From: Halorussus caseinilyticus
GTDB lineage: Archaea > Halobacteriota > Halobacteria > Halobacteriales > Haladaptataceae
NCBI RefSeq assembly: GCF_029338395.1
Contig: NZ_CP119813.1
Span: forward strand, 62,001-126,000
Length of the DNA: 64,000 nucleotides
Reading direction: 5' to 3'
The notes beneath the pieces were generated by a model. The model had not been told where the DNA came from. It did not search any database and saw only the letters and a program-made list of their open reading frames with translations. Position numbers and translations under genes: made by a program. Numbering within the stretch: the first letter of the stretch is position 1; each line of letters opens with the position of its first letter. Of this stretch, positions 1-64,000 are shown piece after piece.

Positions 1-1
1 C

Positions 2-3000
2 CTGGTGACGGAAGTTGCGAGGATCCCTGACGACCGCGGTGACGCGAAACAGCGCTACGTGCAAGTACTGATGGACCGTCTCATCTTCTTGTATTTCATC
101 CAGAAAAAGAACCTCCTCGACTTCAACACGGACTACCTCCTCGAGAAGCACTCGGAGTACGTCGACGAGGGGGAGGACGTGTACGAAGAGTTTTTCGACC
201 CGCTTTTCTTCGAGGTGTTGGCGGAGAACAAGAAGGCCGAAGGATTCGGCACGGTGCCGTACCTCAACGGTGGGTTGTTCTCAACGACGCCTGTCGAGGA
301 AGAGTTCCCGGAGGTGAAACTCGGCGAGACTACAGAAGAGACAAACGAACTATTCGGTGAGATTCTAGAGTTCCTCGACGGCTGGAACTGGCACGTCGAC
401 GAACGGCTCGACATTGTCGAACCGAAGAACATCTCGCCAGAGATCCTCGGCCACATCTTTGAGCAGACTGTCAACCAAAAGGAGATGGGGGCGTACTACA
501 CGCCTGCAGAGATCACCGACTACATGGCTCGGGAGACGATTCATCCGTATCTCCTTGACCAATTGAACGAGGACGTTGGGACGTCCTACGAGTCTATTGA
601 CGAGCTGTTCGGACTGGCCAGCGAAACTGATGGTGCAGCAGATGTGGCGCTCGCTGATGGTGGCGCCGTCGCACAAATCGGGGCAGTGGATTCGATCCAG
701 CGAGAGCACGTCGAGACGCTGTATTTCGAGCATCTCCAGGAAGGGCGTGTCATCGACCCCGCGGTCGGGAGTGGGGCGTTCCTTCTTGCGGCCCAGGACG
801 TGCTCTTAGACGTCTATCTGAGCTGTTTGGAGTACTTCGAAGCGCTGCCGGCGTTCGAGCGCACGCCTGCCATCGAAGAGGCGCTAGAGGAGGTGGAACA
901 CTCTGGGAGCAAGACGCTGTACGCCAAGCGGGAGATCATCCTCAACAACCTGTACGGGGTGGATATCGATGACGGGGCCGTTGAGATCTGCAAGCTCCGG
1001 TTGTGGTTGTCGATGGTCGCCGACATTGAAAACGATCCCGATGAAGTCGAGCCACTGCCAAACATCGACTTCAACATCCGCCAAGGGAACTCGCTGATCG
1101 GGTATATCGATAAGCTTCCGTCGGCCTCAGATGGGGCGACCACCTTCGGCGACTTCTCCGTCCAGAAGAAGTTCCAGCAGGTGATCGAGGCGGTTCACAA
1201 GCATCGGGCGGCGACGACGAGTTCCGACGCGGCGAACTGGCGACGGATCGCTGAAGAGCGAATGAGTAAGTATCGAACGGATCTCGACGAGGACCTCGCG
1301 CAGCGGTTGCGGGACGCTGGGATGGAAGAAATGGACGCCGAGACGCTACAGGAATTCGACTCCTTCCACTGGATCGTCGAGTTCGCCGAAGTAATGGACG
1401 ACGGTGGATTCGACGTGGTGATTGGGAATCCGCCGTGGGAGGTTCTGAGTCCGAATCGCAGTGACTTCTTTTCGAAGTACGACGAGCGCTTCCGAACGTA
1501 CAACGCCGACCGAAAAGACGAGGTGGAGGAAGAGCTGCTCGCCGACGAGTCGATCAAATCCGGGTGGGAAGAGTACCAGCGCGGGATGGAACAGCGAGCA
1601 GAGTACTTTAACACCGCACCGGACTACAGTCTGCAGTCCCCATCAGTCAACGGGCGGCACGTAGCCAGTGAGAATGACCTCTCGGCGTTGTTCTTAGAGC
1701 GGACGTTCGGGTTGGTATCGGCGTCCGGGTGGACGAGCCTAATCCTACCCGGCTTCGTGTTTACAGGTGCTATTGCAAAGGATTTGCGTCAGCATCTGCT
1801 TGATGAGACGACGCTCCAGACGACCATCGGGTTCGAGAACAAGGGCATATTCGGTCAAATTGATGACCGGTACCGCTTTGGGATCCTCACCTTCAAGAAC
1901 AGCGGTGAGACTGAGGGGGTAAACGGCGTTTTCGCACAAACCTCAACCGATATCCTCCAGACAATAGAGGAGGATGCAGCCTATATCCCGCGACGTGTCC
2001 TCGAATCCTACTCGCCGAACGCGGTGATCTTCCCGTCGGTGACGTCGCAAGAACAGGTAGATACGCTGGATTCGATTCTGCAACATCCACCCTTAGGCAA
2101 CGTCGACGGACAACCGTGGTGGGCTGAGATTCTCACCAAGGAACTACACGAACCAACCGATAAGGGCCGGTTGGTTGAGTCAGAAGAAGACGGCGACTAT
2201 CCGGTCTACGATGGGGCGAACATCTACCAGTTCACCTACGATACATCGTTAGCCGTCAATATCGACGGTCCCCGCTACTGGAGTCGCGATTCATCAGATC
2301 CTTCCGATAGTGCCCGGGCACGCGTTCGTCAGAAAGCTGCTAACCGAGGGAGGCTCAAGCGTGCCATCTACGACGCATTCGATGGAGAGGAGACAAGTAA
2401 ATCTCAGAAGTCGTTCGTCAACGGTTTGCTACAGGAGCATCGAGGCAGCGACCTCAGTACCGACGATATTCTGCCGGACTGGACAGAGTTCAGATTGAGT
2501 TTCCGTGACGTTGCCCGGGCGACTGACGAGCGCACAATGATCGCCACCGTGCTTCCGAAAGGCATTCCCTGTCTACATACGCTCCAGACGTTGCGCCCGT
2601 TCAGTGTCGAGGTGACGCCCAATACAGACCTCTCTCAATCGCTCCACAACTGTTACAACCGTATCTTCTCCGACGAGGAGCTCTTCGCGGCTGTAGCACT
2701 CCTCAACAGTATTCCGTTCGACTTCCTCATGCGCACGAAGATCGACACACACATTGTTAAATACAAACTTGAAGAGTCACAAGTACCGCGTCTCACAGAC
2801 GGGGACGAATGGTTCGAGTTCATCTGGACACGCGCTGCACGGCTCAACTGCTACGGCGACGCCTTCGAGGAGATGCGCGAGCGACTGGGCGGTGTCGACC
2901 CGGTGACCGACGAGGACGAGCGCCGGCAGCTCCGTGCCGAGATCGACGCCGCCGCGTTCCACGCCTATGGACTGGGCCCCGAGGAGATGCAGTTCGTCCT

Positions 3001-3088
3001 CGACGACTTCCACCTCGTCGACAACCCACGGCTGATGGACCGCGAGTATCTCGAGATGGTCAGCGAGCAGTATCACGAACTCGCGTAA
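2..3088 (+). CDS. Eco57I/PglX-like adenine DNA methyltransferase, 5' end outside window
   Basis: Large N6-adenine methyltransferase of the Eco57I/PglX type, which would mark host DNA in a restriction or BREX/DISARM-like defence system. The SAM-binding motif DPAVGSGAFLL lies near 755-784 and the catalytic NPPW motif at 1427-1438. An alpha-helical lead-in (VLMDRLIFLYFIQKK) and a GAYYTPAEIT segment match the second methyltransferase at 8309, which has roughly 190 residues before the same point. The reading frame is open to the left edge, so the true start is upstream and the GTG at position 5 is probably internal. It is followed 75 bp later by the PLD/SNF2 gene, the likely partner. Which named system it belongs to depends on genes left of the window. 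Confidence 0.85.
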   Translation: MVTEVARIPDDRGDAKQRYVQVLMDRLIFLYFIQKKNLLDFNTDYLLEKHSEYVDEGEDVYEEFFDPLFFEVLAENKKAEGFGTVPYLNGGLFSTTPVEEEFPEVKLGETTEETNELFGEILEFLDGWNWHVDERLDIVEPKNISPEILGHIFEQTVNQKEMGAYYTPAEITDYMARETIHPYLLDQLNEDVGTSYESIDELFGLASETDGAADVALADGGAVAQIGAVDSIQREHVETLYFEHLQEGRVIDPAVGSGAFLLAAQDVLLDVYLSCLEYFEALPAFERTPAIEEALEEVEHSGSKTLYAKREIILNNLYGVDIDDGAVEICKLRLWLSMVADIENDPDEVEPLPNIDFNIRQGNSLIGYIDKLPSASDGATTFGDFSVQKKFQQVIEAVHKHRAATTSSDAANWRRIAEERMSKYRTDLDEDLAQRLRDAGMEEMDAETLQEFDSFHWIVEFAEVMDDGGFDVVIGNPPWEVLSPNRSDFFSKYDERFRTYNADRKDEVEEELLADESIKSGWEEYQRGMEQRAEYFNTAPDYSLQSPSVNGRHVASENDLSALFLERTFGLVSASGWTSLILPGFVFTGAIAKDLRQHLLDETTLQTTIGFENKGIFGQIDDRYRFGILTFKNSGETEGVNGVFAQTSTDILQTIEEDAAYIPRRVLESYSPNAVIFPSVTSQEQVDTLDSILQHPPLGNVDGQPWWAEILTKELHEPTDKGRLVESEEDGDYPVYDGANIYQFTYDTSLAVNIDGPRYWSRDSSDPSDSARARVRQKAANRGRLKRAIYDAFDGEETSKSQKSFVNGLLQEHRGSDLSTDDILPDWTEFRLSFRDVARATDERTMIATVLPKGIPCLHTLQTLRPFSVEVTPNTDLSQSLHNCYNRIFSDEELFAAVALLNSIPFDFLMRTKIDTHIVKYKLEESQVPRLTDGDEWFEFIWTRAARLNCYGDAFEEMRERLGGVDPVTDEDERRQLRAEIDAAAFHAYGLGPEEMQFVLDDFHLVDNPRLMDREYLEMVSEQYHELA

Positions 3089-3163
3089 CCTGACCCGTCC
3101 AGGCGTCCCATCGTTCGGCCGACCGCATACATACTTAGGGGATGGAAGTAACAGTAAAGACCA

Positions 3164-6100
3164 ATGCCCGGTGACCTTGAGCGCCTGATCGATAATCGCG
3201 GCCAGACGCTGGCGGACACGTTCGACTCGCTCGTCCCTGAAAGTCAGGAGATTCGCATCGCCACCGGCTACTTCTATCTCTCTGGGTTCGACCTCGTCGA
3301 CGAGTCACTCAACCACCTCCACGGAACCAACGAGGACGAACAGGCACCCCTCAGAATCCTCATGGGGAATGAAACGGACCAACGTACCGCCGATGAGATC
3401 GATGAGGGGATGACCCTCCGGGAGACGTTCCGCAAGCGCTTCGATGAGGATCTGTCTGAGCTCAACAGCGCGCAACTGGAACAGGTCGATCAACTCCGCG
3501 AGTACATTGAACAAGGTGTTGTCGATGTCCGTGTTCGCCTCACCGATGACGGCTACTTCCATGCGAAAGGCGCGAGCTTCCACACCGCCGCTCAGACTGA
3601 AGATGGCTACCCTGCGTCCGATGACCCCGCGGCTGTCGTCGGGTCGTCGAACTTCACGCGCTCAGGTCACACCCGCAATATCGAACTGAACCTCACCACC
3701 GAAGAGTCAGACGATGTCGCGGCGTTCGACGAGTGGTACGATAGCCAGTGGGCCAACTCAGAGGACTTCAGCCTCGACATCATCGATGTCATCCAACAGA
3801 ACGACAACTACCAGGACTGGAAGGGATCCAACGGTGGCGAATCGGAGATGTTCGGCACGGAGATCGAGCCGTTCGAACTGTACAAGCTGGTCGCCTACGA
3901 CGCCCTCGGGGGGAACATCGACGAACGCCTCGACAGCCCCCTATACCACTTCCAAGCAGTAGGCTACGAAAGTGCTCGCGAGAAGCTCGGAAACTACAAC
4001 GGCTGTATCGTCTCCGACTCAGTTGGGCTGGGGAAGTCGTTCATTGGGGGCGAACTCCTCCGAGATTACCGGTTGAACAACAAGCGGTGTCTGTTGATAG
4101 TCCCTGCGAATTTGACCGACCAGTGGACCGACTTGCTGCAGGACGCGACAGACGAGGATGGGAATCCGTTCTTCAATCTCGACGTCGACGGAACCCATCT
4201 CGACATCATGAGCATCAGCAAGTTCCAGAACCTCACATACGAGACGCTGCAGGAGTTCAAGCAGCAGTGGGATGTGGTGCTCATCGACGAGGCACACCGC
4301 TTCCGAAACCACGGTAAGTGGGCCCCCAATCCCGATGACGAAGACGACTACAAGGGGACGCGACGCCACGCGAACATCCGCGAGCTGCGGGGGAAGACGA
4401 TGATCATGCTAACGGCAACACCGATCAACAACTCCGCGCGGGACCTCCAAAATCTCATCAGCCTGTTTACCGACGAGAACGAACTCCGGAACAAGGCGAA
4501 TCTCGATTTCAACGCCTTTGATGAGTACGTCCAGCAGTCCGAGGATCGCAAGGAGATAATCTCCGGAACGCAAGAGGCCTCCGATGAGCGGCTCGCAAAG
4601 ATCAACGACCAGCTCCAGGATCGTTCCGAGGAGATCTCGAAGATCCTCAACGAGATCATGGTACTGCGGTCGCGCAAGCACGTGAAAGACAGCATCATAG
4701 AGAGTGACGACATCGATATGAGCTTCAAACCGCCGAAGGTAACCCGCGAGGAGTACCAACTCCCGGGGGCCTATCGGCCGGTCTACGATAATCTCCCGGA
4801 GGTAATCGACGCACTCCACCTCCCCCACATCACTGTGCGTAACCCACAGTCCGGTGGGACGCTGAAAGCGCTGTTCAAGCTAAACCTCCTCAAGCGGCTT
4901 GAGTCGTCGACGTACGCGTTCGTCCAGTCGATCAAAACGCTGTACGACAGTGAGACAGCGTTGCTGCGTGCATTGGAGGAGTTGCCGTCGGACAAGCACA
5001 TCGATCGCTTACGGGCCCTGCAGGCGGGCTTAGATAGCGACGAGGAAGCACCCGTAACGCTAGCCGAGTTCGTCGGGAGTGAACGGGAGGCAAACCAAAT
5101 CGAAGAGACGCTTGAGGAATTCGGGTTTGACACCGGTGCGATCCGTTCGGATGGATCGAGTGACGAACTCGAGGATGCGACGATCGGTGACGTGGTGCGC
5201 TATATCCGCGAAGACCTCACGTTGTTGGCATATTTTCTCGCAATCTTCATCAGCCAAATCAGCGAGGAACCCGGCCGGTTGAGCGACCTCTCCGTGGGAG
5301 TCAACCAGTGGCTCGGGCAAAACAACTTGACGGGAATCCCCGATGTGCCTGAAGACGAGATCAACCCGCGTATCTACCCCGGCCGTGATCCGGAGGGTGT
5401 CATTGAGGAGACGAAAGAGTTCTACGAAGAGGTGTTCCGCCTCCAGCGCTTCCGTGACCCGAAAATCGACGAACTGTGCGAGGTCATTGAGGAGCATGAT
5501 AAGAAGATCCTCATCTTCACGCAATACAGGGCGACCGCGGACTACGTGTACGAGTCGTTGCGGCGCAAAAGCGACCGAGTCACCGATGCCAACAGCGCTG
5601 TGGTGAAAGGCGGGGACGACAACAAACAGGAGGTCATCAAGCGATTCGCCCCCGAAGCCTCGGGATATCAGCGGACGCTGGCCGAGTCTGGCGAATCCGA
5701 GCTCCAGTACGTAGTCGCCACAGACACACTGAGTGAAGGTGTGAATCTCCAGGACGTCCAGGTCGTGGTGAACTACGACCTGCCGTGGAATCCCATGCGC
5801 ATCGTCCAGCGCGTTGGTCGTATTGACCGCATTGGGAACACCGACGACAAGTTCGTCCACAACTTCTTCCCGGACGGCGATATCGAGGCGGCCATCAAAC
5901 TGCTGGAACGGCTGCAAGCGAAGATCAGCGACATCGCACTCATCGTCGGGAAAGAGAACAACATCCTCGACCCCAACGAGAACGCTGCCCTAGAGAAGGC
6001 CGGGATTGAGACTGAAAAGACGATCGGGGAAATCGAAGTCGAAGAGATCGGCGAATCGCTTGAGCGGACGCGGTCCGTCGAGGACTACAACGAACTCGAC

Positions 6101-6943
6101 GACGTGAGTACGAACCCGCTCCTTCGGAATACCGGTAGTGACGAGCGTGCTGCGTTGGAGCGGTTGGAACTACGCCGACAGCTGGTCGAGACATATGACT
6201 TAGACACCGAGGATTTCGATTTCGCCGCAGATTATTTCGAGACCCCGCCGGGGGAGCGCGACTCACTGTACACGGTGTACCGGAACTCACCGGAAACGGT
6301 CGACCCGGGTGTGTTCGGGCTAGCACATCTCTGGTTCGATGATGGGAGCTCACCGCCGTTGGGGCGGACGCGACGGGCACTCTATCATGCGCGTAGCCAG
6401 GGAGATGTTGAGGAGGTGACGAAGGTCCGGCAATTAGGTATTGCACCGCAAACGAAGTCGATGGGGGTTGACCTTGGTTCGGGAGACATCCAGTCGTTGA
6501 AAGAGCAGATCGACGACGAGCTGGAAGACCGATTGGAAGAAATCCAGGCTGGGCAGGTCGGCGGCGCGTTCAAACAGGGTGACAAAATCTCTGTCGAGCA
6601 GGAGAAGCTGCTACAGTACCTCGAACTGCGGTTGATGAACAACACCAAATTAGTGGAAGGCCCCGATGAGGAGATGATAGAAGTCGCCGAGTGGGCTGAA
6701 CAGCTACACGAGCGGCTGAATGGGGTCCTGTTGGCCAATACTGACGAGGATTACGAACTCCGCCAACGCTTCCGAATCGATGGGAAGGCACTAACTGACT
6801 GGGAGACTGAGGCGTTCTTAGCTGAATTACAGGACTTCCTTGATAAATACATCGAGGAGAACCCGGACTTTCAGTCGACGCTGGCCGGTGCGAACGCTGC
6901 TACGGCGAACATTTTCTGTTGGGGAATCGTGACAACGCGGTGA
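3164..6943 (+). CDS. PLD-like nuclease fused to SNF2-family helicase
   Basis: 1259-residue two-part protein. Residues about 1-200 form a phospholipase-D-like domain with an HxK motif in YFHAKG (about residue 133) followed by VVGSSNFTRSG. From about residue 285 it is a superfamily 2 SNF2-type translocase: Walker A GLGKS near 4028-4042, DEAH box at 4287-4298, SAT-like TATPIN, and a C-terminal helicase half with SEGVNLQ and QRVGRIDRIG. The PLD half would cut or bind DNA and the helicase half would translocate. It follows the methyltransferase after 75 bp and is probably co-transcribed. In class 1 DISARM a SNF2 helicase (DrmD) pairs with such a methyltransferase (DrmMI), but there PLD is normally a separate protein. 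I see no drmA or drmB here, so I do not assign the system. Confidence 0.85.
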   Translation: MPGDLERLIDNRGQTLADTFDSLVPESQEIRIATGYFYLSGFDLVDESLNHLHGTNEDEQAPLRILMGNETDQRTADEIDEGMTLRETFRKRFDEDLSELNSAQLEQVDQLREYIEQGVVDVRVRLTDDGYFHAKGASFHTAAQTEDGYPASDDPAAVVGSSNFTRSGHTRNIELNLTTEESDDVAAFDEWYDSQWANSEDFSLDIIDVIQQNDNYQDWKGSNGGESEMFGTEIEPFELYKLVAYDALGGNIDERLDSPLYHFQAVGYESAREKLGNYNGCIVSDSVGLGKSFIGGELLRDYRLNNKRCLLIVPANLTDQWTDLLQDATDEDGNPFFNLDVDGTHLDIMSISKFQNLTYETLQEFKQQWDVVLIDEAHRFRNHGKWAPNPDDEDDYKGTRRHANIRELRGKTMIMLTATPINNSARDLQNLISLFTDENELRNKANLDFNAFDEYVQQSEDRKEIISGTQEASDERLAKINDQLQDRSEEISKILNEIMVLRSRKHVKDSIIESDDIDMSFKPPKVTREEYQLPGAYRPVYDNLPEVIDALHLPHITVRNPQSGGTLKALFKLNLLKRLESSTYAFVQSIKTLYDSETALLRALEELPSDKHIDRLRALQAGLDSDEEAPVTLAEFVGSEREANQIEETLEEFGFDTGAIRSDGSSDELEDATIGDVVRYIREDLTLLAYFLAIFISQISEEPGRLSDLSVGVNQWLGQNNLTGIPDVPEDEINPRIYPGRDPEGVIEETKEFYEEVFRLQRFRDPKIDELCEVIEEHDKKILIFTQYRATADYVYESLRRKSDRVTDANSAVVKGGDDNKQEVIKRFAPEASGYQRTLAESGESELQYVVATDTLSEGVNLQDVQVVVNYDLPWNPMRIVQRVGRIDRIGNTDDKFVHNFFPDGDIEAAIKLLERLQAKISDIALIVGKENNILDPNENAALEKAGIETEKTIGEIEVEEIGESLERTRSVEDYNELDDVSTNPLLRNTGSDERAALERLELRRQLVETYDLDTEDFDFAADYFETPPGERDSLYTVYRNSPETVDPGVFGLAHLWFDDGSSPPLGRTRRALYHARSQGDVEEVTKVRQLGIAPQTKSMGVDLGSGDIQSLKEQIDDELEDRLEEIQAGQVGGAFKQGDKISVEQEKLLQYLELRLMNNTKLVEGPDEEMIEVAEWAEQLHERLNGVLLANTDEDYELRQRFRIDGKALTDWETEAFLAELQDFLDKYIEENPDFQSTLAGANAATANIFCWGIVTTR

Positions 6944-6998
6944 ACGCACAGCACTGAGTATCAATTATTAATAAGATAGATTTCGACTAGTGCATCAA

Positions 6999-8270
6999 AT
7001 GAATTTCTTCACTCGTGCCTTCGAACTCGCCGAAGACGGAAATCGTCCGAGCATTCATAACCGCTCAGGACATTCTGGCTACGAAATTGCCTTGGCCGGA
7101 GCCGCAGAATCGATTGTATCCGAGAATCCAGATCTCTCAATAAAGCGTGTTGAGAAGCAGATAGACCAAGCAATCACCGAAACAATCGATGAGGGAGGTG
7201 ATGTCAACGAGTTCCGGTCTCGAAAGAGCAGATATATTGGAGACCTTTTCGGTGAAGATGTACATACATACACAATCTCATTCCAGGTCAATGTGACAAT
7301 AGATTCAGCGCAATTTCCCTCCAAAATTGCGTTCCAGAATCGGGAGATGATTCGCATCACACCTTCGGAGACGACCGCCGCTCTGGAAAATGCAGGATAT
7401 GTTTCAGAAGGATCTACAGAGGAGTCAGAGATAAACCGCTTCTTCGAAGATAATCCCGAGCTTGCCCCCGAAAGTCCAGTTGAGTTTTCTGCACATCAAG
7501 TGTCTATAGAGGCACGAGATCGCGAAGCAGCGGTGAGAAAATTCGAAAACTGGCTATCTGATATATTAGGAATGGTGAATTATGTCCGACACTCGGCGTC
7601 GGAATCACGACTTCCCGATTCGGAGATGCTTGGGAACGGATTTCCAATCGCTGTTACTGTGTTACCCTTCATTGTTGTGGAACCAGTTCATGGAGAAGGT
7701 GAATTTGTGCGAATTTCTATGACTACACCACCACAAGCCAGGATGGAACGGGGGGTTCGTTCAAAACTCAACGAAATGCCGTCGTTTGAGGCAGAAAAAC
7801 CGCTGGATGATGCGATTATTCCATCATTCCGCGCCTATCAGGAGGCACTCACGTCCTCAAATAAGGAAAGTTCCTTCATCGCTCTTTGGCGCGGGTTAGA
7901 ATCTGCGACATTCACTACCCCGGATTCAAATTCAGACACAGCGCCACTAAGGACTATTCCATTCATAGAGACCGCAAATCCCGATTTAATTGAAGCTTGG
8001 ATTAAAAAACATCTTTATGATAAAAGGAACTCGCAGGCTCATGACGTCAGGCGTCGAGAAATCCTGACTCGAGACGTCAGGCTATTGGAATACCTTCTTC
8101 AATCCACACTTAGAGCTCTTTTGAAATTACGGAAAGAAGGGTATGGGGCAGAGGTTTCTGAGATCATGAGAGAGGAAATTGATGACAAAGAGACTCTTCA
8201 GTCCGAGCTAGAGAGCCTTCGGACAAAAGCAGAAAAAATCGAGATGATGATCTCTTGGATTGTTAGCTAA
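6999..8270 (+). CDS. HEPN-type protein between the methyltransferase genes
   Basis: About 423 residues, not assignable to a named family. Near the C-terminus (residues about 335-375) is a helical segment with KRNSQAHD, which fits the R-x4-6-H motif of HEPN ribonucleases (Arg codon at 8025, His codon at 8040). The rest is a mixed alpha/beta region and a C-terminal coiled coil. The upstream GTG at 6990 is in frame, but the ATG at 6999 sits about 30 bp behind an AT-rich stretch (ATTATTAATAAGATAGA), so ATG is preferred. The gene and the next one are clearly AT-richer at third positions than their neighbours. Inference: an RNase-type effector or an Apea-like HEPN accessory protein of the flanking modification genes. 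Confidence 0.65.
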   Translation: MNFFTRAFELAEDGNRPSIHNRSGHSGYEIALAGAAESIVSENPDLSIKRVEKQIDQAITETIDEGGDVNEFRSRKSRYIGDLFGEDVHTYTISFQVNVTIDSAQFPSKIAFQNREMIRITPSETTAALENAGYVSEGSTEESEINRFFEDNPELAPESPVEFSAHQVSIEARDREAAVRKFENWLSDILGMVNYVRHSASESRLPDSEMLGNGFPIAVTVLPFIVVEPVHGEGEFVRISMTTPPQARMERGVRSKLNEMPSFEAEKPLDDAIIPSFRAYQEALTSSNKESSFIALWRGLESATFTTPDSNSDTAPLRTIPFIETANPDLIEAWIKKHLYDKRNSQAHDVRRREILTRDVRLLEYLLQSTLRALLKLRKEGYGAEVSEIMREEIDDKETLQSELESLRTKAEKIEMMISWIVS

Positions 8271-8308
8271 TCGCCAGAACTAATACCGGTCCAACAGTCT
8301 CTTGAATC

Positions 8309-11300
8309 ATGTCTCGAGATCGTATTCTTGCTAGTGATATTACGCAATGGAGTTCGCTTGACGACATCAAGAACACGTTCGTTGACAAAAGAGAGCTTAC
8401 AGACGTTTCTGAAGAAGTCGAAAGTCATGTTCCGGTTCTCAAAGTAACTGAGAGAAATTACTTCAAGCTACTTGAGGCCGATCCAGGAGAAGAGCTCTAT
8501 GACTACCGCCAAGAGACCTCTCGAAGAGATTTCACGGTGTTAGTAGCGTCACACGACTATGAGAAATTCATGTTCATTACTCGTGATGCTATGAGTGGTG
8601 CAGGAGGCGTTCGGCATCGCCGAAAGACCATCTACAAAGATCAATTTGACGATGATCTTGGAGACAAGCGAACAATCCTAAACAAGCTAAATGATATTCA
8701 GTCCGGTGGAATTGCACCGTTCTTTGAGATTTATGAAACAAGAAAAGTCGTTAACGAATTCTACCGGGAATATCGAAATCATCTAGATAATTTAGCTGAT
8801 TCTGTGCCAAATTCTCTCGACATTCCGGAAGCAGAGCAGCGAGAGTTTGCACAGGCAGTAATGGATCGAATCATCTTCACCTATTTTCTCCAAGAAAAGG
8901 GGGCGCTTAGCCACCCCTCTGACACAGACGAGTATTTCGAGAGTCGTATTCTGTCGTTCAAACGGTCTGAAAGCGATTTATATCAGGACTTCCTCGAACC
9001 TCTCTTTTTTGATCTATTGGCTGTACCTACAGGAGAGAGGGAAATCGATGAAGAAAGATTTGGAGAAGTCCCCTATCTGAATGGGAGCCTCTTCACACCG
9101 ACTGAGATTGAGGAAGAACACAACACGATCCGAATTGGGGAGGATACAACTGCCGGAAATGACCTCATTGAAGACTACATCAATTTTCTCGGAGACTGGA
9201 ATTGGCATCTTGACGAGACCAGTGACGCGGACGACTCGGCGGCAATAACTCCTGATATTCTTGGGTTCATATTTGAAAAGTCTGTCAATAAGGATGGTCT
9301 CGGAGCAGTTTATACACCCGAGGAGGTGACACGATATATATCCAACAAATCGCTCAACGATAGAGTCTTAGCCGGTCTAAATGCTCAAATCGATGGAGAA
9401 GGCTACAATTCGATTGATAATCTGTTCGGTCTGGTCGATGATGGGGAGGAGCAAGTATTCACTTCTGCTGGACTAAGTATTCAGCTCGGGGATCTTGCTG
9501 CAATAAACCTGGATCATATCGAAGTACTGTATTTCGATGTCCTACCGAATCTCACTATCCTGGATCCAGCCGTCGGGAGTGGAGCATTTCTCCTAGCAGC
9601 CCAAGAAGCACTATTAGACATATATATTACATGTCTGGCAGTATTCGACAACTATCCTCGTCAAGAGGAACTCAGCTCTCGAGCTCGAGATGAGATACAG
9701 ACCTCCTCCGGAACGTCAACTCGTCTTCGTCTCAAGCGGAGTATAATCATCAATAATCTCTATGGTGTGGATATTGACCCGGGCGCCGTTGAGGTGTGTA
9801 AGCTCCGTCTCTACCTCTCGATGATCTCGGATTTAAATCAGGGAACATCAGAGATCGAAGCGCTACCCAATATTGATTTCAATATCAGACAAGGGAACTC
9901 CTTGTTCGGTATTTCAGACGCGGAGCTATTGACATCTGACGACAATGATGAGACGACTCAGCAATCGATCTTTTCCTACAAATTAAAAGACAAGATCGAT
10001 TCGTATGCGAACAAGATTGAAGAATTCAGGAATAATGAGGGAACCGCTGCCGACGCACGGTCAAAAATACAGGAGCAACATGACAAGGTCCAGCCAACAA
10101 TTAATTCTATCTATGCGGGAACTATTGATCAAAGGATTCGGGAGGAGATATCCTCAGTAGATGATGTAAATCAGTATTTGTCGGATGACTCGATTGATTC
10201 TGTAAAACTCATCATAGGATTCGACGGATCACCTCCTGAGGAAGCGAAAGAAACAATCTCTGACCTTGGTGGGCGGTTCTATGGAGCGAAGACAGCTCAT
10301 ATAGAGATTGAAACAAAACAACTCCGAGCAGGTCCTCATAATACTGCGATCCAGTTAGCCGAAGACCATGGATTCCGGTACATGAAGATCGAACGTCCAA
10401 TGACTGCTGCGGATCTCAGTTCTCAGTATGACCTCTTCCATTGGGCCTTCGAATTCCCCAATGTGTTCGGCTTCGGGGAATCAAACTCGGGGTCAAGTGG
10501 GTTTGATCTTATCCTCGAGAACCCACCATATATCAGCTCACGACAGCTCAGTACTGCTGAATCCGAGCTACACGCCGAATTATACTCGACAGTAGAAGGT
10601 ACCGGTTGCGATATTTTTGTCCCATTTATTGAACGTTCGTATGACCTTCTCAGTGATCTCGGAGAATTTGGGGTTATCACTTCCAGGCAGTTCATGGCTG
10701 CCGACTATGGTGTGGGGCTCAGAGATACGATAGCTGATAATTATCCGTTACGAGAGGCGATCGACTTTACCAACTATTCTCCGTTCGAAGAGGTCGATGC
10801 CTATACTGTGATTCTGCGGATGAGTACGATGGATACCGATTCGGTCATGTGTGGTTCTGTCCGCAGCGCAAGAGGCGTGGAGGAAGTTCGACGTGGGATT
10901 CGTACCTCACGCCCCGAGACAATCGAAGGGGTTCATTCATTCTCCCTTGATCCTGACAGTCTCTCTCGGGATAGATGGCTTATCTTATCCGAGGATGAGC
11001 TCTCTGCCCGTGAGCAGATGGAGAGTCGATCAGCGAGCACCCTCGTATCCGACGACCATCCTGGCGTTGACGTTAGGAGTCCGTACAAAACAGGCCGAGA
11101 TAAGATACTGAAAGGAGAGATCGTTTCTGAATCAGAGACTGAGTACATAATCGAGACAAAAACGTATACGACGACTGTAGAGCAAGCTGCGTGGAGACGC
11201 TTGGTACGGAACGAGAACGTAGACACGTGGACTATAGAGGAGCCGACAACTGTCGTGTTCTTCCCGTACAAGCGCGTGAACGATGAATATGTTCTATTAA

Positions 11301-11995
11301 ATGAAAGCGAGTTGGAAGAGAGATTCCCCCAAACGTACGAAATACTATCGCAATACAAACAACGATTATTGGAACGAAAGGACTCTAGAGAGACATTCGA
11401 AGAAAAAGGATACCCCTGGTATTCGATGGCCAGAGTTGGTGAGCCGACAGACTTCGAAAATACAAAAATCGTAACGGGATCGATGATCGCCCATCGCCAG
11501 TTTGCGATTGATACGGACGAATACATTGTTGCAACTGGGTCTGGAAACGCCCGCGCAATCACGCTCGGAGACCTCGACCAATACTACACACTAGGATTCC
11601 TCAATGCTGAGCCAGTCTTCAAATATATGAAGCCGCTTTGCCCACCTAAGCAGAACGGCTATTTCGAGATCTCTATTGAAGTGGCATCAGACCTACCATA
11701 TATCGATTTTGATCTCAATTCAGATCTCTACACTGCAGTCTGTATGATCGTAGACCAACTCGATGTTTCAGAAATAAAGACCATAGTCACTGACGAGGGG
11801 GTTTCAAGTTTATTAACAGCTGATAAGAAGTCGACTGCGACCCATCTGATCCGGGCAGTCGGCGAGGTCCTGTCAGCCAATTACGATCAATACAGTGCGA
11901 GCGATAGAGCAGATTTAGAGGTTATTGTGAATCATTGTGTTGGCGAATTATTTAATCTAAGTGAGGACGATCTCACTGCACTGGAACGAATTTGA
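8309..11995 (+). CDS. Second Eco57I/PglX-like adenine DNA methyltransferase
   Basis: 1228-residue full-length paralogue of the methyltransferase at the left edge. It has the helical region VMDRIIFTYFLQEK, LGAVYTPEEVT, the SAM motif DPAVGSGAFLLAAQ (near 9562-9600) and catalytic NPPY near 10523-10534. Between motifs it carries an extra alpha/beta insert (about residues 600-690) that I cannot name. The specificity region lies C-terminal. It starts 38 bp after the HEPN-type gene and shares its low GC and AT-ending codons, so the pair probably arrived together. With its own specificity region it may be a single-chain type IIG-like enzyme or a PglX-type modifier, but no separate nuclease motif is evident at the N-terminus. 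Confidence 0.85.
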   Translation: MSRDRILASDITQWSSLDDIKNTFVDKRELTDVSEEVESHVPVLKVTERNYFKLLEADPGEELYDYRQETSRRDFTVLVASHDYEKFMFITRDAMSGAGGVRHRRKTIYKDQFDDDLGDKRTILNKLNDIQSGGIAPFFEIYETRKVVNEFYREYRNHLDNLADSVPNSLDIPEAEQREFAQAVMDRIIFTYFLQEKGALSHPSDTDEYFESRILSFKRSESDLYQDFLEPLFFDLLAVPTGEREIDEERFGEVPYLNGSLFTPTEIEEEHNTIRIGEDTTAGNDLIEDYINFLGDWNWHLDETSDADDSAAITPDILGFIFEKSVNKDGLGAVYTPEEVTRYISNKSLNDRVLAGLNAQIDGEGYNSIDNLFGLVDDGEEQVFTSAGLSIQLGDLAAINLDHIEVLYFDVLPNLTILDPAVGSGAFLLAAQEALLDIYITCLAVFDNYPRQEELSSRARDEIQTSSGTSTRLRLKRSIIINNLYGVDIDPGAVEVCKLRLYLSMISDLNQGTSEIEALPNIDFNIRQGNSLFGISDAELLTSDDNDETTQQSIFSYKLKDKIDSYANKIEEFRNNEGTAADARSKIQEQHDKVQPTINSIYAGTIDQRIREEISSVDDVNQYLSDDSIDSVKLIIGFDGSPPEEAKETISDLGGRFYGAKTAHIEIETKQLRAGPHNTAIQLAEDHGFRYMKIERPMTAADLSSQYDLFHWAFEFPNVFGFGESNSGSSGFDLILENPPYISSRQLSTAESELHAELYSTVEGTGCDIFVPFIERSYDLLSDLGEFGVITSRQFMAADYGVGLRDTIADNYPLREAIDFTNYSPFEEVDAYTVILRMSTMDTDSVMCGSVRSARGVEEVRRGIRTSRPETIEGVHSFSLDPDSLSRDRWLILSEDELSAREQMESRSASTLVSDDHPGVDVRSPYKTGRDKILKGEIVSESETEYIIETKTYTTTVEQAAWRRLVRNENVDTWTIEEPTTVVFFPYKRVNDEYVLLNESELEERFPQTYEILSQYKQRLLERKDSRETFEEKGYPWYSMARVGEPTDFENTKIVTGSMIAHRQFAIDTDEYIVATGSGNARAITLGDLDQYYTLGFLNAEPVFKYMKPLCPPKQNGYFEISIEVASDLPYIDFDLNSDLYTAVCMIVDQLDVSEIKTIVTDEGVSSLLTADKKSTATHLIRAVGEVLSANYDQYSASDRADLEVIVNHCVGELFNLSEDDLTALERI

Positions 11996-12240
11996 CTGCG
12001 AAATAATTCCGGAACTCTCAGACCACCCATGAAATGAATACAGAAACTGGTCGGTAGGAGTTGATATTCTCGCGTTTACTGCAAACACAGATCATTTTGT
12101 GAGCTCTACAAAATTTTCTATATGCGATCGAGGAGGTCCTGGAGCTGGATAGTGTACTCCAACTGGATCTGGATGAGGTCGGGACAGAGCTACGGGGTAA
12201 GCTCTGGATCACCCCGCGGTGCAGCTTCCAAGGTTGCAAG

Positions 12241-12742
12241 TCAGTTCCCGGATTTTTCGTCTCGTTTTTCGATGAGGTCCATGCTCCGTAGCCAGTTCGC
12301 CCGCTGCTTCGCCATATCTGTCTCTCCGCGACTCCACCCTAACTCAGGGTGGGTATCCAACTGTTGGTCGCTAATCTCCATGATCGTCATCGGCCCAGCA
12401 GACAACGCGTACAACAGACTCCGAAGCCCGACGTTGCGCTCACACATGATACGGAGGAGCGTCGACACATCCTGCTGCTGAACGTACTCACGGCCAGCCT
12501 CCCCCCAGCAGCCAGTACTCCTCGTCTTCCCGAAGGAATCCGACCTTCCTCAAATATCGGACTCGCCGCATAATTGATTTCTGTCTTGATACGTTCGAGA
12601 ACGTCCCTCGATGCCACCCGATGAGTTCATCCGTTGATGGTTGATGAGCTTGAACGAACTCCAGAATCAAGTCTAACGTCTCGACGTAGTGAGTCCCGCC
12701 GCCGAACATTGGGACGATACTGCGGAGTCGCTCCGGAGGCAT
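12241..12742 (-). pseudogene. Winged-helix DNA-binding protein, one frameshift
   Basis: Two minus-strand open frames, 12488-12742 and 12241-12468, join into one protein of about 165 residues if one base is removed in the C6 run near 12511. The joined sequence reads YWLLGEAGREYVQQ, the usual end of a winged-helix domain, then a second helical domain with LTIMEISD-like spacing and KQRANWLRSMDLIE. Haloarchaeal winged-helix proteins of this layout are regulators or DNA-recognition halves of nucleases. It lies directly downstream of the PD-(D/E)XK gene on the same strand, which would fit a restriction pair. The break lies in a homopolymer, so a sequencing error is as likely as real inactivation. 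Confidence 0.5.
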
Positions 12743-12841
12743 ACCGGAGTTGTGTTAGAGCCTGATCAAGATATTTTCGTTGTCAAAGCAAGCATAAACA
12801 CGAAATTATGTTCTTTCTCGTTGGTGGAATAGTCACTAGAA

Positions 12842-13953
12842 CTAGAAATCTGAGAGCGACCGCTGGCGCTCGTAATCATATGGCTCGGTCAATACACCTC
12901 GAATTGCTGAATAGTCATGCTGGGCGTGTCGGTTTTCCTCAATGGCCTTATCGACGATTCTTGCTCGGAACCGCTCGTATTCAGGTGACGTCAACAAGTC
13001 ATCCATATCGACCGTCTGCAACTCCCCATGCCGGGCGAAATAGATCCCGACCTGTGACACCTCCGGGTACTTGCCATCCCATCCCTCCTTTCCATAGGTT
13101 CGTCCCTCAACCTCATACAGCTCCCGCTGGATATCCACCAACATATAGTATAACAACAACTGTCGCCAGAATGCTGGCGTAAAGTTTCCCTTCTCAGTTG
13201 TTTTGATATCAACTAACAGATCATCAATGATGAAATCACCCTCCCCAGGCAGGATGTGTTGGTGCATCCCAAAGCGTGGATTCTCTATGAGGTGCTCGCC
13301 GTCGGTCCAGGCTTGTTCACGGAACAATTGAAACAGACTCGCCATCTCGTCGCGTAGCTCGTCCTCAATCGCGGCGCGATCGACCCACGAGGTAACCACT
13401 TCGTCTGGCTGCCAACCAGCGTTCAGCAAGGCCGCTTTTACCACCCCCTCAGTATTCATTCCTGTCTCGATGAACTGCTCAACAACCGTCCGAAGCTCCT
13501 CATCATATCGCCAGGTGAGTGGGCTTGGACGTGGTCGCCAGTCTGCCCGATTCTCCAACTGTTCTTCCCACTCCTCTCGATTTGAGGCACGATTGTTCTC
13601 GTCCTCCCAAACGAACCCATCAAAACGGAGACTCGAACTGGCGGGTTCTCCGTTGAATTCCATTCGTATTGGTATTGGAAGTCACTCGTGTCTCGACCCC
13701 ATCGCTCAGCACGGTCCAAAATCTCCGAACCGTCCGTATACGCAGGATGGTTCGGACGGATAATAGAATCACACTGGCGGTACAACCAGACGCGACAGAG
13801 GAATTCGACACAGTTGCCTACCAAGCGATGGCTATAACCATTATTTGAGATTTGCAAGTCCGTCTCAACGTCTTGGCCGGGATTCGGATAGCTCGAATCT
13901 ATCTCGCTACGAACATCGTCGAATGAGATGAACGAAGTTACTCCAGTAACCAT
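12842..13953 (-). pseudogene. PD-(D/E)XK nuclease-like protein, one frameshift
   Basis: The start is read from ATG at 13953; this frame holds about 105 residues and is continued from about 13655 to 12842 in another frame. The second part contains a PD-(D/E)XK signature: GEGDFIIDDLLVDIKTT, that is acidic residue, GD, DD, then D-I-K, followed by FWRQLLLYYMLVD, the typical helix after the catalytic strand. This fold is used by restriction and Cas4/RecB-like nucleases. The reconstructed length is about 370 residues. The alternative is that the second part is a separate gene from ATG 13663, but a TGA lies just upstream in that frame and the first frame continues as low-complexity sequence, so one broken gene is more likely. 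Confidence 0.55.
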
Positions 13954-14165
13954 GACCGGTAAGAAGTATCCTCGGCTACGTGAAAATAATCTTGTTATTG
14001 GAATCTAATCTCGGGGTGACGGAATGTGGTGAGTTCTAAACTGCGTCTAGGCTCGTGGCATTGGCGAGTCGCAGTAAGCAAGTAGATTAGCATTCCGTAG
14101 TAACGTGGACTGCGTGACTCATTTAGTTACAGTTAGTGGACGCTGCGTCACTCCGAAGGAGTTTG

Positions 14166-15161
14166 CTAAGAGCTGTTCTTGAAGCCGTGGAGTTCTCGAT
14201 GTTTCGCTATGAACCGCTGGTCTGGCCGAAATCGTTCATCGGACGGAAGCCGGACTCTCTTTCCTTCGAGTTGTTTGAACTCGTGGTAGCCATTCCGGTC
14301 AGGGCAGTCCCGGACGAGAATTGTGTAGTCGTCTGCAAGTGAGAGCCAACCGGAGTCAAATGCCCAGTGGTGAAGCCGACAGAGCGCTATGCCGTTTCGG
14401 ATATCATCACGCCCGTTCTGTTCCTTCGGATAGATGTGGGCTGCTTCGACCTCCGGCCGTCCGTCAGGGGTTTCTCGACTCTGTCCACACATCGCGCACG
14501 TATCGTCGTACGCTTCTTTGACGAGTCGTGCGAACGCTGCGTCCCGGGCCAGCTGTCGACGTTCTGTGAACTCGTCTTCAGCTTCGGTGAGCCGGGGTTC
14601 ACCAGCAACGGCTTGCTTCAATTCGGTCTGTGCGTTCTCAATCTCCGCCTCAGATGGCTCATCCGAGCCTTCGTCGAATATGGCGGCTTCGACAGAGCCG
14701 TAGTCGTCTACCAACCCTGCAACGCGCTGGTCGGCGACGCGAGTGAAGCCTTGCACGACTGGCCGCCCCTTGTACCCAAGCAGGTTCCAGATATGCTCAA
14801 TAGCGAGGACGTCCGTGGTGAAGTCCTCGATGGTGAAGATATGCCTACTCCGCGGTTCGTTCCAGAGGAGTCGCCCCACGTCCGAGTTTTCGAAGGTGCG
14901 TCGCACGCGTCCACCTGCGATGAACTCCCCGTCGTGATAGAATAAGACGGAATCACCGGATGTCATCTGATCGATTGCGGTCTGTTTCTTACTCGCGTCT
15001 GTCTCGGTTGTCCCCCAAATTCTGCGTTCCGTCAACCCCTCCAATTGCGGTGGCACGTCCTCGTAAGCCGTGAGATTGACTGGCGATTCAACAGAGCGTC
15101 TGAACTCGTCTCGCCACTCGTCGTTCACCGGAATAAGGTATAGTCCACTAGTGTCGTTCAC
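14166..15161 (-). CDS. HNH endonuclease with N-terminal EVE-like domain
   Basis: 331 residues from a GTG start. The C-terminal part (about residues 230-300) is an HNH nuclease with two zinc-type cysteine pairs: CAMCG, then EAAHIYP (catalytic His), NGIALC and LHHWAFD. The N-terminal 130 residues (SVLFYHDGEFIAGGRV, RHIFTIEDF) resemble the EVE/PUA-type modified-base reader found fused to HNH nucleases in type IV-like restriction. The likely role is cleavage of foreign DNA bearing modified bases. It stands alone between the broken nuclease pair and the PH-domain pseudogene, with about 200 bp on its 3' side that show no gene. Confidence 0.8.
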   Translation of the reverse strand: MNDTSGLYLIPVNDEWRDEFRRSVESPVNLTAYEDVPPQLEGLTERRIWGTTETDASKKQTAIDQMTSGDSVLFYHDGEFIAGGRVRRTFENSDVGRLLWNEPRSRHIFTIEDFTTDVLAIEHIWNLLGYKGRPVVQGFTRVADQRVAGLVDDYGSVEAAIFDEGSDEPSEAEIENAQTELKQAVAGEPRLTEAEDEFTERRQLARDAAFARLVKEAYDDTCAMCGQSRETPDGRPEVEAAHIYPKEQNGRDDIRNGIALCRLHHWAFDSGWLSLADDYTILVRDCPDRNGYHEFKQLEGKRVRLPSDERFRPDQRFIAKHRELHGFKNSS

Positions 15162-15314
15162 TAAGCGGTTCGTTTGTCAGTATTCCATTGTGAAGATTTC
15201 CTTTCTAAACGTCGTCTCCTGACCTGGATCGTCTCATGGTCGTTCTATGACGACAGGCAGGGTCATTGAGGATAATACCGCGACAGAATCGTTAGAGTGT
15301 CTCGCTACTCTGTA

Positions 15315-15961
15315 TTACTCGGAATCAATTTTCCACTGAGTGGGCAAGTACCAGAGGATTACCTCGAGATCGGTTCCTTTCGAGATCTCGACCGAGAGAT
15401 TCGACCCACCCGAAACGTGTAGTTCGAGGACCTGTGGCCGACGGAAGAGAGTGCCCAATATAATCAGGACTCCAATTAGGATTGGAAGCGTAATAATTCC
15501 GATTGCCAGCGCCTGAAGATCGATTTTCCGTCCGTATTCGATGGACGTGATATTCTCGAGAGGGACCTCTCAGAATCCGAGACCACCCGCTATCTTATCG
15601 TACTTGATGAGCCGTTCGTTTGTTACGTACCAGTGGCTCTCACCGTATCCAAGAAGCGACTTCAACCACGGAATCAGCCCGGACGATCGGTGTTTGAAGG
15701 AATACGATACCTCCTCGCCCTCGACGTGATGCGAGCACTCCGCGACCTCGTCGGTCACCAGCGTCGGCCCGTCGCCGTGGTCGAGGAGGACGTCGGCTGT
15801 ACCGAGTTGTCCTCGAACTGTTGGAGGTGAAGGACCTCGGCGTCGAGGAGAGGCCCGTCCGTGGCTTCGACTTCTTCGTAGTCCGACTCGGGGGCTGAGA
15901 GGAGTCGCCGATACGCGCTCATGATGCGAGTACGCGTTTCGTCGGTCAGGACGCGATCCAT
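15315..15961 (-). pseudogene. PH-domain (bPH2-type) membrane protein, broken twice
   Basis: Starting from ATG at 15961, the frame runs to about 15785 (ending in ...LLDAEVLHLQQFEDN), shifts into the frame TADVLLDHGDGPTLVTDEVAE, and then meets an in-frame TGA at 15570-15572. Translation beyond the TGA continues sensibly (EVPLENITSIEYGRKID) into a hydrophobic segment (ALAIGIITLPILIGVLIIL) and a final beta region, ending at 15315. WYVTNERLIKYDKIAGGLGF followed by ENITSIEYG is the standard bacterial PH-domain pattern. With one frameshift and one nonsense codon it is the best-supported true pseudogene in the window. Confidence 0.6.
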
Positions 15962-16073
15962 CGGAAAGACGGAGTCAATTTCGGTCACGAGTAAGAGCGC
16001 GGAGGGAGGGGTAAGAAGGTCAGCCGTGGACGAAGTAGAAGTGAAAGTGAAGAAATTCCCTCTCAGAGAGTGT

Positions 16074-16679
16074 CTACTTGTTATCCCTACCTGACGAGAG
16101 TGAGTCAATAGGGGTTTTTACTTCCTTCTTAAGCATCTCTTCGGCTTCGTTGAATCGGTCGTTATACTCCGCTAAATCGAACTCTCGGTAGTCAACATTT
16201 TCAGGCTGTTTGACTGCCCGAGACAGATATGGATTGGTGTCGTGCAATATATTAAAAACATCAAGTAGGATTTCGTGCTGGGATTCGTCAAGAAAAATGG
16301 AGACACGGTCAACCGTACTCTTGTACTCGAAGTACAAATCAATCGCATCCTGATGATCTTCTTCGGAAATACCGCCGTGTCCAGCCTTATCGGCAATGCG
16401 TTTGTAAGTTCTACGCGTCTCCTCAAGAGTAGAATGCGTCTGAATAAGTGATTCTACTTTTTTGTCCAGATAGTACTCTGCTCGTCTTCTGGCGTCTTCT
16501 GATTGAATTTGAGCCTCTAATCGCTCTTCTTGCGCTTGCAGTCTTTTATCTAGTTGGTCACGCTGAGCAGATACTTGCTTCTCAGTACTTTTGAGGTTGA
16601 ACCACCCCGCAACAAGATATCCTGCGACTGAACCGCCAACTCCAAATAACCCGCTCAAAATGACTGCCTCGGAAACCAT
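16074..16679 (-). CDS. Membrane-anchored coiled-coil protein, unknown function
   Basis: 201 residues. An N-terminal transmembrane segment (ILSGLFGVGGSVAGYLVAGWF, with small residues throughout) is followed by a long charged coiled coil (residues about 30-75, heptads rich in Q, E, K and R) and a helical C-terminal region. It is not a family I recognise. The architecture resembles bacterial proteins with one membrane anchor and a cytoplasmic helical sensor. It lies upstream of the PH-domain pseudogene on the same strand. GC is lower than average, suggesting recent transfer. Confidence 0.65.
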   Translation of the reverse strand: MVSEAVILSGLFGVGGSVAGYLVAGWFNLKSTEKQVSAQRDQLDKRLQAQEERLEAQIQSEDARRRAEYYLDKKVESLIQTHSTLEETRRTYKRIADKAGHGGISEEDHQDAIDLYFEYKSTVDRVSIFLDESQHEILLDVFNILHDTNPYLSRAVKQPENVDYREFDLAEYNDRFNEAEEMLKKEVKTPIDSLSSGRDNK

Positions 16680-16844
16680 AAGATGGCTTCATAAGGGAGA
16701 GGTAATAAATGGTCAGTAAGGGCAGATTAGTTCTCATCGGCTAGAGCCCAAGTCATTCAGGGTCTATAACTTCTCCAACTCTACACACGCGGTCACACAC
16801 CCACAAACACGCGGTCAGACGCGCTCAGGAATCGACGCCCAGAA

Positions 16845-17002
16845 TTGCACACGCCGTGCGCTGGCCACGTGTGCAAAATGCTTCGCGTTCGACCGCGACC
16901 GCGCTCGCTCACTCATCCCGATCACGCCGTAGACGTGCTCCTTTATATACGAACTCCTGCTCAGTAACCGCAGAAAACTAGGTCACGGTGGTACGTGTGC
17001 AA
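16845..17002. repeat. Inverted repeat TTGCACACG/CGTGTGCAA with a third copy
   Basis: TTGCACACG at 16845-16853 is mirrored by CGTGTGCAA at 16868-16876, and CGTGTGCAA recurs at 16994-17002. They sit in a 600-bp stretch (16680-17280) in which I see no convincing gene. A TTTATATA promoter-like stretch lies near 16941. The repeats could be a regulator binding site or remnants of a replication region; neither is supported further. Confidence 0.35.
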
Positions 17003-17280
17003 TTTCATGCGCCTCAGGATGACCTATTCGCGCGAGCGTCGATTCGAAATTGGCGTGTCACACGGGAATTAGTAATACCGACTGCAGCCGCCGATATAGA
17101 CTCGGACGCCACCGCCTTTGAGGTCGTGCTCGACCTATCACCGCCAACGCACTCCAGTCCATGACCGAGGTGTTGGTCACGAACTCGTACTTAGTACCAG
17201 TCACTGGCCGCTAGAAGGCTGAAATCAGTAGGTGGCAAAGATATAGTCAAAGACTGAACAGGGTCACAAAGCCACCTGCC

Positions 17281-17436
17281 TCAGGGTAGTTCGTATTCGA
17301 CGACTTCTGTCGGGCCACAGTATGGACAGGAGTCTGTCTGCGAGTCGACGGTTGTCCCACAGTACCGGCACTCATAGACGGTCGTTGATTTAGTCTGCCT
17401 TGTGAAGAGACGGTGTAGCAGCTGAGGAACGCTCAT
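17281..17436 (-). CDS. Small zinc-ribbon protein
   Basis: 51 residues from ATG 17436. The C-terminal half has two CxxC knuckles (YECRYCG and DSCPYCG), a zinc ribbon of the rubredoxin-like kind widespread in haloarchaeal small proteins, ending in EVVEYELP. The start overlaps the stop of the preceding gene as ATGA, so the two are translationally coupled. This is why I prefer the short start over the longer in-frame one at 17514. Function unknown; probably nucleic-acid or protein binding. Confidence 0.6.
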   Translation of the reverse strand: MSVPQLLHRLFTRQTKSTTVYECRYCGTTVDSQTDSCPYCGPTEVVEYELP

Positions 17437-17663
17437 CGACGTGGCGGCCTCCACGTTGAGTGCTGGCGTTCCGGCGACGCCTCGCCCCATGAGCGTGGGA
17501 TGACGCCACAGCATTCAATCACGTCGGCGTACTCTCGTAGGAGGCCGACGAGTACGAGTTCGGGGACACCGGCTTGCGCTTGTCGGAGTAACCAGCGTTC
17601 GAGGTCGTGTTCAACTGCATCGATACGACTCTGGCCGAACGAATGTCGAGTATTCTCAGTCAT
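17433..17663 (-). CDS. Small haloarchaeal protein, unknown function
   Basis: 76 residues from ATG 17663 (MTENTRHSFG), acidic and helical (RIDAVEHDLERWLLRQAQ, then VLVGLLREYADVIE). It is coupled to the following zinc-ribbon gene by an ATGA overlap at 17433-17436. Just upstream is the DUF6735-like gene, so all three minus-strand genes probably form one short operon. I recognise the pattern from haloarchaeal plasmids but no function is known. Confidence 0.5.
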   Translation of the reverse strand: MTENTRHSFGQSRIDAVEHDLERWLLRQAQAGVPELVLVGLLREYADVIECCGVIPRSWGEASPERQHSTWRPPRR

Positions 17664-17738
17664 TGGTGTGACGCGACCCACGAGGTCGCGCCTGCACCCC
17701 TTGCAGGCGCACCAGAAACTCCCCCTGTGCGCCACACC

Positions 17739-18365
17739 TCACAACACGCCGTTGAGGGGACCGATGACCGCTATCTCGCCAGGACTCCACGTCCGGAGTT
17801 TCTCGACGATGTACGCCCGTGCCTCCCCGGGCGTGAGTTCACCGTCGTCAACGCGGTCACCGATGACATCTTTCAACGCTTGGAATTGGCCGTGGCTGTA
17901 CTCCTCGTCGACAGGTTCGCCGTCCCGCCAACTGACGGACTGGAGGACACCATTCCCTGTCGTCTCCGAGGACTCGACGGTCTCGCAGTCGTACTCAAGG
18001 CCAAGCCACCGGGTTCGGTACGCCGTCACTTCGAAGTCCTGTGAGACCACGTAGAAGGCTTCGTGGTGGAGATAGTCAAGATACTCCGAGCAGACTTCGT
18101 CCAGCGAGACACCCACGGCAATCGGGTCTGGGTTGACTGGTGTCTGTGACTGTCGGTCCACGGCGTATGCGTCCGCGGTCGTCTCCGTGCTCGATTGCAG
18201 GGCTTCGAAGTGGTCGTGAGCCCATTGGGTTGGGTGGTCACCACCGAAGGGCGTCTCTGACGTGAGTTGGTGTTTCAGCTGGTAGTCGAGGGCTCCGTTG
18301 TGCGAGTAGTGGAGGGTGTGCGATGCGTTTGGTCGTTCGTAGGCGATGAGTGCGCGATATCCCAT
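17739..18365 (-). CDS. DUF6735-like haloarchaeal protein
   Basis: 208 residues beginning MGYRALIAYERP and followed by LHYSHNGA, the hallmark start of haloarchaeal DUF6735 proteins. It is soluble and acidic, with no membrane segment or known catalytic motif. It is first in a minus-strand group with the two small genes at 17433 and 17281. Its promoter would lie in the AT-rich gap shared with the divergent ATPase gene. Family assignment is from memory of the N-terminal pattern; function is unknown. Confidence 0.65.
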   Translation of the reverse strand: MGYRALIAYERPNASHTLHYSHNGALDYQLKHQLTSETPFGGDHPTQWAHDHFEALQSSTETTADAYAVDRQSQTPVNPDPIAVGVSLDEVCSEYLDYLHHEAFYVVSQDFEVTAYRTRWLGLEYDCETVESSETTGNGVLQSVSWRDGEPVDEEYSHGQFQALKDVIGDRVDDGELTPGEARAYIVEKLRTWSPGEIAVIGPLNGVL

Positions 18366-18501
18366 TCAGAATCAGCGGGCTAATCGGGTGCGCCCGCAGT
18401 CCTGCCGGGCGCACAAAAATCGATAACGGCGCAATAGTAAAATCGTAATTAGTAAAACCGTGATTTAGATAATCGCTAGTATTATCTTCAGTTGGCTCGA
18501 A

Positions 18502-18512
18502 GGAGGGGTATG
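18502..18512 (+). promoter_or_regulatory. Shine-Dalgarno site fixing the ATPase start
   Basis: GGAGGGG at 18502-18508 sits just ahead of ATG 18510. This decides against the in-frame TTG at 18492, which has no such site. Confidence 0.6.
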
Positions 18513-19901
18513 GCTTATCCGCGCTTTGTTAACCGAGAGGACGAACTTGAGATGTTGCACTCACGGTTCGAGAGTGATACCGCAGAATTGCTCGTTGTGT
18601 ATGGACGTCGCCGACTCGGCAAGAGCGCACTCGTTCGTGAAGCAATCGAAGACCGAGATGACGCAATCTACTGGCAGGCGACCGAGGAGACCCCGGAAGT
18701 ACAACTTACGAACTTCATTGAGACTGCCCGTGAGACATTTCCGCTGATTGAGGACATCAAGCGAGACTGGGAAGCACTCCTCCGAGTTCTCGGACGTCAA
18801 AATGCAGTTGTCGTTCTTGACGAATTCCCATATCTTATCGAATCGGATGATACGCTGCCCTCGAAGATTCAGCGTGTGTGGGACATGCACCTCGAAGAAA
18901 CTGAGATAACGCTCGTTCTCGTTGGCTCATCGATCAGTATCATGGAAGAGAAGGTACTGAGTGGTGGAAGTCCACTCTATGGTCGGCGGACAGCCACGAT
19001 TGATTTGCCACCACTCGAACTTGAAGATGCACGCCAATTCTATCCGGAAGACGACCCGGATTCGGTCATTCAGACATGGGGGGTTTTCGGAGGTACTCCG
19101 TACTACTTGCAGGCGCTCACTCCGTCTGCATCACTCACTGAGAACGTGCAATCACATGTGCTCTCAGAACATGGCGTGCTCCATAACGAGCCAGAGTTTC
19201 TGTTACGAACGGAGTTTGGGATTCGTGAGCCTCAGACCTACTACACAATCCTCAGAGCGATCGCCATGGGCAAGCGTGAAGCGAATGAGATTGCTGACTT
19301 CGCTGGCATCGATTCGAACGCACTCGGGTCATACCTCTCGAAGCTCCGGCGACTCCGATTGGTTGAACGAGATATTCCGGTAACGGCGAACCCGAACTCG
19401 ACTCGGAAAAGCCGGTATCGACTGAAAGAACCGTTGTTCCGCTTCTGGTTTCGATACGTCTACGGGCGAGAAGGGAAACTCGCACAACTTGGCGAGGACG
19501 CCTACGAACAACTCGTTGAGACGACGTTCTCGGACTACATGGGATCAATGTTCGAGATCGTCTGCCAGAATCAACTCCCGTCGTTAGTCCCGAAAACATA
19601 TCAGGGGATCGGCTACTGGTGGCACAAACATCATGAACTTGACGTTGTCGGGTTGGCGAGCGACGGGACGCTCGTCGCTGGTGAGTGCAAATACACGACC
19701 CGAGAAATGACAGAAGGCGATTTAGCCGACCTCGAACGAAGTGCAACACACGTCCAGTGGACGCCACCGAACGGCGGGTCGCCCGACTACCACTACTGCT
19801 GTTTCTGTCGGTCTGGCTTCTCAAATGGACTTCAACAGACTGCAGACGAGCGAGATGATGTCTCGCTGTTCACACCCACCGATATCGTAGAATCTAGTTA
19901 A
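18510..19901 (+). CDS. Archaeal-type ATPase with C-terminal DUF234 domain
   Basis: 463-residue STAND/AAA-like ATPase. Walker A is GRRRLGKS at residues 32-39; Walker B is VVVLDEFPYL; a sensor region reads LVGSSISIM. A winged helix follows (NEIADFAGIDSNALGSYLSKLRRLRLVER). The C-terminal DUF234 region has a PD-(D/E)XK-like core (HELDVVGLASDGTLVAGECKY: D, then E-x-K). This family is abundant in archaeal mobile elements and suspected to act in defence or DNA handling, without a proven role. It is transcribed alone, divergently from the DUF6735 group. Confidence 0.85.
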   Translation: MAYPRFVNREDELEMLHSRFESDTAELLVVYGRRRLGKSALVREAIEDRDDAIYWQATEETPEVQLTNFIETARETFPLIEDIKRDWEALLRVLGRQNAVVVLDEFPYLIESDDTLPSKIQRVWDMHLEETEITLVLVGSSISIMEEKVLSGGSPLYGRRTATIDLPPLELEDARQFYPEDDPDSVIQTWGVFGGTPYYLQALTPSASLTENVQSHVLSEHGVLHNEPEFLLRTEFGIREPQTYYTILRAIAMGKREANEIADFAGIDSNALGSYLSKLRRLRLVERDIPVTANPNSTRKSRYRLKEPLFRFWFRYVYGREGKLAQLGEDAYEQLVETTFSDYMGSMFEIVCQNQLPSLVPKTYQGIGYWWHKHHELDVVGLASDGTLVAGECKYTTREMTEGDLADLERSATHVQWTPPNGGSPDYHYCCFCRSGFSNGLQQTADERDDVSLFTPTDIVESS

Positions 19902-20313
19902 TAGAGTTTACGCGCTTCCTCCCACCCCTAAAGGAGGGTTTCCGCGCTGTACTGCTGTGGTGGCTCAAGATGGCTGAATCGTCCACAGGGTGGGAATGAA
20001 TGGGGCCGGGTGCTCGCGTCCGAAGGACATGGTTGGCTCTGTGAGCGACTATCTGTGCCGACTGGTGCTGAGAGGCACAGATATCTTACAGAGTGACCGC
20101 GAGCGCCCGAGGGCGTTCGAGGATAGTGTCGCTATTGTGTCGAGGAGCCCCCAACTTAACCAACAGTCGCTCCCGACTAGTACCGTTGGTCTTTTCTCTC
20201 GTAATGCATTATCGAGATGGTCAACAAGAAGTGTGCTACCTGAACAGCAGCTTGTTCAGCGAGCAAGTTGCATTGTAACTCGGAAAGACCAACGTGTGTT
20301 GGTTAATAATTTG
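19902..20313. other. Gene-poor stretch before the insertion sequence
   Basis: About 410 bp with no open frame that looks coding on either strand. It contains a short inverted repeat (CCTCCCACCCC / AAAGGAGGG near 19920-19940) that could act as a terminator for the ATPase gene, and a region around the IS insertion point. The plus-strand frame across 19990-20475 runs into the IS and is spurious. Confidence 0.4.
20306..20313. repeat. Left 8-bp target-site duplication
   Basis: ATAATTTG, identical to 21360-21367, directly abutting the left end of the IS1595-type element. Confidence 0.9.
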
Positions 20314-21359
20314 CGCTCTTATGTAGAATTGCGGAAAGTCCCGATAACGAGACAATCAATGGTTGAGTCGACGGATTTGCCAGCCAGGATGAGTGAGCGA
20401 ACAATGCCGAAGGTGCGAGCGGCCTGTTCCAAGCCCTGCTTGGACAGGCCGCGGAACTTCCGCAGCCATGGTTGAACAAGCGAAAACAGGCACTCAGCCT
20501 GGTTAATGTGGACGCCGTCGGGCGATACGTACCGTTCCTTGTGCACGACGGTTCGATGGTCACGCTCCATCTCTCGGTAGGCTTGGAGACCGTCGGTCCA
20601 GACCTCTCCCAGTGGCTGGGAGAGGTCTTCAGCCGCCTGAATCACTGGCTCAAGATCACCGTCGTAGTCGATGCCGAGTTGGCCGCGGATCACGCGAAGC
20701 GAGTCGCGGCACGCCGCGACGAGCGTCAGTTGATCACCGTGACGCCCTCGCCAGCGTGATCGGCCTCTCTGGGACGAGCCGCCGCGAGAACGGCTGTGCC
20801 GCGGCGGCTCTTGTCCTTTGTAGCCCGAACAGACCTCACCAGATTCGTCGACTTGTATCGGTCCGTCGATGGTTTGGTTGAGGAGGCTCCAGACGACGGG
20901 GAAGCCGCGATGGATCGCGGCTTCCACCTCCCGAATCGCCGTGTGAATGGTTTTGTAGGCTCGCCCGAGCAACGGCGCGATCTGGTTGATACTGAGCAAC
21001 GTATCGGCGTAGAGCGTGAACGCGAGAAGCACCTCTCCTGTGGTGAGGTGCTTCTCGTGGAACGGCGTTCCGTAGGTGTAGACCGGCTTGAAGTTGCAGT
21101 CTCGGCACCACACGCGGTCGAGATGCGGCCACGTTTGAACAGCGGTGTGTCCGCACCGTGGACAGGACGTGTTCTCCCAGAATTCCTTGAGTCGCTGCTC
21201 GATGCGGGCATCGAGCGGCTCGGTGTCGATCTCGACGGCGCCCAGCTCGATCAGCTCTCGAAACATTGCGCCGAACGCTGGCTGAGCAGACGACATACTC
21301 CCAGATTATGGCTGGCTCAGTGTAACTACAGGGGCTTTCCGTAGCTCTACACAAGAGCG
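20314..21359 (-). mobile_element. IS1595-family insertion sequence, complete
   Basis: 1046-bp element bounded by 29-bp imperfect terminal inverted repeats at 20314-20342 and 21331-21359. The left end begins CGCTCTTATGTAGAATTGCG and the complement of the right end begins CGCTCTTGTGTAGAGCTACG. An 8-bp target duplication, ATAATTTG, flanks it at 20306-20313 and 21360-21367, which is the size typical of IS1595 elements. Intact ends, intact duplication and an uninterrupted transposase indicate recent insertion. It landed between genes. Confidence 0.92.
20319..21296 (-). CDS. tnp: IS1595-family DDE transposase
   Basis: 325 residues. An N-terminal zinc ribbon (CPRCGH, then WCRDCNF), a helix-turn-helix (SINQIAPLLGRAYKTIHTAIREVE) and a DDE/DDN catalytic core with VDESGEVCSGYKG, WTDGLQAYREM and NQAECLFSLVQPWLRKFRG are the IS1595 arrangement. 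The stop codon lies inside the left terminal repeat. A basic, Ser/Arg-rich linker (residues about 170-190) separates the first Asp from the rest of the core. It catalyses cut-and-paste movement of its own element. Confidence 0.92.
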   Translation of the reverse strand: MSSAQPAFGAMFRELIELGAVEIDTEPLDARIEQRLKEFWENTSCPRCGHTAVQTWPHLDRVWCRDCNFKPVYTYGTPFHEKHLTTGEVLLAFTLYADTLLSINQIAPLLGRAYKTIHTAIREVEAAIHRGFPVVWSLLNQTIDGPIQVDESGEVCSGYKGQEPPRHSRSRGGSSQRGRSRWRGRHGDQLTLVAACRDSLRVIRGQLGIDYDGDLEPVIQAAEDLSQPLGEVWTDGLQAYREMERDHRTVVHKERYVSPDGVHINQAECLFSLVQPWLRKFRGLSKQGLEQAARTFGIVRSLILAGKSVDSTIDCLVIGTFRNST

Positions 21360-21367
21360 ATAATTTG
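21360..21367. repeat. Right 8-bp target-site duplication
   Basis: ATAATTTG, identical to 20306-20313, directly abutting the right end of the element. Confidence 0.9.
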
Positions 21368-21636
21368 GGCTTGCTGGAATTGTCTGCTGTTGAGAGACGT
21401 GACTCGGGAGAGCAATGCAGTCCCAATACCGCACGTTTATATCGAGTGGCTAGAACCAGTCAAGGCGTGGGATACCCTGTTTTCCCCAAATCCCCCATTT
21501 GGGTCTCCCACACCTGAGCCTTTGGGGTATGCACCGTATAGTGAGGCAATCACCGAGCCAATTCGTTCTTTGATACGACGAGGACCTTCTTACCAGAGGA
21601 ACCCACGACAACTAAACAATAGCACAATCGGTCTGA

Positions 21637-22188
21637 CTATCTTCTATGCGGGTGTTTCGTGGATGACTCTTCGGGAGGCGACTTAACTCCGAGTGTCGTG
21701 AGCGAATTCTTGAGGCTGATTGCGAGTTGCAATGCTTCATGCATCTCGATATTGTACGCCCACTCGTCGATAATTTCGAGGCGTTCACGTCGACCCTCAC
21801 TATCGAAGTCGTCACGGCTGACGCTCTGGCGCAGTTCTGTGAGTGACTCAACCTCGTAGGTGTCCTTCCATGTATCAATCTCCTCGCCAATTGCGTTGAG
21901 TTCCCGTGAGAGTTCGTCGAGTGGGTGTGTTTCTGCAAGTTCACGGACCTCACGGAGGAACTGCGTGACGCGATCTAGCTTGTAACTCCGTTCCTCGGCC
22001 GTCTCGACGACCTCCAGATTGCCTTGTTCGACCATCTGCTCAAGATACGTCACAGCAATCTCGCGTGGGACGTCTGCCTCCCTAGCAACCCACTCCGCAG
22101 TACGTGGCTCAGTCTGCGTTAGCGCGACATGACGGACACGTGCTGACGTATCCATGTTCTCGGGCCATGTTGGTGTTTTCGTCGTCAT
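21637..22188 (-). CDS. Winged-helix regulator, DUF7342-like
   Basis: 183 residues with an ArsR-like winged helix (TEPRTAEWVAREADVPREIAVTYLEQMVEQGNLEVV) followed by a long helical region ending in a dimerisation-like segment (NIEMHEALQLAISLKNS). It is a paralogue of the protein at 41152-41694, sharing SEPRTANWIASEAD-type sequence and overall layout. In haloarchaea such genes often precede a small partner gene in toxin-antitoxin-like pairs. Here no partner follows; 270 bp downstream is the IS element, which may have accompanied loss of the partner. Confidence 0.7.
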   Translation of the reverse strand: MTTKTPTWPENMDTSARVRHVALTQTEPRTAEWVAREADVPREIAVTYLEQMVEQGNLEVVETAEERSYKLDRVTQFLREVRELAETHPLDELSRELNAIGEEIDTWKDTYEVESLTELRQSVSRDDFDSEGRRERLEIIDEWAYNIEMHEALQLAISLKNSLTTLGVKSPPEESSTKHPHRR

Positions 22189-22348
22189 AACTCACGTGGG
22201 CAGTCACTCTGCTTGTTCAGAGCGTTCGACTCTCGGTAGCGCAACGAATCTCCGTGTAAGAGACGAAGCAATCGAGTAGCAGAGGAAAACGGAGAGAAAC
22301 TCGTTACGCATACCTGTATACGTGAACCAGGATTAGTGGCTTCGACAT

Positions 22349-22600
22349 TCATGCATCGAGGCCCCACTGGACATCATCCTCGACTGCTTCAACTTCGCGT
22401 TCTGCACGCTTGATTTGGTCTCGACCGACAAGTTCGATTGCGGTGTCTCGGTCAATTTCGCCATCCAAATACTGGGATAGTACGACGTCTATCCAAAGGA
22501 TCTCGACACCACGCTCGAAGGCCTGTTCGAAAATCTCGGACTTGGAGAGACCTCGTACCTCAGAAATCTCCTGAACACGCTCCGTGATGGTCTCCGTCAT
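22349..22600 (-). CDS. Ribbon-helix-helix antitoxin-like protein
   Basis: 83 residues. N-terminal MTETITERVQEISEVRGLSKSEIFEQAFERG is a ribbon-helix-helix DNA-binding pattern (VapB/CopG style). The C-terminal YLDGEIDRDTAIELVGRDQIKRAEREVEAVEDDVQWGL resembles the UPF0175-type antitoxin tail. No cognate toxin is adjacent on the same strand, although a PIN-domain gene lies 670 bp upstream, so it may be an orphan antitoxin. Confidence 0.6.
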   Translation of the reverse strand: MTETITERVQEISEVRGLSKSEIFEQAFERGVEILWIDVVLSQYLDGEIDRDTAIELVGRDQIKRAEREVEAVEDDVQWGLDA

Positions 22601-22666
22601 AGTGGAATATCACTCCGTTCCTTCATAAACGCCATCGCAACTGTCTAACAATTTTGAAATTGGTGG

Positions 22667-23086
22667 TTAGTCTGCGCTTGCGGGTGTACTCTCTGTATCC
22701 CCGTCCTCAAGGAGAGGGTAGTCGATGTGCATCTCGATTTTGTCGAAGGGCACAACTGGCTGGATTGCACCACCAGGGCCGCCCTCTTTGAGTTCGAGAA
22801 TCCCGAGTACCTCCAAGTGCTTCAAATCTGAATGAACATCGGACACATCCCGGTCGACAAGGCGGGCGGCCTCACGCATACTCTCAGGTTGGTCGTTCGC
22901 AATTGCTTTGATGAGTTCAAGCCGGAGTGGCGTGAGGCTGTCGACGAAATCATCGTAGGTGCCAAACTGGAGGACGGCACGTTCGTCGCTCGCTTCTAAC
23001 TCGTCTTCTTTGGCGTGTTGGATGAAGTTGAGGGTGTCCTCACGGAGCTGTGCTCGGTCGCCGACGGTGATGTGGAGTGTAGTCAT
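22667..23086 (-). CDS. HVO_A0114-type putative DNA-binding antitoxin
   Basis: 139 residues: an N-terminal segment (LHITVGDRAQLREDTLNFIQ), then a winged helix (LTPLRLELIKAIANDQPESMREAARLVDRDVSDVHSDLKHLEVLGILEL). This matches the haloarchaeal HVO_A0114 family, typically the second gene of a TumE-type toxin-antitoxin pair. A short remnant resembling the end of such a toxin lies immediately upstream at 23112-23276, so the toxin seems to have been lost. Confidence 0.65.
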   Translation of the reverse strand: MTTLHITVGDRAQLREDTLNFIQHAKEDELEASDERAVLQFGTYDDFVDSLTPLRLELIKAIANDQPESMREAARLVDRDVSDVHSDLKHLEVLGILELKEGGPGGAIQPVVPFDKIEMHIDYPLLEDGDTESTPASAD

Positions 23087-23111
23087 GATTGGCTGTGGAT
23101 GCTATTACTGT

Positions 23112-23276
23112 TTAGTAGGGGCGTGGTGGAGTGCCGCCGATTGTTTCCCAGTACTCGTCGGCACTCGCCCAGAACTCAACGATGAGTTCCGCCATACCTG
23201 GAAACTCCACGTCAGTATCGCCAGCGGCGGTGTGGAGTTCGTGGCCTTTGATGTCTTCGTACGTCTTCAGACTAAA
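23112..23276 (-). pseudogene. 3' remnant of a TumE-like toxin gene
   Basis: Open frame without a start codon, closed upstream by the TGA at 23277-23279, which overlaps the end of the PIN gene. It ends at TAA 23112-23114. The translation runs TYEDIKGHELH, then DVEFPGMAELIVEFWAS, then TPPRPY, recalling the C-terminal half of TumE toxins, and it precedes the matching antitoxin type. Assignment is by pattern only. Confidence 0.35.
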
Positions 23277-23802
23277 TCAGCCGCATTGAGCTCCCAGCAT
23301 CATCCCCGATGACATCTGTAAGTCCGCACACGGTAATCACATCCGTATAGCCCTGTGCGGTCACTGCATTTTTCAATCCCTCTCTAGCTGGTTGATCATC
23401 TGTGAGGACAACGACGTTTGGCTCTGCGCGGTCGCGAACGTACTGGACGACAAGCCCTGCAAGAATTGCGTCTGTCTTTTCAACTTCATGTTCGGCCTGC
23501 CCAGTTTCGCTTGCAATTGTTCGCTTGGCAATATCGCTTGCCGCAACAGCATCCCCATCCGTCGGATCTGGTGCATCTATTATCTCCGCCCATCCTTCCT
23601 CAAGCGCTGTCTGTACGCGGTCTGTCTGTGGTCCACCGAGTTCACCGATCACCCGGCGTGGGAGTTTTAGCACAACATCAGCTGTCTGGACCGCGCGTTG
23701 GAACCGGCTGTACTGTGGTTTCGATGGGCGACCAAGTGCGATGAACACGTTCGCATCAACGAGAACAGTCGTCGCATCCGACAACGGAGTATCCTGACCC
23801 AT
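23272..23802 (-). CDS. PIN-domain ribonuclease (VapC-like toxin)
   Basis: 176 residues with the four-acid PIN site: D16 in VLVDANVFIALG, E54 in VIGELGG, D111 in VEKTDAILAG and D135/D136 in VVVLTDDQPAR. Such proteins are Mg-dependent RNases, commonly VapC toxins. Its start directly follows the stop of the winged-helix gene at 23803 with no gap, so the pair is one transcription unit. The winged-helix protein may serve as an atypical antitoxin or repressor. Confidence 0.75.
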   Translation of the reverse strand: MGQDTPLSDATTVLVDANVFIALGRPSKPQYSRFQRAVQTADVVLKLPRRVIGELGGPQTDRVQTALEEGWAEIIDAPDPTDGDAVAASDIAKRTIASETGQAEHEVEKTDAILAGLVVQYVRDRAEPNVVVLTDDQPAREGLKNAVTAQGYTDVITVCGLTDVIGDDAGSSMRLI

Positions 23803-24519
23803 CTATTCTTCTCGCTCGTCGTCCTGTGGTTCCGCTGGCGTCGTCTCCGTCTCCTTGGGGTCGGGAAGGTCCATCTGGTCGTGGACATCAGGGAAGAGGT
23901 ATTCGAAGTAGGGGTCGTGGTCACGTCCCACTGCGAGCGCGGGCACTAGCGCGTACACGATCAGCATCGCGTCGGCGTCCCGCACGTCGATATCGCTCGC
24001 AACCATCCGTTGGGTGGTCTTCCCTGCGAAGTGGAGTCCTGCGCCACGGAGTGCCGCGACGAGTTTGCCGATGCCATGGCGGTCCACAAAGTACGCGACG
24101 TCTTCGTCGACCTCCTGGAGCGCAAAGGCGTGGAGCACAGTTGGCGTGATGATGATCGGGAGCTGTTGTTCAACAAGAACGAGTGGCTCGGCAGTCAACT
24201 GCTGGGGCCGAGTCGACCCATCACGGTCGATAAGTCCGAGGTCAACCAGTCGGTCGACGTATTCGTAGGTGGTTGATTTCGAGAGGTCGAGATTATCCAT
24301 GACCTCTGGTGGCGTAACTGGCCCCCAATAGCAGACGTACACGTACACACGGGCGAGTGCTGGCTGATTGAGAAGCTCGACAACGGTCTCTAATCCAGGG
24401 GCGTTTCTGGCAAGCGCTTCCGGTGTCAGCGTCTCCTCATTCAACATGTCGGTTGGGGGTGGGTCTCGGATGTCAATCCCTCCGTCTGGAAGAACGCGGT
24501 TTTGCTGTGGGTGAGTCAT
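23803..24519 (-). CDS. Winged-helix regulator, DUF7437-like, paired with PIN gene
   Basis: About 238 residues from ATG 24519 (MTHPQQNRV); in-frame alternatives are ATG 24540 and TTG 24564. A TrmB/MarR-like winged helix (VTPPEVMDNLDLSKSTTYEYVDRLVDLGLIDRD) is followed by a domain of about 90 residues (DEDVAYFVDRHGIGKLVAALRGAGLHFAGKTTQRMVAS) and an acidic tail. It resembles haloarchaeal DUF7437 proteins. Immediate adjacency to the PIN RNase gene suggests autoregulation of the pair. Confidence 0.65.
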   Translation of the reverse strand: MTHPQQNRVLPDGGIDIRDPPPTDMLNEETLTPEALARNAPGLETVVELLNQPALARVYVYVCYWGPVTPPEVMDNLDLSKSTTYEYVDRLVDLGLIDRDGSTRPQQLTAEPLVLVEQQLPIIITPTVLHAFALQEVDEDVAYFVDRHGIGKLVAALRGAGLHFAGKTTQRMVASDIDVRDADAMLIVYALVPALAVGRDHDPYFEYLFPDVHDQMDLPDPKETETTPAEPQDDEREE

Positions 24520-24664
24520 ATCTACTAGTTCAAAGTCCATGAACTTCAGACTACTGGTGGTCAATGGTATTCTCTCTACTGTCGTACTATTCGTGTTCTC
24601 AAGCTATCGTCGTTCCCAAAGTCTCGTCCAAGGTGTGCCTCACCCTTCAGGCGCACAAAAACTA

Positions 24665-25927
24665 TCACTCGGAGTCGTTTCCGAACAATCGCTTCGTCCG
24701 ACCCCAGACAGACTCCGACTGTGATTCTTCATCGTCTCGATTCCCACCACCAACAACAGGCTCCTCGTGGGTTTGATCTGTCGCTTGGTCACGCTCCGTG
24801 AGTTCAATTGTGAGTCGCTCAACTTCTGCTTCGAGTTCCTCAATACGCTCGTTCTTCCATTCGAGAAGCGTCTCTAGCTCCTCGACACGCTCGGTTAACA
24901 GCCGATTCTTCTCGGTGAGATACGCTTGACTCCGCTTAGACCCGTCACGGCCAGCATCGGCAGAGGAGTCCCCAGTCGAGGTAGAGTCCTGAGGCGAGTC
25001 CTCTCTCGGTTCTAGGTCGTAGAACGCCGACGTATTCCCTACTGCTCGCTCAATCGTCTTCTCGCCGTACGTTGAGCCATCGGCGTAGTGGACCTCATCC
25101 CATTTGTCACGAAGTAACCCCGACTGGCGGAACAATTCGTCCATCCGTGTGTGGTCGCCACCAGTCCAGAACGCCAGCATGTTGCAGAGCGCCATATCAG
25201 CCTCCGACTGACTATCGTATCCACCCGTATTCCCCTTCCAAAGACGCTCAAACTTCGCGCCATTCGACGCATTCATCGCCTTCTCCAGCAACTCCTCGTC
25301 CGCAAGATCCACATCGACGCTGGATGGTCCATTCGTCGTGGACTCTTCGTCAGTGCTCTCACGCCGGTCAGGTTCGGCCTCCGAACTATCGTCGGTGTCT
25401 TGGACGTACTCACGATGAATGGCCGTGAGCGCGTCCTGCCGTCGTGCAACACACGACGGCGTCTCCTCGACGTGATCACCGGTCACAGTAAAGAAGCGCG
25501 CCGTCTCGTACAACTCGAAACTCCCACGCCGATTCCGACCATCAGGGAGGCCACCCTTGATGAGCACGTGGTAGCCAGTTCCGGATGGTGAGACCTCTGT
25601 GTACGAATCGAGACGCTCAATAATGTCACGTGCCGCCTCGTCAACCTCCTCGGTTTCGGGGTCCCGACAGTCGTCGAGGTCCACCCCCACAATTGGATCA
25701 TCATCGGTGAACACGAACCCGACGCCATCAGCATTCCCCGATTCGACGTAGTCAAACGCGGTCTCCAATCCCGTCCACGTCTCCGAGTCCGTCGAGGATG
25801 CGAACCCACCCGACCCAGGAGTTACTGGAATCTTCGTCGCCTTCCCATCCCGTTGCTCCTCCTTCCAGCACACCCATTGCTCGCGTTCACACAACTCGTC
25901 TGGTAGGACATTTACATCAACACTCAC
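24665..25927 (-). CDS. PrimPol-like replication protein (NrS-1 polymerase type)
   Basis: 420 residues. Residues about 10-160 match the archaeo-eukaryotic primase domain of NrS-1-type primase-polymerases: REQWVCWKEEQ, the metal-binding V-D-L-D-D at 82-86, and SPSGTGYHVLIKGG at 113-126. Residues about 210-300 form a helical domain (SEADMALCNMLAFWTGGDHTRMDELFRQSGL) that usually follows such primases. The C-terminal 80 residues are a coiled coil. No helicase Walker motif is present. It would prime or copy DNA of this element. A palindromic repeat region lies just upstream, consistent with an origin that it or a partner serves. Confidence 0.8.
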   Translation of the reverse strand: MSVDVNVLPDELCEREQWVCWKEEQRDGKATKIPVTPGSGGFASSTDSETWTGLETAFDYVESGNADGVGFVFTDDDPIVGVDLDDCRDPETEEVDEAARDIIERLDSYTEVSPSGTGYHVLIKGGLPDGRNRRGSFELYETARFFTVTGDHVEETPSCVARRQDALTAIHREYVQDTDDSSEAEPDRRESTDEESTTNGPSSVDVDLADEELLEKAMNASNGAKFERLWKGNTGGYDSQSEADMALCNMLAFWTGGDHTRMDELFRQSGLLRDKWDEVHYADGSTYGEKTIERAVGNTSAFYDLEPREDSPQDSTSTGDSSADAGRDGSKRSQAYLTEKNRLLTERVEELETLLEWKNERIEELEAEVERLTIELTERDQATDQTHEEPVVGGGNRDDEESQSESVWGRTKRLFGNDSE

Positions 25928-26048
25928 TCGAAGTCACCTCGCATGGCTCTCGCCCCAAGCGAGCCACCAGAAACTACCCACCATCTCTCTTCCCTCTTTC
26001 AATCCGCGAGTTCCAACGGGGACCCCCCGTTCTATAGTAGTTGGTTTT

Positions 26049-26228
26049 TGCTGTAACAGAATCTGCCGTCCTGACGTACACTCCCTGAGTTGCGTTTGAA
26101 CAGCATTTACGGCATTTCGAAGGGCTGGTTTACGTGTTACGGCAATCCACCTATTGCCGTAACACGACGCCGTCTTGCGTTTTTCCCGAGATTGCTGGCC
26201 GACGGACATCTGGGCCTGTTGCCGTAAC
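26049..26228. repeat. TTGCCGTAAC iterons with a perfect 14-bp palindrome (candidate origin)
   Basis: CGTGTTACGGCAAT at 26133-26146 is mirrored exactly by ATTGCCGTAACACG at 26153-26166 with a 6-base spacer. Related copies are TTGCCGTAAC at 26219-26228, TTACGGCA at 26107-26114 and TGCTGTAAC at 26049-26057. All lie in the 350-bp gap between the PrimPol gene and the end of the transfer operon. Repeated sites plus a hairpin beside a primase gene suggest a second replication origin, a transfer origin (oriT) or an autoregulatory operator. Confidence 0.55.
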
Positions 26229-26276
26229 GTAGAATGCTGTTTGAGGCGTTCACCTAGCTCAAAATGGCTGAATCCG

Positions 26277-29200
26277 CTATTCATCTTCTTCCTCCTGTTG
26301 TTGGAGTGCGATGCCATCGTAGCACCGCACTTGTGACCCACCTTTCCGCTCAGTTGTTCGCTCGAAGGTCACGTGATTGCCGAGACGACGACCGAACCAA
26401 CTCTTTGAGTCCGGATCTACATCATGGGTGTCAGCCCACGTTTCGTAGACCGTGTACACCTCTGCAGAGGTGACTGATTCGGCTTCGTCCTCACGGACAC
26501 ATTCGGCTGCAAAGCGCCCGATTGCGGCGTCCGGATCTTCCTTCCAGTTCTCATCCTGTAAAGGAGTTGCAGACACCTCAAAGTCGTCAGAAGTAGGTTC
26601 ATCCGGTGTCTCCGGTTCTGTAGTCTCTAGAGTCTGACCAGACTGGGTTCCATTCTCAAGAGAGTCTGGAGAGCCAACGGTAAACGATGTGTCGAGCAGG
26701 GATTGGGTTGAACTCGTTGTACCGTTTTTGTAGAACACCGGGTCACCGTCCATCGGGAGAATTATGATTCCGTACGCATCATTCCCGTAGGTTGAGTGTG
26801 GAAGCTCATCCTCGGGGACGAACGGCTTTTTGACGGGAACCCAGTCCTCCTTAAATGCGACTTTTGACTCGTAGGTAGATGTCTCGCCGCGAGCGTGGAC
26901 GAGGTACTCGTTTGCAGTCTGGTCGTAGCTGTATATCGCTGGTACTCGGTCTTTAGTTACGGACGCAAGCGACGACGTTCGGAGATGCTCTGTTTCAGTC
27001 TCGTCCCGGAGGATGATTGCATCATCCTCCTGCAGCCAAACCGTGCGGTTTGTATCAGTTTCTTCTGCGATAGGACGGACGGCAGTCACTCCGCCGTCTT
27101 CGGTCGCACCACCGTTGAACGTGAGGTTAGAGTCGTGCGTGTAGAATTGTGTTTCACCACTCTGGAGGTGTCTGACTGGTGGAGAGAGAATTCCTTCAAC
27201 TCGTTCGGCCCAGGCCGTTTTCGACGAACCGGGACGAACGATGAACAGCGGTATTTCCGCTGTCTTCTGGGCTTTCTGGAAATTCGTCAGCACCTTTACG
27301 GGGTTCTCTGGTGTTGTCGTCTCGACCTCGATTGCGAACGTCTCCTCGATGTCCGGGTGGGTCGCTCGTGCGTCGGGTTTCTCATTTCCGTCTTGAGAGA
27401 GTATCGTGACGGTGAACCCGAGCGCCGTCAATTCCGCCTCGATTTCGAGGAGTGCATCGTCGTGGTCACTTCCTCCGGCGGCTTGGACGCTTCCAGTATC
27501 CGGGGTCGCTATGTCTTCACCCGCCTCGGTGAGTCGGATGACAATCTCGTCGATATCGATGTCGACGGTTGTCTCGAGGAACCGCGAGCGCTGGCGAATT
27601 GTCGCTAGTTCCTCGTACGATGGTGCGTCCGCGTCGACATCCTCGAACAAATACCGGAGTTCATCATCGACTGTTTCGACTGCCACCCATCCATTCTCCT
27701 CCCGAACGTCCTCTCGAAGTTGGATACCTCGCACGACCTTCGAGATAGCGACATCCAACTCGTCGTCACTTATGTCGAGGATTTCGTGAAGTTCCGCAGG
27801 TGTGTCTGTACGTGGCTCACCAGTAGTTTCGGGAACCCCGTATTCCTCCTGAACGCGTTCATGTATTGCCGACAGCGTCTCGGTGAACTGTTGTTCTTCT
27901 CGTGGTGTGAGCGGGTGGTCACTCTCGGGATGGCCTGCTGGAATCGGGAGGGGTTTAAGACTGAACGGATACGGACCGGTCTTCCCAAATGTCGGACTTG
28001 GCAAGTTGGCGATCCATTCACCACGGGGGAGCGACCGAATCCGGTTGGCGAAGTCGTCCGGGTCCATCTCCTCGTGAGCCATCGCTCGGGCTAACTCTCG
28101 GTCGACGTTGACGTTCCCGACGAGCGAACTCCCGATGTTGTTGAGGACGTTCAAGTACATTCGCCGACCGCCTGCTGATTCGATTTGTTCGGGGAACTGC
28201 ATCGCCAACCCAACCGAAAGCCGGAAACTCCGTCCTTTTTCCAGGAGGTCATTCATGATGTCGGAGACCACGAGTGATGCCGCCTCATCAATGAACAGGT
28301 TAACTACGTAATCATCCGGATACTGGCCAACGTTCTGCTTGCGTTCTTTGAGCGCATCTTGGAGATTACTCAGTATCAGGCCAGTCATCAAGTGCGCACC
28401 GTCGTCGCGCAAATCGCCAAGGTCGAATATGATGACCGTATCCTCGTCAAGGATATCCCGAAAGTCGAATCGATTCTCGGTGTTATTGAACACCCGGCGC
28501 AGATGGCTATTCTGCGAGATATACGCAAGACGATTCCCGACACCACCAACTACGTTCTTGAACGCACGCTCATCAAGGTCGAGTTGCCGTCGAATCATCC
28601 GGGTGTCTTCCTCATCGCTTGACTGGGGAGCCTGCTCAAAGTCGGGGTTCGGTGGCCCTGCATTCTGAAGTTGGTCAACGGCGTTTTCCAGTTGCCGGTG
28701 GGCGAAATAGTCGACTGACTCTCGGTAAACACCGTTCTCACGGCCGTGTTCCTCGTCAAAGAGCGCCTTGATAAGAGTCTTCATCAGGTTGTTCGACACG
28801 GTGACTCGGTCATATTTGTCTTCGCCCATTGCGAGCTTCAGAATCTCTTCGTAGTGGTCGGCCTTGCGTTGGACAGCATCGACACGCCGTCGGCCGTTTG
28901 CTAGCGAGGAGGTGAGGTTGAAAAACGAGAAGCCGGGGAGTGTATTCGGGATATCGAAGTGAATCACGTTCTCTTCAAGATCTGTCATTCCGAACCGGCG
29001 GGCATGGGCACGCATGTAGTTCGTGGCCATCCCGTCTCCTTTCCGGTCGATGAGAATGGTCGGCCCGCTCGTGTTCTCGTATAGCGAGAGAGAACTGTTA
29101 CTCGCTAAAATTGACTTTCCTGACCCTGTTGTTCCATATATGCCGTAGTGGACTGGCAACAGGCTCGACGGAATGTGTACGGGGGTGTCTTCGGGTTCAC

Positions 29201-30659
29201 CGTCTTCGTCAAGCGCGTAGCCGATCGCCATTCCATCACGGAACTCACGCATCAAATCCGGGTGTGGACGTGGGAGTGGATTGCGACTCCGTTGTTCCGC
29301 CCGTGTTCCTCTGATTCCTTCGACGCTGAGTTGTTCACTCGATGGAACGAGAATGAAGTTCGCTAGTTCGTCTGCATTCAACACGAGGTCGGGCCGGGTC
29401 TTTCCGCTATCCGTCAGGAGTTCTCGGTCGAGAATGCGTTTGAGGGCCTTGCGAGCGTTCTTCGTTTTGGTCTTCTGTCGCCAGCCAGCGTGGCGGAATC
29501 GCTGGCCTTCAACCTCGTAGAATTTCCCATCAAGCGGGTCGAAGACTGGGGCGAGCGACTCCATCTTCGACTCTAGTTTCGCCGTGGCATCCTCGCTCGT
29601 TGGGACTGTGACTGCTCGTAGGTTGACCGTGAACGTTCGCTTTGGGTTCTTCTCGGAGATCCGCTCAATGCGGTTCTCCACAGTCTCACCTAATTCTCGG
29701 TCTTCCGTATCGATGGATTCACTTTCGAGTAGTGGTCCAATCCATCGCTGACTCCATGTATCCCGACCGTCTTTCAGGTCCTCTTGTCGAAGCTCTGCGT
29801 CCGAAACCCAACTCGGTCGGCGCTGGAAGAGCGCTTGGAATCCAATCGGATGCTCGGAGCTACTTAGCTCGTCAATGAGCACCGCTAGCGGTGTTCCCGT
29901 CGACTCACTTGTCGAGTCGGATGTCGTGGACTCGGAGTCGGTGTCGTGGGTAAGCGTCGTCATCCAGTCGTCTTTCCGGGTGGCGACACCACGCCACCGC
30001 ACACCTATCGGTTGGAGGTAGTCAATCGCTTGGCGAGCCAGAATCGTGCCATCCGTCGTGAGTGTTGGTTTCCGAACCGAGGTCGGTAGAAAACCCTCGG
30101 ACCCCGTCTCTTGAGCGTCGATTTGGAAGAGACCTGTCTCGGTCTCGACCACGGTATCGGCGTCTGAATCGATATTAGCTTCAGTCGATTCCGATAGTTC
30201 CGCGGAGGTATCTACGGCGTTCGAATCAGGCTCAGTGGTGGTGTCTGGGTCACTCTCGACCTGCTCGTCCTCGGAAAACTCGTAGAGCAATTGACCACTA
30301 TCGAGGCTCTCTCTGAACTCTTCGCGTTCGTATTCAGTTGGTGGAATGAGCTTTGTCGCGGGGTCGATCTTGACCCGGTTGATGTCGAACGTCGACGGAT
30401 AGATAGAGCGAAGCCGTCGTTCGAGAATATCGAGATGGTCGTCTGCCCCGTAGTAGAACTCGACGGGAGCGTCCCGTCCTTCACTAATCGCCAGAAACTC
30501 GAAGCGAAGTGGCTGTGTTGATTTGAGGGGATTAACTTTCTCAAGAAGGCCAGATGTCTCTTCAGTCGTCAATTTGTGAAGGCTGGCGAGGACCGTTGAG
30601 ACGTTGCTGGCTGGAAGTTCCTCGGAGGTTGGTGTCACGCGAAGGTATTCGCGTTTCAT
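26277..30659 (-). CDS. VirD4/TraG-like coupling ATPase with C-terminal nuclease-like domain
   Basis: 1460 residues. The central motor has Walker A GTTGSGKS (about residue 510) and Walker B LFIDEAASL (about residue 790), of the VirD4/TraG/HerA class that pumps DNA through a type IV channel. The N-terminal 450 residues are alpha/beta and acidic. Around residues 1060-1160 a segment (LGFTVTIL, PDARATHP, FAIEVETTTPENPVKVLTNFQKA) resembles a PD-(D/E)XK fold with E-x-E in place of E-x-K. A small winged-helix-like domain closes the protein. It is last in the transfer operon and overlaps the VirB4 gene by ATGA. No separate relaxase is visible in the operon. Confidence 0.8.
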   Translation of the reverse strand: MKREYLRVTPTSEELPASNVSTVLASLHKLTTEETSGLLEKVNPLKSTQPLRFEFLAISEGRDAPVEFYYGADDHLDILERRLRSIYPSTFDINRVKIDPATKLIPPTEYEREEFRESLDSGQLLYEFSEDEQVESDPDTTTEPDSNAVDTSAELSESTEANIDSDADTVVETETGLFQIDAQETGSEGFLPTSVRKPTLTTDGTILARQAIDYLQPIGVRWRGVATRKDDWMTTLTHDTDSESTTSDSTSESTGTPLAVLIDELSSSEHPIGFQALFQRRPSWVSDAELRQEDLKDGRDTWSQRWIGPLLESESIDTEDRELGETVENRIERISEKNPKRTFTVNLRAVTVPTSEDATAKLESKMESLAPVFDPLDGKFYEVEGQRFRHAGWRQKTKTKNARKALKRILDRELLTDSGKTRPDLVLNADELANFILVPSSEQLSVEGIRGTRAEQRSRNPLPRPHPDLMREFRDGMAIGYALDEDGEPEDTPVHIPSSLLPVHYGIYGTTGSGKSILASNSSLSLYENTSGPTILIDRKGDGMATNYMRAHARRFGMTDLEENVIHFDIPNTLPGFSFFNLTSSLANGRRRVDAVQRKADHYEEILKLAMGEDKYDRVTVSNNLMKTLIKALFDEEHGRENGVYRESVDYFAHRQLENAVDQLQNAGPPNPDFEQAPQSSDEEDTRMIRRQLDLDERAFKNVVGGVGNRLAYISQNSHLRRVFNNTENRFDFRDILDEDTVIIFDLGDLRDDGAHLMTGLILSNLQDALKERKQNVGQYPDDYVVNLFIDEAASLVVSDIMNDLLEKGRSFRLSVGLAMQFPEQIESAGGRRMYLNVLNNIGSSLVGNVNVDRELARAMAHEEMDPDDFANRIRSLPRGEWIANLPSPTFGKTGPYPFSLKPLPIPAGHPESDHPLTPREEQQFTETLSAIHERVQEEYGVPETTGEPRTDTPAELHEILDISDDELDVAISKVVRGIQLREDVREENGWVAVETVDDELRYLFEDVDADAPSYEELATIRQRSRFLETTVDIDIDEIVIRLTEAGEDIATPDTGSVQAAGGSDHDDALLEIEAELTALGFTVTILSQDGNEKPDARATHPDIEETFAIEVETTTPENPVKVLTNFQKAQKTAEIPLFIVRPGSSKTAWAERVEGILSPPVRHLQSGETQFYTHDSNLTFNGGATEDGGVTAVRPIAEETDTNRTVWLQEDDAIILRDETETEHLRTSSLASVTKDRVPAIYSYDQTANEYLVHARGETSTYESKVAFKEDWVPVKKPFVPEDELPHSTYGNDAYGIIILPMDGDPVFYKNGTTSSTQSLLDTSFTVGSPDSLENGTQSGQTLETTEPETPDEPTSDDFEVSATPLQDENWKEDPDAAIGRFAAECVREDEAESVTSAEVYTVYETWADTHDVDPDSKSWFGRRLGNHVTFERTTERKGGSQVRCYDGIALQQQEEEDE

Positions 30660-32851
30660 CGCGGTTGGTCCACCTCCGACCCGCCATCCGTTTCTGTCTC
30701 GACTCCCGGGCTCGAATTACTCGAAGCCCGCTGTTGGAGGTCCTCACGGAACGCTTGAACCTCCGGATCGACTGCATCTCGGTCCGCACCGGGAAGTGAT
30801 TCTCGTGTCTGTTCGGTCGGGTCGAAATCGATAACCTGCTTTTCTTTGTCCATTGCTTGGACCTTGATGCCGCGCCATTCACCGTCGACGCCGACGAGCG
30901 CCTCGGAGAATCCAGCGTCCTCATTGCCGGGAACCGCATCCTGCACGTAGCGCATTTGCGCGTAATTCAGGCCGAACTCGTCGGCCCACTCCTCGTCCAT
31001 CCCATCGAGTTGATGGAACTGCTTGACCGCACACTGGTCGAGAATCGCCTCGCTTTCGGTGTGTTCGAAGAACTCGTCGACGGTCTGGGTGACGAGCCGA
31101 ATCGAGAGGTCGTGATGGCGGTGATGTCGGAACACCGTCTCAAGGAACGCAAGGCTCGCGGCGTCCTGCATGATGTACCGCGCCTCGTCAATGACGAACA
31201 CGACCTCCTTGTCCGTCTCTTTCGCTCGTTCGTACACGAGCGAGATGAGCAACTGCATGGTGAGTGCCGTACTGCTATCGACGCTGCCTTCCTGCTGGGC
31301 GAGGTCAAGGTAGATGACTTTCTCGTCGCGGATGTCGAATTCCGAGGAGCGCCCGAGATTCCCGAATCGGCCGTCGTCCTCGAAGGGGCGAAGCTGGTCA
31401 AGAAGCCACGTCGCGTCCTCACGAATCTTCCCGGCCTCTTCGTCAGACCGGACGACGAACTCTTCGGGGTCGTCGACCATGTCCTCGAAGATGTCCATCA
31501 TATCCCTGATGGTCGGACTGAGGTTGCTGTGCGTCGAGATGTCGTCGGTGATGTCGTTGCGCTTGTAGGCGCGCTTGAGTCCGAGTTCGAGCGTCGTCCG
31601 ACGGTCACCGAGCGAGATACCGCGCAGTGCGAAGAAGTTCGTCAGGAAGCTCATCGCGTCGTCGAGCTTCTCGTTGAACGGGCTCGCGTCCTCACCCATT
31701 GCTCGCTGGACATGGTCGGGTGTTTGGCGAATCTCCAGGGGATTCAGGCCGAGTGTCCCACCGACCGTAATGCGTTTCGCATCGAGTGCTTCGGAGACGC
31801 CTGCCCAGTTGTTGAGTGGTTCGAGGATGATGCCGATGCGGTCCTTGCTTTGCTCGATGGAGCGGATGAAGTTCTGTTTGGAACTGAACGACTTGCCAGA
31901 CCCCGTGTCGCCGACAGTGAACATCGCGTACCCGTTATCACGGGCGAACGGGTCGATGACGACCGGGCTCTGGTTATCCTTGTGAATCCCGAACTCGACC
32001 CCGCCCTCTTCGAGGATGGTCGCGTTATGTGGCGACGAGAGGAGTGCGCCCACCGCGCCACCGAGGGCGATGGATTCGCGGCCAAACTCGTTATCGCCGA
32101 TTGGGGCAGCCGACTGCAGCGCGAGGTCCTGCCGACAAATCGCGGTCTTCGGCGTGAGGTTCACTGGGTCGTCTCGAAGGGCACTCTTGACCTTCTGGAC
32201 CGAATCCCTGAGGTCTTCCTTGTCGTCGGCACGAACCGTGACGAACATCCCCTGGTCGAAGACGTTCGCACCGCTCTCGACGGCCTTGTAGGTCGCAGCG
32301 GCTTCGTTTGCTCGCTCCTGTAGATACGCACTGCGGACGCTCTGCTCGAGGTCGGCGTCGACTTGGAGGTCATCAGCGATATCCTGTAGTTCGTTCCGCG
32401 CTCGTTGCTGGTTCTTCGGGGTGATGTGCGCTGTGAGGTCGAACTCAACGTCAGTCAACTCGAAGAGGTCGCTCAGATATCCATCGCTCGGGTAATCGGC
32501 GTAGTCAGCCATGTATAGTGTCGTCGTCCACTGCTCGCCAACGCGTGCGGATCGTGTCCCCCACTCGATGGCTGCTGGCGCGGTCACCGTCTTGTGTGAC
32601 TCGGAAATATCGTCAAGGAGTTGGCCCTCCGCGTGGCTCTCCTCAAGCGTCTCCTCATCAAGAACATCCGAGAAGTCAACTTCTGGCTCGTCGTCGGCGG
32701 TGTGTCGGTCCCAGAGGAGTTTACCGGCGACTCCGAGGACCACAACCAGTAGGAGGTAAACCGACGCACCTCCGGGTGACGTTGGGTTCAGAAGCCACTC
32801 TGTGAGCTGGCTGAAGGTCCCGCCACCCGCCTGCAGGACGACGTTACGCAT
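30656..32851 (-). CDS. virB4: VirB4/TraC-like conjugation ATPase
   Basis: 731 residues. One transmembrane helix near the N-terminus (VYLLLVVVLGVAGKLLW) is followed by the VirB4 motor with Walker A GDTGSGKSFSS (about residue 318), Walker B VVFVIDEARYIM (about residue 555) and the arginine-finger region HHDLSIRLVTQTVDEF. It energises assembly of the type IV secretion channel. It overlaps the PrgI-like gene upstream by 8 bp and the VirD4-like gene downstream by 4 bp, so the three are translationally coupled. Confidence 0.85.
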   Translation of the reverse strand: MRNVVLQAGGGTFSQLTEWLLNPTSPGGASVYLLLVVVLGVAGKLLWDRHTADDEPEVDFSDVLDEETLEESHAEGQLLDDISESHKTVTAPAAIEWGTRSARVGEQWTTTLYMADYADYPSDGYLSDLFELTDVEFDLTAHITPKNQQRARNELQDIADDLQVDADLEQSVRSAYLQERANEAAATYKAVESGANVFDQGMFVTVRADDKEDLRDSVQKVKSALRDDPVNLTPKTAICRQDLALQSAAPIGDNEFGRESIALGGAVGALLSSPHNATILEEGGVEFGIHKDNQSPVVIDPFARDNGYAMFTVGDTGSGKSFSSKQNFIRSIEQSKDRIGIILEPLNNWAGVSEALDAKRITVGGTLGLNPLEIRQTPDHVQRAMGEDASPFNEKLDDAMSFLTNFFALRGISLGDRRTTLELGLKRAYKRNDITDDISTHSNLSPTIRDMMDIFEDMVDDPEEFVVRSDEEAGKIREDATWLLDQLRPFEDDGRFGNLGRSSEFDIRDEKVIYLDLAQQEGSVDSSTALTMQLLISLVYERAKETDKEVVFVIDEARYIMQDAASLAFLETVFRHHRHHDLSIRLVTQTVDEFFEHTESEAILDQCAVKQFHQLDGMDEEWADEFGLNYAQMRYVQDAVPGNEDAGFSEALVGVDGEWRGIKVQAMDKEKQVIDFDPTEQTRESLPGADRDAVDPEVQAFREDLQQRASSNSSPGVETETDGGSEVDQPR

Positions 32852-33965
32852 TGGTCTCGTCCTCCCGGCGCGAGTGGCCGATGATCGGTTGCTCGCGAAC
32901 GACGCGCTCGGCGTCGTCGTAGTCGTGCTCCCGTCCGTTCCAGAAATCCATGTTCAGGACGAACAGTTCAACTGTACTGAGCCGACGAGCAGACCAGCCG
33001 GACGCCTGCTGGATGAACTCGGCGCGAACGTCGTTGACGCGGCTATCGAGTTTCTCGAACATCTGGGCGCGACGTTCGACATCGGTGAGGTCCTCACGTC
33101 GCGTTACGAAGGGATTGAACAGGAACCCGATGACAGGGAACTTAGTTAGTTTCTCGGCGGGCGTCCCTTCGTCTCTAAATCGGTCGTAGACCTCTAGCGG
33201 CGTCACCTCGACGCCAATGTAGTAGCGAACTTGCTGGATGCCTCGGTCACGCATCTCCTTGGGACGCGTCTCACGGTACTCTTCGAGGAGTTCCTGGAAG
33301 ATCGGGTTCTGCTTGACGTCTTCGTCGTTGAGTCGGTCCTCGATGGTCTCGGTGATCTGCTCAACCGGGAATGACCGGGTTGTCGCGTGGAATTTGAGCT
33401 TCGAGTCGAGTTCCTTGTTGGCGAACTCTTCGCCCGCTTCTTGGAGTTGCGCCCAATCATCGGACATGGCGAAATCCATGTTTCCTGGATCAATCTCGAT
33501 GAACGCCTCCATCGTGCCGTCTGACCGCTGAATTGCACCCGCGCCCGGCCACGCCCGCTCGACGTTCGTGAGGTCCTGCGTTCGCTCGTCCGGTTTGAAC
33601 GGTGTGTAGTTTGCGAGTCCGCCGTCGTTTCGCTCTGTCTCGTTTGTACTACTGTCTGCTTCCTCCGGAGCACTGAACGTAACTCGCGGACGCCTGACGT
33701 AGCGGTAGACGTCCTTCGTCCACGTCCACGCATTCAGGTGGTCGGGAGAGACGTAGATGACAGCAACGCCAAACCCGAATCCGCCCGCTACGAACGGGAG
33801 GGCGAGTGATTCGATTCCGGTGAGGCCAGCGATGAACAGGCCGATAATCGGGAAGGCAATGAGCACACCGACATCCCCTTCCTCGATGCTGAGGTAGGGA
33901 ATGCGGCTCTCTTCGCCGAACTGGTTCATGATGCGCCGTGCGGCTGCGTCTGGGTCTGTCGACAT
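32844..33965 (-). CDS. PrgI/VirB3-like inner-membrane transfer protein
   Basis: 373 residues with two N-terminal transmembrane helices (VGVLIAFPIIGLFIAGLTG and LALPFVAGGFGFGVAVIYV), then a soluble domain resembling the N-terminal, non-motor part of VirB4/TraC (FIEIDPGNMDFAMSDDWAQL, RYYIGVEVTPLEVYDRF). This combination is the usual partner placed before the VirB4 ATPase in archaeal and Gram-positive type IV systems. TAATG overlap with the gene before it. Confidence 0.75.
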   Translation of the reverse strand: MSTDPDAAARRIMNQFGEESRIPYLSIEEGDVGVLIAFPIIGLFIAGLTGIESLALPFVAGGFGFGVAVIYVSPDHLNAWTWTKDVYRYVRRPRVTFSAPEEADSSTNETERNDGGLANYTPFKPDERTQDLTNVERAWPGAGAIQRSDGTMEAFIEIDPGNMDFAMSDDWAQLQEAGEEFANKELDSKLKFHATTRSFPVEQITETIEDRLNDEDVKQNPIFQELLEEYRETRPKEMRDRGIQQVRYYIGVEVTPLEVYDRFRDEGTPAEKLTKFPVIGFLFNPFVTRREDLTDVERRAQMFEKLDSRVNDVRAEFIQQASGWSARRLSTVELFVLNMDFWNGREHDYDDAERVVREQPIIGHSRREDETNA

Positions 33966-35080
33966 TAGTGAATACCTCGATCATACTCCATTCCGCGTTT
34001 GTCACTCGATGCATCTGCTGTGGACCCGCTCGGATCATTCTCTGTCCGACGGTACGACGGTGTACCCCCACCCTCGCTTCCGTGCCCTCCTCGATCGGCA
34101 GCTTTCTGTGCTATGGCTTGACCGGCTGCTGCTTTCGGCCCCCAGCGCGCTGCGGTCGTCGCGACGCCAGCGCCGCCGACATACGCACCGGCTGCGACAC
34201 CGCCGATAAGAGCAGCACCTTTCGTCGCACCTCCCACGACCTTTGCAGTCAGCGGAGTCGCGTACTTGAACGTCTTCCAGGTCACATAGAGGGCGACGAA
34301 CGGTAGGGACGCAGCGACAAGGTACTTGAGAAATGCTGTACCTGACGTTAGCGAGTCTCCAGCGTATATGAGGTCGTATCCTTTGAGAACCATTGCTGTT
34401 GGGAGTGGCAGGACAGCTAAAGGAACGAATCGTTTGGTGAATCCCATTGCGATATCCGAAATAATGGGGATATTTCCATAGGCGAGGGCGAACGCAATCG
34501 GCATTCCGTACAGGTAGACGTAGAGTAAGATCATACGAATGTAAAATAGGGCCTCCAAAGCCCACATCGAAACTCCACCAAAGAAGGCGAATAATAGGCC
34601 CAGACCAGGGTTGGTGATGGATACACCCAGGAACTGTAGCATTGCTGCAGCTACTGAGGAGAGGTCAGGCATCAAGGCGATAGTGAATCCATCAACCAGA
34701 AACAACGTGATAGCACCAATCCAGTACCACGTGATTATCAGGAATGCACCGACCCATGCCGTTTTCTTGGTTTTTCGGGCTTCGTAGGCACTACCCACGT
34801 TGAATATTCGAATAGTATGACGGCCCTGTACGCTCATTACGAGCAGTAGCAGAGCAATGAGCATAATTTCGCCACCGACGAGTCCATCTTGAATCGCTGG
34901 CCACGGTGCATTACTTGGCTCACCGAAGATGAACGTTCCATCTGTCTGTGGTGTTGGTGTTCCAAACATCTCCTCGGTCAGAGTCTGATACCCTGACCGG
35001 AGTCCGTCCATGAATAGACCAATAACCCACTCAACGACGTCCTTGAACCCTTCCAGTACGACATCTATCAGGTCCACCAT
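33965..35080 (-). CDS. VirB6/TrbL-like polytopic channel protein
   Basis: 371 residues with about seven hydrophobic helices (for example IMLIALLLLVMSV, VGAFLIITWYWIGAITLFLV, GLLFAFFGGVSMWALEALFYI, ILLYVYLYGMPIAFALAY) and a hydrophilic Gly/Ser-rich C-terminal tail. The pattern and operon position fit the VirB6 channel component of a type IV secretion system. There is a 2-bp gap to the lipoprotein gene and a 1-bp overlap with the PrgI-like gene. Confidence 0.75.
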   Translation of the reverse strand: MVDLIDVVLEGFKDVVEWVIGLFMDGLRSGYQTLTEEMFGTPTPQTDGTFIFGEPSNAPWPAIQDGLVGGEIMLIALLLLVMSVQGRHTIRIFNVGSAYEARKTKKTAWVGAFLIITWYWIGAITLFLVDGFTIALMPDLSSVAAAMLQFLGVSITNPGLGLLFAFFGGVSMWALEALFYIRMILLYVYLYGMPIAFALAYGNIPIISDIAMGFTKRFVPLAVLPLPTAMVLKGYDLIYAGDSLTSGTAFLKYLVAASLPFVALYVTWKTFKYATPLTAKVVGGATKGAALIGGVAAGAYVGGAGVATTAARWGPKAAAGQAIAQKAADRGGHGSEGGGTPSYRRTENDPSGSTADASSDKRGMEYDRGIH

Positions 35081-35082
35081 CG

Positions 35083-35919
35083 TCAGGCCTCCGTGATCGT
35101 GACTTCACAATCACTCATCTCATTAGATCCAGAGTACTCCACATCGAACACTTTCGTGACCTCATTCCCACTAGCTCTCGTCTCGACGAGAACTGTGAAT
35201 TGTCCACTATTGCCGTCAGGGGAACACCCCGTTCCTTTCTCAGACTCTGACCCAAAGGGGAACGAGTTGCTGAAGAGGTCTACTGTCTCTCCAGGGGCAA
35301 CAACCACCTGTTCAGTTTCGTACATCCCACTTCCTCGGGGTTCTTCAATGGGATTTGGAACATCTCCGGAAAACACCAGTTCAACAACCGCATCTGGGCC
35401 TGTCCCGGAGTTTGTTATAGTGACGAACGCCTCACCGTTCTTCAACCGGTCTGTTTCCGTGTCACCGTAGACCTCGTCCCACGGCTTGTCAGGATTATTC
35501 CGGTAGAGTCCAACGTCCTGAATCTGAACCTCCGGTACGATATCCGTCGTGCTCTCTACGACTGTCTCTTCACCTTTCAGTGCGACCACGCGGTACTCTC
35601 CAGGCTCGTAAGCAGTCCCAATCTCGAACGAGACCTGTTGGACCCCCGCGGCCACATCACGCTTCCCGAATAGCTCTCCATTAGGCTGGATGAGGTTGAC
35701 TTGGTCAACGTTGGCTTCTGCCGAGAGTTCGACGACGAGCGTCGTTCCGTCGACGGCGACTCGCTTGAGCGGTCCCTGACTTCCTGGAGAGGTTGTCTCG
35801 ACACCGGGAGTTCCGGAGTTTCCGCTGTTGTCCAGACAGCCAGCCACGCTCAGGAGCGTAGCGCCTGCGACTGTTCGGAGGGCGTTTCTTCGACTGATGT
35901 GTGGATGGTTTCTGGTCAT
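35083..35919 (-). CDS. Tat-exported lipoprotein of the transfer operon
   Basis: 278 residues from ATG 35919. The N-terminus has twin arginines (SRRNALRTVAG) and a lipobox ending at Cys28 (SVAGC), so it is a Tat-dependent lipoprotein anchored outside the membrane. The mature part is beta-rich (repeated short strands, FVTITNSGTGPDAVVELVFSG) like haloarchaeal surface Ig-type domains. ATG overlaps the previous stop (ATGA), which fixes the start; a longer in-frame extension lacks export features. Probably an extracellular part of the mating or secretion apparatus. Confidence 0.75.
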   Translation of the reverse strand: MTRNHPHISRRNALRTVAGATLLSVAGCLDNSGNSGTPGVETTSPGSQGPLKRVAVDGTTLVVELSAEANVDQVNLIQPNGELFGKRDVAAGVQQVSFEIGTAYEPGEYRVVALKGEETVVESTTDIVPEVQIQDVGLYRNNPDKPWDEVYGDTETDRLKNGEAFVTITNSGTGPDAVVELVFSGDVPNPIEEPRGSGMYETEQVVVAPGETVDLFSNSFPFGSESEKGTGCSPDGNSGQFTVLVETRASGNEVTKVFDVEYSGSNEMSDCEVTITEA

Positions 35920-37651
35920 AAGTTTCGTTGGAAGATGTCTTCTGGGCCGAGCATTCGGAGGAGGCGGTGTCCCGCGTAGAACATCACGAAGAAGGGGATG
36001 AACTGCCAGCCGACCTCGAAAATGAACGCAAACCAGCCATCGATGGTTCCGAGTGGATGCCACCGGGCGGTCGCCGTATCACTTACGTAGGCTGGGCTAT
36101 GTCCGAGCCACGACCCAGGATGATACCGGGCCGTGTAGATACCGGGCTCAGTAATCGTCAGAATGGCTACTCCAGAGGCGTTGGTTTCGACCCTCTGATT
36201 GGCGATGGTGATGTAGCCATTACGTGGGTTGCCGCTAATGGGAAATCGACGGGCGCTTTCGTTGAGAACGATGGGTGCGCCAGTCTGGTTGTCATCCAGT
36301 TCGATTCGAAGCGTCGCCTGCGACTGGTTTTGCTGGAGTACTTCGACAGTGGGGTTACTGCGCCGAAGCTGTCGTTCGGAACCGGCGTCGGACTCGACAA
36401 TAGACGCGTTCACGCCGCGAACGATGCCTGCAACGTGGAGTGCCTCTCTATCGACGGTCTCAGCACGGACACCCACACCGTACGTCGTCTCGTAGGACTG
36501 ATTGACGACCTCGATGGTGACGTTCTCACCGATGGTTCCCGCCGGGGAAGGTCGGTCAGTTCCCCACGTGTCGATGATCTCCGGGCCGTCCCGGACAGGT
36601 TCAGCACGTGGTCCGATCCGGGATGGATACGCGTGGACATACACGGGGATGGCGTCGGACTCAACTTCGGCGCTGTCTGTCCGGTTCGATTTGACGAGCG
36701 TATCCCAGTTTGTGTTGCGGGCGGTGTAGAACCGCCAGACACCACGCACGCTCGCGTTCCCCTCGTCGGTGAGCGTGTACCCTTGCCACGGCCGAGACTG
36801 GAAGATAGCCACGCCAGCATCGCCATTGGGGTACTCAGCGTAGTAAGGGGACGCAGAGAGGTCGTAGATCTCAACGTCGGTTGAGTCCGAGACGTTTCGC
36901 GTCTCCTCACGGTAGACGACGTCGACGTTGGTTCCGTTGACCATGTCGGTCCGTATCGTCTTCTTCAACCGAACGTGAATTTCTGCTTCGAGTGTGAGGG
37001 TCGCGCTCCAGTCGTCATCGATCTGGTAGTCGATAGCCGGCGTGTGCGACCCATCGGTCCTCGCAATGGTCTCCTCATCTTTCTTCAGGCGTACTTCCTC
37101 GATCTCGTGTTCTGTAAGCGACCACTCGACGGTCCGATTCTCAGAGGAACTCCCGTTTGGCACGCGGACGCGATAATCGACGAATCCGCGTATCGTCCAT
37201 TCGGGGCGATGTAGAGTGGGGTGTCACCGGATTCGAGGTGGCCACGGGTCGACGGCTGAAGGGCAAATATAGTCGCATGGGCATCCTCGATGAACACACC
37301 GTCGTCAAGCGACGCGTGAGGCGGGTGCACAGACGTATCTGAACTGCCGGCTTCGAGGTCCTCGAAGTCGTTTCGAGTCCACGTTGCGGCAGTTGCAGGC
37401 GGCCGCTTGAACGTGATGTCCGTCCCGTTTGCGAGCTGGTGGATTGACGTCCGCTCGTCACCGTAGCGTTGGCGGTACTCCTCCTGACTAATGTAATTGT
37501 CCGCGTCGCGCGACCAGAGTGTCGCCGACTCGTTCTCGGTGAGTCCATTCCCTTCTGTCCCCGGCCGCGGTGGGCTTGCTGTGACGATACCTGTGACTAA
37601 GCTCGTCACGAACAGGACGGCCATGAGTATGGAGCGTTCTCGTTGTTCCAT
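35916..37651 (-). pseudogene. Secreted, membrane-anchored transfer-operon protein, one frameshift
   Basis: An N-terminal frame (37651 to about 37205) with a signal peptide (ILMAVLFVTSLVTGIVTA) and a C-terminal frame (about 37205 to 35916) join in the segment LYIAPNGTIRGFVDYRVRVPNG if one G is added in the GG-ACG near 37205. The joined protein is about 578 residues: signal peptide, extracellular beta-rich region with many N-x-S/T sites, and a C-terminal transmembrane segment (WFAFIFEVGWQFIPFFVMFYAGH). The function is probably surface assembly of the type IV apparatus. Because all neighbours are intact, a sequencing indel is quite possible. Confidence 0.7.
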
Positions 37652-37681
37652 GAGGGCTCGCAACGGGGATCGGGAAGTAGC

Positions 37682-38119
37682 TTACCAGGGGACGAGGTCG
37701 ACACACTGTGCCAGCGGGAGGCCCATCATCGATCCGGCGACGGTGTACAGCGGGCCGAGGACAACGAGGACGATGGTGGACTTCATCGCTGAGCGCTTGT
37801 GGCGCTTGAGGGCCTTCTTCTGCTCGGGATTGAGGGTGAACATCTCGATCAGAGAGTCGGCCTGCCAAACGATAGCGAGACCGACGATGCCCAGCCCGGT
37901 TGTCAGCTGGAAGAATCCCTCAATCATTCCAGGGAGGTTGTCAGCACTGCAGACCGCACTCTGAGAGGTTACTGCATCTTGGGTCGTTTGTTGAGCGAGC
38001 GCTGGCTCAACTACTATGAGCGAGAGTACTGCGATGGTGAAGGGGAGTTTTAGACCAACAGTACTCCGTATCGTGGTCTTCGGCTTTTCTTGCGGGGAGT
38101 CGGTATCTGATTGTTGCAT
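37682..38119 (-). CDS. VirB2-like pilin/membrane subunit, first gene of transfer operon
   Basis: 145 residues: a hydrophobic signal-like helix (LPFTIAVLSLIVVEPALA) followed by two transmembrane helices (TTGLGIVGLAIVWQADSLI and TIVLVVLGPLYTVAGSMMG) separated by a short basic loop. This is the TrbC/VirB2 pilin layout, and its position at the head of the VirB6/VirB4/VirD4-like operon fits. Transcription likely starts in the 220-bp gap facing the divergent repressor gene. Confidence 0.65.
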   Translation of the reverse strand: MQQSDTDSPQEKPKTTIRSTVGLKLPFTIAVLSLIVVEPALAQQTTQDAVTSQSAVCSADNLPGMIEGFFQLTTGLGIVGLAIVWQADSLIEMFTLNPEQKKALKRHKRSAMKSTIVLVVLGPLYTVAGSMMGLPLAQCVDLVPW

Positions 38120-38225
38120 ACGTGGCTGTGGTTGGCTGTTCCACCACCCGATTGATTGCGGGGGTATCGCGGGGACGTGGAATCAGCGTTCAGTTCTACC
38201 ACAGACAGACGGGGTATATGAATCT

Positions 38226-38265
38226 GAACATACGAACGTATTTCTTGGTGTCTATTTGTATGTTC
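38226..38265. promoter_or_regulatory. Candidate operator between repressor and transfer operon
   Basis: GAACATAC at 38226-38233 and its exact complement GTATGTTC at 38258-38265 form an inverted repeat in the divergent promoter region. The first copy is followed by GAACGTAT, making an additional small palindrome ATACGAACGTAT. The repressor-like gene starts at 38341 and the transfer operon at 38119. Confidence 0.5.
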
Positions 38266-38303
38266 TAGTATTCTATAGGAGGTCTAGGGAACCAATCGGT
38301 AAG

Positions 38304-38309
38304 TATATA
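38304..38309 (+). promoter_or_regulatory. TATA box of the repressor-like gene
   Basis: TATATA at 38304-38309 lies 37 bp ahead of ATG 38341, giving a very short leader as usual in haloarchaea. Confidence 0.5.
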
Positions 38310-38340
38310 CATCTGTTCGGATGAGAGTGAAACTATCCAC

Positions 38341-38607
38341 ATGTATCGAGAAGTTAATTGGGCGGTACCGGCTGACCCATACATTCTCGAAGAACTAGGG
38401 AAGTATGAGGGCTGGCACACAGCAAAGAATCTGGAAATCAATACTGACTTCAGCCGACAGTGGATTTCCCAGCGCTGTCCAATCTTTGTTGATCATAATC
38501 TTGCTGAGCGTCATGACGAGGACCCTGCATACCGCATCACGGAACTCGGTGAGCAAGTTCTCTCTGGCGACGTTGAGTACGAAGAACTCAACGATTCAGA
38601 GAATTGA
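38341..38607 (+). CDS. PhiH1 repressor-like winged-helix protein
   Basis: 88 residues. The pattern VNWAVPADPYILEELGKYEGWHTAKNLEI...ISQRCPIFVDHNLAERHDEDPAYRITELGEQVLSGDVEYEELN is the small winged helix of the haloarchaeal phage PhiH1 repressor family. It is divergent from the type IV transfer operon and shares its promoter gap, so it probably represses transfer and itself. The 5' gap carries a candidate operator. Confidence 0.7.
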   Translation: MYREVNWAVPADPYILEELGKYEGWHTAKNLEINTDFSRQWISQRCPIFVDHNLAERHDEDPAYRITELGEQVLSGDVEYEELNDSEN

Positions 38608-38746
38608 ACCGTTCCTGACGGGGGCACTATCTAGTTTACCTCCTCGACTGGCGTTCGTTCATCGAGTGCCTAATGCGGTCGTTGAACGTTATAATGGACG
38701 TGGTATTGTGCCTGTTCAGCGTATAATAGCCGCCGAATCCGAACGG

Positions 38747-39946
38747 TCAGACTTCGCCTTGTTTGTCGAGTTCGTTGCACGCTTCGAACACGACGCTCGG
38801 GTCCATGTCGAGTTCGTGAGTATACGACCTGCCGCCGCTCTGGCCTTGGTTCACCTCGTTGCGAATCAGGAACCCGAGCATTTGGAGGTCTTCGAGATGG
38901 TTCCTGATGCTCTGGAGGGTCGTCAGCGGGTCGTCACCGCGCTTCTCGGCGATTTGCTGGTAGGTCGCCATGACCTTCTTCGACCGGACGGGGGTGTCGC
39001 CGTCGTGTTCGATGTGGGCGACCGCTTCGAGGACGTGGCGGGCGTGGAGCGATTGGTCGGCGATTTTGTCTCGGAGTCGACCGCGGTTCACTTCCTCGCG
39101 GGCGCGACCGATATGGTCGTCTTGGACTGTGCCAGCATCTTCGCGTTCGGCGATTTCCGTGCCTTTTCGGAGTAGGTCGATGGCTTGTCGGGCGCTTCCG
39201 GTGTCTTGGGCAGCGAGGGCGGCGGCTTTAGCAACGGCGCTGTCGTCGTAGCCGTCTTCGACCAGTGCTTTTTTGGCGCGGTCGTGGAGGATAGTGCGGA
39301 GTTCGTTGGCGTCGTAGGTTGGGAAGGAGATTTCGTCTTCTTGGAGGGTATCTTTGACTTTCGCAGACAGTCGGTTGCGGAAGGTGTAGTTGTTGCTGAT
39401 GCCGATGATTCCAATTTTGGCGTCTTCGAGGTGATCGTTCGCTCTCGCCCGCGGGAGTTCGTAGAGAAGGCTGTCTGCTTTTTCGAGATGATCGATTTCG
39501 TCTAGAACGACGAGGTGGGTGCCGCCGACTCGTTCGAGTTGTTTGTAGAGTTCTTTGAGTGCATTGCCGGTCGAGAGGCCGCGTTTCGGGAACTCGCTTG
39601 CGTGGTCGGGGAGGAGTCGATTGACGAGTTCGCGGACTGCGGAGAAGACGGTTTCGTCGTTGCAGTTGTAGCGGTGGACGTATAGGTCGTCGGCTGCGTC
39701 TTGTTGTTCGGCGGCGTGTTGGAGTTCATCGAGGACGTGTGTAGTGACGGCGGTTTTGCCGACGCCTGCTTTGCCGTAGAGCATGACGTTTGAGGGATTA
39801 CGGCCGTACAGTACATCTTTGAGGCTGTGTCTGTATTCTTCGATTTCGTCGTCGCGTTCGAGGATGTTGTCTGGTTCGTATTCTTCTTCAAGGACGGTTT
39901 TGTTCTCAAAGAGGGTATCGCCGATGTCTTCGAACAGTCCTGCCAT
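38747..39946 (-). CDS. orc1/cdc6: Orc1/Cdc6 replication initiator
   Basis: 399 residues. AAA+ domain with Walker A GKAGVGKT (58-65), Walker B VVLDEID (146-152) and sensor 1 GIIGISNNYTF, a lid with DTGSARQAIDLLRKG, and a C-terminal winged helix (KKVMATYQQIAEKRGDDPLTTLQSIRNHLEDLQMLGFL). It binds origin recognition boxes and loads MCM helicase. Its promoter side faces a cluster of five conserved boxes at 40032-40405, so it very likely initiates at that origin and defines this as an autonomously replicating element. Confidence 0.95.
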   Translation of the reverse strand: MAGLFEDIGDTLFENKTVLEEEYEPDNILERDDEIEEYRHSLKDVLYGRNPSNVMLYGKAGVGKTAVTTHVLDELQHAAEQQDAADDLYVHRYNCNDETVFSAVRELVNRLLPDHASEFPKRGLSTGNALKELYKQLERVGGTHLVVLDEIDHLEKADSLLYELPRARANDHLEDAKIGIIGISNNYTFRNRLSAKVKDTLQEDEISFPTYDANELRTILHDRAKKALVEDGYDDSAVAKAAALAAQDTGSARQAIDLLRKGTEIAEREDAGTVQDDHIGRAREEVNRGRLRDKIADQSLHARHVLEAVAHIEHDGDTPVRSKKVMATYQQIAEKRGDDPLTTLQSIRNHLEDLQMLGFLIRNEVNQGQSGGRSYTHELDMDPSVVFEACNELDKQGEV

Positions 39947-40031
39947 GTGTCTATTAAAGACTCGTGCAGTTATGATATATAAAAGTGGGGTTTGGGTGTT
40001 TGGTGTGTCCGACTTCTTTAAGTAGGATAGA

Positions 40032-40405
40032 GAGAGTAGACTTGGAGTGTTCAGAAGTAGAACGATGGGTCAAATCTTCTCAAAACCTCATCTTTCCGGT
40101 ACCGTAAAATATATAATAATATTCTATGGGCGTTTTCTAGGATAGTGGAACAAACACCCACTACCTCACGGAATCTGATTTAGAAGCATCGTCTTCTAGC
40201 AACGAACACTCCAAATGTACTCTCCCCCATCCCAAAATCGCGTCCTACCATCTCCCATCTCACGCTGAACACTCCAAATGTACTCTCACTCTACAACCAC
40301 ACCACCACGAGTACCGCCTGATCACTCCAAACCTACTCTCTCCCTCTTTCAAGATATCGACCCTCCGAGACGCCTATCCCTCACGAACACCCAAAATCTA
40401 CTCTC
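40032..40405. other. Candidate replication origin: five 21-bp boxes around an AT-rich core
   Basis: A 21-bp box with core CACTCCAAATGTACTCTC occurs four times in direct orientation (40204-40224 and 40267-40287 identical; 40320-40340 and 40385-40405 diverged) and once inverted at 40032-40052. Direct copies are spaced 53-65 bp. Between the inverted and first direct copy lies an AT-rich stretch (AAAATATATAATAATATTC near 40107-40125) suited to unwinding. The whole array lies beside the orc1/cdc6 gene. The box is unlike the G-rich chromosomal haloarchaeal ORB I know, suggesting an initiator-specific box. Confidence 0.8.
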
Positions 40406-40439
40406 TCACTCCAAGACCCCCCGCCTCGAAACTGTACCC

Positions 40440-40661
40440 TCACCTGCCACGACGCCCACCGTATGACACGCCGAACAGCCACTGTCTGTCCCGACTGCCA
40501 GTACGTCTTTGGAGAATCGTCCGCGCGCCATCTGTCATGATCGACCGCAGCCAAACGTCCTCCTCAAGCGCCAGTAAGAGGTCACGAGCGTACTCGTCGG
40601 TCGAATCTGGGCGTTCCCCTCGGTCGGCTAGCTCGTCCTGTACGAGCATTGCGAGCGACAC
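40440..40661 (-). pseudogene. Truncated gene fragment next to the origin
   Basis: Minus-strand frame starting GTG 40661 with a protein-like first part (MLVQDELADRGERPDSTDEYARDLLLALEEDVWLRSIMTDGA). After about residue 46 the sequence is simply the complement of the zinc-ribbon fragment at 40463-40540. It looks like the 5' part of a small haloarchaeal gene cut at about 40535. Confidence 0.3.
40463..40540 (+). pseudogene. 5' fragment of a DUF5817-like zinc-ribbon gene
   Basis: A 25-codon frame (MTRRTATVCPDCQYVFGES...) that closely parallels the start of the zinc-ribbon gene at 49262 (MTLCTVTVCPDCKYVF) and then stops. It has the first CxxC knuckle only. It meets another truncated gene at about 40535, so this is probably a deletion or recombination junction. 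Confidence 0.4.
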
Positions 40662-40706
40662 ATTAGTCGAACTTCGGGAATCCTCGCTCTTCAGACAAGG
40701 AGGCTG

Positions 40707-41148
40707 TCAATGGTACGTCGGATGGACATCCTCAAGGAGTTGGTCGATGATTTCCCAGAGAATTAAGGATGGAGTCTCATGTTCGAATGAGATACTCCGT
40801 CGGTCTTCATCGTCATCGGTCGTATACTGGAAATGCGTCCGACCGAGATCAGGATGATCCTCGTCTTGATGCCAACCAGCGTGAAACCCTGTATTTGGGT
40901 CGGTGTAGTTTACACGGAACCAATCGTGTGGCTCCTGGCGATACCATGCTACGAGAAGCTCCGGTGATTCCGGTCCAGTTGGTGGGTCAAGGCGGGCTGG
41001 GGTCAAACGTCGCTCGCAACTGCTTGGCTTCGATATCGTCCGGAACGTACTCGACCGTGGTAATCTGGGGAACACGCTCTAGGACGTCCTGCTTCAGTTG
41101 CGCGTACAGGTTCGCGTTCGGATCACCCCCGGGATGTGGAACAGACAT
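40707..41148 (-). pseudogene. Partner gene of the DUF7342-like regulator, one frameshift
   Basis: The frame from ATG 41148 (MSVPHPGGDPNANLYAQLKQDV) ends at TGA 40987-40989 after ATFDPSPP. The frame RLDPPTGPESPELLVAWYRQEPHDWFRVNYTDPNTG continues to 40707. The joined protein, about 145 residues, contains GWHQDEDHPDLGRTHFQ, a His/Asp-rich segment recalling TumE-like or DUF6516-like small toxins. It begins 4 bp after the regulator gene, the usual layout of a two-gene toxin-antitoxin-like unit. Confidence 0.5.
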
Positions 41149-41151
41149 CCG

Positions 41152-41694
41152 TTAGCTACTGGCCTCGGCCGGCTCACTTGTTGGGGCCAGAAAGTCCCAT
41201 TCTCGGATGACGAACCCGACGATCTGGATGCGGCGCTGGAGGTGTTCCCACTCACGCGCGATTTCGCGGCGGTGGTCTTCGTCTTCAGCATCAAGAGCCT
41301 CGTCGGCGATTGTTCCGCGAAGCTGATTCGGTGACTCAACGTCGAACTCGTCTTTCCAGTCCCGAATCTGTGCCTTCATGTCGGCGAGACGGTCTGTGAG
41401 CTCTTCGACAGTATGCCCGCTGTCTCGAAGGCGCGTTGCTTCCTGCATCGCTTGACGGCGGTAATCCGGCGAGTACGTGGTGTGTGTGCCGCTGTCGTCA
41501 CGACGGAGAATACCATCGTCGACAAGCCGTTCGAGGACGCGCTTGGTCGGTTCGTGCGACCGGTCTGCTTCGGAGGCGATCCAGTTTGCGGTCCGTGGCT
41601 CTGACAACTGACGCGCGACCATCCGTACTCGATCCTCACCGGTTGTCTGGCGTTCCATGAGTCCTTTGTCGGAATTCGATTCATCGGTGGTCAT
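41152..41694 (-). CDS. Winged-helix regulator, DUF7342-like (second copy)
   Basis: 180 residues. N-terminal winged helix (SEPRTANWIASEADRSHEPTKRVLERLVDDGILRRDDSGTHTTYSPD) followed by helical segments (EELTDRLADMKAQIRDWKDEFDVESPNQLRG). It is a paralogue of 21637-22188. Its partner gene follows immediately, so this copy keeps the two-gene arrangement that the other has lost. Likely an autoregulatory antitoxin or regulator. Confidence 0.7.
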   Translation of the reverse strand: MTTDESNSDKGLMERQTTGEDRVRMVARQLSEPRTANWIASEADRSHEPTKRVLERLVDDGILRRDDSGTHTTYSPDYRRQAMQEATRLRDSGHTVEELTDRLADMKAQIRDWKDEFDVESPNQLRGTIADEALDAEDEDHRREIAREWEHLQRRIQIVGFVIREWDFLAPTSEPAEASS

Positions 41695-41759
41695 ACTCTA
41701 CGGTTCACACTCTATCTTAATACAGGTTGAGGTCATTCGTCCTATATCGAATTAAATGA

Positions 41760-42023
41760 CTAGGGCTTACTCGACTTGACCAACCTCATACGGACTTCGA
41801 ACTGGTTTTCACAGGTATCAAGCCAGATAGTCTGACCCTTGAACTCAGAGAAGATGCCGTCACCCGATGGTTTGAGCTGACGCCGGTCGGTTGGACTCCA
41901 GAACTGCTGGACGTCTCTTATCCCAGGTTCGTCAGGCAACTTTTCGAGTGCTATTCCATCTTTGAGAGCCCAAAGTCTGTATATCGTTCTTTGGTTTACG
42001 ATGTTTTGCCATGGTTTTGCTGG
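41760..42023 (-). pseudogene. 3' gene fragment cut by the integrase unit
   Basis: Frame without a start codon, open from 42023 to TAG at 41760-41762: RTIYRLWALKDGIALEKLPDEPGIRDVQQFWSPTDRR..., then GQTIWLDTCENQFEVRMRL. It reads as a real C-terminal part of a protein. Its 5' side is lost exactly where the duplicated integrase promoter region begins (about 42040-42060), suggesting integration or recombination there. Confidence 0.35.
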
Positions 42024-42074
42024 TTATAGTACTTAGTTCGGTTGTGTAGACCTGTACAACCGAATCACCAAAAA

Positions 42075-42089
42075 TATAAACTAGCTAGT
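42075..42089 (+). promoter_or_regulatory. TATA box and ACTAGCTAGT palindrome before integrase 1
   Basis: TATAAA at 42075-42080 is followed by the perfect palindrome ACTAGCTAGT (42080-42089). The same arrangement occurs at 47743-47757 before integrase 2. The box lies about 36 bp ahead of the leader ORF ATG at 42111. The palindrome overlaps the TATA box, so a bound protein would block initiation. Confidence 0.6.
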
Positions 42090-42110
42090 ACGAAAACCCA
42101 GCACCCAGAA

Positions 42111-42164
42111 ATGACTCGCCTTAGAATCACCAACCCCCGCAGAAATCCAGCTACACCCCCATGA
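42111..42164 (+). CDS. 17-codon leader peptide coupled to integrase 1
   Basis: MTRLRITNPRRNPATPP, ending in TGA that overlaps the integrase ATG (ATGA at 42161-42164). The identical arrangement, with the same length, exists before integrase 2 (47779-47832). The start lies so near the expected transcription start that it would be translated from an essentially leaderless mRNA, with the integrase read by termination-reinitiation. Confidence 0.5.
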   Translation: MTRLRITNPRRNPATPP

Positions 42165-43394
42165 GCGAGACCATCAACTGGAGCCACCACGACCTCAACG
42201 GCCTCGAAGAGCTATACTGGGATGAAATCGCGCCCGCGTTGCGTCGTGACGGACGCGACCCCCACACCCGACCGTCATACGAGACGCTCGCTGACCACGG
42301 CTACAGCGGCCTCGCCTACACTCTCCGCGAACACCACGATTTGACGCCCAAACAGTTCCTCTCCGAGACCGTCGGCCTCAAAGACGAGGACGACAGCACC
42401 GAGGGCTACGACTGGAACATCGAGACCGAACGCACCCAGAGCGCGTTCGAATCGTACCTCCGGTCGCTCAACCGTCGTCGCAACCTCGCCGACTCGACGC
42501 TTGCTTCGAAGCGCACCCACCTGTCGGCCTACGCCGAAACCTACCGCGACCTACACGGAACCGACGACCTCCTCGGACCGCTCGACGCCCACGACCAGCG
42601 CGGCGAGGAGATCGACCGCGCCTACGAGGTTCTCGACGTGTTCAACGCCGAGCGTTCGACCGACGCCTCGAAAATCGAGTACACCGCGACGGTCGCAAGT
42701 TGGTACCACCGCCTTGTCCGGCACGGCCGCGCGGAGTTCAACCCGCTCGAACACGCGACGACCGAATTCGGGTGGGAACGCAACAACCCCGACAATCACC
42801 CGCTGGACGCGAGCGACGTACGCGCGCTCTACGACGCCGCAGACTCGCTCGAAGACCGACTGCTCGTCGTCGCCCTCGCCGGATGGGGCCTCCGGTCGGG
42901 AGAGGTCGCCCGTCTCCATCAGCGCCAATTCGTCGGGTCAAACAGCGACGACCCGCACCTCGATTTCGAAAAACGGAAGAACGGACCGAGTTCGGTCAGT
43001 CTGCTGTACGGCCTCGACGTGTTGAAAGACCGCTGGAACGACCTCGCCGAAGACGAGACGTGGAACGGGTATCTCTTCCTCCCCGCAGTCCGAGTCCGGC
43101 CACATCGTCGGTGACACGATACGGTCGCGTTTTCGGACGCTTGCCGACGAGGCAGACGTACAGGTTCTCGGCGAGCGCCCGAAGCCCCACATGGCACGTC
43201 GGTTCTGGTACACGGCCTACCAGCAGGCGACTGCGGGCTTGCTCGACCGACTCGAAGGAATCGCCGAGGATCAAGGGAGCGCCTCAGCAGAGGTCATCGC
43301 ACAGAATTATCTCTCGGACGAAGAGGTCCGGCAGGCACGTCAAGACGCGATGCGGGAGAAGTTGGCCGAGGCGTTCGGGAACGCCGACCGATAG
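42161..43394 (+). pseudogene. Tyrosine recombinase 1 (XerC/D-like), frameshifted near its end
   Basis: Phage-type integrase that would be about 410 residues. The frame from ATG 42161 includes the core-binding SAM-like domain (RRNLADSTLASKRTHLSAYAETY) and catalytic Arg (AGWGLRSGEVARLH), but goes out of frame near 43085. The remainder, with the H-x-x-R box (PKPHMARRFWYTAYQ) and the Tyr-containing end (AQNYLSDEE), continues in another frame to 43394. Compared with integrase 2 the break equals one lost or two extra bases. The frame as read lacks the catalytic Tyr and His/Arg, so it would be inactive unless the indel is an artefact. Confidence 0.75.
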
Positions 43395-43458
43395 AACACT
43401 TCGGCGGTTATCTCGTCACTCAGCCATTTACCACAAAAATTTACTATTAAGGAGTGTT

Positions 43459-43683
43459 ATGGCAGAGATGCAGTGGGTCGGCTTCGACATCCACCCCGCG
43501 AGCGTGCTTTCCGGTACCGCTTTTCGAAGGGCTAGCCTCTCGATAGACACTCATTCTACCAGAAAGAGAGTCGAGAAATCAATTCTTGACTACTGGAACG
43601 CGCGGCCGCTCGCGGTCGGTTCCTCCTCTTTGATGTCGATGGAGAGGTCGAGCTTTTTTGAGAGCGTCACTGTCGCTCAGTAG
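43459..43683 (+). CDS. Small ORF of doubtful coding status
   Basis: 74 codons from ATG 43459 (MAEMQWVGFDIHPASVLSG), with GGAG 5 bp ahead and an AT-rich stretch (AAAAATTTACTATTAAG) before it. The C-terminal half is Ser-rich and may be out of frame. Downstream sequence to about 43800 shows another plausible plus-strand stretch (GLAEIADREVVLVGINAASD), so this may be the remains of a larger gene. Confidence 0.3.
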   Translation: MAEMQWVGFDIHPASVLSGTAFRRASLSIDTHSTRKRVEKSILDYWNARPLAVGSSSLMSMERSSFFESVTVAQ

Positions 43684-43819
43684 CCGACCCCCATCGTGTC
43701 GATAACGGCTTAGCCGAAATCGCGGACCGAGAAGTCGTCCTCGTCGGAATAAATGCGGCGAGTGACTCGAAACCCGTCCCAAATTTGTCTGTCGTCATCA
43801 GCCACGACTGTCGAACTAA

Positions 43820-44614
43820 TTACTGCATTTTGTTCGGAGATGTGGAATTACTCTGCCACTGCTCTAGCGGATGGCTCTCCTGTCGATATCTGTTATATAG
43901 GTCCAGTGCCCATTGATACGACTCGTCGGTAGTGTTGTGGAGTGAAATGCATGGGACCCCATCATTTAGGATTACAATACAGAGTTCGACCTTCGGAGTC
44001 GTAGAGACGAATAGTCCAAAAGGAAGTCTGTCTTCAACGATGCCGACGTAATCGGTCGATAGTACGTTCTCAATCTCTGGTTGGTCATACCGCGAGTTAG
44101 CTTGCTTCTGAAGTGAAGCAGCCTCAACAATAAGTTCTACTGTTGTGTCGGGGCTTTTACCATTAAAGTTAGTCATGAGATTTGAAAAAAGAACAGGAGT
44201 GAACGCGACTATCTTTGAGTTGCGGTCTAGCAACTGACAGACTGGTTCAAGCGGTTTATTGGGAGAATGGCGTTCTGTCGTCACAACAGTTGCATCCTTG
44301 AACACGCAGGGTTTGATGACGCTTAATTCCGGACCCTTTGTCAGACCGTCAAATTCGTTGAGAACGTTTGCCTCGGCATATAATTCTTGCACATGGCCAA
44401 ACAGTTGATCTCCTATATCTGTCAGTTCGTAGTGGCCATAGTGTTCGTTTAGCAGGTCGGCATCAGCGAGGTTCTTCAGTGCTCGGTAGACTGTTGATTG
44501 AGAATATCCCGACCGAGAGGCGAGTTTTCGACGGTCGGTTACACCGTCGGCGATATCAATCAAAAGGTCTCTACGTTGAACAAGTAACTTGAGTTGCTCG
44601 GAGGGAAGTCCCAT
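43820..44614 (-). CDS. Helix-turn-helix regulator with FilR1-type middle domain
   Basis: 264 residues. N-terminal winged helix (RRDLLIDIADGVTDRRKLASRSGYSQSTVYRALKNLADADLL) and a C-terminal sensor region typical of haloarchaeal FilR1/DUF1724 regulators (VVTTERHSPNKPLEPVCQLLDRNSKIVAFTPVLFSNLM... LPFGLFVSTTPKVELCIVILNDG). It sits between integrase 1 and the exported-protein genes and is the only regulator there, so it may control them. GC is low relative to the flanks. Confidence 0.8.
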   Translation of the reverse strand: MGLPSEQLKLLVQRRDLLIDIADGVTDRRKLASRSGYSQSTVYRALKNLADADLLNEHYGHYELTDIGDQLFGHVQELYAEANVLNEFDGLTKGPELSVIKPCVFKDATVVTTERHSPNKPLEPVCQLLDRNSKIVAFTPVLFSNLMTNFNGKSPDTTVELIVEAASLQKQANSRYDQPEIENVLSTDYVGIVEDRLPFGLFVSTTPKVELCIVILNDGVPCISLHNTTDESYQWALDLYNRYRQESHPLEQWQSNSTSPNKMQ

Positions 44615-44717
44615 GATGATACAACATTCATGCCATGTAATTAACCTTTCTAACGTAATCTAAATTATATTTTTATCGCGGGTTGGTTAGTAGAAAAACC
44701 GGAGTAGGGATACAATC

Positions 44718-45305
44718 CTACACCGTATCGTCGTAGTAGCTTGACCCGTACGCGTCCATACCGTGATCGCCCGCACCGTTGACCGACACTCGTACCCATG
44801 GAAGAGCATGATCGGTGGGATGGTCGTATTCACCGACTTGCGTAGTCAACGCTGAAACACGCTTACCGTCGTTGTTGTCTCGGTACTCCAACTCTTCCTT
44901 CTCCTGACCGACGAACGACCAGAGCTTGTTGACTTTTTTGTTTTCGCCAACAGAGTTAGCCCACAGAAGCTCGTCGCCCGTGTACTCCCATGACGTATAG
45001 TTCATCCACTTCCAGTTGATGGTTCCGAGGCTGTCTTTTGACTGAACGTAGTACCCAATAGTATCAGTAGTCCCACTCGTTGACACCGCCGTGTCGTTAA
45101 CTGTCAACCCTTCCACTTCAGGCGCGGCCACATCTGTGACGATGCCCACTTCGATAGTTGACTCACTATCATTGTTGCTTTTTGTCTCGGGTTCGCTCGC
45201 AGCAGCGACGCCAGCGCCAAGGAATCCCGCCGTAATGGTAACGGCGACACCGTCTTGAACCAACTTTCGTCGCGTCATCTTTGAGTTGTCATTGCTGTCT
45301 GACAT
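44718..45305 (-). CDS. Tat-exported protein, unknown; divergent from halocin-like gene
   Basis: 195 residues with a Tat signal (MTRRKLVQDG at residues 10-19, then a hydrophobic stretch ending GVAAAS near residue 37). The mature part is rich in Trp, Asn and Gly (TINWKWMNYTSWEYTGDELLWANSVGENKK) with no Cys. It shares a promoter gap of 220 bp with the halocin-like gene and could be its immunity or companion protein. No family recognised. Confidence 0.65.
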   Translation of the reverse strand: MSDSNDNSKMTRRKLVQDGVAVTITAGFLGAGVAAASEPETKSNNDSESTIEVGIVTDVAAPEVEGLTVNDTAVSTSGTTDTIGYYVQSKDSLGTINWKWMNYTSWEYTGDELLWANSVGENKKVNKLWSFVGQEKEELEYRDNNDGKRVSALTTQVGEYDHPTDHALPWVRVSVNGAGDHGMDAYGSSYYDDTV

Positions 45306-45479
45306 GCGTTTTAGCCAGTTCGCCCAGACAGCTTATTTTTATATCTTGAATATGCTTGGAAGAGATGCCTACCGGCACATGTTCTGACTGATGTTGCGGT
45401 CTTTGCGTGTTGGGTTGTGGATATCGTCTTCACCAGTCATTTCCATCTCTACCTATTTCTTAACTATTCTTGCAAAGAT

Positions 45480-45525
45480 TAATAATATAATATGTTAGTA
45501 TCTAAATTAAACCGGAGGTAGAAAA
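45480..45525 (+). promoter_or_regulatory. Promoter and strong Shine-Dalgarno of the halocin-like gene
   Basis: AATAATATAATAT at 45481-45493 is TATA-like; GGAGGT at 45514-45519 is 6 bases ahead of ATG 45526. A strong ribosome site with a real leader is unusual in haloarchaea and suggests high expression. Confidence 0.55.
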
Positions 45526-46662
45526 ATGGAAGACACCCTGGAACGACGTACTGAATCGAGTACTGACAATGCTCGATGTGACACGACCTCTCGCCGAAGT
45601 GTCCTCCGGAAGTCGGCCTTACTATCGACACTCGGCGCTACCGGATTCGGTGCCACCACTAGTACGGTAGCTGCCGCCGGTGCCTGCGGTGAGGATAATC
45701 CTACCGACCCAGGCACTACCGATTACGTGTGGGAGAAAGGCGATGACAAAGTCGAGACGGCGAACTGCGACGATAACATCCTTCGAGGACAGAAGACGGT
45801 TCACGCTGCATCCACGCAGTATCTCGGGAGCGCCGAAGACAGCGCTGGCGAGTGGACCCACTTCTTCCAACTCGGTGGTCATGCTGAGTACTATAACGGA
45901 GGCTTTAGCTGCGACTCGTGGAGCCACGATGCTGGCATCAGCGAACACAAGGCCACCATCGACAACAAGGACGGGAGCAACGACGCCCTTGACCCCGCCA
46001 ACAGGCATGACGTGGCGGGCCTTCCGGCGGCAGGTAGTGACAGCGGGACCCTGAGCGACCTTGGTCAGCAACTCGCAAACACTGCCATCACCGAGGCCAT
46101 GGGCTACTACCTTGGCGGCTGGGCCGGTGCGGCGGCTGGCATCGCCCTTGGAATGCTCGGCGATAGCGAGAACAACAACACTGTCAAGGACAGTCAACTC
46201 GCATACGACTGGGACTACGGCACGAGTTACAGCAAGTGCGGCTCCCACTTCGTGGATTTCGACCTTGAGGGTAACGAAAGCGCCTCACTCGACGTGACCG
46301 ACGAGGCATGGGGCAAGTACCCGAACTACACGCAGATTTACAAGGAGATCGACTTCCTTGACGCGACCGAAACTAGCACCCTCTCAACGTCGTCAACTGA
46401 CCTCGTAGAGCGTAACAACGGCACTCGTCGTGAAGTCGCGCCCGGTGACATCATCGAGACTACCAACGGGGAACCAATTCGCGTCACCGATGTGAGTGTG
46501 ACGACTACCCAGTCGCCGGGGAAGGCACCTAAGCAAATCGCAGGGACCGATGACCTGCCGCGCCGACTTGGCCATCGGTTTGACGACAAGAAACCGGTCA
46601 GATACGCTGAATTCGCCTCACAAGTTCGTACGATGTCAATCAGTGGGAAGCTACTGGAGTGA
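45526..46662 (+). CDS. Tat-exported halocin-like protein
   Basis: 378 residues. Tat signal with twin Arg at 23-24 (TSRRSVLRKSALLSTLG) and cleavage after TVAAA near residue 51. The mature protein is acidic and polar except for one glycine-rich hydrophobic helix at about 190-211 (YYLGGWAGAAAGIALGMLG), followed by YDWDYG. From memory, halocin H4 has the same plan: Tat leader, polar body, one hydrophobic segment followed by a WDY motif, similar total length. Cys residues at 54, 81, 129 and 238 could pair. Inference: a secreted antimicrobial or surface toxin. Against this, no dedicated exporter or proven immunity gene is visible. Confidence 0.6.
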   Translation: MEDTLERRTESSTDNARCDTTSRRSVLRKSALLSTLGATGFGATTSTVAAAGACGEDNPTDPGTTDYVWEKGDDKVETANCDDNILRGQKTVHAASTQYLGSAEDSAGEWTHFFQLGGHAEYYNGGFSCDSWSHDAGISEHKATIDNKDGSNDALDPANRHDVAGLPAAGSDSGTLSDLGQQLANTAITEAMGYYLGGWAGAAAGIALGMLGDSENNNTVKDSQLAYDWDYGTSYSKCGSHFVDFDLEGNESASLDVTDEAWGKYPNYTQIYKEIDFLDATETSTLSTSSTDLVERNNGTRREVAPGDIIETTNGEPIRVTDVSVTTTQSPGKAPKQIAGTDDLPRRLGHRFDDKKPVRYAEFASQVRTMSISGKLLE

Positions 46663-46945
46663 TTCTACTCTAACGATTGACTCTTGTACTGCGCTCCGAG
46701 TAAGTCGCCAATATAGCCGCTAATGGCTAACCCCATATCGGCTTTATTTGCGACTGTTCTCGAACGTAGAGTTTCACCCACGATTTGAACAATATGGTGA
46801 TTTATGTCATAATTAGATGGCTGATACAGGCGGTCCGGGGTTTATTCTATTGTGTTAATAATTACAAGCAAAAATATCATAAAGCACGGTCCAAAAGTAG
46901 CAATAGACCAATAACTAATGGCTGTCCATCATCCCTCCAAAAGTA

Positions 46946-47440
46946 ATGACTAACAATCCTCCTACCAGACGAGCGCTCCTCGGAACAATCGCTATGGCAA
47001 CGAGCGGTTGCCTCGGCCAGTTCACTAACCGACGGTCCGTGTCTCTGACAGGCGTTCGCCTTCATAATTGGACCGACTCTGAGGCCTCAGTTCACGTCAA
47101 ACTGTTCCGCGAAGGCAATCGTGTTCTTAACGAGACCGTAACACTTGCTCCGCGACGTGAACCGGAATCTGCGGCATCGTTCACAGCAGGATGGTCTGTC
47201 AAGATGGCCCGCTACCGCGTCCGTCTCCAAACAACAGACGGCAATGTAAAACTTGAACGCAAGTTCCCCTCGGACGACTTCGGCTGGGACGGCTGTGCGT
47301 TCCTTGACGCCGACCTTGAGAATAATCGTAGTCCCAATCAAACGGTAGACTCCAATACTGAGCAATCGTTCGAAATGCACCTACAGGAAGTAAATGATCC
47401 AGAAGACTTCTCAAGCGAATACTGCCCGGACATGAACTAA
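46946..47440 (+). CDS. Tat lipoprotein, possible immunity protein
   Basis: 164 residues with twin Arg at 8-9 (TRRALLGTIAMATSGC) and lipobox Cys22, so membrane-anchored on the outside. The mature domain is beta-rich (VRLHNWTDSEASVHVKLFREGNRVLNETVTL), like small haloarchaeal surface domains. It follows the halocin-like gene after 283 bp with its own AT-rich upstream region. A surface lipoprotein next to a secreted toxin is a common immunity arrangement; here it is inference. Confidence 0.7.
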   Translation: MTNNPPTRRALLGTIAMATSGCLGQFTNRRSVSLTGVRLHNWTDSEASVHVKLFREGNRVLNETVTLAPRREPESAASFTAGWSVKMARYRVRLQTTDGNVKLERKFPSDDFGWDGCAFLDADLENNRSPNQTVDSNTEQSFEMHLQEVNDPEDFSSEYCPDMN

Positions 47441-47649
47441 GGGATACAATTCTATTAACAGACCGGACCGCACAGGACGGCCTCAACATACAGGTCGCCC
47501 TTTCGAAAGCCCAGACGCACGGTCAGAAGACAACCTCGAACAAGGAAAAACAGAGGATTTGCTAGTATATGCCTCCCACTAGTCACTATCCTATTGTTGT
47601 TCTGCTCAAAAATCAGTAGTGGTTGTCTCTCTCAGTGCTCCACTTCGGT

Positions 47650-47727
47650 TCAGCGCTCGTCAGCAGTTTCGACTAGCTTTTCCAGAAACTCAACGGCTTT
47701 CGTTTTGGCAGTGTGGAAGATGTACAA
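47650..47727 (-). pseudogene. 3' gene fragment at the integrase 2 unit
   Basis: Frame lacking a start, ending YIFHTAKTKAVEFLEKLVETADER before TGA at 47650-47652. It is cut where the duplicated integrase promoter begins (about 47725), mirroring the fragment at 41760-42023 beside the other copy. Confidence 0.3.
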
Positions 47728-47742
47728 CCCAATCACCAAAAG

Positions 47743-47757
47743 TATAAACTAGCTAGT
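47743..47757 (+). promoter_or_regulatory. TATA box and palindrome before integrase 2
   Basis: TATAAA at 47743-47748 and ACTAGCTAGT at 47748-47757, same spacing as in copy 1, 36 bp ahead of the leader ATG 47779. Confidence 0.6.
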
Positions 47758-47778
47758 ACGAAAACCCAACACCCAGAA

Positions 47779-47832
47779 ATGACTCGCCTTAGAATCACCA
47801 ACCCCCACAGAAATCCGGCTCCAACCCTATGA
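47779..47832 (+). CDS. 17-codon leader peptide coupled to integrase 2
   Basis: MTRLRITNPHRNPAPTL, differing from the copy-1 peptide at a few positions but keeping length, frame and the ATGA overlap with the integrase start (47829-47832). The changes between copies include synonymous and amino-acid changes without any frame break, which supports selection on the reading frame. Confidence 0.5.
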   Translation: MTRLRITNPHRNPAPTL

Positions 47833-49063
47833 GCGAGACCATAAACTGGAGCCACCACGACCTCGACGGCCTCGAAGAGCTGTATTGGGATAAAATTGCG
47901 CCTGCGTTGCGCCGTGATGGACGCGACCCCCATACCCGACCGTCCTACGAGACGCTCGCCGACCTCGGATACAGCGGTATCAGCTATACCCTTCAGCAAC
48001 ATCACGACCTCACTGTCAAAGAGTTCCTCACCGACGTGGTCGGCCTCGACGACTCCACCGTTTCCAGTAAATCACCGGATGACTACGCTTGGCAGATATC
48101 GTCCACCGAGACCATCGACGAGTTCGAAGCCTACCTCCGCGCACTCGACCGCCGCCGGAAGCTTGCCGACTCCACGCTCGCCTCGAAACGCACCCATCTA
48201 GCAACCTATGCACAAATCTACGAGGACCTCCACGAGACATCGGACCTGCTCGCGCCGCTTTCTGAACCGTCAGAGCAGGCCGCAGAGACTGAACGCGCCT
48301 ATCAAGTTGTGGAGGTCCTCGACGACGAACTTGCGACCGACGGTACGAAATTCACCTACGTCGGGACGGTCCAGGGCTGGTATGACCGACTCGACCGGCA
48401 CGGCGCGGCCGCCTACAATCCCTTGGATGGCGTGACGACCGACTTCGGCTGGGAGCGCACAGAACCCGACAATAAGGCACTAGCGCCTTCGGACGTCCGC
48501 GCACTCAATAACGAGGCCAACACACCCGCAGATCGCCTCCTGCTCGTTGCACTCGCCGCGTGGGGGTTACGGTCGGGCGAGGTCGCTCGACTTCACGTCA
48601 ACCAGTTCGTCGGTGTCGACTCCGATGATCCACACCTTGAGTTCAAGGAGCGGAAGAACGGCCCGAGTACGGTCAGCCTCCTCTACGGCTTGGACGCCTA
48701 CCGGGAGCGCCAGCGCGAACTCGATGACTACGACGAGTGGAATGGCTACCTATTCCCCTCGACACAGGCCGAGGCTGGCCACATTGACTCAGATACTGTC
48801 CGGAATCGATTCCACCGACTCGCCGAACAGGCTGATGTCCGTGTCGACGGTGGCCTCCCGAAGCCCCACATGGCCCGTCGGTTCTGGTATAGCCAGTATC
48901 AGGACGCACTTGCAGACGTGCTCGACCGCCTTGATATTATCGCTGACGAGCAGGGAGTTCATCCGCAGACGTGGTGCATCAGAACTATCTCTCCGAGGAG
49001 AAACGTCGAGAGGCTCGGCGGCCTGCAATGCGGGAGTTACTTGCGGACGCGTTCGGCGAGTAG
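47829..49063 (+). pseudogene. Tyrosine recombinase 2 (XerC/D-like), last part out of frame
   Basis: Closely similar to integrase 1 over its length. In-frame parts include RRKLADSTLASKRTHLATYAQIY, catalytic Arg (AAWGLRSGEVARLH) and H-x-x-R (PKPHMARRFWYSQYQ). Near 48958 the frame shifts; the natural end (SSADVVHQNYLSEEKRREARRPAMRELLADAFGE, with the catalytic Tyr) lies in another frame and stops at TAG 49061-49063. As read, the catalytic Tyr is missing. Integrase 1 and 2 are in the same orientation about 5.7 kb apart. Confidence 0.75.
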
Positions 49064-49262
49064 TCATCGAGGTCTTGGACGCTCGTTTGGACCTTCGCTC
49101 GCACCTTCCGGGTAGCCTCGGCGTCCTCGCTCTGACAGTAGTGTTTCAATTTTGTGAAGGTGTGGCGGCTTCGACAGCGGCCGACGTAGTCGTTTCGGGC
49201 GTCTTCTTGACGATGAAGACGTACTTGCAGTCAGGACAGACGGTGACGGTGCAAAGGGTCAT
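48985..49262 (-). pseudogene. DUF5817-like zinc-ribbon protein, one frameshift
   Basis: ATG 49262: MTLCTVTVCPDCKYVFIVKKTPETTT, then the frame must shift by one base (near 49185) to read CGRCRSRHTFTKLKHYCQSEDAEATRKVRAKV. The two CxxC knuckles, PETT turn and following helix are the DUF5817 pattern from haloarchaea. Its 3' half overlaps the end of integrase 2 on the other strand. A truncated relative lies at 40463-40540. Confidence 0.5.
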
Positions 49263-49310
49263 AGCTCCGCAATCAGGCGGAGGGTAGTAATAGCTGACTG
49301 TCTGGCCTAA

Positions 49311-51560
49311 TCACATGAACTCGTCCAGACTAGAGTTCCGACTGAACGAGGTGGTCCCGCCGCTTTCGCTCTCCACAGCATTCGCGCCAAACAGCGGTTC
49401 GACATCACGGTCGCCGTCCTGACGTTCAGCGAATGCCGTTAATCGCTTCGCCCGCGTCTGGCCGATCCGGTCCACGTTCTGAAGGAACGCTTCTAGCTGG
49501 TCTTCGCGTTTGACCTGTTCGTAGGCTTCGCCGAGACCGCCAGCTAATGTCTCGGTCTGGAAGTCGAATCGGGTATCGCCGGTGTCCATCTCGGTCAGGT
49601 AGTCGCGGAGGTTCGAGATCGTCACGCGTCCGACACCGTGGACGTGGCGGGCGACGGGTAGGTCTTCTCGCGGAACGCCCTTCTCGATGCTCGTCACGAA
49701 GTCGTCGTACCAGTCGGGTTTCTCGGCCTGAATCGCGTCGAACAGAGGTGTCGCCGCATCGAGCGTCCGTGAGAGGTTCCGTGCCGTCATGCGGATCGAC
49801 GTCGGGTCTACATTCGTCCGGTCCTCGATTTCGGTCGCGGGAATCCCCTGACTCCAATACCAGCCGAGGATACCGGTGACGATGGCAGGGTCTTCATCCG
49901 GCAGGTACTCGGCGTTGAGGAGTTTGTCTTCGAAGTCCGTCGAGAGCCCGTCGTGCGAGAGGTAGGCGTCCGTGAACACGGCGAACTGATAGAGCAAATT
50001 CTGAGCGGTGAACGTGTCCTTGGATTCGAGGTCGGCACAAAGGTCGTGGACGCTCCGTAGCGAGTACCCGCCGAAAACGTTGAAGTTAAATTCCACGGCG
50101 GCGCTTCCCTGCCGCGTGTTCTCGAATCGCTGTTCGGTCTCTTTCTCCCGGAGGAAGCCGAACTTCTGTAACCAGTCGGCCGCCTCCCGAAGCTTTTGAC
50201 GCATTCGCGTCCGCTTATCGACCGTTCCGTCGTCCCACGCACGGTCGCCGGAGAGCTGATGCCAGAATAGCGTCTCGGTCAGGAAGTCTTCTATCTCTTC
50301 GGGCGTGTCCCAGCCCATCTCGACCAGTTCGAGTATGAGCCAGCGGAGACCGTCGCCCGAATCGACGTGCGACGTGACCGGTTCGAGGTCAGGGTCGTTG
50401 AAGAACTGTTCGCTCGCAGCATCGAAATCCGAATAGAAAGGGTACGCGTAGCCCTTCTCGAATCCTTTGCCAGGCCGTGCAACACGGCCAATCCATTGGA
50501 TGTACTCGTAGGTGTGGATGTACTCCATGCCTCCGCCGGTCCATCGCTTCAGGTCACTAACGACGACCGATTGGACCGGGGCGTCGAATCCGTAGGCCAG
50601 CGTCGGAGTGCAGAACAACGCGGCGAGGTCGCCTTCCTCGTAGCACTCTTCGATCCAATTCCGAATCGAAGACGGAAGACTCGCGTGGTGGTAGGCGACG
50701 CCCTTCGACATGAGCGTCGCAAGGTCGTGAAGTTTTCTCGTTGGTTCCATCCCGTCGAGTCGGGACCGAAGCTCGGAGTGGAAGTTCCGGCTACTCCGGT
50801 CGGCGAATGCATTCGTCTCGGCCAGCCCCTCGGCTCGGGCTTCGGTCTTTGGCTTCGACCCGTTGAATACGAGGTACGGCGACTTGCCGGGATTTCCGCG
50901 CAGGTGGTCCACGATTTGGGTTTTCTTATCCGTCTGATCCTCTACCATTACCGGGTGTTCTTCGATCTCGATGCTTCGCTCCTCGTCGCTGACGACGAGA
51001 TTCGCGTTCATCCAGTCGGCTAGCTCTTTCGGGTTGCCGACCGTCGCAGACATGGCGAAGATGTTGACGTTGTTGTCGAGGACCGCCGCGATGGCTTTCT
51101 CAAGTCCCCGGCCACGACGCTCGCCGTAGATAATGTGGAAGTCGTCAAGGACTACGAGGTCGAGCGACCGAACGCCGCCCGTATCCCGGAGCATAGCCTG
51201 ATAGAAACTGTCGAAGGTTGCGACCGGAACGTCAGCATGCCGGTAGCCGCCCTGCTGTACATCATACTCCTCGTCTGCCCATGTGTTCAGTTCCTCTTCT
51301 TTTGCTTTCACCAGTTGCTTGCTCGGTACAAGATACGCGACACGCCCACCCGCGTCGAGCATCTGTTTCGTAACGGCCTCCGCACAGAGTGTCTTTCCGT
51401 TACCGGTTTCCGCGACGAGTAGGTGGTTGCCGCCGTCGAGAATTCGCGCCTCGAAGGCTTGGTGTTGGGTTTCGGTGAGCGAGTCGAAGCCGTGGGCCGC
51501 AAGAAGGTCTTGGACCAACGTCTCGTCTTCTGGCGAAAGTGAACCCGGGAGCGAGGACAT
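49311..51560 (-). CDS. Ski2-like superfamily 2 helicase
   Basis: 749 residues. Walker A AETGNGKT (50-57), motif II DDFH (139-142, replacing the usual DE-x-H), motif III MSATVGNPKE, motif V TPTLAYGFDAPVQSVVVSDL and motif VI YIQWIGRVARPGKG, followed by a winged helix and a C-terminal helix-hairpin-helix region (VGRVTISNLRDYL; VDRIGQTRAKRLTAF). This is the Hel308/Ski2 layout. It is divergent from the AddB-like gene 172 bp away, and such helicases accompany several defence systems, so I include it provisionally in the Argonaute/AddAB module. The Asp in place of Glu in motif II is unusual and may lower ATPase activity. Confidence 0.85.
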   Translation of the reverse strand: MSSLPGSLSPEDETLVQDLLAAHGFDSLTETQHQAFEARILDGGNHLLVAETGNGKTLCAEAVTKQMLDAGGRVAYLVPSKQLVKAKEEELNTWADEEYDVQQGGYRHADVPVATFDSFYQAMLRDTGGVRSLDLVVLDDFHIIYGERRGRGLEKAIAAVLDNNVNIFAMSATVGNPKELADWMNANLVVSDEERSIEIEEHPVMVEDQTDKKTQIVDHLRGNPGKSPYLVFNGSKPKTEARAEGLAETNAFADRSSRNFHSELRSRLDGMEPTRKLHDLATLMSKGVAYHHASLPSSIRNWIEECYEEGDLAALFCTPTLAYGFDAPVQSVVVSDLKRWTGGGMEYIHTYEYIQWIGRVARPGKGFEKGYAYPFYSDFDAASEQFFNDPDLEPVTSHVDSGDGLRWLILELVEMGWDTPEEIEDFLTETLFWHQLSGDRAWDDGTVDKRTRMRQKLREAADWLQKFGFLREKETEQRFENTRQGSAAVEFNFNVFGGYSLRSVHDLCADLESKDTFTAQNLLYQFAVFTDAYLSHDGLSTDFEDKLLNAEYLPDEDPAIVTGILGWYWSQGIPATEIEDRTNVDPTSIRMTARNLSRTLDAATPLFDAIQAEKPDWYDDFVTSIEKGVPREDLPVARHVHGVGRVTISNLRDYLTEMDTGDTRFDFQTETLAGGLGEAYEQVKREDQLEAFLQNVDRIGQTRAKRLTAFAERQDGDRDVEPLFGANAVESESGGTTSFSRNSSLDEFM

Positions 51561-51732
51561 GTTTAGGCAGAAAAGGCGTCCGTATTAAAGTGTTAGTCTT
51601 TTCTACATAATTAGTTTACCAATCCAGCAATTAAATGTCATACACAACTATCATTGCGGTAATGGTTTATAGGCTCTTCTGCCCACCTGAGTCTTAGGTA
51701 GAATTATAAACCTGCCGAAAAACAAAGAATGC

Positions 51733-54700
51733 GTGACAGTTACGTTTCTCAGCGGTAGTGCATTCGAACCCCTCCAAGAGGCGGTGTTCAAGCGGGCAGG
51801 CACCGTCGCAGGCAATCAGCCGGAATCGGTGGTATTTCTCGAAGCGAACGACTACAGACAGCCCGCTATCGCCGATGAGTGGGCAGCGGTGAATGATCCG
51901 TTACGACTCCGTGTAACCGACTTCGACGATTTGGTGTGTGAGTATTACGAGAGACTCGGCGGGCCAGGACGCGTCTCAACACCACTCTGCGGCGACAATT
52001 AATCGGCCGAGCACTGCGGGAAGTCACTGACGAGGCTCACTTTGCCGAAGCACAGGCTTACAACCGAGACGTCCGTGAGCTTCTGTCGGAACTCGCGGGG
52101 GCAGGTTATGATGATACCGCGGAGATCTGGTCATTTGTAGACGACCACCTCAGTGACCGGACGGCGAGTGTAGTCGGCCGAACTGCTGAATCCTTCGCTA
52201 CACTACGGACTGCGTGCGCTAGCGAATCGTACACTATATCGGACGCATATCAGGCCGTTCTGTCATCCGAGACCGAAGTCGAGAAACTCGTTGAGGCCGA
52301 GGTTATTGTCGTCTCTAACTACACTACCCTTTCACAAAACGAAACCGCACTTCTTCAGCGACTCGCTGAGAGCACCGAGGTCTTGATAGCGCTTCCACTA
52401 ACGGCGACACCTGAAACCGATGACCCGCCCTCTGAGAGTCTGATTGGAGCAAACGCATACACTTCCGATGCGGTTGAAACATACCGTTCATTGGCCGATC
52501 AATGCGTGCACGTCTCTGCGGAATCAGGGGGGGACGGTCACGGAAGCGAACTCGCCGTCGCCGCCGGGCAGATCTTCACTCGAACACCGGCAGCCGGCGA
52601 GAATGACACACCGCCTTCGGGGTTACACTGGCGTACCAGCCCAACACCGATCCGTGAAGCCCGTCAGGTAGCTCGGCGCGTCCGGCGGCAACTTGCCGAC
52701 GGCGCAGACCCTGAGGACGTGCTTGTCGTCGTCCCCGAATTGCTGTCGTACCGCGACCAACTCGCTGAAACCTTTGACGAAGTGGGTGTCCATGTCGCCA
52801 ACGTGGGCCGGCCACCGATACAGCAGACGCAAGTCGGGCGAGCAGCGCTGACGCTCGTTGACTGCTGCCTCTCAGACCCGACACAACAGGACGTGGCGGT
52901 ACTGTCGAGCAGTCCCGCAGTGACACTCGGCGACGACAGTGAAACTGTTAACACGACCACGATTCTGAGCCTGATCGACCGGCTCCCGACGACAGACCTC
53001 GATAGGCTTCAGCAGGAACTAGACGACGACCCCACAACGGCTATAGACCACTTCCGCGAGGATATTGAGACGGTTTCGTCTGCGTCACGAGAGAAAACTA
53101 TCGATGCTCTCCGCGAGCTCTTCGACGCGGTCGAATTAGAATCGAACGCGGAACAACTCGCGGATAGCGGTGAGGGAATCGAATTGACCGCGCTAGAGAC
53201 GGTTGAACGCGTCATTGACGCCGTCGAGACGGTAGAATTTTCCGCTGGAGAACGTGGGTTCGGAGATGGAACGTCGGTTGATCCGGTGCGGTACGTGGCC
53301 GACTCGTTAGAAGGGCAACGCGTCGCACAGCGGACACGCGACCAGAAGGGCGTCGTAAGGGTCGTCGGTCCACAGGACGCTCTCGGTCTGTCGTACGATC
53401 ATCTCCACCTCGTCGGTCTCACTCGGGTCGCGTTCCCGCCAAATCGGACCCGACCGGAGTTCTTCGAACGGATTTTCGAGACACTCCCGGACGTGGACAC
53501 AGTCGATAGGAGGGCTCGCGCCCGTTACCAGTTTGCAGTACTCGTTGGTGCGGCCGAGACAGTCCACGTCACCACACCGGAGACGGGAGCCGACGGCGAC
53601 GAGCGCCTTCCGTCGCCGGTACTAAGCGAATTTGCTCGCGTCACAGGACTAGAAGCAGAGACAGTCGACCGAGGTGTCGCCAGTGCTGGGGACCTCCAAC
53701 GCGAACTCGCCGGACTCAACAATCGGGAACGGGAAACCGCACTGTCTCAAGCTGTCGACGAGCAGATGATCCTCTTGCGGACTGCCGAGACGGTTCGACG
53801 AGGAGTCGAGTGTGTGGAGAATCGCGCGAAGACGAAATTGACTTCTCACGACGCCCAATTAGAGCCGGAGACGGTTGCCGAACTCCACGAGACGGAGGCT
53901 CTCAGTCCGACGCAGTTGCGTGACTACGCGCGATGCGGGTTCCGTTACTACGCCGAACGCGTCCTGGGATTCGAGGAGCCGGAAGAATTCCCCACAGAAC
54001 CAACGCCACTTGATCGCGGGTCGCTCGTCCACGACAGCCTCGAATCGTTCTATGCGGACCTGCTCTCGGATACGAATGGCCCTGTCGATCTCGCCGACTA
54101 CGAGCGTGCGGATCTGGAGGAGCGACTGTTAACGAGCGTCCGTACGGAACTGGACGCCCTCAACGCACCAACGGACGGTGCATTCGGCGACCGGTGGCTC
54201 GAACAGTTGCTCGCCGGGTTATCAACCCCATCTAAGAACGACCACTACGGTAGCGATCACCCACACAGAGGTCAAGACCGCGGGCTGTTTATCCGTTTTC
54301 TCGAATACGAATTGGGCGCTGATGACGCCGTCCTCGCGGTTGAGGAACCTCTTGACTTCGGCGCGAGCGGCGATGAAATCCGTGTCACAGTGCCAGACGG
54401 GAGAGAAGTAGCGATTCATGGCCGCATTGATCGTGTTACGGTCGAGGACGACGATGGCGTCGCTGGCATAGTTCACGATTACAAAACCAGCGACCCGACG
54501 ACGAAACTCACGTTCGACGGAGTCGAGTTCCAATTGCCGGTGTACACTATCGCAGCGCAACGGGAGCTACAGAAACAATACGGCGAGGACTTACGATATG
54601 TCGACGGAGGGTTCTACACAGTCGAGCCGCCAGCAGAGGTGACTCGGAAGCGGAGCCTTCAGAAGACGATTTGGCGGAAAGACGGCGACCGCGATGACTT

Positions 54701-54956
54701 CGACCGCTTCCTCAATAGGGACATCCCCGAGCGTATCGCGGACATCAGCGATAGCATCGGTAACGGTGGGTTCCACACCACGACACTGGAAGCGGACGAA
54801 GCAAAGTGCAAACACTGCCAGTTCCGAGACATGTGCGGTGTTCGCCATCATCGTCGCCGCGAGCGCGTCGCGGGCGTAGACGACGAGGGGAGTTACGTCC
54901 CACAGCGGGCTCGGTCTGACAGCTTCTACGACGACCTCGGGGGTGACGAGGCGTGA
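51733..54956 (+). pseudogene. addB: AddB-like helicase/nuclease subunit with RecB-type nuclease, one frameshift
   Basis: About 1070 residues once one base is restored near 51975 (GRV-LNTTLRRQLIGRALREV). The N-terminal part corresponds to the inactive-helicase half of AddB; a P-loop is not evident (FLSGSAFEPLQE). The C-terminal nuclease has LSPTQLRDYARCGFRYYAERVLGF, RGSLVHDSLESFY, GRIDRV and VHDYKTSDP (D, D-x-K), and a cysteine cluster C-x2-C (CKHCQFRDMCG) that with the earlier Cys would hold a 4Fe-4S cluster. This is the RecB/AddB/Cas4 nuclease type. GTG start, terminal GTGA overlap with the AddA-like gene. It would process or degrade linear double-stranded DNA. Confidence 0.8.
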
Positions 54957-57900
54957 ACGACCGCGAGGGTCCAGAGAAGATGACGGCAGACGACGCAAAC
55001 GATGCTGACGACGAGTTCGAGCCACCGACAATCAACAGGTTGCGCTCGAATCTCAGGATCACGTCGCTGTTACGGCCGGGGCGGGAACTGGGAAGACCAC
55101 GACGCTGACCCATCGGTACGTGAAACTCTTGGAAAGCGGCACGGACCCGTCTCAGATCCTGACGATCACGTTCACGACCGACGCGGCAGCCGAAATCCGT
55201 GAACGTGTCCGCGAGACCGTTGCCGAGCGACTGAGCGAGGCGGTGACGAGCGACTGCGGCAAGGAAGACGTCAGAGGCGACGACGCCCCGGACTACGAGC
55301 GGTGGCGGACCATCGCGGACGGGGTCGAGGATAGTTACGTCCATACGATTCACGAGGCATGTGCGCGTCTCCGTTCGGAACTCGCGGTCGAGGCGGGTGT
55401 CCACCCGGACGCAGAGACACTCGACGAGGCGGAGGCAGGTATGCTCGCCCGCGATGTGGTTCGGGAGAGTATCGACTCGATGCTGGCCGACGGTCACGAG
55501 CGCAGTGAGGACCTCCGGCTACTCACCCGACTATGGAGCCGCTCCGGCCTTGAGACAGTTCTCGTCGGACTGCTGGAGAGTCGGCCGATGAGTACAGATT
55601 GGGCCCGTCGGTGGGGTGAGGCCGATCCTGATGAGTACTTAGATGCGGTCTGGCGGTCGGTCTACCCCGTCGACATTGAGACGGCCCGCGAACTCCTGAC
55701 GGACGGCCGGGTTCAGCAGGCGCTCGATACGATTTCGGACATCGATCCCCAGGCCCTCGGAATCGATCCCGACGACGATGACGGAGCGGACTTCATTCGC
55801 ACGGTTGACGGCGTGCTGTCGGAGACCGGTGTTGCCGACGGGAGCGCCGAAGGACGCGACTGGCAGATGGCGCTCGACCGTCTGTGTGACCGAGTGACGA
55901 CTGGTAGCAGAACAGTATACAGCCAGGAGTATCGATACAAGGGTGCGAAAAAGAGGTGGGAAGCGCACGGCGAGAGCTGGGCGCGATTGAAAGACGCGGC
56001 TGACACACTGATTGATGTACTCAATCCCGAAAAGCGCCCGTTCGTCGGGGGCTGGGAGCAGATTACAACGGCAGTCGGTACGCTCCGGCCCTCGCGCGAG
56101 TATTCGAGACAGTCGCCGAACGATACAGTGACCGGAAGGAAAACCAGAACGCAGTCGATTTCGACGACCTAATCGAGGATACCATCACTCTACTGACAGC
56201 GAACGACGACTTCCGAGAGGCCGTCCAATCGAAGTTCGAGTACGTGATGATCGATGAGATGCAGGACACTGACCCGTCCCAGTGGGCGCTTGTTCGCCTT
56301 CTCGCCGGAGCCGACGACCCAACGACACCCCCCAACACCGATACATTCGACGCGAATCTCTTCCTCGTCGGTGACGAAAAACAGAGTATCTACCGCTTCC
56401 GCGGTGCTGACGTTACCACCTTCGGCACGGCGCGAGAGGACCTCAAAGCAGCGAACGGCGACACAGTGGCCGAGCGGGACGATGAGTACGAGACAGACCC
56501 AGCAGAAGTCGAACTAACGGGTAATTTTCGTACCGTCACAGCGCCGCGGGAGTTCGACAACGAACTGTTCGAGCGCGTGTTCAGGCCGTTCGATGAGCAA
56601 CGGGAACCGTTCAGAAGCTACATCACAGTCCCTCAACGGGGAACGTACGGCAGGAACGGAGGTGTCGGGTTCGGTCGAGTACCTCCTCGTCCCTAATGAG
56701 GACGAGCAGGAACTTCACGAGACGGGCTTTCTTGCGAATACACCTATCTTCGGCGATGCAGCCGACCGCGAGGCGCACGCACTGGCCGCGCGATTGACAC
56801 GGCTATTCGCAGACCCTCCGGAGGTGTACGACACGGAGACCGAGGAAATCCGCAAAGCGCGTCCAGAGGACGTGACGATCCTCTTCCGTGCGCGGACGCG
56901 ACTCCCACAGTTCGAGCGTGCGTTCGACGTCTGGGACATACCCTACACTGTCGCCTCTGGCACAGGGTTCTGGGATACACCGGAGATTCGGACTCTCATC
57001 GGGCTCTTCGAAGTGCTTGCGAACCCCGACGATGACGTGGCGCTGTATGGCCTCCTGCGGTCGGCACTGTTCGGATTCACCGACGACGAGATTGCTAACC
57101 CAGCCGCCAGCGAAGGGTCGCTGTGGGGAGCGATCCGCGACAGAGAAGGCGATCTCGGGGATGCCGCGGAACAAATCGAAGGATGGCGAGAACAAGCAGG
57201 CGTTGGTGACGCGACTGCCGCGCCGTCATGGGGACAGCTTCTCTCCGGGATACTTGCAGAGACTGGCTACTTCGGCGCAGTCGGGGCAGGCGATAGGCCG
57301 CAACAAGCCGTGGAAAACGTAGAACAATTCCGCGAACAGGTTCGGTCCTGGGCCGAAGGGGGGAACCCAACCTTAGCAGAACTACTGACGCGAATCCGCG
57401 ACCGACGAGAGGTCGAGACTCACGCGTCACAGGCGACTGTCCCGGAAGACAACGACGGCGTGCGACTCCGGACCATCCACTCCGCGAAAGGACTGGAGTT
57501 CCCCATTGTCGTCGTTCCCGAAGTGGGACGGGAGTTCAATTTCGGCAGCGGTGTCGACGACGACGGAAAAGTGTACCTAGGGGAGATTCCCGTCGGGGAG
57601 GGGACAGAACCAATTCTCGGATTGAAGGCTCCATCGCCGAACGACCCGTACGAGTCAACGGACACCCTCGCGCGGTCGGAGCTGAAGCGCCGCGGTAGGT
57701 GCAGAGAGCGCGCCGAACAGAAGCGACTCCTGTATGTCGCCGCCACGCGGGCCCGCGACCACCTCCTGATGTGTGGACTCCACGAACTGGACGACGACGC
57801 CGACTCACTCACACTGTCGACGTCGAAGCCTCACGGCGACGGGAAACGTTGGCGAGATTGGCTCCAACCAGTGCTCCTCGGTGACGGAACACTCAACCCT

Positions 57901-58794
57901 GACGACGATCACCCAGAGATAGCCGACACCCTCGATGCCCTTAGTGACGACAGTGTCTACGGGACGGTACTCGACGAGGCCGACTACACCGTCCGGGTTC
58001 CGCCCGCACCTCTCGAAGATTGGCGTGCAGTTCGGAAAGGCGATGACAGAGAACCCGACGAGCCGCTGGACGATAGAATCCCGTGCGTGAACGTCCCTGA
58101 GGCGGACATCTCGCAACCGCCAGTAGAGACGACCGCGACGACCTTCGCCGAAGCGGTCGCACCAGATCCCACAACCACCATCGCGGGCGATGCGGTGGGA
58201 GACACCGACGCGTATCCGGACCATGAGGGACTCGCCGAGAATCACGTCGGGACCGTGGTTCACGAACTGCTGGAGCACCGCCCACCACGCGAGGACTGGC
58301 GAGCCGTCGCCAACAGCCGGGCGAGCGGACTCGGCGACCCCACAGAGGAGGACCTCGATCAGATAGTTGAATACGCCGAGCGTGGGCTCAGCACCCGAGA
58401 AGCATTGGTCGAGTCGTACGACCCTAATACGGTTCACGAAGAGGTGTCTGTGGTCGCCCGATTCGACGCCGGACGGGTCGTCGGTGAGATAGATCTGTTG
58501 CTCGTAACTGACGAACGATTCGTCGTCCTCGACTACAAGACCGACGAAACGAGTACGCGCTCCGTTGACGACCTCGCCGAGAAACACTGGCCGCAGTTGG
58601 AGGTGTACGCCGCCGCACTCGCACAGAGCGATCCAAACCGTACCGTGGAAACCGTGCTGTACTTCACTGCCGCGGACACGGAACGACGGCAGGAGTTCGA
58701 CGCGTTTGATCTTGAAGATCTCCAGACCGATCTAGAAACGAGGCTGTCGCAGCTACGGTCGGCTAGCGAAAGTGAACCACTGGCACGACGCTAA
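54953..58794 (+). pseudogene. addA: AddA-like UvrD helicase with C-terminal nuclease, three frameshifts
   Basis: About 1280 residues across four open frames, joined near 55040, 56095 and 56625. All UvrD motifs are present in order: Walker A TAGAGTGKTTTLTHRY, ITFTTDAAAEIRERV, DEMQDTD, GDEKQSIYRFRGAD, LTGNFRT, TIHSAKGLEFPIVVV and YVAATRARDHL. A C-terminal PD-(D/E)XK nuclease follows (GEIDLLLVTDERFVVLDYKTD). This is the AddA plan, a helicase fused to a nuclease. Start GTG 54953 overlaps the AddB stop (GTGA). Every conserved motif survives, with no nonsense codon inside a motif, so the breaks look like recent or technical indels. Confidence 0.8.
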
Positions 58795-58893
58795 GCTCTC
58801 TCCCGCGTCACTCGCCTTAGTGTTGACACGGACGAAATCGGTGTCTGAAATGCAAAAAACTATTTCCCCGCCAATGTATTAGTTATTAATGTA

Positions 58894-59464
58894 ATGAGCA
58901 AGTGGCGAGCGAAGCGCCGATATGAAGCGAACCGGCGCTTCGGCGAGCGTGCAGATGACGCGCTCGTAGCCATATCTGTGCTTAAAGCGCGATCCGAGGG
59001 AATCGAACTCGGTCGTGACGACGAGGAGTTACGTGCGAAACTCGAAGACGGACGGGATCTCTTGATAACCGTCCGCGACGCTTTGGCCGACGAGTCCGGA
59101 CTGGATCCGTTTGAGTTGGCCGTCGCGGAGAACATCGCCGAGCAACGGAGGGGTTCGACTCGTCGGATGATCGAGAACCTTGACGCTGCCGCGGCCGAAC
59201 TTGCAACTGCGAGTGACGACTTAGAGTTCTACCGCGGACTGCAAGATGCGAAGAATTGGCTTGAAGCTATCTCCGGGGTCGCCACTAAAACGTCGCAGGC
59301 GACCGTCGACCAAATGCGAGGGAAGGTTGCCGACGGCACTCATTGATGCCCGCGTGAAGTCGCTCCGGGCGAAACAGGACTCGATTCGTGAACTGTTCGA
59401 TCGCGTTGACGTTGATATCGAGGCTAAAGACGACATATTCGACTCGATCTCGGACAGATTCTGA
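58894..59464 (+). pseudogene. Helical coiled-coil protein of the AddAB cluster, one frameshift
   Basis: The frame from ATG 58894 (MSKWRAKRRYEANRRFGERADDALVAISVLKARSEG) runs to about 59325 and then continues in another frame (EGRLPTALIDARVKSLRAKQDSIRELFDRVDVDIEAKDD) to TGA 59462-59464. About 190 residues, nearly all alpha-helical, basic at the start. It lies 99 bp after the AddA-like gene. Beyond the TGA the same frame stays open into the metallopeptidase frame, so the two could once have been one protein. Confidence 0.5.
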
Positions 59465-59524
59465 ACTGTCGAGGAAACCCGGGATGACTTTCACAGGTCG
59501 TACGATCAGGCACCGGAGGCCGAG

Positions 59525-60441
59525 GTGACGGACAGTCTGTACGAGAACTACGTCCGCGCAGTCGGCCGCTTGGCACGAGAACTGCACGTCCTTGAAACGG
59601 AGGCCGTGTATCTTGACCTCTATCAACACCAGAGTACCGGGCACCGCTCGCCCCAACTCGAACACGCCGCTGAAGTTTGTGAGGAACTGAAGCGTGTGTT
59701 TGACGTTGATCCTATGGTGATTCCGGTGATTGAAACGGGTACGCCTTCGATCCGATAGACGAAGAGCTGCCGTCTACAGGTGGCAAAGAGCTGAACTACG
59801 CCTTGATCCTGCCCCGCGAAGGGGACGACCGGCGCTACGACCCATTCCTGGCACACGAGATGGCACACGCCCTGCTGGACGAACATCCGAGACTACGATC
59901 ACGGTTCCGACGTGAGGTCAACGAGAGAGACGAGACAGTGAGCAGAGACGGCGAGTTCGGCAAGACCTGGACGAGTTGGTTCGAGGAGTTCTTCTGTGAT
60001 ATCTGCGGTCTCCTTGCTTACGGTCCGGCGTACTATTGCGCGGTGGTCCGGCGGTTAAGTCGATACGGTTCCTTCGAGTTCGAACGCGGTGAAGACGGGG
60101 ATCCGCATCCACCAGACGCGCTCCGGGTTGATGTCATCCGGGAGTTAGCCGAACGAGAATTTCCGAATCTCGCCGACTGTATCCGGGACGACGCTATTGC
60201 GTACGACCGTCACCTTGACGCACTCGAAACGGAGAAGCCGCCGGACTATGACACCTACGACGATGACGACTTAGTCCGGTTCCTTCTCGACGAGGTGCCA
60301 GATGTCATCGACCACGACCTCGACGCGCTCATCAGCGATATCGAGGATGGAGTCGATCCAGCAGACCGGCCCGAACGACAACACCGCCTTGAGGCAAACC
60401 GCGAATGGGTGCCGTCATACCCCCCTCAGAACGGCGGGTAA
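59525..60441 (+). pseudogene. HExxH metallopeptidase-like protein, one frameshift
   Basis: The GTG 59525 frame (MTDSLYENYVRAVGRLARELHVLETEAVYLDLYQH) shifts near 59735 into YAFDPIDEELPSTGGKELNYALILPREG, then reaches the zinc-binding HEMAH at 59854-59868 and a likely third ligand Glu in SWFEEFFCDICGLLAYGPAYY about 45 residues on. This is a gluzincin-type layout as in ImmA/IrrE-like peptidases, which cleave regulators or activate defence effectors. The C-terminal 80 residues are acidic and helical. Its end overlaps that of the convergent Argonaute gene by 16 bp. Inference: a protease component or sensor of the surrounding module. Confidence 0.6.
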
Positions 60442-62623
60442 CGAAGGTTCGACACCCAGTTGTGACCGAGTCGCCGATTCATCTCTCGCGTGAGCGAGAC
60501 TGTTATCGGGTCTTTCGTCCCTTTCGAGGAGACCCCCAGTTGAGTTCCGAGAGGAAGAATACGTCGCGGCCGGCCTGGAAAGCGTCGAAATCACCCTCTG
60601 CGGCCTTGACGTGACAGCGAAGTGTCTGCGGCGACCCCTGTGGTAGTTGTTCCGCGTCCGACGTGACGACGACAACCGTATTATCTCCGAGCCGAGCGTG
60701 TGCACCCATCTCCGGCATTCCCTCGTCGGCGTACAGCCGGTGCGGGCTTCTGTGAGTTACCTCGACACCAGCCCACTCGAAGTCGTCGGCGAGGTATTCG
60801 GTGTCCCGGAGACGTTCGATGGTCTCTTCGATTCCTTCGATCTCCTCGTTACCGAAGAACCCGTTCCGATGGATCGTCAGCGACTCGAACTCGTCGATGT
60901 CGGAACGGTCGCCGTCCACGACCTCGCGTAACGCGTCGCGGACTATCTTCTTCGCCTGACTCCGATCAGTCACACTACTGCGGTTGGTCGGGTTCTGATT
61001 TTCCGTCCGATAAATGATTTCGTTCGTCTCCCGGATAGCATGACAGCACTTGCAGTACCGCGGTCGCCTCCGTCAGCGTTGAATCCTAAGTACGCCTGCG
61101 TCGAGAGTTGCCCCTCGATAGTGAACGGTACGACACCCAACTTCGCCGCAAGTCCGACAGCAGTGTTCTCCACCACGTCCTCGTCGTGACCGTTCCTGTC
61201 TTCGATCCCGGTCTGCGTGACGACCTGGAGCGGGTGGCCGTCCAGTATATCGATTAACCTGTAATAGCTCTCTTCGTCGAAATCAGGGAGAAACCCGAGA
61301 GTGATATCGAACGGTTCCGAGACCTCCCGGCTCCGCAACATCCTCCTCAACGTCGTATGCGAACGGAGCCGGGCGCTCGTTCAACCGCAGACCCAACTTC
61401 TCTTCAGTATAATTCCGGATCGACTCATACGCTTCGAGCGCTGCCTCGTACTCCTCATCTGGGAACACGAGCGCCGTTTCGATCAGATCACCGAATGTAC
61501 GACGCGGACCGAACTTCTCAAGGTAGCCACTCTTGATCGGATTCCAGTATTCCTCAGTAATCTTCTGGCCGGGTCTTGTCTGGTTCTCCATCCCGACCGC
61601 CATCTTTACCGCCTCGTCACGACCGAACCAGAGAGTCGGATAACCGTACCGGGACACTTCCCGCCGTATCGGGTCAGTGTCAACCGTTACGTCCACGTTA
61701 CCGATCTCGAATCCGCGGACAACATCGAGAAACTCTCGGGTTCGCTGCCACCGTTCTTCAGGTCCGAAGGCTGCCAACTGACTTACTTCGTCCGGCCGCT
61801 TGTCAGTTGGGGCATAACGGAGCAAAGACGGAGCAGCAGAATATATGTCACCGCTATCGAAACTGACGAGTACGGTCGGTTCAGTGTCATCGATTCGTTC
61901 AGCAAAACGGTCACCGTACTCCTGACGAGCATACTTCAGAACCGACTTACCGTCTTCAACTTCCACCTCCGACACGGGTTCCTCCAGAATATCGACAAGC
62001 GTAACTGTCCTCCTGTCAGGCCGCTCAAAGACAAACTGGTCGTCTAACTCGGCCTCGATTCTGCCGCGAGACCACGAGTCGTCAGCAAGGTAATCAGCCA
62101 GCGTTTCTGAACTATGCGTTCCAAGTGTCGGATCAAGTGTGAGTGTCAGTCCGTCGTGAGCATCTAGCCGGAGCTTCACTCCGGGATAGACATCAAACCC
62201 ACGGAGGCTCCACTCAGCATTTTCTGCATACACCCGCTTCCTGTATCGCCTGTTATCGAACCAGTAGTCGTCCGAGCGTCCGATCTCCGACTCCAAAGCG
62301 TCGAAAATCGCCCGCTGTATCAGCTTGAAATCACTGTCCCGCGAAAAGTCGAGTTCGATCTCGCCGTGACGGTGGAGGTCCTGCCGGTTCACGGACTCGA
62401 CCGTTTTCCGACGATCATGCGCACCGACGACGGCGACGAACCACGTACCGTCCAACCGGTACCAATGTGCTCGGCCCCCTACTTCGTCTCGCAACCGTTC
62501 GGCATGCGCATTCAATAGAGGGAATAATGCGTCTTCCTCCGCCTCCGGTTTGGGATTAATCTCGTACAGTTCAGCACTGGTGTCGGAAAGCCCGACTGTG
62601 AAGGAGTTCAGGAACCGGCCCAT
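60426..62623 (-). pseudogene. Long prokaryotic Argonaute with degenerate PIWI site, about three frameshifts
   Basis: About 730 residues from ATG 62623. First frame (62623 to about 61310): N-terminal, PAZ-like and linker parts (YSAAPSLLRYAPTDKRPDE; GPRRTFGDLIETALVF). Second (about 61310-61010): MID/PIWI join, ITLGFLPDFDEESYYRLIDIL, ENTAVGLAAKLGVVPFTIEG, AYLGFNADGG. Third (about 61005-60525): LTIHRNGFFGNEEIEGI, GVEVTHRSPHRLY, FFLSELNWGSP; then GTKDPITVSLTREMN to TGA 60426. The order and spacing are those of PIWI. The expected catalytic Asp in the first strand is Asn (GFNAD against GID in NgAgo) and the HRD Asp is Asn (HRNG), so it should bind guide and target but not slice, as in long-B Argonautes. 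It is last in an operon behind the unknown gene and the SMC-like ATPase. Confidence 0.75.
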
Positions 62624-62674
62624 TAGATAAACGTGAACCGAGCAACGTAAAAATAATTGCGTTAGAGAGTTCGG

Positions 62675-63403
62675 TCAGTCCCCGGCCACACTTGGGTCTG
62701 GGGCCGCCGAGATCCGACTTAAGAGCCCTGATGTGGCTTCAGTTGCGGCCTCTGGGCTCAAACCACACTGACAGTAGATGTCGACGACCTCTGCGTAGAT
62801 TTGTTCGTCCGACCGTGTGGGCCTCGGGTCAATATATCCCTGTTCACGGAGGTACGCACGGAGTTCTTCGACCTTGTCCTCTCGGAAATAGTTGACCTCG
62901 TTCGAGAGGCCGTCAAGTACCGCCTCCGGCTTGCCAGCGACGCGGTCCGCCAGGTCACTTGCCTCGTCAATGAACTTATCACTGACAGCATTACTGGCTT
63001 CGAGTACGTCGCGGTCAACGGGTTTCCCTCGCCCAACCGTGTAGGCTTCGACGAACGTCTCCAGTGCAGTCCCGTGTTGACGAACACGCTCGCGGGCGTT
63101 CTCCGACAAGAGTCCGTCGACACCACCGACCTCCAGAAGCGAACGGAGGTGGCCCCACCGTTTGATCCCGGCGGTACGGAGTCTGTACAGTATTTCCGGA
63201 TCTTCGGTCGCGTACCAAAGATCCGCAGACGCTGCACCTTCCCTCGGATCGAACGTCGAGACATCGAGCTTTCGCCGGTACTCCTCATGGTCGTCCCCGT
63301 CTGGTGCCGGAACGTCTACCGCGTCAGCGGTGTCGAGCGCCGGCGGATCCGCAACAGGGTTGTGATCGTCTGCAGCCGTGAGGTGCTGGAAACCGTACTT
63401 CAC
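62675..63403 (-). CDS. Unknown protein between SMC-like ATPase and Argonaute
   Basis: 242 residues from GTG 63403, which overlaps the ATPase stop (GTGA), so the two are translationally coupled. I do not recognise a family. The N-terminal 60 residues are acidic and disordered; the rest is mostly helical (SENARERVRQHGTALETFVEAYTV; VSDKFIDEASDLADRVAGKPEAVLDGLSNEVNYFREDKVEELRAYLREQGYIDP). No catalytic motif is evident. Coupling to an SMC-like ATPase suggests a kleisin- or partner-type protein of that ATPase. The Argonaute gene starts 52 bp downstream. Confidence 0.7.
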   Translation of the reverse strand: MKYGFQHLTAADDHNPVADPPALDTADAVDVPAPDGDDHEEYRRKLDVSTFDPREGAASADLWYATEDPEILYRLRTAGIKRWGHLRSLLEVGGVDGLLSENARERVRQHGTALETFVEAYTVGRGKPVDRDVLEASNAVSDKFIDEASDLADRVAGKPEAVLDGLSNEVNYFREDKVEELRAYLREQGYIDPRPTRSDEQIYAEVVDIYCQCGLSPEAATEATSGLLSRISAAPDPSVAGD

Positions 63404-64000
63404 TCCCGACTCTTCTGCCGCCGCCTCCAGCGTTCCCGCTCATCGCTCCGAGCAGTAAAGTAGAACACCTGCCTCCCCTGCCGAGCGAGGTCGATTACGG
63501 TGTCTAATACGGTCTCTGCCCGCCGGTCGTCAAACGGTGCCAGCGTCTCGTCCAGCAATAATGGCGGGGCAGTCTCCTGCTCCCTGTGTTCGACGAAAGC
63601 GACCCGGACCGCCAGCAGTACTTGAACTCGCGTCCCACTAGATAGATCGTTCAGGTCAACACGCCGGTCCTCCCCGGTATCGTAAGCTCTGAACGTCCCA
63701 TCTTCGAGTCTGAGTTCGAACTGCCCGTCGGTGACGCGACGCAAGCTCGTCCGCCCGGCGGAATACTGGCTCCTGGTTACTAGTTACTGTCTCCGCCTCC
63801 ACGAACTCAAGAAGCGAGTCCGTGACTGCCTCTGCTACGTCTCTCTCAAGCTCTGATTCGAGTTCAGCCAGTGCCTGGTCCCGCTGCTGGACTGCGTCAG
63901 CGATTTCCGTCGACGTCTTCGCGCTCTCGATCTCGTTTTCCAACTCCGTCTTTTCCTGTAGCAGACGGTCGTACTCGGCTGCCGTCTCCCGCTTCTCTCT
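63400..64000 (-). pseudogene. SMC/YhaN-like ATPase, C-terminal part, runs off window; one frameshift
   Basis: A coiled-coil frame open to the right edge (ETAAEYDRLLQEK...AVQQRDQALAELESELERDVAEAV) shifts near 63745 into the C-terminal ATPase half: VDLNDLSSGTRVQVLLAVRVAFVEH (ABC signature), LLLDETLAPFDDRRAETVLDTVIDLARQGRQVFYFTA (Walker B, D-loop and switch region). The Walker A half must lie beyond 64000. The end resembles bacterial YhaN and Rad50-type ATPases. Start of the operon ATPase -> unknown protein -> Argonaute. It probably bridges or clamps DNA. Confidence 0.65.

Follow-up and report, generated by a model that had tools for sequence, protein, structure and literature searches.

In haloarchaeal surveys, a repeat has been counted as an ORB only where it carries a G-string (PMC3528665; the same filter was applied in PMC4595724), and 52 of 154 orc/cdc6 genes, about a third, were left without an origin in one such survey (PMC3528665). 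The G-string, taken as a contact of the AAA+ domain, is essential at Haloarcula hispanica oriC1 (PMC3936714). In an A. pernix complex the G-tract is touched by the ISM, and specific binding by S. islandicus Orc1-2 needs the GL of the ISM together with winged-helix arginines (PMC9738581). Here we compare with these systems an orc1/cdc6 locus and its boxes from a plasmid of Halorussus. The window analysed is a stretch of 64,000 nucleotides (C5:62001-126000) from a 4.39-Mb genome in five contigs, of the same genus as Halorussus aquaticus.

Results

Architecture of the locus

An earlier note on this DNA had described five 21-bp boxes, one inverted and four direct at 53-65 bp spacing, around an AT-rich core beside an intact orc1/cdc6 gene, and had read the whole as an Orc1/Cdc6 origin with its own initiator. 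Boxes, core and gene are all present at the places it gave (Table 1), and the proposed origin is well supported, as a reading of sequence, by layout, conservation and the linkage of Orc and box. Searching the window with the pattern GAACACTCCAAANNTACTCTC at up to three mismatches returns five matches against 0.01 expected from dinucleotide-preserving shuffles. At up to two mismatches the whole genome contains only these five boxes, and a reversed-pattern control gives zero. The four direct boxes are spaced 63, 53 and 65 bp from start to start. The AT-rich core lies between the single minus-strand box and the four plus-strand boxes; the plasmid has roughly a dozen spots just as rich in A/T, this one included. 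Box cores point toward the AT-rich stretch and tails point outward, a polarity shared, for the pair adjoining the core, by six other oriented orc loci of the genome. The proximal box starts at -106 from the orc ATG; most Halorussus relatives, and Haloferax mediterranei too, keep it between -103 and -106. Relatives likewise have opposed boxes around an AT-rich stretch. No boxes occur downstream of orc at the window locus. Just upstream of the TATA-like sequence of the orc promoter we found a half-site that was absent from the earlier note. Both elements are kept in most of ten aligned upstream regions, and the half-site is a candidate autoregulatory site.

Table 1. Features of the putative origin locus and positions of the other orc loci on the plasmid (window coordinates unless prefixed C5).
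Feature	Position	Strand	Remarks
orc1/cdc6 initiator gene	38747..39946	-	intact, 399 aa; reads leftward
Orc motifs			Walker A GKAGVGKT; Walker B VVLDEID; ISM-region FPKRGL; winged helix
TATA-like sequence of orc promoter (TTTTATATAT)	39976..39985	-	read from sequence
Core-only half-site GACACACCAAAC (consensus AACnnnCGAAAC)	39998..40009	-	tail absent; between proximal box and TATA
Proximal box GAACACTCCAAGTCTACTCTC	40032..40052	-	inverted relative to other four; beside orc1/cdc6
AT-rich core	40105..40144		31/40 bases A/T; candidate duplex unwinding element
Box GAACACTCCAAATGTACTCTC	40204..40224	+	
Box GAACACTCCAAATGTACTCTC	40267..40287	+	
Box GATCACTCCAAACCTACTCTC	40320..40340	+	
Box GAACACCCAAAATCTACTCTC	40385..40405	+	
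Second plasmid orc locus	C5:135447		duplicate at C5:31885 broken, probably through sequence errors
Third plasmid orc locus	C5:48695		

The boxes as probable divergent ORBs

The box had been described as unlike the chromosomal ORB, which holds for one half of it: the 5' core is the ORB core, and the G-string tail is what has been replaced. In an alignment judged by eye and pattern, the box core AACAnnCGAAAC stands in register with those of the ORBs at six further orc loci in the cell. The cores at those loci include ACAGCGGAAACG, ACGACGGAAACG and CACCCGAAACG, and their tails are mostly G-rich. A consensus of 142 unique family boxes reads GAACA(G/C)ACGAAA(C/T)GTACTCTC, with a weak stretch of pyrimidines after it, and in 135 of the 142 the longest G-run in the 22 bases past the core is at most two. 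Where the definition of Wu 2012 places a G-string at the end of each box, the consensus of the 142 family boxes has the tail TACTCTC, as do the window boxes. We read these boxes as probable divergent ORBs, with the ORB core kept and only the G-string tail replaced. Loss of the G-string may extend beyond the window Orc family, because some boxes at the orc locus of contig C4 (Orc 43% identical) run into GGTCTCTC or CTCTC.

The initiator and its predicted DNA contacts

The AAA+, lid and winged-helix domains of the encoded protein all score over Pfam cut-offs. An AlphaFold model (pLDDT 90) has its best fold matches in 2qby_A and 2v1u_A, which are DNA-bound archaeal Orc1 structures. Nearly every member of the window Orc family has FPK[KR]GL in its ISM region. 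The recognition helix begins with an RR pair in other Orcs, whereas the family has KS (RS in two members) there and the window protein QS; family Orcs also have one extra residue here relative to other Orcs. The family-specific changes thus fall in both predicted DNA-contact regions, the ISM and the recognition helix.

Within the family, the window pair stands apart on both sides of the presumed contact. Position 9 of the box is C or A in the window and G in the other 39 loci, making the window boxes the only set without G at this position. The recognition-helix residues 345/348 are K(R)/Q in the family and Q/R in the window Orc. Of 99 columns that do not vary among the 39 other distinct family proteins, four differ in the window protein, including Q348R in the recognition helix, and the K/R345 to Q change falls in the same helix. 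The changes in the protein seem to fit those in the box rather than to be random, and together they may represent a switch in specificity that separates the pair from the chromosomal copy; as a single evolutionary event, the match is suggested, not proven. Some columns covary with box positions 6 and 7, a signal confounded by phylogeny.

Distribution of the family

A protein-first search (E <= 1e-115) identified Orc relatives at 53-80% identity in 71 of 392 sampled genomes (about 18%) and 28 of 95 genera. The relatives lie on plasmids as well as on chromosomes, one of them on the organism's own chromosome (68% identical). The linkage of Orc and box is clade-wide. Boxes are present in 39 of 39 distinct family relatives compared and at 21 of 21 loci newly fetched from the protein-first search, a few of which come from genomes also found via the box pattern. 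At the same threshold for boxes, none of 25 full-length Orcs of at most 45% identity has a box. In a tree, all 24 box-bearing full-length Orcs used lie on one side of a 100/100 branch, which corresponds to one label change. The Halorussus plasmid copies (window and H. aquaticus) are sister to seven Halorussus chromosomal copies, and boxes are present at the chromosomal copies of the locus too. No close family member was found in viral and phage collections.

A search of other haloarchaeal plasmids, as the earlier note had proposed, does find the box, on H. aquaticus unnamed3 and Haloferax mediterranei pHME132 as well as at plasmid relatives in Halocatena marina and Haladaptatus. The same note had suggested a plasmid-specific pair. 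The family as a whole is not plasmid-specific, because several members sit on contigs of 2.8-4.0 Mb, and it occurs on many chromosomes including the organism's own. The description may still hold for the exact variant with C or A at position 9, which elsewhere was seen only in a one-box remnant on a sister plasmid. A Halocatena marina plasmid has eleven boxes with an exact 56-bp period upstream of orc (L025:1963-2550).

We provisionally regard the family as undescribed. In the literature, survey supplementary tables aside, we found no experimental work on any family member, and a search for the box letters returned no relevant paper. The family was probably overlooked in surveys because its boxes lack the G run required there, and it could explain part of the orc/cdc6 genes left without an origin. 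With the G-string essential at oriC1 and taken as an AAA+ contact, a natural family that lacks it tests the purpose of that contact.

The plasmid and its other genes

Contig C5 is 145,234 bp long, and its first 41,666 bases match its last part at 99.75% identity. Because these bases repeat the end, the likeliest reading of C5 is a circle of 103,568 bp, with the assembly having gone around it 1.4 times; a tandem duplication is a possible alternative. Window positions 41569-64000 repeat C5:1-22432, and about half of the redundant stretch falls in the window. One copy of the 41.7-kb overlap contains many small indels. The 103.6-kb plasmid carries three orc loci, that of the window and two others. 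Cumulative GC skew on the circle peaks at C5:102070, inside the putative origin, with an amplitude that is not significant against block shuffles (p = 0.27); this peak is a maximum, whereas origins usually show a minimum.

A leftward cluster at 24665-38119 of the window encodes TrbL/VirB6-like and VirB4/TrbE-like proteins, a 1460-aa HerA/TraG-like ATPase with a weak Pox_D5 match at its C-terminus, and a protein with an NrS-1 polymerase HBD domain. This cluster is a conjugation-like system with replication parts. The block at 40509-41752, a DUF7342 gene and a small hypothetical gene, recurs at ~79% DNA identity on many haloarchaeal plasmids across genera. Its query region is partly matched by 154 plasmid records, and a SAM-like integrase gene often adjoins it. 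At 8-11992, two large neighbouring genes with Eco57I/MmeI-type methylase domains may form a restriction- or BREX-like defence cluster, a name taken from Pfam matches only.

Discussion

Our reading, made with good confidence, is that this haloarchaeal plasmid carries at the locus a self-contained Orc1/Cdc6 module of initiator and origin, in which Orc would bind the boxes, melt the AT-rich element and load MCM. Binding to the five boxes would have the polarity usual for archaeal ORBs, with the core toward the AT-rich element and the tail outward; bound Orc would then help to melt that element and load the MCM helicase. The winged helix is predicted to read the AACA-nnn-CGAAA core (CCAAA in the window). 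The TACTCTC tail, which occupies the G-string position of other haloarchaeal ORBs, is probably read by the AAA+ ISM. Orc probably also represses its own gene via the core-only half-site beside the TATA. More tentatively, and with the odds slightly against it, initiator and boxes may have been co-retuned (K345 to Q and Q348 to R with position 9 G to C/A), insulating the origin from the paralogous chromosomal one, with the ISM of the whole family reading a pyrimidine tail instead of the G-string, which has been regarded as general among haloarchaea. A paired change of this kind, in one recognition helix and one box position, would be a simple case of coexisting origins keeping their initiators apart.

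It is quite conceivable, if somewhat short of an even chance, that the locus is an origin by descent that is dormant or decaying here, and that replication of the plasmid starts at one of its two further orc loci. Of these two, one has G-string ORBs, and Haloferax mediterranei offers documented cases of dormant origins linked to orc (PMC4595724). The sister plasmid H. aquaticus unnamed2, whose backbone is 90% identical, has lost this origin: orc has shrunk there to its final 42 codons, and a single box, carrying C at position 9, is left. Survival of no more than a remnant on that plasmid suggests that the window origin may be redundant or dormant. H. aquaticus keeps an intact family origin on another plasmid; as a guess, a loss of the unnamed2 origin through competition for the initiator would fit. 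Relatives in other genera point the same way. The earlier note had held that repeats away from initiator genes would count against an origin; boxes without a family Orc nearby do occur, at about a dozen loci in other genomes, and two of these are decayed copies of an orc-bearing locus, a single syntenic locus of two genomes where orc was deleted or truncated and the boxes were kept. The further nine or ten sites are mostly single boxes or short arrays. What speaks against dormancy is that gene, promoter, proximal box and array have all stayed intact in the window, and that the changes in the protein seem to fit those in the box.

Three genomes of one genus share a locus next to a porphobilinogen deaminase gene (L084, L085 and L086); with L084 as the reference, orc is intact in one, truncated in another and gone from the third, and the boxes are kept, so that the three form a series of origin decay. 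One of the box sites without orc, a single perfect or near-perfect box, recurs at a syntenic position in two related genomes of one genus (L077:3477 and L078:3441). It is remote from any family orc and is possibly a relic or a trans-acting site.

Titration by an ORB cluster is supported for H. hispanica Cdc6E (PMC3936714), and the boxes in the window might be mainly autoregulatory or initiator-titrating sites that control orc dosage, like the H. hispanica oriC2D region, rather than a start site. The half-site abuts the TATA, and some relatives have up to ten more boxes downstream of orc. We think this unlikely as the main function, given that origins are arranged this way, with inverted boxes flanking an AT-rich core upstream of orc, and that the window orc has no downstream boxes; origin and titrating or autoregulatory roles can coexist. 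Regularly spaced direct repeats on a plasmid might call to mind a centromere-like iteron array for partition. The boxes are linked to orc across many genera, chromosomes included, and Pfam scans of the window's larger proteins gave no ParA/SegA match, which makes partition very improbable.

The preferred reading, an Orc1/Cdc6 initiator-origin module, can be set beside described origins. Identity with H. hispanica oriC2-cdc6E, an idea raised because boxes flank orc in some relatives, was rejected: no Orc in the test genome, which carries pHH400 at 100% identity, exceeded 41% identity to the window Orc (E <= 1e-80). The window Orc family was not found in this model species, which has five ARS-confirmed origins. 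The Sulfolobus miniORB is without a G-string. It is an archaeal ORB form, from oriC2, shorter than the classic ORB (PMC4010727); the miniORB is a shortened site, whereas in the window box a new conserved tail substitutes for the G-string. The G-string ORB origins of haloarchaea, oriC1 among them (PMC3528665, PMC3936714), resemble the window locus in being orc-adjacent, with inverted boxes around an AT-rich core, a GAAAC-type core in the same register and outward tails. They differ in that the window tail is TACTCTC and the window Orc falls in a separate group, the G-string-origin Orcs compared being only 30-45% identical to it. The closest Orc, at 80%, is that of H. aquaticus plasmid unnamed3 (NZ_CP100402.1), with eight boxes of the type GAACACTCGAAACGTACTCTC; this locus keeps G at position 9 and K345/Q348 and lies in a different replicon context. 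The organism's own chromosomal origin (contig C1, about 69.4-71.2 kb; orc 68% identical) belongs to the same family and has the same layout, with the box GAACAGACGAAACGTACTCTC, and differs from the window locus at box positions 6, 7 and 9 and at Orc residues 345/348.

What the first reader, a model, noticed from the sequence alone, without database searches (positions are those of the whole stretch)
49311..64000. Candidate new defence module: degenerate long Argonaute with AddAB, SMC-like ATPase, metallopeptidase and Ski2 helicase
Two convergent gene groups, plus a divergent helicase gene, fill 14.7 kb with only genome-defence or DNA-processing functions: AddB-like and AddA-like helicase-nucleases, a coiled-coil protein, a HExxH peptidase, a long Argonaute, an unknown protein and an SMC/YhaN-like ATPase. 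Known inactive (long-B) Argonautes work by recruiting partner nucleases or other effectors, and RecBCD-type enzymes are known to supply or extend Argonaute targeting in bacteria. I know of no described system that couples a slicing-deficient Argonaute to a complete AddAB pair and an SMC-like ATPase. Hypothesis: AddAB generates guides from, or degrades, invader DNA marked by the Argonaute, with the ATPase as DNA clamp and the peptidase as switch.
Basis: partly seen in the sequence, partly recalled or inferred. Interest (0 to 1): 0.92.

Follow-up and report, generated by a model that had tools for sequence, protein, structure and literature searches.

The report
Argonaute paired with a metallopeptidase
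Salt-loving archaea carry a little-noticed family of Argonaute proteins that have lost their cutting site and, in every copy examined here, face a metallopeptidase and a small helical protein, often beside a DNA-processing AddAB-like machine, which suggests a guide-directed defence that may act through a protease rather than by cutting.

Summary
The gene families are mostly read correctly; the boundaries of the system are not. The window lies on what looks like an untrimmed circular plasmid contig. Its last 41.7 kb repeat its first 41.7 kb with about 105 small differences, and in that second copy the Argonaute is one intact 733-aa gene. The 'degenerate' frame is most likely an assembly artefact; the loss of slicing residues is real and family-wide. 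The 62675-type 'unknown protein' is the C-terminal part of the SMC/Rad50-like ATPase, whose Mre11-like partner lies just outside the window.

The real unit is three genes: Argonaute, HExxH/ExxCD metallopeptidase and a ~150-aa helical protein. Among 391 class genomes 11 have the Argonaute family, and full-length peptidase hits occur in those 11 only. The pair recurs in two genomes of the Thermoplasmatota phylum, once in the same convergent layout. AddAB-like helicase-nucleases touch the core in 10 of 17 haloarchaeal loci (2 more within about 12 kb), but AddB also occurs in 86 genomes without this Argonaute. ATPase and Hel308-like helicase are not core. Proposed mechanism: target recognition by the slicer-dead Argonaute switches on the peptidase; AddAB supplies or removes DNA. 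Linkage is strong; mechanism is inferred.

The parts
60426..62623 (-). Slicer-dead long prokaryotic Argonaute, 733 aa when read in the other copy of the same plasmid (C5:18853-21054); frame broken in the window copy at 60528, 61030 and 61330
59327..60441 (+). HExxH...ExxCD metallopeptidase (zincin-like), about 371 aa from a likely TTG start; 3' end overlaps the 3' end of the Argonaute gene by 16 nt; frame broken in the window copy at 59732
58894..59346 (+). Small helical protein, 150 aa, gene overlapping the peptidase gene
54953..58794 (+). AddA-like UvrD helicase with C-terminal PD-(D/E)XK nuclease (frame broken in both plasmid copies, at different places); start carried over from the other copy
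51733..54956 (+). AddB-like protein with C-terminal PD-(D/E)XK nuclease; start carried over from the other copy; window frame broken at 51967
62675..64000 (-). C-terminal part of an SMC/Rad50-like ATPase (gene continues beyond the window to about C5:128163; includes the '62675-type protein'); facultative neighbour; window frame broken at 63417 and 63744
49311..51560 (-). Hel308-like (Ski2 family) helicase, 749 aa, divergent from AddB; no counterpart above 45 bits in the 10 related loci searched

Best explanation
The core is a three-gene Argonaute-peptidase system. Shown: the Argonaute has the long pAgo fold but lacks the PIWI catalytic aspartates in the 11 haloarchaeal members aligned (two keep the first one only); the peptidase keeps its metal-ligand motif across two archaeal phyla; the small protein gene overlaps the peptidase gene; the three are linked and under purifying selection. 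Inferred: the guide-loaded Argonaute finds invader nucleic acid but cannot cut it. Pairing instead activates the peptidase-small-protein complex. The peptidase then cleaves the small protein (as ImmA/IrrE-type peptidases cleave repressors; recalled) or a cell protein, which releases an immune response, possibly abortive. AddAB-like helicase-nucleases beside the core would resect invader DNA ends, feed the Argonaute with guides or single strands, and clear the DNA. AddAB is an exchangeable helper and not a constitutive part. The Mre11-Rad50-like pair in this plasmid is another facultative neighbour.
For: Argonaute family in 11 of 391 class genomes at E<1e-50. The peptidase profile, built from those 11 loci, finds full-length hits in those 11 by construction; the test is that none of the other 380 genomes has one, the 16 further genomes listed having only weak partial hits to the N-terminal helical part. 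Ago and peptidase are neighbours in all 17 haloarchaeal loci examined (one, L099, with an IS5-bearing insert between them; one, L063, broken). In 389 genomes of the L066 phylum the peptidase profile found 2: L066's own genome, which was in the profile, and G497, an independent hit that also lies beside an Argonaute. Convergent 3' overlaps of 4-20 nt in 15 of 16 measured, a 1-nt gap in the other. Small protein in the same 5 plasmid records as Ago and peptidase, plus one 39-aa fragment elsewhere. Ago and peptidase trees share (own,(L098,(G108,(G031,L097)))), (G140,G058), (G310,G065), (G269,G048) and (G335,(L060,L099)). dN/dS 0.05-0.20 in the 15 comparisons where it could be computed. Invariant H-E-H-E-D in 16 of 16 peptidases. 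PIWI aspartates kept in 17 of 17 other haloarchaeal long pAgos aligned. AddAB-like pairs in at least three forms.
Against: No activity of any component has been tested. The peptidase-as-effector step rests on linkage and motif only; no fold match reached E<=0.001. In the two loci of the other phylum the Argonaute keeps its catalytic aspartates (L066 by alignment; L127 by eye from the printed sequence), so the peptidase is not simply a substitute for lost slicing. L066 lacks a recognised small protein, and the small protein of L127 is positional only (3.7 bits). AddAB is not seen in 5 of 17 loci and is common elsewhere. The peptidase tree is unresolved outside the shared groups: it leaves G023 and L062 unplaced, where the Ago tree joins them firmly to G335. 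Defence function is not shown; no target is known.
Confidence: 0.5

Rival explanations
1. AddAB-like enzymes are the effector and the peptidase is a regulator: the peptidase cleaves the small protein (a repressor or antitoxin) on infection, which turns on AddAB and Argonaute.
For: Small protein and peptidase genes overlap by 20 nt in three annotated records, as in regulator-peptidase pairs of the ImmR/ImmA kind (recalled); weak M78/IrrE signal in 4 of 11 peptidases (best 0.023) and IrrE 3dte at E 0.22. AddA and AddB keep nuclease domains.
Against: 5 of 17 loci show no AddAB-like pair in the range read; the small protein has no consistent Pfam match, DNA-binding or other.
Confidence: 0.25
2. 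One reading: Argonaute, AddAB, SMC-like ATPase, peptidase and Ski2 helicase work as one defence module.
For: All lie together here; a related Mre11-Rad50-like pair lies near the Argonaute in G065, another type directly upstream of it in G140, and one beside AddAB in G178.
Against: The ATPase is in 24 of 391 genomes and overlaps with the Argonaute family in 2; no Hel308-like hit above 45 bits in the 10 related loci; AddB in 86 genomes without this Argonaute family.
Confidence: 0.05
3. The core is a housekeeping or regulatory unit (for instance replicon control or DNA repair on plasmids) and not immune.
For: Five named plasmid records carry it; other copies lie on a chromosome (L062) or on contigs of over 2.5 Mb (G140, G335).
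Against: Patchy distribution (11 of 391), varied surroundings with restriction and other defence-type genes, two copies on one plasmid.
Confidence: 0.15
4. Hitch-hiking: the genes travel together as a mobile cassette without functional interaction.
For: Horizontal spread is likely (L097 and G031 96% identical in AddB and Ago).
Against: The trio stays together while most other neighbours differ between loci, down to 25% identity and in another phylum, under purifying selection.
Confidence: 0.05

Closest known systems
Long-B pAgo systems BPAN, BPAS, BPAM (Song et al. 2023, PMC10620215; start of abstract in a listing and passages seen)
   Same: Full-length Argonaute without slicing site, linked to a separate partner gene that acts as effector
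   Different: Partners there are a RecB-like nuclease, a Sir2 protein and a membrane protein; the word peptidase does not occur in the main text. The Argonaute here matches VbAgo and PliAgo better than the PDB entry named EcAgo (3.9e-47 and 1.2e-36 against 3e-6; that this entry is the long-B EcAgo is assumed).
PliAgo group of DNA-guided RNA-targeting pAgos (PMC9360449; passages seen)
   Same: Among the closest solved structures; their gene is preceded by a PD-(D/E)XK nuclease distantly related to Cas4, as is the relative L066 (Csa1/Cas4-like)
   Different: PliAgo-type are active slicers; peptidase and protease do not occur in the main text
APAP: haloarchaeal long-A pAgo with phospholipase D (Cheng et al. 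2024, PMC11442185; abstract and section 6 read)
   Same: Haloarchaeal long pAgo with a conserved partner
   Different: That paper reports that haloarchaeal pAgos consistently keep DEDX; this family does not, and its partner is a peptidase
pPIWI-RE with fused zincin-like metallopeptidase (Burroughs et al. 2013, PMC3702460; passages seen)
   Same: A zincin joined to a PIWI module on rare occasions
   Different: A different PIWI family, a fusion, and one the authors thought might be an annotation artefact
RecBCD and guide DNA supply (PMC10269773; passages seen)
   Same: RecBCD takes part in or shapes the small DNAs bound by pAgos in E. coli
   Different: There it is the host's general repair enzyme and not encoded beside the Argonaute; the paper also notes that RecBCD is not required for guide production by CbAgo

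Membership tests
Prokaryotic Argonaute (long) | Argonaute fold with N, PAZ, MID and PIWI | tested here: met
   PADLOC model over residues 4-719; profile match to VbAgo over positions 81-712; Foldseek PliAgo E 1.5e-38, TMq 0.71, model pLDDT 77.5 with low confidence in the last ~35 residues
Prokaryotic Argonaute (long) | Gln and Lys of the MID pocket (motif recalled) | tested here: met
   Q467 and K495 invariant in 11 of 11; that these are the pocket residues is recalled
Active long-A pAgo | DEDX catalytic tetrad | tested here: not met
   First Asp is S/N in 9 of 11 and D in 2; third is N in 9 and G in 2; no acidic residue at the aligned last position in 11 of 11; the aligned VbAgo Asp residues are those changed in VbAgo-DM
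Long-B pAgo systems (BPAN/BPAS/BPAM) | Inactive PIWI | tested here: met
Long-B pAgo systems (BPAN/BPAS/BPAM) | Partner is a RecB-like nuclease, Sir2 or membrane protein | tested here: not met
   The constant partners in 17 loci are the peptidase and the small protein; AddAB-like pairs touch it in 10 of 17
Long-B pAgo systems (BPAN/BPAS/BPAM) | Placement in the long-B clade | tested here: inconclusive
   No tree with bacterial reference pAgos; better profile match to VbAgo/PliAgo than to EcAgo
APAP (pAgo with PLD) | PLD-family partner gene beside ago | tested here: inconclusive
   No product named PLD in the 5 annotated plasmid regions, many products being hypothetical; not searched by profile
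AddAB | UvrD helicase with PD-(D/E)XK in AddA, and PD-(D/E)XK in AddB | tested here: met
   scores of the pieces stay below the NCBIfam equivalog cut-offs, so AddAB-like and not a proven orthologue
Zincin metallopeptidase | HExxH plus downstream Glu ligand | tested here: met
   H177, E178, H181, E221, D225 invariant in 16 of 16; metal binding itself not tested
Peptidase M48 or M78 | Sequence or fold match to the family | tested here: inconclusive
   VIA: BepA 6ait Z 6.9, 4.5 A, 140 aligned; ZMPSTE24 4aw6 Z 6.8, 7.9 A, 201 aligned, both in the range of common arrangements; M78 in 4 of 11 at best 0.023; hhalign to two M48 proteins probability 0.24%
Mre11-Rad50-like pair | Metallophosphoesterase beside an AAA/SMC ATPase | tested here: met
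   P0003 Mre11_Halo 1.5e-13 (far below its equivalog cut-off), Metallophos 6.3e-10; P0002 AAA_23 1.4e-5 (just below its cut-off)

The most novel reading that the evidence does not exclude
A guide-directed Argonaute signals through proteolysis: recognition of invader nucleic acid switches on a bound metallopeptidase, so that the Argonaute works as a sensor for a protease response. An AddAB-like helicase-nuclease, recruited more than once, supplies the guides. The partnership is older than the loss of slicing and spans at least two archaeal phyla.
Probability: 0.35. Interest if true: 0.9.

Novelty: new variant of a known kind. Interest (0 to 1): 0.74.

Why it matters
The pAgo systems in the papers seen here act by cutting nucleic acid or through nuclease, TIR/Sir2 or membrane partners. 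An Argonaute family whose constant enzyme partner is a metallopeptidase would add protease signalling to guide-directed immunity. It also runs against the statement that haloarchaeal pAgos consistently keep DEDX (PMC11442185). In the five plasmid records both proteins are annotated as hypothetical, so the family is easy to overlook. The repeated joining with AddAB-like enzymes would make the open question of where pAgo guides come from testable in a genetically tractable group of archaea.

Tried and rejected
Degenerate Argonaute pseudogene: rejected. The other copy on the contig is intact and the family is under purifying selection. A true tandem duplication cannot be fully excluded from the assembly alone; scattered indels (68 of 105 differing positions) point to low-quality overlapping ends.

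Separate 62675-type protein: rejected. ATPase and Hel308 as core parts: rejected on distribution. AddAB as a dedicated partner: rejected as exclusive, kept as recurrent.

Phage, viral and wider searches: no Argonaute match in 50,697 phage records; no relative confirmed in viral contigs for Ago or peptidase (pattern-based scans); no plasmid match for the L066 peptidase. The genome-contig scan confirmed only 9 loci from 23 pattern matches, so it is far from exhaustive.

Fold of the peptidase: no Foldseek PDB or BFVD match at E<=0.001 (a viral M48 peptidase appears at E 0.27); its profile finds mainly coiled coils and a faint IrrE match in the PDB; profile comparison with two M48 proteins gave nothing. 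No structure was predicted for the small protein (both jobs used); its Pfam hits are weak and inconsistent.

Placement of the relatives in the other phylum: L066 joins the family at 94/89, not firm; L127 is a long branch of unsure place.

Rows dropped or not used: the 473-aa pAgo L037 was left out of the tree and of the 17-of-17 count; the second distant pAgo copies in G065 and G269 and the broken L063 copy were not aligned. One search used the 11 rows of A1 only, without the later loci. The Ago frame of L060 used in the trees is a 590-aa piece. The 15 dN/dS values come from 5 of 6 pairs, because dS was saturated for G335-G023. One search printed only hits above 45 bits.
Full report
WHAT IS IN THE WINDOW. 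The window is C5:62001-126000 of a 4.39-Mb genome in 5 contigs, a haloarchaeon by its relatives. C5 is 145,234 bases long. Its first 41,666 bases repeat its last 41,666 bases (103,569-145,234) at 99.75% identity with 37 substitutions and 68 gap positions. The simplest reading is an untrimmed circular plasmid of about 103.6 kb with poor-quality ends, and the whole finding lies in the doubled part. In the other copy the Argonaute is a single 733-aa frame, C5:18853-21054, which aligns end to end with 46-47% identical homologues. The 62675-type protein is continuous with the SMC/Rad50-like ATPase there, and the ATPase model built with that part covers single full-length frames in 17 of the other 23 genomes that hold it. 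Upstream of the ATPase and outside the window lies an Mre11-like phosphoesterase gene. AddB-like, AddA-like and Hel308-like identities hold; both copies carry frameshifts in AddA and AddB at different places.

THE ARGONAUTE IS REAL AND SLICER-DEAD AS A FAMILY. The profile of 11 relatives matches VbAgo (3.9e-47) and PliAgo (1.2e-36) in the PDB, and the predicted model (pLDDT 77.5) matches PliAgo at E 1.5e-38. Pfam Piwi is found in only 3 of the 11 members and not in the window's own protein, which may be why these genes are annotated as hypothetical in all five plasmid records. In the 11 aligned members the three catalytic Asp positions read S/N (D in two), N (G in two), and no acidic residue at the last; all 17 other haloarchaeal long pAgos aligned keep all three, and a 473-aa pAgo-like protein does not.

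THE CONSTANT PARTNERS. Searching 391 class genomes, the Argonaute family is in 11 (E<1e-50), and 18 further genomes have only distant matches. The peptidase profile was built from those 11 loci, so it finds them by construction; the informative result is that none of the other 380 genomes has a full-length hit, 16 of them having weak hits confined to the N-terminal helical part. With further loci there are 17 haloarchaeal loci: own, G031, G108, G140, G058, G023, G310, G335, G065, G269, G048, L060, L062, L063, L097, L098, L099. In every one the Argonaute faces a two-gene unit of small protein and peptidase, with an IS5-bearing insert in L099 and broken genes in L063. The small protein of the two most distant loci, G269 and G048, forms its own cluster by BLAST and is aligned with the others in A3. 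The convergent genes overlap by 4-20 nt in 15 of 16 loci measured (L127 is one of them), and small protein and peptidase overlap by 20 nt in three annotated records (L097 is annotated with a later start). In plasmids the small protein occurs in the same five records as Ago and peptidase, plus one 39-aa fragment. In 389 genomes of the phylum of L066 a peptidase profile that contained L066's own peptidase found that genome and one independent genome, G497; both have the peptidase beside an Argonaute. In the G497 locus (L127) the layout is the same as in haloarchaea: Argonaute convergent with the peptidase, then a 127-aa gene of no proven homology. In L066 Argonaute and peptidase run in the same direction after a Csa1/Cas4-like nuclease. 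Both of these Argonautes keep the catalytic aspartates (for L127 read by eye from the sequence). The Ago and peptidase trees share five groupings but the peptidase tree is unresolved elsewhere, and dN/dS is 0.05-0.20 in the 15 comparisons computed. H, E, H, E and D of the metal site are invariant in 16 of 16 peptidases from two phyla.

ADDAB. An AddAB-like pair touches the core in 10 of 17 haloarchaeal loci: own, G031, G108, G335, L097, L098 (one type); L062, G065, G048 (a second type, a PD-(D/E)XK protein plus an AddA/UvrD-like one); G269 (a third, split type). In the second and third types Pfam was run on the PD-(D/E)XK partner of G065 and on two G269 proteins only; the AddA-like partners rest on BLAST scores of about 50-60 bits. 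A pair lies about 5 kb away in G023 and 12 kb in G140, and none was seen in G058, G310, L060, L063 and L099 within the range read, which was about 7 kb on one side for G310 and 10 kb for L060. G335 has it while its close relative L099 (Argonaute 90% identical) and L060 do not, so gain or loss is fairly recent. AddB of the first type is in 90 of 391 genomes at E<=1e-10, among them 4 of the 11 Argonaute-family genomes, and in all 4 it lies beside the Argonaute. Genome-level presence is therefore not clearly enriched (4 of 11 against 86 of 380), but position is. Of 20 AddB loci chosen from that search, five of them because a pAgo hit lay on the same contig, other pAgos with intact residues lie close by in those five: directly beside AddA in G100, G159 and G074, about 3-4 kb away in G124 and about 7 kb in G061. 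The Rad50-like ATPase is in 24 of 391 genomes, only own and G065 among the 11.

MECHANISM. Shown: linkage, selection, the lost slicing site, the kept peptidase site. Inferred: the Argonaute is the sensor and the peptidase the response enzyme, with the small protein as its substrate or regulator; AddAB-like enzymes process invader DNA and may provide guides, as RecBCD takes part in producing the small DNAs loaded into pAgos in E. coli, although it is reported as not required in the case of CbAgo (PMC10269773, passages). Because the relatives in the other phylum keep the slicer site, the peptidase partnership probably predates its loss (tree support for L066 94/89, not firm).

WHAT IS KNOWN. Searches in the open PMC library and word finds in seven papers (PMC4158269, PMC10620215, PMC12988326, PMC6299218, PMC2743648, PMC3702460, PMC9360449) gave no pAgo-peptidase system. 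The nearest is a remark that pPIWI-RE is on rare occasions fused to a zincin-like metallopeptidase (PMC3702460). PMC6299218 lists UvrD plus PD-(D/E)XK proteins among pAgo neighbours, so the helicase-nuclease theme is known in outline. Subscription papers, preprints and supplements were not covered.

VERDICT. A probable assembly error produced the 'degenerate' look, and the proposed multi-part module does not hold. What remains is a conserved Argonaute-metallopeptidase-small protein unit, not found described in those searches, with AddAB-like enzymes as a recurrent helper: a new variant of pAgo systems.

Noticed in passing
window 41569-64000 and C5:1-22431: The end of the window is repeated at the start of the same contig; the whole repeat is 41.7 kb with about 105 small differences, so any broken frame seen here should be checked against the other copy.
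   Followed up: yes
L120 (G178) 3211-15556: An Mre11-Rad50-like pair (85% identical to that of G065) lies divergent from an AddB-AddA pair with no Argonaute in the 20 kb read: a possible separate AddAB plus Mre11-Rad50 system.
   Followed up: partly
L115 (G100) 4804-14405 and L116 (G159) 3776-13362: A pAgo with intact catalytic residues (747 aa) follows AddB-AddA on the same strand, which looks like an AddB-AddA-pAgo operon and a second pAgo-AddAB link.
   Followed up: partly
L118 (G124) 3536-17236: Own-type AddB-AddA with a small-protein homologue and an ATPase C-terminal piece, but no peptidase hit in that genome, and an active-type pAgo close by: perhaps a decayed or rewired locus.
   Followed up: no
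window 42054-43317 and 47721-48993: Two regions about 73% identical; the second holds a phage-integrase family protein (428 aa, PF00589, 9.9e-8).
   Followed up: partly
L004:15273-16442 (C5:35273-36442): A protein with weak, below-cutoff ArdC N-terminal and M78 peptidase matches, possibly an anti-restriction factor, on the same plasmid.
   Followed up: no
L060 and L063 (Halosimplex aquaticum plasmid): Two diverged copies of the same Argonaute island on one plasmid: one with the layout kept (Argonaute frame called as 590 aa), one with broken Argonaute and peptidase frames.
   Followed up: partly
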